Of a DNA stretch of 23,512 nt, positions 1-23,512 are shown in pieces. Origin of the DNA: a virus; the IMG/VR virus record IMGVR_UViG_3300021376_000362, positions 1-23,512 of that record; one strand, written 5' to 3'. Positions within the stretch are counted from its first letter, which is position 1. Every line of letters begins with the position of its first letter. Both the position numbers and the translations under genes were made by a program. The notes below the pieces were generated by a model. The model was not told the DNA's origin, did not search any database, and saw nothing but the letters and a program-made list of their open reading frames with translations.

Positions 1-3000
1 GAAATAGTTCTCAATCTTGCACTGATTGAGGTTTCAGATGGTACAAAACTCTCCACAACTGGAGTGATCGCTTCAAATGGAATATTATTTGTTGCAACTA
101 CCATATCACCGCCAACGTTCTTAGCATTATTCAGATATAATGCTTGGTTTGATGATGTCCTATCTTTACCAAGATTAATTGTTGTACCCCGAGAGTTGAC
201 AAAAGATGCACCAACATTAACCTCGATGTAATAACTATCTAAGGTAATATCTAAAGAATTATCAACATTACTAAATGCATGTTCAGTGTTTAATCTTCTT
301 AGAGAAATTCCAGCTATAGAATACTTTCTAAGTTTGGTTCCAATTTTATAGTTAACGCCTTTAGTTTTCTTATTGTATCCATCTCTTTCTTCTCTAGAGA
401 TATCTGTAAGGTTGCCAGCAGGCGCTGTAGTTGTTGTAACTCCAGTGTACTTAATGATTTCACCACTTCCAGGAACAATTGCATATCCAGGGTTTGATAC
501 TGATACAGGTAATCCTTCAAAAGTTTCAAAAGACGTAATGTTAGAGATTGGGAAGTTCACCGTAGTGTCCGCTGCAATCTCAGAAGTCAATGTTACAACA
601 CTAGTATCTGGTTTTATACCCCTGAAATTAACTCTGTTGTTTCTAGCGTGCATTCCGTGATTCTTATGATTTACTCTAATGTATCGTCCCTGACGAACAA
701 TGTCTGTCGTATCATCTGGATCACTCATCAGATTGAATTCTGTTCCAATCCCAACACCTTTAGAATTATTATTCAATAATTGATAAATCTTGTCTGAGGA
801 GTTCCAATCTCCTTGCATATCTTCAATCAAGATTGCATTGATTGCAGAAATAATACCAACGGAGAAGTTAACTTTATTTGCAAGTCCGATTGAAGCATTA
901 ACAGTATCGCCAACAGAAAATGCAGTTCCTCCAACTGTTACATTGACAGATGAAACTGTCCCATTAGTTACCACAATATTTGCCTTCAATCCAGATGCAA
1001 TATTGTTGGATTCGTATTCGGTATCTTCTAAAGTTCTGGAAATTTGTTTAAGTGTTACATTAGAATAAGTGTGAACTCCAACCGCAGGAGTTAATCCAAT
1101 TCCAGTATTCAAATAAGTGAGAGAAGTTGTTCCTACTCCAACAGCTCCATTAATCAGTACAATTCTACCAGTTGCGTTTGTGGTATCTTGAATAATTCTA
1201 GAGTTAGTTGTCAAAATTCCAGTATTAGTCAAAGGAGAACTAAAGACAAACAATGATTGTCTAGACAACATCAGTAATGGATTTTCGGAGAGAATATCTT
1301 GATTTAAAGATTCATAATCTAAATTACTATTGTAAAACTTAGCAACACCATTGTCAAATGTAAACTGAGCTTTGTATAGTTTAAACTTCAAATCTTCAGA
1401 TTGACTTGGAGTTGGTAATGATCCCAATGAAGATCTAAACAGACTTATAATCTGTGGTTGTCTTGAACTGATAACAATTGTTCTATTGTCAACAACTTCA
1501 GTTACAGTAACATTTTCTGTAATCTCCTTAGTAATTATTTCAGTTTCAAATTCTATTGGAGTAAGATCTTTTCCAGTTCCTTTGTCCTTTCTCTTTTTCT
1601 TCGATTTCTTCGAATCTTTATTTTGGAATCCAGGCTTCAGTTTTGGAGTCTTCTTCTCAAGTTTTATTGTTTTCTTTCTAGGCACAATTTTTGTGATATA
1701 AGTGAGAGACTCACGAATGTCTCTTTGCCCATCTTGTGATACAAAAACTTCATATGAGTCATCTGATGTAATTAAAGTTATTGCATACTGAGTTCCATTT
1801 CCTTGGAGATAAACTGGTGATGGGAATGTAAAACGAGTCGCTACAGTAGCATTATCAGAGGTATCAATTGAATCCGGCCTCTTTTGAACTTCTGAGAAGG
1901 GAAGCACAATTCTAGTTGGATATCCATTTTCAGTCGTTCTAATTTGAATAGTTACTGGAGTGTTGATTGCAGTTGCTAAATCATCTGCTCCACTCTTAAC
2001 ATCAGCATCTTTTCTTTCCGACTTTTTAGTTGGTTTTGCTTTAAAGAACAAATCAATTGAAGTTGCAAAAATTCCACCTCTTTCAATAACCTTAAAAGTT
2101 TGGAATAGTGGTTCTGGTTGCTTTGTAAGCATTGACTCTTGATTTTTGTCTCTTTCATCTTTAGATGAAATTACCAGATCATCTTTTAAGCTTGTCTTTT
2201 CAAAAACTCCATTTCTAACACTTACAACAGCACTTTGAGTTGTGTCTACTGTTCCAGTACTTTCAAATATAGTTTCTGCAATACTGATGTTTCGTGCACT
2301 TCTATTATTGATGTCTACAACGTTGGAAGAAGAACTGTTCATTATGATGAACGATTTTGCTCCACTTGTAAATCTAGGAACTCCAGATCCTTTCTTCCAT
2401 TTTGGAATATAGAATGATCCAATTAAATCTCCAAAGATATCAGTAATAAATCTAACTCTCTTGATTCTTGCTCTAGATTGACTATTTTGTCCGAGTAGAA
2501 TCATTCCAGATTCAATAAATCCATTGAATCTAGTTTCAGATGCAAGCCCTAAGGCAGATGTGTCAACGTTCAATAGAGTTGATGTTGAGGTATATTTAGA
2601 AATATTATTTCCTCCAGGGAAGTCTCCAATTTTACCTTGAGTATCATATGGTGCGTAAGTGTAGAGTTCATCTGGATCATAATATAATCCTTCTTTATGT
2701 CTTGGATGAGCTAGTCTAAATCTGATTGATGGATCATTCTCAACAATTTGATCTTTTTCATTGTCAGCAGCTTGTCCATAAACCGACTCACCAACTTCAA
2801 ATATTCCATTGAGCATTTCAATTTCAATGAATTTTGGAACACAATATTTGGTTACATTTTTACCATCAAAGAAAATAAAGAATTCTGTTCTGGGCTTAAG
2901 TCTCGTTGCATTGAACTCAACATTCCTACTTCTCATGTAGGTGATGAGATTCTTATTGATAAACTTCTTAGCTTTTGATTCTTTATAAGTTGCTGGTGAT

Positions 3001-6000
3001 GACTTATATTGAACTCCAGATCTCGTCTCAGATGAGTTGAATGCGTATCTATCTTGTGCTGTATCTCTACCAACATCAACCACACCAGATGTTAATCTTG
3101 AAGCATCAAGCCCTTTAAGATTATTTTTTCCAGCATTTTCATTTGGAATTCCAGTATGATACATAACCCAAGATTTCCAATCAATTGGAACAAATCCAGG
3201 AAGAGGATCTTTTTGGAAGATATCGATCATTGTAGAGTAGTCACCTTTGAGATCCTCTACCGTTGCTTCCACATTTCTCTCATCAATCCAAATATCACTT
3301 TCTGGACTTAACTTGACTTTTCCAATCCAATTTTCAACGTCAAACGGGTTGATCCTGATTGACTTAGTTGCAAATACAGACTCCAGAGCTTCAACTTCTG
3401 CATAATCTAGGGTAATTAGATCTCCAGTTTTTCTAATATTTGGAGAAACTACGCCATCAATATTTTTTGCATCTTCATTAGGATCTTCATCAAGTTCAAT
3501 ACCTAAGGCAAGATCAATTCCAGTTGTAAAATGAGATGGCCTGCAGCACCCATCTTCCATATCTATGGAAGCTCTGAATAGTCTAAGATCGTGAGCAGCG
3601 TGAGACTTAAAATTATCTACAAAGAATCCAGACTTAAATCTATCTAATCCAGTTGTTTCATCTTTAATCGTCAATTTGGAAGTATCCATCTCAAGAAGAG
3701 ATAGTTGAGTGTAGTATTCAAGATTCTTGATTCTGTCCTCTAATCTTGAAATATCATCCATCGTATATCTTCTATATGATGGAAATGTTACTCTTGCTTC
3801 ATCTCTGTCAAATAGATATGGTGGTAAGAATGCCGTTGCGATATGCATTGTTCCGACTGGTGTTTGTGGAACAATTTGAAATTCTGATGGAGGCCCTTGA
3901 ATTACAGAGAACTTGCCATTTTTATCTACAACAATTTTATCAACTCTACCTAAGTAGTAACTAAATCCCAATTTAATTGATTTGCCAGATGCCATAACGT
4001 ATGGATTCTGGTTTGCATCAATATCAAAGTTTCTTGCTTCGTATTGGAAAGGAGAATATGAACTTGAAGTATTATAATCTTTTACTCTAGGCCTAAAGTC
4101 TAAGAAATCTGATAATCTCTTTCCACCAAAAACAGGTAGATTTTCTCTATAATTTTCTTCACCATAACTGTTGACACATACAAAGTCTCCAGGAACCGTA
4201 GAGTCAATAGTATAATAATCAAAAACAACTGTAAGTCTTCTATTTGGAACTTTAGATTTTTCTTTTCTTATAATTCTACCAAAATCACAATAATCATCTC
4301 TTTGTCCACTATCAAAGTTATATTGTGCAACAATATTAGTATCACCTACAGTAAATGATGAAACATTAGCGACAATCTTTGAATTTTTAAATGTAATTGT
4401 TTCTCCAACTTTAAATGAAATTTTATTTGACCTAATAACATTAATTGTTGTTGAATCAGTATTACGAATTAAAACTCCAACTGCGCCACTTGTGTTGCCA
4501 AGAACAGTTTCTCCAACAATACCATTATCAGATATAGAAGCAGAGACATTAGTAAGAGTTAGTGTTGGCAGAGTAGGATCTGCATCTGATGATGATTGAT
4601 AGATTGCACGAATTCTAAGGCAATCTGGCTTATTGAGTGAGATTGTATCATCTTCAACTCTTAATCCAAAAGTTCCATTTACTGACAATCCATTATATGC
4701 AGTTTTCTTTCCAGTATTAGAGATTGTTAATACTGAACACTTAGTAAGTTTTTTAATTTTTGCATTTACATCAGTTATCTGTAATGTTGCGTTTAATCTC
4801 GATACTCCAGTAACACTAGTAATTCCACTTAATGTTAAGGTTTTTCTAGTTGCATTGAGAGAAAACTTTGATTGTGTGATATTTTCTACAACTCCACTAT
4901 CCTCATCATAGAGAAGATAGTCATTAGAAGAAAAATCAACAAACTCTTTATCTCCAGTTACAGATACTGAACCAGTTCCCCCTGAAATTGTAATGTCAAA
5001 CTGCTCTCTTACAATTATTTCTGGAGGATCAATTGGATCAAAACTAACTGTAGATACGAATGGATTTGGTAGAGGAGATAATAAATCTGCCTTGTTTCTA
5101 TCACCAAGATTTGTATAGACTACTTGAATATTGTTAACAGTGTTATTGTTTAAAACCGTTCCATTGTTTACTTGACTGACACTTTGTACAGGCCTGACTC
5201 TGATACTTAAAGCATCATTGATGTCTACAACTTGATTGTAATGTAGATTTCCACCAGACTGATAACTGATGATATCTCCTTCGTTTACACGATCTGAAGT
5301 AAATCTAGCTTTAGATGCAGTAATTGTCGTAATTCCAGATAGTGCATCTCCAATACTAAATGTTGAAGATACATCATCAATGGCTATTGAATTTGATAAA
5401 ACAGCATCTGCAGTAAAGATTGTTACTCCAGCTCCAGTCTTTGCTTCTACTGAGGAGATGTCTTGAATTCTATAATCAAAAATTTTAGAAATCTGATGTC
5501 CAAACTCGATTCCGTCGATGATAATTTGTTCATCTTTGATAAATTGTCCCGTTAAACTAGACAGAGTTAAATTTTTGTTATTTGAAACGGTAGAAGTTAA
5601 ATATCCTCTTGCTCCACTACTCTTTCCTTCAATTAGAGCTGGAATTTGCACATCAATGTTTGAGGTTAATTTTAACTTTGTGTAAGTGTGAATATCAAAT
5701 AAGAAGAGATTGAAAGTAGTAGCATCTCCAGATATTGCACCATTTGGCCCTGCTCCATAAGCCACCATATCAGGCGTTAGTTGGATGTCATAAACTCTTG
5801 CATTACCAATTTCACTACCTGTCGTAATGCCAGATGTGTGAACTCTAGTGTCTCTAAAAGAAACATAAGAAGTTAATCCCAAACCAATTCTAGGAGATCC
5901 ATAAACTCTATTGAGTTTTAAAACATTACCCATATTGAATGGGAAGTATTCTGGTGCAATTTCTTTCTTAGTCCTTGGTTTTTCCGCATCAAGATATGAC

Positions 6001-7127
6001 TGAGTAGTTTTGTTAACCTCATACCCCTGAATATATGCCTTTCCTTTTGAAACTTGGTAAACTAAGAGACTGTCCGTTGGAGTATTTCCTTCTGCAGTTT
6101 TTTGACCTTCAGTGTATAATCCATCTCTATCTACATAGTCATCAACAGAATCTCTTACTTTGACTGTAAATGGATTAACGACATAATCGCCAGACGTATC
6201 ATACGTTCTCCTTGCGATCTCGTCACGAATTTGATCGTCAACTTGAATTTTTTTAGGTGTTATGGTTTGAATAACTCTTCCATCTTTAACTCTAAACAAT
6301 TCAATGAAGTTTTCATCATTGAATGCATCTAATGACTTTTTAACAAAAGTTGTTGTTATTTGAAGTCTATCTGCGCCAGGAGCCGAGAAGTTTGAAAAAC
6401 CTGAGGCGTTATCAAATAAAGTTGGATCATCATAAGGTGTTACTACATTTTCATCAATGAGTAGTCCAACTCTGTAACTTGATTTTGTAGAATACTGATC
6501 TAATATGATTGTATTTCTTGGGACTTTTACAAAGAATCCACGAATAAAATATACACCCTCATCAATTGAAGCTGCTGTTCCTGTTCTTGATGAGTCTAAT
6601 GTAATGGTATTTGCAAATGAAGTACCGGCTTTAAAGGTATTTGTTCCTGCTACTAAATCATCACCATCATCAAGTATTAGATCCTCATCATCTAAAAATT
6701 CTTTAGTATTATTATCAATGGTAGATGGAGAAAGATACTTGACATAAATTGTATTGATTTGGATATCTGAATCAATCGCAACTACATAATTCCTAACTTT
6801 GGCGGTGATTCCTGATCTTTTTCCTCTAATTTTTCTTCCAACTAGTTTTGAAAGATATGTGCTTACATCAATACCACCAAAAGTAGAGTCAATCAATACA
6901 CAGTCATACTGTCCGATATATGCAGTGTTTCCTGGGATTACTTTATCGCCATTGTTAAAGAAGTGCTCACCAAACTGCTCAATCTGATATTGAAGTTGAG
7001 TTTGTAAAGTTGTTAGTTCTCTTGCTTGAACTGTAGTTCCTGGCTTAAATAAAACTCTCTTATAATTTTTATCCTCATTAAAATCATCAAAATATGGAGA
7101 AATATTTAAATTTGTCTTTTGTGCCAT
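1..7127 (-). CDS. Large DUF4815-type virion structural protein, C-terminus beyond the window
   Basis: Starts at ATG 7125-7127, four bases after the gene 8 stop, and stays open to the left edge: at least 2375 residues. I recognise the N-terminus (MAQKTNLNISPYFDDF, then FKPGTTVQARELTTLQ around residues 27-42) as the DUF4815 type of marine T4-like phage structural proteins. Further landmarks are a short coiled-coil-like stretch (MDDISRLEDRIKNLEYY, about residue 1123), a Cys pair (DGCCRP, about 1191), FATSIDLFF (about 1690), a basic segment rich in Lys at 1813-1853, and HGMHARNNRV at about 2160. The last residues seen (ETSISARLRTI) are still inside a domain. The role is inferred: a peripheral baseplate or tail-fibre-attachment protein, in the place where T4 has gp9-gp12. 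No enzyme motif was seen. Codon use resembles the neighbours. Translation is probably coupled to gene 8. Confidence 0.85.
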   Translation of the reverse strand, partial: MAQKTNLNISPYFDDFNEDKNYKRVLFKPGTTVQARELTTLQTQLQYQIEQFGEHFFNNGDKVIPGNTAYIGQYDCVLIDSTFGGIDVSTYLSKLVGRKIRGKRSGITAKVRNYVVAIDSDIQINTIYVKYLSPSTIDNNTKEFLDDEDLILDDGDDLVAGTNTFKAGTSFANTITLDSSRTGTAASIDEGVYFIRGFFVKVPRNTIILDQYSTKSSYRVGLLIDENVVTPYDDPTLFDNASGFSNFSAPGADRLQITTTFVKKSLDAFNDENFIELFRVKDGRVIQTITPKKIQVDDQIRDEIARRTYDTSGDYVVNPFTVKVRDSVDDYVDRDGLYTEGQKTAEGNTPTDSLLVYQVSKGKAYIQGYEVNKTTQSYLDAEKPRTKKEIAPEYFPFNMGNVLKLNRVYGSPRIGLGLTSYVSFRDTRVHTSGITTGSEIGNARVYDIQLTPDMVAYGAGPNGAISGDATTFNLFLFDIHTYTKLKLTSNIDVQIPALIEGKSSGARGYLTSTVSNNKNLTLSSLTGQFIKDEQIIIDGIEFGHQISKIFDYRIQDISSVEAKTGAGVTIFTADAVLSNSIAIDDVSSTFSIGDALSGITTITASKARFTSDRVNEGDIISYQSGGNLHYNQVVDINDALSIRVRPVQSVSQVNNGTVLNNNTVNNIQVVYTNLGDRNKADLLSPLPNPFVSTVSFDPIDPPEIIVREQFDITISGGTGSVSVTGDKEFVDFSSNDYLLYDEDSGVVENITQSKFSLNATRKTLTLSGITSVTGVSRLNATLQITDVNAKIKKLTKCSVLTISNTGKKTAYNGLSVNGTFGLRVEDDTISLNKPDCLRIRAIYQSSSDADPTLPTLTLTNVSASISDNGIVGETVLGNTSGAVGVLIRNTDSTTINVIRSNKISFKVGETITFKNSKIVANVSSFTVGDTNIVAQYNFDSGQRDDYCDFGRIIRKEKSKVPNRRLTVVFDYYTIDSTVPGDFVCVNSYGEENYRENLPVFGGKRLSDFLDFRPRVKDYNTSSSYSPFQYEARNFDIDANQNPYVMASGKSIKLGFSYYLGRVDKIVVDKNGKFSVIQGPPSEFQIVPQTPVGTMHIATAFLPPYLFDRDEARVTFPSYRRYTMDDISRLEDRIKNLEYYTQLSLLEMDTSKLTIKDETTGLDRFKSGFFVDNFKSHAAHDLRLFRASIDMEDGCCRPSHFTTGIDLALGIELDEDPNEDAKNIDGVVSPNIRKTGDLITLDYAEVEALESVFATKSIRINPFDVENWIGKVKLSPESDIWIDERNVEATVEDLKGDYSTMIDIFQKDPLPGFVPIDWKSWVMYHTGIPNENAGKNNLKGLDASRLTSGVVDVGRDTAQDRYAFNSSETRSGVQYKSSPATYKESKAKKFINKNLITYMRSRNVEFNATRLKPRTEFFIFFDGKNVTKYCVPKFIEIEMLNGIFEVGESVYGQAADNEKDQIVENDPSIRFRLAHPRHKEGLYYDPDELYTYAPYDTQGKIGDFPGGNNISKYTSTSTLLNVDTSALGLASETRFNGFIESGMILLGQNSQSRARIKRVRFITDIFGDLIGSFYIPKWKKGSGVPRFTSGAKSFIIMNSSSSNVVDINNRSARNISIAETIFESTGTVDTTQSAVVSVRNGVFEKTSLKDDLVISSKDERDKNQESMLTKQPEPLFQTFKVIERGGIFATSIDLFFKAKPTKKSERKDADVKSGADDLATAINTPVTIQIRTTENGYPTRIVLPFSEVQKRPDSIDTSDNATVATRFTFPSPVYLQGNGTQYAITLITSDDSYEVFVSQDGQRDIRESLTYITKIVPRKKTIKLEKKTPKLKPGFQNKDSKKSKKKRKDKGTGKDLTPIEFETEIITKEITENVTVTEVVDNRTIVISSRQPQIISLFRSSLGSLPTPSQSEDLKFKLYKAQFTFDNGVAKFYNSNLDYESLNQDILSENPLLMLSRQSLFVFSSPLTNTGILTTNSRIIQDTTNATGRIVLINGAVGVGTTSLTYLNTGIGLTPAVGVHTYSNVTLKQISRTLEDTEYESNNIASGLKANIVVTNGTVSSVNVTVGGTAFSVGDTVNASIGLANKVNFSVGIISAINAILIEDMQGDWNSSDKIYQLLNNNSKGVGIGTEFNLMSDPDDTTDIVRQGRYIRVNHKNHGMHARNNRVNFRGIKPDTSVVTLTSEIAADTTVNFPISNITSFETFEGLPVSVSNPGYAIVPGSGEIIKYTGVTTTTAPAGNLTDISREERDGYNKKTKGVNYKIGTKLRKYSIAGISLRRLNTEHAFSNVDNSLDITLDSYYIEVNVGASFVNSRGTTINLGKDRTSSNQALYLNNAKNVGGDMVVATNNIPFEAITPVVESFVPSETSISARLRTI

Positions 7128-7131
7128 GGTT

Positions 7132-8724
7132 TTAGAACTCTACTACAATTCTGATGTCTTCGGTTTGAGTGGCTGATCTTGGAATCGCAACTCTATTATC
7201 CACATAAAGAACGTCACCAGAAATAGGATCTATTTCTGGATTTGCAACTCCATTTACAAAACTCAATCCAAGTTTATATGTCCTATTATTTATTTGAGTT
7301 TGAGTAGCAGTAAAAGTCGTATCTATAGAAAGATCACTTCCAGTAAGAGCCCCATTGATAACAGTCGTTCCACCTACTCCAGGGGTTCCAGTGAATCTAT
7401 AGATGTTATACCCATAAGTTGAAGAAGCTAATCCAATAGGTTGGTAATACTTTAAAACTCCAGTTATCTTGTCATAAGAAACAACGTATCCATAAGCTGT
7501 AGATCCAACTCCAACAGTTTGAGAAATTAAATCGTCACCAGCATAGTTAGTTGTTGTAGTGCCAGCACCAGAGAACTTAATTCCACCCACTCCACTTACT
7601 ACTGATTGAGTTTGAAGTGTTGTTTGTGAACCATAAGTAGTTGGATTTTTGATAATTCCAATTCTGGAAAAATCATTTCCTGTTAAAAAATCTGGGTTAT
7701 CAACTGAGTTTGAGAAATTGGAAAAAACCATCACTCGGTAAGCTCCAGTTTCTCTATAAATGTCATATCCGTGGCCACCCTTGGGCGAAGTTATAACTTC
7801 AAAGTTAGCAATTGCACTTGTCCCAACACCAACGTTAACTAATCCATTTAGAGGGCCTCCTTCCTCTGAACCAGGAGCTCCTGGTTCAAATTGAATATTT
7901 GCAATTGTGTATTTTGATCCTGGATTTGTAATTGTTACGCTTGATACCTTACCTGAACTATCTACGGTGATTGTCGCTTTTCCACCATATCCATCCCCAA
8001 GAATAGGAACATTAGTCCAGGTTGTGTTACTTGGATATCCAATTCCAGCTCGATTTATTAACGCAATTTGAACTTCTCCAAGGACTGCATTATTTTTAAT
8101 TGATAATGATTCACCACTTTCTCCCCAATTATCTGGAACTGGAATGTAGTTGACTGAATCAAATTTAATAATTTCTTGGGGACTTAAAGTATAAAGATAT
8201 TTCCAGATATATCCATCTCCACTTATACCTGCGGATCTTGGATCAAGATCCGTAAAATCTGGTTCATCAACTGAAGGTTGTCCAGAAGGGTTTTCTGGAT
8301 TTTGCCCATTGTTTAAACAAATATAAACTTTATAATTTGAATTGATTACGATATAATCACAGTCATAAACTGAAGATGCATCAGTGATTGGTGATTTTTT
8401 GTCGATACTATAGTCAGGTTTGTACATTTCATATGTACGTCCAGACTCCCATTTTACTTTTCTAATAACTCTAGTTACATCTCCAGAGTTAACCTTTTTT
8501 AATGAAAGAATAGTTGGCCTATAAGTATTTTCTTCATAAAAATTATCAAGTGGTGGAGGAGGATTATCATTCCAATTTGGAATACCTCCACTATATGTGT
8601 TGGTTGGGTTTGATAATCCAATAAAAGTATAAAAAATATTTTGCGTGCTAGCTGCTCCTACAAAGTTATCAATAAAAGTAGAAGCATTTAATATTCTAAA
8701 TTGATCAGTAATAATTGCAGACAT
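7132..8724 (-). CDS. 8: Baseplate wedge protein gp8
   Basis: Protein of 530 residues resembling T4 gp8, the wedge component that binds on the outside of the gp6/gp7/gp53 core. Family landmarks: the N-terminal ITDQFRILNASTFIDNF followed by YTFIGLSNP, the central DGYIWKYLYTLSP (about residues 168-181), and a C-terminus ending TEDIRIVVEF that matches the TEEINILFTF style of T4 gp8. It is much longer than T4 gp8 (about 334 residues). The extra length includes an inserted beta segment at about 205-285 with the motif VTITNPGSKY, which also recurs in the two upstream proteins, and Gly/Thr-rich text at about 360-480. It has its own exact late promoter octamer at 8741-8748. The start at 8724 is the first ATG and gives the conserved N-terminus. 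No good Shine-Dalgarno sequence is visible (CTCTAAA before ATG). Confidence 0.87.
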   Translation of the reverse strand: MSAIITDQFRILNASTFIDNFVGAASTQNIFYTFIGLSNPTNTYSGGIPNWNDNPPPPLDNFYEENTYRPTILSLKKVNSGDVTRVIRKVKWESGRTYEMYKPDYSIDKKSPITDASSVYDCDYIVINSNYKVYICLNNGQNPENPSGQPSVDEPDFTDLDPRSAGISGDGYIWKYLYTLSPQEIIKFDSVNYIPVPDNWGESGESLSIKNNAVLGEVQIALINRAGIGYPSNTTWTNVPILGDGYGGKATITVDSSGKVSSVTITNPGSKYTIANIQFEPGAPGSEEGGPLNGLVNVGVGTSAIANFEVITSPKGGHGYDIYRETGAYRVMVFSNFSNSVDNPDFLTGNDFSRIGIIKNPTTYGSQTTLQTQSVVSGVGGIKFSGAGTTTTNYAGDDLISQTVGVGSTAYGYVVSYDKITGVLKYYQPIGLASSTYGYNIYRFTGTPGVGGTTVINGALTGSDLSIDTTFTATQTQINNRTYKLGLSFVNGVANPEIDPISGDVLYVDNRVAIPRSATQTEDIRIVVEF

Positions 8725-8740
8725 TTTAGAGTTTTTTATT

Positions 8741-8748
8741 TATTTATA
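8741..8748 (-). promoter_or_regulatory. T4-type late promoter for gene 8
   Basis: The minus strand reads TATAAATA in the 31-base gap between the 1432-residue gene and gene 8, 16 bases before the ATG. An overlapping second box, AATAAATA, lies at 8737-8744. Expected transcription start is near 8735, so the leader would be only about 10 bases with no clear Shine-Dalgarno sequence. It would drive gene 8 and the DUF4815-type gene. Confidence 0.75.
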
Positions 8749-8755
8749 ACTTGTT

Positions 8756-11700
8756 TTATGCTTCTAAAGGCACGATTGTGGTTCCAATTGAAGTAACTCT
8801 TATGACTTTAGGGGAAGTTGTTAAACCAGCTGATCCATTTAGATTTTCAGCATTTATTGCAATTGGATTAACTCTTTCATCAAAATCATATATCTTACCC
8901 CAAGAATAATCTCCATAACTATAATATGTAGTTGCAATACTTGTTAGCCCATTTACAGATTTTACATTTGATGTAACTGTAACGACTCCCGAAACTCCAT
9001 CAGTATTAACTTCATCAGCTCTAAACACACAATCAATGAAAGTAGTTGTGATTCCAATTGTTGATCCAGTTGATAAAATTGAAGTAACGCCTGATCCAAC
9101 GTTAGTGTTATATGTTACAAAATAATCTCCTGTAGAAATTCCTGTTCTTGAAGTTGTCAATCCACTATCAATCAATAATGAGAACTTTAGTGCAGGAGTT
9201 ATAGTAGATATCCCAGATGTTGTCGTTACTCCAGTTATTCTTCCATAATCACCTAAAAGCTTACAAGACTTGAACCTTTCAACCTCAAATCGTGGAGGAT
9301 CAATAAAAACTGATGGAGAAGAAGTAGAATCATAATTTCTACCTCCATCAGAAATTACAATAGAAGAAATTGTTCCATCAGATGTTACAATAGCTGTAGC
9401 AGCTGCACCAATTTTTTCTTTTTTATTGACTAAAGATTCATTGTCGCCAACAATTAAATAAGTATCTTTTACATTGAAATATTCAATATCATTTAGATTA
9501 GTTGTTGATCCAGAAGAAACTGCAGTCCAAGTTTTAAATTCACTGGATTTTGGTGATATGAAAATTGATCCTGAAGTTCCAACAATTATAGCAGTTTCTG
9601 AATTATCATCATAAACAACAGATTTCAAGTCCTCTGAAGTTGGAGCGGGAGTTATTTTGTAATAACTTCCATCATTCAAACGATTATTTGGGAAAGTTAA
9701 GATTAACCCATTATCACCAACAACAATAAATGGTATGGTTGAAATGCCTGTGTGAACAATTCCATTTAAGTTTTCTCCAGATAAAGTCGATAGGTGTATA
9801 GTTTGCCAAAATATACCTGGAGGATTACTTAACAACTCCTGATTAATTGAATATGCTGACGTTAAAATCATTGATGAGTTGCCAACAGCAACATATTGAG
9901 TCTTAGTTAAATTTTCACCAACATCATAAACTTGATTGACAATAACTTTGTTTATAGACTCAGTTGTATTAGTATCTCTTTTAACAAGATTGTTTCCAAG
10001 AATAGAGATTTGTGTTTCGTCGGAGACTTGATATGTAAAAACATTTCCAAATGATCCAACTCCAACAAAATGAGTATCTTCCGAAGAATATGTTATAGAG
10101 TTTAATGATCCAGTAAAACTATACGGAACAACAGGGTTTAAAATAGAACTATTATCAATACTTGATATCCCTAAAGAATTCCAAGAACTTAAATTTGTAC
10201 TTGTTGAAATATATCCTTCTGTTCCACCAACAATCCAAATAGAGTTGCCATAAGATACAGATTTTAACGACGTTGTAGATGATCCTATACTTGATGAAGT
10301 AAAGGAAACTAAGTTGGTTGTATATCTGATATTTAATGAAGATCCAACTGAAACAATTTTATTATCATCAGAATGGCTGTCATAATATGAAATTGATGAT
10401 GATGTTCCTATTTTTTGAAAAGTTTCAAATTCAACTCCTTCTTCAATTTCTCTTCTAGATATTGTAACCTCTGGGGGGTTTAATTGAGAATAACCACTTC
10501 CACTATTTTCAATTAAAATCGTAGACACTGTTCCACCTAATGAAACAATAGATGATAACTGTGCAACATCTCTTGGAATATCTTTAACAACTTCTACTTG
10601 AAGTTGAGATTCTGCAATATTATCTTCATCAAATAAACCAACACTTTCAACATATATCTCTGTTGATGTAGTACTAATACCTACTATAATACTTGAGGTT
10701 GGTTTAAATGATGTCAGAAGAGATTTTCTTGTTTTATAAATTTTTCTATTTGCAATGATAGCGTCTCTAGTTTGTTTTGTCCAATCTAATTTTCTATAAG
10801 CTTCTGGATCGGGATTTATTCCAAGTCCATCATATGTTGCAGTTCTCACTGTATTTTTATTTTCAATTCTATATACGCCTCTTGGTTCTTGATCAACTTC
10901 CTTAGAAGTCCTACCTTTAATTTTTACAATATCTCCAGCTTTAACAGTTTCTAATACTGTTCTTTGAATTGCATCTAAATCGGAAGCATAGTAAATGTAA
11001 ACATGCAAAGATTGATATTGATTTGGAGCTTCAGATAATACAAGGAAGTTATTGATTATTTTATAGTCAATGGTTGGTTTTTGTATGATTCCGTTTACTA
11101 GAACTAAAACGTTATTTTCTATTTTAAATCTTGCATCAGATTTATTGACTTCAAATCCTATTGGTTGATTAGTGTCCAAATCAACAATATTAAACACTCT
11201 TGTAAATCCATCAGGTGTTGCTCCGATTCCAGTTCTTTTGAGTTGTCCAAAAGAATAGAAATTAAAATTATCCGAATACGTATTATCAACTGTTATCGTA
11301 AATTTAGTTGATCCTGCGAGAGTTCCAATTCCACTTACACTTAATATATCACCCTTTTTATATCCAAATCCAATATTATCAAGATCAAGAGATATAATTG
11401 AACCTCCAGCCCCTACAGAAATACTTACTTTTGCTTCTTGCCCACTATTTGATCCACTAACATAAACTAATGGTAGATTAGTGTATCCATATGGGGGATC
11501 TACAATAACGTTTGGAACTGAAGTGGTAGTATAACCACTACCAGCGTTTGTAATCGTAAATCCAGTAACAAATCCAACAGAATTGCCAGTTCCAACTAAA
11601 GCTACGATAGATGCTCCAGAACCCACAGTTGATGCAATATTGACATCTGGAGATGTTAAGTATCCTCCTCCAGTTCCTCTTAATGTGATGCCTGTTATTA

Positions 11701-13054
11701 ATCCAGCAGCACTAACGGTTACGGTTGCAGCAGCTGCAACTTGCGATTGATATTTTGAACCTGGATCATAACTGAAATTTAAAATTTTTCCTGATTTTGG
11801 TAAATCATATTCAGTATTTCCGCTGAACGTTAGTGTTGTAATTCCAGTGTTAGCTACGATATCATAATCAATCACTGGTTTTTGAAACATTCCATTCAAT
11901 GATAAAATGCCATAGGCATTACCAGTCACTGTAGAAGTGCTCATTCCATAGTTCACATAATTTGATTTTAAATTAAAAGTTTTAGCAATTCCAACAAATT
12001 GATCTGATATATCATCAAAAACTACATTTTTATCATACTTTGTTTTGTAAAAAACTCTTCCAGAAAAACTTGATCCTTTGAATGGTGGTGTAGCAAAATG
12101 AATGTTTTCTTCGACGATATTGTAATTACCTTTATATAATTCAACTAAACTTCCACCAGTATGAGCAGTTGCAACTGTACCCATACTACCTCTTTCAACA
12201 GTGATTGAAGTAGTTGCTTGACTTACTAAAGTCACCTTCATTATTTCATCATCAATTGAGATAAAGTCATCTAAAAATACAGATGAAATTCCTGAAACTG
12301 GAACAATTGTTGTTGAGATTCCTAATGAAGTAGTCCCTAATCCTAGGGTGATTCCCTTTCTAAAAAGAGGTGATTGAACCAATCCATCAATAAGAATTAG
12401 AGTTCTAGTATTAGCATTTGTGCAAGAAAAATAATGAGTTGTACCAGACCCAACCATAGAAAAAGTTAATCCAATACCAGCATAAGCATTTTCTTCAGTT
12501 GAAGCTATTTTTAAAAATGATCTGGTGCTCTTTATTGCATAAACTGAGGATGGTAATATCGTAGTAGTTCCAACTCCAGGAATAGTAACAGACTGAATTT
12601 CAATCGGAGATCCATCATATTCATATGATATTCTTTCTCCAGTAGAAAAATCATGATTGATTTTTTTAAATAATAACTGTTCTCCCGATTCAGATTGTAT
12701 GTCTGTATTTAAAAAGGATTTTTTAAATATTGGTGTAGAATTATAGTTTGCAGTAAACGTAGAAACGCCAAGTATGGAATCTCCCTGAGACAAACTTCCA
12801 ATTCCAGTAAACTGTGAAGATATATTGTCTATAGGCAAGACTAAATTTGTTCTAAATTCAATAAAATCTTGAAGATCTCTTCCTTGAAAATTAATTAAAA
12901 TACTTTTCTTTTGAGAGTTTACTTCTTCGGTAACTAATTCAAAATTTGGTCTAGTGTAAAAACTAAAATCACTAAGTAGTTTAATTCTAATTTCGGCGTC
13001 AGATTCAGCTACTTTTGGTTTTAGCTTTGAAGTTCCTATTCCTAGACTTGACAT
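8756..13054 (-). CDS. Large virion structural protein with beta modules and propeller-like repeats
   Basis: Protein of 1432 residues, not recognised as a named T4 protein. The N-terminus (SSLGIGTSKLKPKVAES) starts without a signal peptide. Residues about 130-195 hold an HDFSTGERISY...FLKIAS module, and about 245-300 a module with SIDDEIMKV and ERGSMGTVATAHTGG. At least five short GSGY-type beta repeats follow, at about 447-470, 492-522, 550-575, 838-867 and 1224-1254 (for example ITNAGSGYTT, IENSGSGYSQ). Residues about 898-1210 contain repeated W/VGxxG blades such as SIWIVGGTEGYISTS, FVGVGSFGNVF and FIVVGDNGLIL, resembling BNR/YCF48-like beta-propellers. The gene lies between the gp7-like gene and gene 8, so a baseplate or short-fibre role is inferred. 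AAAGG at 13063-13067, eight bases before ATG, supports the start. The ATG follows the only sizeable intergenic gap (105 bases), which contains a late-promoter-like box. Confidence 0.82.
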   Translation of the reverse strand: MSSLGIGTSKLKPKVAESDAEIRIKLLSDFSFYTRPNFELVTEEVNSQKKSILINFQGRDLQDFIEFRTNLVLPIDNISSQFTGIGSLSQGDSILGVSTFTANYNSTPIFKKSFLNTDIQSESGEQLLFKKINHDFSTGERISYEYDGSPIEIQSVTIPGVGTTTILPSSVYAIKSTRSFLKIASTEENAYAGIGLTFSMVGSGTTHYFSCTNANTRTLILIDGLVQSPLFRKGITLGLGTTSLGISTTIVPVSGISSVFLDDFISIDDEIMKVTLVSQATTSITVERGSMGTVATAHTGGSLVELYKGNYNIVEENIHFATPPFKGSSFSGRVFYKTKYDKNVVFDDISDQFVGIAKTFNLKSNYVNYGMSTSTVTGNAYGILSLNGMFQKPVIDYDIVANTGITTLTFSGNTEYDLPKSGKILNFSYDPGSKYQSQVAAAATVTVSAAGLITGITLRGTGGGYLTSPDVNIASTVGSGASIVALVGTGNSVGFVTGFTITNAGSGYTTTSVPNVIVDPPYGYTNLPLVYVSGSNSGQEAKVSISVGAGGSIISLDLDNIGFGYKKGDILSVSGIGTLAGSTKFTITVDNTYSDNFNFYSFGQLKRTGIGATPDGFTRVFNIVDLDTNQPIGFEVNKSDARFKIENNVLVLVNGIIQKPTIDYKIINNFLVLSEAPNQYQSLHVYIYYASDLDAIQRTVLETVKAGDIVKIKGRTSKEVDQEPRGVYRIENKNTVRTATYDGLGINPDPEAYRKLDWTKQTRDAIIANRKIYKTRKSLLTSFKPTSSIIVGISTTSTEIYVESVGLFDEDNIAESQLQVEVVKDIPRDVAQLSSIVSLGGTVSTILIENSGSGYSQLNPPEVTISRREIEEGVEFETFQKIGTSSSISYYDSHSDDNKIVSVGSSLNIRYTTNLVSFTSSSIGSSTTSLKSVSYGNSIWIVGGTEGYISTSTNLSSWNSLGISSIDNSSILNPVVPYSFTGSLNSITYSSEDTHFVGVGSFGNVFTYQVSDETQISILGNNLVKRDTNTTESINKVIVNQVYDVGENLTKTQYVAVGNSSMILTSAYSINQELLSNPPGIFWQTIHLSTLSGENLNGIVHTGISTIPFIVVGDNGLILTFPNNRLNDGSYYKITPAPTSEDLKSVVYDDNSETAIIVGTSGSIFISPKSSEFKTWTAVSSGSTTNLNDIEYFNVKDTYLIVGDNESLVNKKEKIGAAATAIVTSDGTISSIVISDGGRNYDSTSSPSVFIDPPRFEVERFKSCKLLGDYGRITGVTTTSGISTITPALKFSLLIDSGLTTSRTGISTGDYFVTYNTNVGSGVTSILSTGSTIGITTTFIDCVFRADEVNTDGVSGVVTVTSNVKSVNGLTSIATTYYSYGDYSWGKIYDFDERVNPIAINAENLNGSAGLTTSPKVIRVTSIGTTIVPLEA

Positions 13055-13062
13055 TTGTTATA

Positions 13063-13067
13063 CCTTT
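13063..13067 (-). promoter_or_regulatory. Ribosome binding site of the 1432-residue gene
   Basis: AAAGG on the minus strand, eight bases before the ATG at 13052-13054. It supports the chosen start. Confidence 0.6.
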
Positions 13068-13091
13068 GCCATTTTTTTTACAATATTCGTT

Positions 13092-13125
13092 AGTACTATT
13101 TAGATATTTTTAAAAATCTAGTACT
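13092..13125. repeat. Imperfect A+T-rich inverted repeat between the two giant genes
   Basis: Arms AGTACT (13092-13097 and 13120-13125) flank AGATATTTTT / AAAAATCT, with a four-base bulge ATTT on the left side and ATTTTTAAAAAT in the centre. The second in-frame TAG after the gp7-like gene (13118-13120) falls in the right arm. There is no GC-rich stem and no T-run follows in the direction of transcription, so it is not a typical terminator. It could be an RNA processing or promoter-region structure. Confidence 0.45.
13097..13104 (-). promoter_or_regulatory. Possible variant late promoter for the 1432-residue gene
   Basis: The minus strand reads TCTAAATA, one mismatch from TATAAATA, 42 bases before the ATG at 13054 and inside the only sizeable gap of the window. 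It overlaps the left arm of an inverted repeat. Position and similarity support it, but one such match in A+T-rich DNA can arise by chance. Confidence 0.4.
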
Positions 13126-13159
13126 CTGGGTCCTCTGGATCCAGTGGATCCTTTGGCTT

Positions 13160-16100
13160 CTATAGATCATCATCTCCACCACCATCTCCACCATCATCAT
13201 CTCCACCACCATCTCCACCATCATCATCTCCATCATCATCTCCACCATCATCATCTCCACCACCATCTCCACCATCATCATCTCCATCATCATCTCCACC
13301 ATCATCATCTCCACCATCATCATCTCCACCATCATCATCTCCACCATCATCATCTCCTCCATCATCATCTCCACCATCATCATCTCCATCATCATCTCCA
13401 CCACCACCGCCACCATCATCATCTCCTCCACCACCATCTCCTCCACCACCATCTCCTCCACCACCATCTCCACCACCATCAGGTGAATTATCATCAGTCG
13501 GAGAATGGATCACAGGAAAGGTATCAGTAGGTTCTGATACGATGATAACGCTTCCGAAAGACTTAAATCCTGATGTATGATTTAAAGAATCTACTGTTGA
13601 TTTCCATTCAGTTGGAGAAAGAGATGTCTTAATGTCATATGACATCTTTTGATAATAAACATTATCTGATAATTTTTGATTTGATACACTCAATTTACCA
13701 TAATCTTTTTCCCAACCTATACTATTTACATATGATGAATTGACTACAGCATCTGCAGTTGATGTGTTTATTATATCTATAATCCCTCTTTGCAGAGACA
13801 AATTACCAAATACAGAGTCTCCTGGTTCAATTACAAATTCGGAGAATTGATTCAGATATCTAACCTTTAAAACTTTACCATCCCAACCATTGTCTGAAGT
13901 GCAAATGAAATCTTCTTTTTGCCCATTTGGTTTTGTGATTGTAATAATTTCTCCATTGGTAAAATCGCCTAAAACATAGTTTGGAGTAAATCTAGCAAGA
14001 TCATTTTTTAGGATGACAAATCCATTAGACTTATCTTCATTAAAATCTCCTGGATCTGTACCTGTGATTAGATAACTGATTGTTTTAGCAGCACTGCTTA
14101 CTCCAACTACCGAGAAGTTTTTATAATCATTTAATGATGAATTATAGGTAGCAATACCCGATGAAGATTCAATGCCTTCAACAAATATTTCATCTCCAAC
14201 TTTTATTTGATTAGCAATTTGTTCAGAGCTTAGATTAAGATCTAAAGTTAAAGTTGCAGTGTCTGTTCCGCTGTTAAACTCAGCTAACTCAACAATAAAT
14301 CCATTTCCATTATCTATAGGAATAATTGAAATGTCTCTTGACAGATCATTTCTATTTTGAATAATTGTAACTTCAGAGACTGATTGTGCAGTTAATTTAG
14401 TTTCAAATACTAATCCAGATATTTCTTTCTTATTTTTGTTTAAAGCGATAAGAGTCGGAGGATCATAATAACCTCTTCCACCAGTTTCAATTCCAATTGA
14501 ATCTAGTTTATAATTATCTCTAATTCGAAGACTGATTGGGAATTCTAAAATTGGTTTTACAGTATAATCTGAAGGAATTTCAAAAGTTGGTTTATAGACT
14601 TCATAACGATTTATAGCTCCAATTTTATTTGACTCTACAGAAAGTTGTGCTCCATATCCATATTCAGTATCAATTAAGTCAATTGTTGGTAGTCTTAAAT
14701 ATCCAACACCTCCAAATGAAACATCAATCTTATCGATTGGGCCTATATCTGTTTCCGAACTTGTGGTATAATTTAATAATGAGGTATTTGTTGAACTATA
14801 GGATACTGTTTCAAAGTCGTTTTGTGGTAAAACTGCAATATTAAACTGAGATGATGCATGATTGGTATCAAAAGCTAATCCAGTTAGATTGAACTTAGAG
14901 TTTGATAGTACTATCTTAGAATAGTTTGAAACCTCAGTATCTGGATAAAACTCAGCTACGTCTGAAGATATAGTCTTATCTTTTAAGTTTATTGAATAAT
15001 ATAACCCCTTCTCTACCAGATTTGTATCCAAGGCAATATAAGATTCAGAAGTTTCTATTTCAAATTTGGAATTTTCGAAATACTTTCCACTTCCTACAAA
15101 TTGATTTTTAAAATCTTTATCTTCATAGAATTTAAACTCATAGTTACTTAATGAAGGATCCGATAAATCAAATTTTAAAATATTTCCTTTTACAACATCA
15201 ATTTTTGGATTAATATATGACATTGTATGGATTCCAGATCCAGTTGTTGTCAATTTAATAAATTCATAGGAATTTGTTGATCCAAACAATGTATCGGACA
15301 GTCTAATTTTATCTTCATCAATTTTTATGATATAATATTCTCTATTATTAACGAGTGGTAAAGCTGGAGAATTTGATTGGTAAACAATCTTACTTCCATT
15401 TGATAAACCATGATTTCTTATCATGAAAGATGAACCTGAAGATCCAGTGGTAATTTCAGAAGAACTTATAGTGTTTATGCCAACAATTAAGTTTTGATTA
15501 ATTGAATCAAACTTGACAACTTTAGTTATTGTTTCATTCGGGATAACGTTTAATGTTACCTCATCATTTTCAGTTAATCCGTGAGTTTCTCCCAAAGAAA
15601 CAGTTGCATAAGTTCTTTGAATATCTCCTATGAGACTTTCTCCAAAGTTAGTTATAAATTGGTGTTTTGCACCACTACCACCCGTGACAAAGTACAATCC
15701 GGCACCAGTGGCTGCCAATCCGACTCTAGTTGTACTCAATCCAATATGATCTATTCCTTTTTCGATCACAAACACAGTTGACGCTAAAGAAACCACCTCA
15801 TTAAGATTAATACTGTTAGAAACACTCACAGCAATTCCTGCACCAGAGTTGTATAAAAGCTTGTCACCAGTGGCTAATCCGTGATTTGGTAAATAAATCC
15901 TTTGTTCTTTTAAGAATCTTCTTCTCTGATTAGAAGTACTACCTATTCCAACACTATAGTTAACATAAATGCCAGTGGTGCCTAAACCTACAGAATCTTC
16001 TGGATCAAAGAATAAAGATCTCTTATTTAATATTGTTTTGTTAAAAAGAATCGTTGGTAGATCAAAACTAAACTCGGTTTGTTCAACTTCAAGAATATCT

Positions 16101-19100
16101 CCAGTTGTAATCGCAATTCCTGAGGAAGCAGGTGAACCTGGATTTTTAGGATCATAACCTCTCAAAACTCTTAATCTATTATTAATTTGATCAACATTCA
16201 ACACCAACATTGATTCTGATTTGATTCCTACAACATCATTAACCTTGAAACTCTTGTTCAAATTTACGGCAGTTAGTTCTATGAATGTTGTTAATCCAGT
16301 AAAACCAGAATAACTTGGTACATTAGTTGAAATACCTGAGGTTATCTTTGGTACTGAAATATAATGAGATCCTATAATTTGTTTAAAGTATGCGGAATCT
16401 GTAGTGTCATTTTCTGGAATCTCGTCATCAGAACGAATAGAATTTATTCTTATGACATCTCCCGTCGATAAATTATGCGGAATAGAGGTAATTCCAGTAA
16501 CAGTAGCTCCTTTATAATCAAACTTGACATTATAGAAAAATGTATTAACTCCTACTACTGAAGTTATTGATTTACCTACAATTGAAGAAACGTATGCTTC
16601 ACACCCACTTCCCCCAGTGTTTGTATCGTCAAATTTTATAAATTCATTTACTTTATAATTTGTTCCTGGAGTAATGACTTTAATTGTGTCAACTTTATTT
16701 CCTGAAACTACTATACTCTTAACATTAAAAATTTCTTCTTTAGGTGACGTAGTTAAATCTAAAAACTCATAATTATTTGAATCATAGGGGGTTAAATTTT
16801 TAGTTAAATCAGTATCTTTGGATTCTAACAAGTTTTGATCCCAAGAATTTTTAAAATTACTTGTATCAACAAAATTTTTAAATTTGCTGCCTATAATATA
16901 TGGATAAACTGGTTCTCTACTGTTTTCGTATGCTCCTGATCCATTGAGAGATGATATCGGACAAAAATACGCATAAGTTCCTTTTGGAAATTCTGGAGTG
17001 ATGCCAAACTTGCCATTACACTCATCAAGATCGCCCGAGTTTACGAATTCATAATCATTATTAAAAAATCCAAGTGGAAATTCACTTATTGGAGGCCTGT
17101 TTTGTTTTAAAACTGATATATATCCAGATTCCATTCTTTTAACTTCAAATGCACTAGTTGGAGATGAATATCCATATGGGCCATAAATTGGATTCCCATC
17201 ATACGCCCAACCTAAAATTGGAGAGTGATTAGGTGATTCAACTTCCTGATAACCATTATCAGTTTTTTCAATGTTGTCACCCAATTTTTCTCTTAAGTTT
17301 CTAGATACTGTGTAATTAATATACCTATTTCCATAATTTTGATTTAAGGATTCTAAAATAACTCCATCATCAGAAGATGTAAGTTGTTTTTTGTTTAATT
17401 CAAATGAATTTACATTCCACGATTTTATTTTTGTTCTAAAGGATATTGATGTGGAACTAGCAGCTCCAACAGGAACCACTGTAATCGTAGTATTTCCTCT
17501 AACATATCCAATTCCAGAGTCTACAATTTGTAAAGATGTAATCACTCCGTCCTGTAAAGTTGGTTTTAAAACAGCGCCAGATCCGATACCCGATACAATT
17601 ACTTCTGGAGTTCCCACATAGTTTGATCCACCTTTTTTGATGACGTAATCAACCAATCTTCCTTCATCATTTAATATTGGATTAATTCTGGCTCCAGATC
17701 CAGAATTTATCCAAATATTAGGTTGTTTTTCATAATTAAAGATATCTTCAGATCCATATGAAGATCCTGCATCATATATGAATACACTTTCTGCTTTACC
17801 AAAACATTTTACTCTTTGATATAAAGTTGTACTACCAGCCGCAGTCATTCCAGATATTTCAGCAATGATATCTGGATATTTAAAAATGTGTGTTCCTACA
17901 CCAACGGTTGATATTTTAATATATTTTTCCTGATCTAAAAATTGAGTTGTATCTAAAGTTTCAAATGAAGTTGTAAAACCAACATCATTAGAATATGATG
18001 TTGTTGCAACAGAAATTTTAGATTCTGTCAATCTAAACCTATCATCATCAATTTTTAGAATGTAATATTGAACTGATGAAGAAATACCAGCTATTGATGT
18101 TCCTGATCCAATTTGAGAATATTCGATTAAATCTCCTGTCTCAAAGTTATGTTTTTTGGCAAAAATATAATGTTCGTGAGTGTTAACTCCAGTTCTAATA
18201 GTGCTCGTTTCCAAATAATCATTTGGTGGATATTTGTTACTATCAATTTTTATTTTTTTATTTCTATAGTTTGTTCCAGGATCAACAATTCTGATATCTG
18301 CCAAAACAGAAATTGGTTCATTAAGAACTAACTTTTGAATTCCAGATCCATGAGAAGTAAAATCTACTGTATTGATTCCCAAAATAGCATCATTATTTGT
18401 ATAATGAAGTTTAATAGATCTTTCGCTCACAACTCCAACAAAATATTGACTATTTTCAGCTAAAGTGACACCAATACCAACAGATGTAGATCCTACTCCT
18501 ACAGATCTAAGAACTCCAGGAGAAGTTTGAAAATTTGAAGAATATAAAACTGAGTCTCCAAGAACTAAATTGTGTTTTTGTTCAAAACTGATAATATCGG
18601 AAATTGTGTTAACACCAACTGAAGTGGCGAAAAAATCTAAGAAATACTCTTGATCATAAAGAGTTACTCTTGCATCTAATAAAGCTCCATTTCCATTACC
18701 ACCAATAATCTTAGCTTTTGGATCTTCTAAAAATCTAAATCCCCTATTATCAATTAAAACTTCTTTAATAGAACCAGAGACGTTAAGATGAGCATCTATT
18801 CCAGATCCATTTTCATCTTCAATAACTAAGACGGGAGGATTAATGACATTAATATCATTTAAAGATTTTTTAATTTCAATCTCTTCAATATTACCATAGT
18901 AAATGTTATATGGAGATTTTGAATCAAGAGCTTCCACTCCGTTTAAAAATATTCCAATAGATCCATTGACTCCAGGTACTTCATTTTCAACAATCACTGG
19001 TTGAGGAACAACTGGAAACTTTTTAAGTAAATTTTGTGATGTTAAATTCTTTCCATATAGAGTTGATGGAGTTAACTTATGTAATTGGCCGGTAGTAGAG

Positions 19101-21052
19101 GAATAAGTTATCTCAATAACAGAATTTTTATATATAGCAGAACGATTCAGACAAAGAGAAATTCTATCACCGTCAATTTTTTTAATAAAATATTTTCTTT
19201 TGTTTTCTAAATTATCAATAGGAACCGTTGCCCCATCACCAACCTCGTATGTTACTAATTCTCCACTAAAGTAGTTATGGTTTGGCAGATAAATTGTAAA
19301 CGTAGTGGTATCAATATGCGTTTTTTGGAAAATTTTTGAATTGTCTTGTGTTTCAATTAGAGAATCTGTAAGACATGAAGATGCTACATATACATCATTT
19401 CCATCAAAATAAGTATTTTGTACTTCAGTAACGTATACATCAACGCCACTATAAATTGAACTAGAAGCTTTTTTAATTTTTTTTCTTAAAAAGATATTAC
19501 TTGTAGAGATTCCACTTAACTCTGAACTATCTAAATTTACAATAACTCCATCCGAAATAGAAGTTACACTCCCCTCAATAGTTTCAATTTCTGTAGTGCC
19601 TGGTTTTTTAACATTTACAATAACTTTATCCTTTTTATAAAGATTAATATAATTATTGAGTTTAAACTCACATTGATTTGAAGATAAAATATTGTATGAA
19701 GTTATCTCATATTTTTTAGCGATGTTGTATATCCAAGTTGTGAAAATTGGATCAACAGAGTTGATGTATCCAAAAGACTTGATATTTATTTTGTCATCTG
19801 GATTTAAATATCTTGTATTTGGATTTTTTATATCTGATACTATATTTGAAACTGCAAAATATTTTGTTTTGTCTTCTATTGTACCATAAAGTAAATTATC
19901 ATCATAGATTTCCTCTCCATGTCCTAGAGATTCTCCAAGTGATGATGTAGATCCTAAACCAATACATCCTATAAATTGATTATTAGTTTTTGATGAATAA
20001 GTAAAACTCTCTAACCCTTTAGAAGTTTTAATATAGAGTTTTCCACTATCAGAAAATCCTACTGTAGAGTCAACAGTAATTGATGTTGAATTTATTGGAG
20101 ATTCTAAAACTGCTTTTGTTACAGCTGTATTTGTAAATGTTCCCGATAAAGTTTCTAAGTCAAATCCTAATCTACTATAAAACTTTCCATTAATTGATCT
20201 TGGAACATCAGTAAAGAAATAAACAATTCCTTCTGCACCATTGTTCCCATCTTTAGGATTTTGTTTTAAAGTGACTCCTTTACTTATTTTACGAATATCG
20301 CCAGTTAAATCCTCAACAATCAAGAATTTGTTTTCAACCCATTGTCCATCAGAAGGTGTAAACAGTTGAGTTGCTGGTTTCGTAATAGAAATATCAACCC
20401 CAAATAGAATATCAAAAAGAATTCTAAATGAACTATCTGTACCTTTTGACTTATAAAAATCTTTTGCGTATTGTGTTAAGTTTGAAACATTAATTTCAGT
20501 ATTAATCTTTACATTTTCAAATCCTGGGGTATATTGATATTTAAAGTCTTCAAAGAATTTTTTTAAAAATAAGTTGCTGAGGTTTTCTACAACATCCCCT
20601 TGATTGTGATCTGAAGATACTGTGTCTAAAAATACAAATTCATCTGGGTTATTAACTTCATTAAGACTATCGACTCCACAAAATCCTCTAATGCATCCAA
20701 CAAAAGAAGTTGAAGTGATTCCAGTATAAGTAATGATCTCATCGTTTATTTTCAACAAACCATAAGTTTTTGGCCAACCTGCAGTTGAAGTAACCGAGAT
20801 CGTTGTATCATAAAAAGTAACGTCTGCAGAAAGAGTAGTTGACTCTGTTAAATTCGTATGAGTAAATGCCTCAATATTTGTATAGAAGTTTATATTCTCA
20901 AGAATGTCTATAGGAGAACCTTGATATTCCTGAGAAATATAGTACTGCCTTAAAAATTCTTCAAAATTAGGATTATTTTCTAGAAAGTACTCTGGAATCT
21001 GACTTTCTACTATCTGACTAATTTTAACCTTATGTGGAATTTTTTCTTGCAT
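13160..21052 (-). CDS. Giant gp7-like baseplate wedge protein with YHYH-type domain and Asp/Gly tail
   Basis: Protein of 2630 residues directly after gene 6, where T4 has gene 7. Residues 1-60 and about 165-225 (VESQIPEYFLENNPNFEEFL, then FYKSKGTDSSFRILFDILFG at 198-217) resemble the C-terminal part of T4 gp7. So do residues about 2455-2500 (SLSPTEWKSTV, then HTSGFKSFGSVIIV). Between them lie at least seven copies of an NHGLxTGDxxxY...YYxIKIDxDRxRL module, eight or more GxGY beta repeats and a YHYH-type domain at about 1195-1395 (WAYDGNPIYGPYG at 1282, LDECNGKFG, FPKGTYAYFCP). Residues 2525-2629 are only Asp and Gly. No signal peptide or membrane segment. The ATG overlaps the gene 6 stop by one base (TAATG), so translation is probably coupled. 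The role as wedge core plus an enlarged surface part is inferred. T4 gp7 is about 1032 residues. The T4 comparison is from memory. Confidence 0.85.
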   Translation of the reverse strand: MQEKIPHKVKISQIVESQIPEYFLENNPNFEEFLRQYYISQEYQGSPIDILENINFYTNIEAFTHTNLTESTTLSADVTFYDTTISVTSTAGWPKTYGLLKINDEIITYTGITSTSFVGCIRGFCGVDSLNEVNNPDEFVFLDTVSSDHNQGDVVENLSNLFLKKFFEDFKYQYTPGFENVKINTEINVSNLTQYAKDFYKSKGTDSSFRILFDILFGVDISITKPATQLFTPSDGQWVENKFLIVEDLTGDIRKISKGVTLKQNPKDGNNGAEGIVYFFTDVPRSINGKFYSRLGFDLETLSGTFTNTAVTKAVLESPINSTSITVDSTVGFSDSGKLYIKTSKGLESFTYSSKTNNQFIGCIGLGSTSSLGESLGHGEEIYDDNLLYGTIEDKTKYFAVSNIVSDIKNPNTRYLNPDDKINIKSFGYINSVDPIFTTWIYNIAKKYEITSYNILSSNQCEFKLNNYINLYKKDKVIVNVKKPGTTEIETIEGSVTSISDGVIVNLDSSELSGISTSNIFLRKKIKKASSSIYSGVDVYVTEVQNTYFDGNDVYVASSCLTDSLIETQDNSKIFQKTHIDTTTFTIYLPNHNYFSGELVTYEVGDGATVPIDNLENKRKYFIKKIDGDRISLCLNRSAIYKNSVIEITYSSTTGQLHKLTPSTLYGKNLTSQNLLKKFPVVPQPVIVENEVPGVNGSIGIFLNGVEALDSKSPYNIYYGNIEEIEIKKSLNDINVINPPVLVIEDENGSGIDAHLNVSGSIKEVLIDNRGFRFLEDPKAKIIGGNGNGALLDARVTLYDQEYFLDFFATSVGVNTISDIISFEQKHNLVLGDSVLYSSNFQTSPGVLRSVGVGSTSVGIGVTLAENSQYFVGVVSERSIKLHYTNNDAILGINTVDFTSHGSGIQKLVLNEPISVLADIRIVDPGTNYRNKKIKIDSNKYPPNDYLETSTIRTGVNTHEHYIFAKKHNFETGDLIEYSQIGSGTSIAGISSSVQYYILKIDDDRFRLTESKISVATTSYSNDVGFTTSFETLDTTQFLDQEKYIKISTVGVGTHIFKYPDIIAEISGMTAAGSTTLYQRVKCFGKAESVFIYDAGSSYGSEDIFNYEKQPNIWINSGSGARINPILNDEGRLVDYVIKKGGSNYVGTPEVIVSGIGSGAVLKPTLQDGVITSLQIVDSGIGYVRGNTTITVVPVGAASSTSISFRTKIKSWNVNSFELNKKQLTSSDDGVILESLNQNYGNRYINYTVSRNLREKLGDNIEKTDNGYQEVESPNHSPILGWAYDGNPIYGPYGYSSPTSAFEVKRMESGYISVLKQNRPPISEFPLGFFNNDYEFVNSGDLDECNGKFGITPEFPKGTYAYFCPISSLNGSGAYENSREPVYPYIIGSKFKNFVDTSNFKNSWDQNLLESKDTDLTKNLTPYDSNNYEFLDLTTSPKEEIFNVKSIVVSGNKVDTIKVITPGTNYKVNEFIKFDDTNTGGSGCEAYVSSIVGKSITSVVGVNTFFYNVKFDYKGATVTGITSIPHNLSTGDVIRINSIRSDDEIPENDTTDSAYFKQIIGSHYISVPKITSGISTNVPSYSGFTGLTTFIELTAVNLNKSFKVNDVVGIKSESMLVLNVDQINNRLRVLRGYDPKNPGSPASSGIAITTGDILEVEQTEFSFDLPTILFNKTILNKRSLFFDPEDSVGLGTTGIYVNYSVGIGSTSNQRRRFLKEQRIYLPNHGLATGDKLLYNSGAGIAVSVSNSINLNEVVSLASTVFVIEKGIDHIGLSTTRVGLAATGAGLYFVTGGSGAKHQFITNFGESLIGDIQRTYATVSLGETHGLTENDEVTLNVIPNETITKVVKFDSINQNLIVGINTISSSEITTGSSGSSFMIRNHGLSNGSKIVYQSNSPALPLVNNREYYIIKIDEDKIRLSDTLFGSTNSYEFIKLTTTGSGIHTMSYINPKIDVVKGNILKFDLSDPSLSNYEFKFYEDKDFKNQFVGSGKYFENSKFEIETSESYIALDTNLVEKGLYYSINLKDKTISSDVAEFYPDTEVSNYSKIVLSNSKFNLTGLAFDTNHASSQFNIAVLPQNDFETVSYSSTNTSLLNYTTSSETDIGPIDKIDVSFGGVGYLRLPTIDLIDTEYGYGAQLSVESNKIGAINRYEVYKPTFEIPSDYTVKPILEFPISLRIRDNYKLDSIGIETGGRGYYDPPTLIALNKNKKEISGLVFETKLTAQSVSEVTIIQNRNDLSRDISIIPIDNGNGFIVELAEFNSGTDTATLTLDLNLSSEQIANQIKVGDEIFVEGIESSSGIATYNSSLNDYKNFSVVGVSSAAKTISYLITGTDPGDFNEDKSNGFVILKNDLARFTPNYVLGDFTNGEIITITKPNGQKEDFICTSDNGWDGKVLKVRYLNQFSEFVIEPGDSVFGNLSLQRGIIDIINTSTADAVVNSSYVNSIGWEKDYGKLSVSNQKLSDNVYYQKMSYDIKTSLSPTEWKSTVDSLNHTSGFKSFGSVIIVSEPTDTFPVIHSPTDDNSPDGGGDGGGGDGGGGDGGGGDDDGGGGGGDDDGDDDGGDDDGGDDDGGDDDGGDDDGGDDDGGDDDGDDDGGDGGGDDDGGDDDGDDDGGDGGGDDDGGDGGGDDDL
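13166..13480 (-). repeat. Tandem repeat coding for the Asp/Gly tail
   Basis: About 315 bases of GGN and GAT codons. The clearest unit is 15 bases, coding GGDDD, present six times in a row. Larger units are visible too: a block reading GGDGGGDDDGGDDDGDDD partly recurs toward the 3' end. The start-proximal part is Gly-rich (DGGGG units) and the stop-proximal part Asp-rich. Such runs are prone to length change by slippage, so copy number may vary between close relatives or be misassembled. Confidence 0.92.
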
Positions 21053-22944
21053 TATTTTCTGATATATTGAGTTTCTGTCGAATCGATATAACTAGACGTT
21101 GAGATGTGTCTCACTCCAGAAGAACTAGAACCAGAATCAATCAGATCAGGCACTATATCTATGTAGTCGCGTCTCAGAACCATTCTCAAATAAAGTTCTT
21201 TTAATCCAATAATATCATAGGATTCTGGAACTGCCTCAATTTCAATGATTCCACCTGATTTAGTTGTAGATGTGATTTGAATGGTATTGATCAAAATTTC
21301 TCCAGTTTTATAATTTACTTTTCCAATATTACTATCAACAATTACTGGAACGTTATCTCTCAATTTAAAAATAAACAGTGTTCCTTGAGTTTCATTTGTT
21401 TTTTTATCAGCAAAATATAGAGTTCCAGTTACTCCGGCAATCTTAAATCCAGTAGATCTAATATTATGACTATTTTTATAAACGTGAAACGCATTACCAA
21501 AACATAATTCATAATCGGCTTCCAGTTGAAGAGCAACTTGAAGTTGTCTATACATCAGTAATTTTGTAATATTTGATGTAATTGCCTTGTCAGCGCTGTC
21601 AATTAAACTTACAACTTTACTATACTTAATTCTTCCTCCAAACTTGTTTATGTCAGAATTATTTGCATATTTTCGTAATGATCTTATAACCTTATCTTCA
21701 ATTACTATTGTATCGCTGCCAACAGTTTGATTGTAGTATACTGTAGATAATACTTCTACAAACAAGAACTTCAAGTCAATTATTTCAGGAGAAACTCCGG
21801 CTACAGAATATGATTTTAATTTCTCCTTTAGTTCTTTTTTTACGAAGTTTGATAAGTAAAACCCATTTCTAGGTTTTAGGGTGATAAACACTTTACCGTA
21901 CTGTGGAGGATCTAAATCTTCTCCACCAAAAGCTGTAACGGATTCAGTATTTGGAAAAATCTCAGATAAAATAGCTTCATAGTCTTGAGTTGTTACTGCT
22001 CTGTATTGAGAAGCATAAACCTTCGGAGCAAACTTTTTGATAGATTCTACACTTTCAATAAAATCTCCATTTTCAGCTTTTGAAATTGTAGTAATTGATG
22101 GAATTACAGATGTGACTGGAGAATCTTCATTGTCTTTTAGAACTCCAATAAAACTAAACTGTTGAATTCCATTACCTTTAGAACCACCACTAACAATATA
22201 AGTACATTCAATTTCATTGTTATTTAAAAGTTTTCTACCAAACTTACCATCACCAAATACAAGTTCATATTTTTCGTCAGAAATCTCATATAAGTAATAA
22301 ATTTCACTTGAAGATGTTGTTGAGAAAATATTGGAGACTTGAAAATATTCTCGATAACTTGTGGTATTTTTGTCAAGAGAAACTTTTACTCTTAATGTGC
22401 TAGTATCAACAAAAGGATTTGGTAAAATAAACTTCTGATCTTTTTGATCTAGATTGACTGTGAAGTTAGTAGTTACATAAGTGCCTTCATAAATTTCAAC
22501 ATTATCAAAGAAAGCAATTCCATTATTGACTGGAACAATAATGTCTTGTGGGATACAGAACGTAACACTACTATTTTTAGATGAACCTGTTGCAACTAAT
22601 CCAGCTTTAAGAGTTAACGATACTGCATTTGTATCAGTTCCTAAGTTGACACTAAAATCAATTGTTGCTCTTGCAGATCTTCTTGATCTTGGAACATATC
22701 CAATATTTCTTGCTAAGGAAACTACATTTTCCCTAAGTGTTGAAGTTTCCAAAAATGACTCATTCGCCACCATATTGGCATTGTATGAGTTAATATAAGT
22801 ATTATACGCTAAAATATCAATCAAAACTGAGAGGTTTGATCCTTCAAAATCAAAATCGGTAAACTTCCCATTTGCCCTGAGATAGTTTTTAATACTCAGT
22901 TTGATCTGATCAAAATCTAGGTTAGTATACTGAGTAAATGCCAT
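21052..22944 (-). CDS. 6: Baseplate wedge protein gp6
   Basis: Protein of 630 residues, close to T4 gp6 (660). gp6 forms the dimeric backbone ring of the inner baseplate and clamps gp7, gp25 and gp53. Recognised parts: the N-terminal FDFEGSNLSVLIDILAYNT (about 33-51) with NESFLETSTLRENVVSLARN and GYVPRS, all typical of gp6; a baseplate J-like centre with LVFGDGKFGRKL (about 230) and YRAVTTQDYEAILSEIFP (about 313-330); and PPQYGKVFITLKP (about 347-359). The C-terminal 200 residues are beta-rich and end in a Ser-rich stretch (IDSGSSSSGVRHISTSSY). The start has a good Shine-Dalgarno AAGG (22952-22955) seven bases before ATG. It lies two bases after gene 25 and overlaps the next gene by one base, so the three are very likely one transcript. 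No disruption is seen. Confidence 0.95.
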   Translation of the reverse strand: MAFTQYTNLDFDQIKLSIKNYLRANGKFTDFDFEGSNLSVLIDILAYNTYINSYNANMVANESFLETSTLRENVVSLARNIGYVPRSRRSARATIDFSVNLGTDTNAVSLTLKAGLVATGSSKNSSVTFCIPQDIIVPVNNGIAFFDNVEIYEGTYVTTNFTVNLDQKDQKFILPNPFVDTSTLRVKVSLDKNTTSYREYFQVSNIFSTTSSSEIYYLYEISDEKYELVFGDGKFGRKLLNNNEIECTYIVSGGSKGNGIQQFSFIGVLKDNEDSPVTSVIPSITTISKAENGDFIESVESIKKFAPKVYASQYRAVTTQDYEAILSEIFPNTESVTAFGGEDLDPPQYGKVFITLKPRNGFYLSNFVKKELKEKLKSYSVAGVSPEIIDLKFLFVEVLSTVYYNQTVGSDTIVIEDKVIRSLRKYANNSDINKFGGRIKYSKVVSLIDSADKAITSNITKLLMYRQLQVALQLEADYELCFGNAFHVYKNSHNIRSTGFKIAGVTGTLYFADKKTNETQGTLFIFKLRDNVPVIVDSNIGKVNYKTGEILINTIQITSTTKSGGIIEIEAVPESYDIIGLKELYLRMVLRRDYIDIVPDLIDSGSSSSGVRHISTSSYIDSTETQYIRK

Positions 22945-22946
22945 TA

Positions 22947-23351
22947 TTATGCCTTAGTTGATTGAAGAATAAATGATAAGTTTTGAGGAACAACCTCAGA
23001 ACCAAGAAGATCATATATGATTTCTACATTACATTCGTTTGTGTCTGAAGATATTACAGAAGTCACAGACTTAACTTTAATTCTTGGTTCAAAATTTTCT
23101 AATACCAATTTAATCGTTTGTTCAATTCCGATATCTAAAGTTATATCTGCAAGGCTGAACAAAGCATTGCGAATTGATGAACCAATCAACGGGTTAAAAA
23201 ATCTATCTCCATTATTTGTAAAAATAAGGTTTCTGATAGATCTTTTAACCGCATCTTCATTTTTAATCAGCAAAATATCGTTTGATATCGGATTTCTTTT
23301 GAAAGAAAGACTAATATCGACAAATTTCTTATCGACTCTTTGAATCGGCAT
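22947..23351 (-). CDS. 25: Baseplate wedge protein gp25 (lysozyme-like fold family)
   Basis: Protein of 134 residues, the usual size of T4 gp25 (132). gp25 is the small inner-wedge protein of contractile tails, related to TssE of type VI secretion, and sits at the junction of wedge and sheath. The family signature is complete: VDISLSFKRNPISNDILLIK at 11-30, AVKRSIRNLIFTNNGDRFFNP at 34-54, and the EPR triad at 88-90 (LENFEPRIKV) that is conserved in the family for contact with gp6. Despite its family name, it is a structural protein, and no lysozyme catalytic set is evident. It is preceded by an exact late promoter octamer at 23375-23382. The Shine-Dalgarno is weak or distant (AGGA at 23366-23369, 14 bases from ATG). 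It is the first gene after this promoter in the series 25 - 6 - gp7-like. Confidence 0.95.
   Translation of the reverse strand: MPIQRVDKKFVDISLSFKRNPISNDILLIKNEDAVKRSIRNLIFTNNGDRFFNPLIGSSIRNALFSLADITLDIGIEQTIKLVLENFEPRIKVKSVTSVISSDTNECNVEIIYDLLGSEVVPQNLSFILQSTKA
22952..22955 (-). promoter_or_regulatory. Ribosome binding site of gene 6
   Basis: AAGG on the minus strand, seven bases before the ATG of gene 6 and inside the last codons of gene 25. It is among the clearest Shine-Dalgarno sequences in the window and fixes the start at 22944. Confidence 0.65.
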
Positions 23352-23374
23352 TAGAAAATATAAAATCCTACCAA

Positions 23375-23382
23375 TATTTATA
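23375..23382 (-). promoter_or_regulatory. T4-type late promoter for gene 25
   Basis: The minus strand reads TATAAATA, identical to the T4 late promoter octamer recognised by the gp55/gp33 form of RNA polymerase. It lies in the 36-base gap between the preceding stop and gene 25. The start of transcription is expected about six bases downstream, near 23369, giving a leader of roughly 18 bases. It would drive genes 25, 6 and the gp7-like gene. Confidence 0.8.
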
Positions 23383-23387
23383 GGGTT

Positions 23388-23512
23388 TTACATCGTGATT
23401 TTCCCATATGTGGGTTCAGTTCCATATTCCCAGTCATCATAGTCCTCATCATTTCTGATTTTTTCATGCAATTCAGTTTGTTTTGAGAGATTATGACGAT
23501 TTTTGACAAGAT
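23388..23512 (-). CDS. C-terminal 40 residues of an unidentified acidic protein
   Basis: An open frame enters at the right edge and ends at TAA 23388-23390. The 40 visible residues include LSKQTELHEKIRNDEDYDDW and end TEPTYGKITM. The composition (acidic, no low-complexity artefact), the stop placed just before the gene 25 late promoter, and the same strand as all the neighbours support a real gene, although it is too short to name. Only six bases lie between its stop and the promoter octamer. In T4-like marine phages other tail genes lie near gene 25, but I do not recognise this one. Confidence 0.6.
   Translation of the reverse strand, partial: LVKNRHNLSKQTELHEKIRNDEDYDDWEYGTEPTYGKITM

Follow-up and report, generated by a model that had tools for sequence, protein, structure and literature searches.

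Organization of the baseplate operon

The DNA analyzed here, referred to as the window, is a stretch of 23,512 nt from record IMGVR_UViG_3300021376_000362, which is a 23.5-kb virus fragment. It is the baseplate operon of a T4-like cyanophage, carried on the minus strand in the order gp25, gp6, P0001, P0003, gp8 and a DUF4815 protein (P0006), the last encoded by its own gene. The genes under study are:

22947..23351, minus strand: gp25, preceding gp6 (PF04965, E 1.9e-11)
21052..22944, minus strand: gp6, the wedge partner, directly upstream of P0001 (PF21379, E 2.5e-17)
13160..21052, minus strand: P0001, the probable gp7 orthologue, 2,630 aa (phrog_2885, baseplate wedge subunit, E 0)
8756..13054, minus strand: P0003, 1,432 aa, between P0001 and gp8 (phrog_2885, 2932-3349)
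7132..8724, minus strand: gp8 (PF09215, E 4.9e-9), downstream of P0001 past one further large gene, P0003

The original prediction had regarded a position between genes 6 and 8 as fitting gp7. This was borne out, with gp6 upstream and gp8 downstream, P0003 intervening before the latter. P0001 is a genuine ORF. It is 93.6% identical to a gene of the cultured Synechococcus phage DSL-LC02, and relatives were found in 465 phage records, 93 of which match at least 80% of the query in one place. Since many of the 60 records listed among these 465 are already labeled baseplate wedge initiator or gp7, the identity of the gene is not new; GenBank names many relatives gp7 and the family is known. The cyanophage ‘baseplate wedge initiator’ proteins (phrog_2885; P-SSM2, S-SM2, DSL-LC02) are homologous to P0001 over nearly the full length.

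Core elements of gp7 near both termini

Three core elements were placed in P0001:

20873..21034, minus strand: candidate core element h1, aa 7-60, counterpart of T4 gp7 ~644-678 (Gp7_helical), from the h1 model and from bridging families by hhalign
20324..20509, minus strand: core element c2, aa 182-243, with the FYxSKGT helix, counterpart of T4 gp7 717-774, from profile matches and an out-of-sample model (T4 724-758)
13517..13681, minus strand: core element c3, aa 2458-2512, counterpart of T4 gp7 865-888, from profile matches and the c3 model

The gp7-like text that had been predicted near both ends of P0001 (residues 14-60, 198-222 and 2455-2500) falls on h1, c2 and c3. A blastp search of T4 gp7 against P0001 alone was marginal (E 0.018), and profiles were therefore needed. 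Profiles of 87 N-terminal and 49 C-terminal cyanophage sequences were compared with eight T4-type gp7s; AS-zj (L094), whose gp7 ORF lacks annotation, was excluded from the T4 set. By profile-profile comparison both ends of P0001 matched gp7, in the T4 order and at the corresponding T4 positions, and neither outcome that the original prediction had named as refuting it was observed. At the N-terminal end residues 192-297 aligned to T4 727-813 with a probability of 97.3 (E 2e-11), while the C-terminal end aligned to T4 866-888 with a probability of only 29.8 (p 5.6e-4). Against 200 column-shuffled T4 profiles, the observed scores were 94.6 versus a shuffle maximum of 27.0 for the N end and 36.2 versus 23.9 for the C end.

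When the N-end profile was searched against the whole PDB, gp7s were the only phage matches (E 1.1e-7 and 1.2e-6); profile 190-311 matched gp7 of entry 9f4a at 726-829 (E 1.1e-7). A toxin chain in the third row (E 0.36) was taken as a chance match. Using the C-end profile against 177,635 PDB sequences, gp7s ranked first and second at residues 847-889 and 860-888, with E values of only 0.32 and 0.37. A plain sequence search of the PDB with the whole of P0001 gave 19 rows at E values up to 10; none was a phage baseplate protein, and many were Gly-rich linkers.

Models of c2 and c3 built without T4-type sequences each found all eight T4-type gp7s, c2 with iE values of 6e-13 to 3e-11 and c3 with 6.5e-5 to 9.4e-4, the latter between the proteins' own residues 853 and 993. 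Thirteen negatives, comprising nine reversed gp7s and four further proteins from the window, gave a best iE of 2.3 for c2, 0.11 for c3 and 0.12 for h1. Alone against T4 gp7, h1 remained below significance (E 0.32), and a wider h1 model was significant in one of the eight T4-type gp7s, fell at the right place but within noise in six and matched elsewhere in one. By way of bridging families, hhalign gave alignments to T4 638-841 and 645-758, residues 4-215 of the phiM7 group aligning to T4 638-841 with a probability of 96.8. The homology of h1 is thus suggested mainly by these families.

The Pfam family PF23786 (‘Phage baseplate wedge subunit’) scored 26.7 bits on the N end of P0001, slightly below the cut-off of 27. 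The Pfam models of T4 gp7, Gp7_helical (T4 643-689), Gp7_5th and Gp7_6th, did not match P0001, and neither P0001 nor P0003 had a Pfam match to T4 domain VI (T4 920-1012) or to the N-terminal domains of T4 gp7. We would not treat the latter domains as defining gp7, because the gp7 orthologue of phage XM1 has only 242 residues. Four PHROG entries also matched the gp7 N end, namely phrog_3465 (‘head closure Hc2’), phrog_701, phrog_4406 and phrog_19630 (‘head and packaging’). Three of the four match the C end too, and all are probably misfiled gp7s.

A graded series of gap sizes

The prediction of T4 order at a distance of ~2,200 residues also held. The gap between c2 and c3 is 2,214 residues in P0001 versus 86-90 in the eight T4-type gp7s. 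T4 gp7 (PDB 5IV5, 5HX2) and the Straboviridae gp7s resemble P0001 in that c2, the beginning of domain V and c3 follow one another in this order and that the gene comes after gp6. However, T4 gp7 has ~640 residues ahead of the core and 90 between c2 and c3, whereas P0001 has almost none ahead and 2,214 between.

Natural gp7s form a graded series of c2-c3 spacing. The c2 model used for this series contained six T4-type sequences, the separate model without them being the out-of-sample one described above. L025, an incomplete ORF in which c3 (E 5.8) was placed before c2, was omitted. Above the T4-type value, gaps were 257 in ACP17 and IME-SM1, 328 in L269, 384-420 in the Melnitz group, 422 in phiM9, 424-428 in L257, L263 and L264, 618-831 in further relatives, 1,640 in S-CREM2 and 1,989-2,308 across the cyanophage set that includes the window. 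Core-model coordinates gave ~2,350 for P-HM2, ~2,715 for syn9 and ~2,825 for ACG-2014d.

In natural gp7s of 482-1,301 aa, c2 and c3 are 257-831 residues apart. Such proteins include those of Methylophilales phage Melnitz-3 (896 aa), Sinorhizobium phages phiM7 (1,006 aa) and phiM9 (903 aa), Stenotrophomonas phage IME-SM1 (503 aa) and Acidovorax phage ACP17 (482 aa). These five are natural short versions that carry both core ends in order and differ from P0001 in a c2-c3 gap of 257-798. Both ends of the cyanophage profile matched the Melnitz, phiM7, ACP17 and L257 groups with probabilities of 95.7-99.4. By BLAST, the two ends of P0001 matched Melnitz-3 with E values of 6e-9 and 5e-6, and phiM7 with 3e-8 and 8e-8. 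The insertion is not peculiar to P0001; all 12 other named cyanophages examined carry it as well.

Position of the large insertion relative to domain V

Domain V of T4 gp7 spans residues 766-861 according to Pfam (Gp7_5th), between c2 and c3. Its putative parts in P0001 are:

20099..20350, minus strand: N-terminal part of split domain V, aa ~235-318, T4 gp7 ~766-833 (profile match to the gp7 of 9f4a; Pfam Gp7_5th)
13694..13756, minus strand: C-terminal edge of split domain V, aa ~2433-2453 (hhalign to ~Melnitz 600-617)

The N-end profile runs beyond c2 as far as T4-type residue 829, and therefore roughly the first two thirds of domain V precede the insertion. An AlphaFold2 (AF2) model of the Melnitz-3 protein from IMG/VR (L104, 896 aa) was of moderate confidence (pLDDT 60.9, pTM 0.41). 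With Foldseek, its top three matches among 350,542 PDB chains were gp7s (E 2.7e-5, 1.3e-3 and 0.016). With VIA-align, 89 residues distributed across model positions 235..619 fitted T4 765-853 (Z 8.8, rmsd 3.1), and 9f4a gave Z 8.9. gp7 chains occupied rows 1, 2 and 4 of the VIA-align list; row 3, the T4 sheath protein gp18, fitted another part of the model. Among unrelated barrels, 1woo fitted 238-320 alone (74 residues), while 8phv and 4zgq extended to 611-612. The c3 helix was modeled with low confidence (pLDDT ~57).

One alignment submitted to folding comprised 44 of 48 listed sequences. An AF2 model of the P0001 N-terminal part was also of moderate confidence (pLDDT 74.3, pTM 0.46). The top Foldseek match of this N-terminal model was T4 gp7, although weak (E 0.015, rmsd 22.9). 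gp7 was missing from the VIA-align list of this model, which is uninformative since a small inserted domain (insertion A, 69-161) fills the list.

The insertion most likely lies within domain V, around T4 830-846. On the simplest reading of the models, the last ~15 residues of domain V would be supplied from the far side of the insertion, a figure that is an estimate rather than a residue-by-residue alignment. Domain V would then be discontinuous, its C-terminal edge in P0001 being placed through the Melnitz relative. The original prediction that the wedge core folds from both ends of the chain thus stands insofar as the alignment of T4 domain V (765-853) to the Melnitz-3 model covers both sides of the insertion, but it has to be amended in that domain V is itself split.

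Content of the insertions

Two insertions and one recognizable domain were delineated within P0001:

20570..20848, minus strand: small insertion A between h1 and c2, a beta domain of aa 69-161 (AF2 pLDDT 70-93 over most of it)
13757..20098, minus strand: large insertion B, aa ~319-2432, ~2,110 residues (no T4 gp7 match; modules common to P0003)
16961..17248, minus strand: YHYH-family domain inside insertion B, aa 1269-1364 (PF14240, 84.9 bits versus a cut-off of 25)

Nothing else in insertion B scored above the Pfam cut-off. The letters Y-H-Y-H are absent from P0001. Near the end of the PF14240 match, at 1358, stands GTYAYF, which we take to be the place of the YHYH motif. Because these letters are lacking, the domain is assigned to the YHYH family by its profile, and no function of the motif is claimed.

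Neither insertion B nor P0003 matched T4 gp7 by hhalign, so that the idea of the N-terminal domains of T4 gp7 having been relocated into the insert or the tail is unsupported. Parts of insertion B do match parts of P0003, with a probability of 96.9 over 339 columns, and match the shorter insertion of the Melnitz group more weakly (probabilities 87 and 79). P0003 116-520 shares a module with gp7 ~810-1195, and P0003 92-573 shares one with gp7 1686-2139. The common modules may be a sign of domain duplication. They suggest that repeated modules enlarged gp7 in two places, one within domain V and the other behind c3.

A third insertion site lies between h1 and c2, where ~120 residues are present in P0001 and ~630 in syn9 and ACG-2014d. 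Using VIA-align, insertion A gave Z scores of 9.0 with the phage Chi tail tip, 8.9 with the JBD30 baseplate and 9.2 with a chain of a VP1 entry; F1-ATPase barrels scored Z ~6.

The chain end behind c3

We also compared the chain ends of cyanophage gp7s. In 10 of the 12 other named cyanophages examined, gp7 runs 1,428-3,186 residues beyond the core. P0003 matches the C-terminal parts of all seven fused gp7s with which it was compared and, judged by these matches, appears to correspond to the extension that many relatives carry fused to the C-terminus of gp7. A single gene spans P0001 and P0003 in P-SSM2, S-8S56, Bellamy, S-SM2, S-T4, P-TIM68 and ACG-2014f. Together with P-HM2, these phages have fused chains of 3,891-5,195 aa, whereas the window has two genes. 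The homologues in ACG-2014d (L274 3302-23758, 6,818 aa) and syn9 (L275 5763-23993, 6,076 aa) carry h1, c2 and c3 in order on one fused chain; the window instead splits after c3, with a Gly/Asp tail. The ACG-2014d and syn9 genes are labeled ‘structural protein’, with the note ‘putative fiber’ for syn9.

Other chains end close to c3. The DSL-LC02 gene ends at residue 2,514, right behind c3, and the L011 ORF stops one residue past it. S-CREM2 gp7 has c3 at 1877-1927 of 1,937 aa, its ORF ending 10 residues past c3. A natural chain end behind c3 agrees with c3 as the closing element of the core. The window gp7 resembles DSL-LC02 in its chain end but has an additional tail:

13163..13483, minus strand: Gly/Asp-rich C-terminal tail, aa 2524-2630, outside the core (15/27-bp tandem repeat; DSL-LC02 lacks it)

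A similar Gly/Asp-rich tail ends gp15 (tail sheath stabilizer, phrog_227) in L277 7631-7931. L279, taken as the continuation of L277 because the terminase small subunit comes next as in DSL-LC02, closes at 1-270 with the same DNA as the window tail (GATGATGATCTATAGAAGCC). The comparison also took in L280 13205-13804. DSL-LC02, which is ~94% identical, has neither the gp7 nor the gp15 tail. The same type of tract seems to have been added recently to two virion-protein genes. Past the stop codon of the tail, at window 13055-13162, another frame encodes a collagen-like GSTGSRGPR stretch, as seen by eye; it may be what is left of a longer insert.

DISCUSSION

We consider it very probable that cyanophage P0001 is orthologous to gp7 of T4, the scaffold of the baseplate wedge, with a core formed by both ends of the chain. 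For c2 and c3, homology as well as order and spacing were demonstrated, as was the graded series; in the model of a relative, domain V was rebuilt from both sides of the insertion. What is new here, as far as the literature search reaches, would be the layout of the split core and the graded series, the question at the outset having been layout and not identity. No report of either was found by title or abstract opening, in a search mainly of openly accessible journals. The available text of PMC6630229 and PMC2984593 holds nothing on gp7 layout, and neither ‘gp7’ nor ‘ORF101’ occurs in the available main text of the S-TIM4 host-adaptation paper (PMC6224464), whose data were therefore left unused. 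In its available part, PMC3037559 (Sullivan 2010) lists gp7 under the non-cyanophage core and is silent on a split, while that of PMC6300606 draws just a general T6SS parallel. The ‘gp7’ in the available text of the A-1(L) tail paper (PMC10966104) is a neck protein and was set aside.

Because the window comes from a 23.5-kb virus fragment, an ORF of this length could be suspected of being an assembly chimera. The same gene in cultured DSL-LC02, a second contig (L280) identical across 2,510 residues and the long single-place matches noted above rule this out for practical purposes. A different objection comes from PMC7029224, where T4 gp7 is reported absent in ‘both groups of phages’ (pelagi- and cyanomyophages, to judge by the context) and VrlC is proposed in its place. 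VrlC would by gene order be the DUF4815 protein, here P0006, and P0001 would be an unrelated virion protein. The Pfam gp7 domain models, which do not match P0001, agree with such an absence. However, c2 and c3 were matched out of sample in all eight T4-type gp7s, P0001 has the operon position of gp7, and P0006 is coded separately; the profile results contradict a replacement, which we regard as very unlikely. The presence of gp7 contradicts, for cyanophages, that statement of PMC7029224. Somewhat less improbable, yet still improbable, is that both ends derive from gp7 while the C-terminal piece forms a small domain of its own, apart from the N-terminal core. The low confidence of the c3 helix in the Melnitz-3 model and the shortness of the C-end match to T4 (23-43 residues) are in its favor. 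In that same model, though, domain V spans both sides of the insertion, and the two pieces are neighbors within a single T4 chain. Furthermore, among 80 environmental ORFs examined, the C-terminal motif occurs exactly once in each of the 44 that have at least 2,433 aa, the other 36 (at most 1,974 aa) ending before it.

We return to a core made from both ends of one chain. In this architecture h1, c2, domain V and c3 would pair with two copies of gp6, an assembly that we infer. The ~2,110 residues inserted into the domain V loop adjoining c3 would form successive domains, including one of the YHYH family, with both ends of the insert anchored in the wedge. A second appendage would follow c3 in many relatives and be a separate protein, P0003, in this phage. 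The original prediction had the insert looping out of the baseplate, a putative position. On the proposed path, the insert would exit the wedge between segments that flank the gp6-gp7 junction. By reason of this exit, the insert most likely carries or docks host-contact parts, such as fibers, and it could pass their movement on to the wedge.

XM1 offers an analogy. According to PMC10457771, domain I of its gp7 orthologue (gp17) comprises residues 1-79 and 107-133, and two sets of tail spikes attach to the 80-106 loop and the C-terminus. A discontinuous domain with an insertion loop and a C-terminal tail holding spikes is thus alike by description, in a protein of only 242 aa. By this analogy, the cyanophage insertion and C-terminal appendage would occupy the two attachment sites of the wedge. 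The gp7 orthologue of S-CREM2 is present in the virion, where 91 unique peptides were detected by mass spectrometry (PMC10665884).

The main rival to a host-contact role accepts the split core and makes the insert a structural spacer or a second baseplate layer; we give it a substantial chance, short of even. Receptor-binding tips are often highly variable. Mean identity to seven cyanophages was 16-41% per 100-residue block of the insert versus 42-45% in the first 200 residues, so no stretch of the insert is as variable as such tips often are. VrlC-type two-layer baseplates have moreover been proposed for these phages (PMC7029224). Against a purely structural insert stands the XM1 insertion loop, which at a comparable site holds tail spikes (PMC10457771).

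gp7 is a scaffold part of contractile tails. Reported absent from marine T4-like phages in PMC7029224, it was nevertheless found, enlarged and hard to recognize. With gp7 recognized as split and grown at defined sites, a single comparable part list becomes possible, from small contractile phages to the 6,818-residue gp7 of ACG-2014d. It is possible, though we hold it only tentatively and as somewhat doubtful, that in marine T4-like phages gp7 took over the periphery of the baseplate, domain V serving as the socket for thousands of host-contact residues. Host sensing would then be a covalent part of the scaffold, replacing the separate peripheral proteins of T4, and could exert a direct pull on the gp6-gp7 junction, the trigger of contraction.
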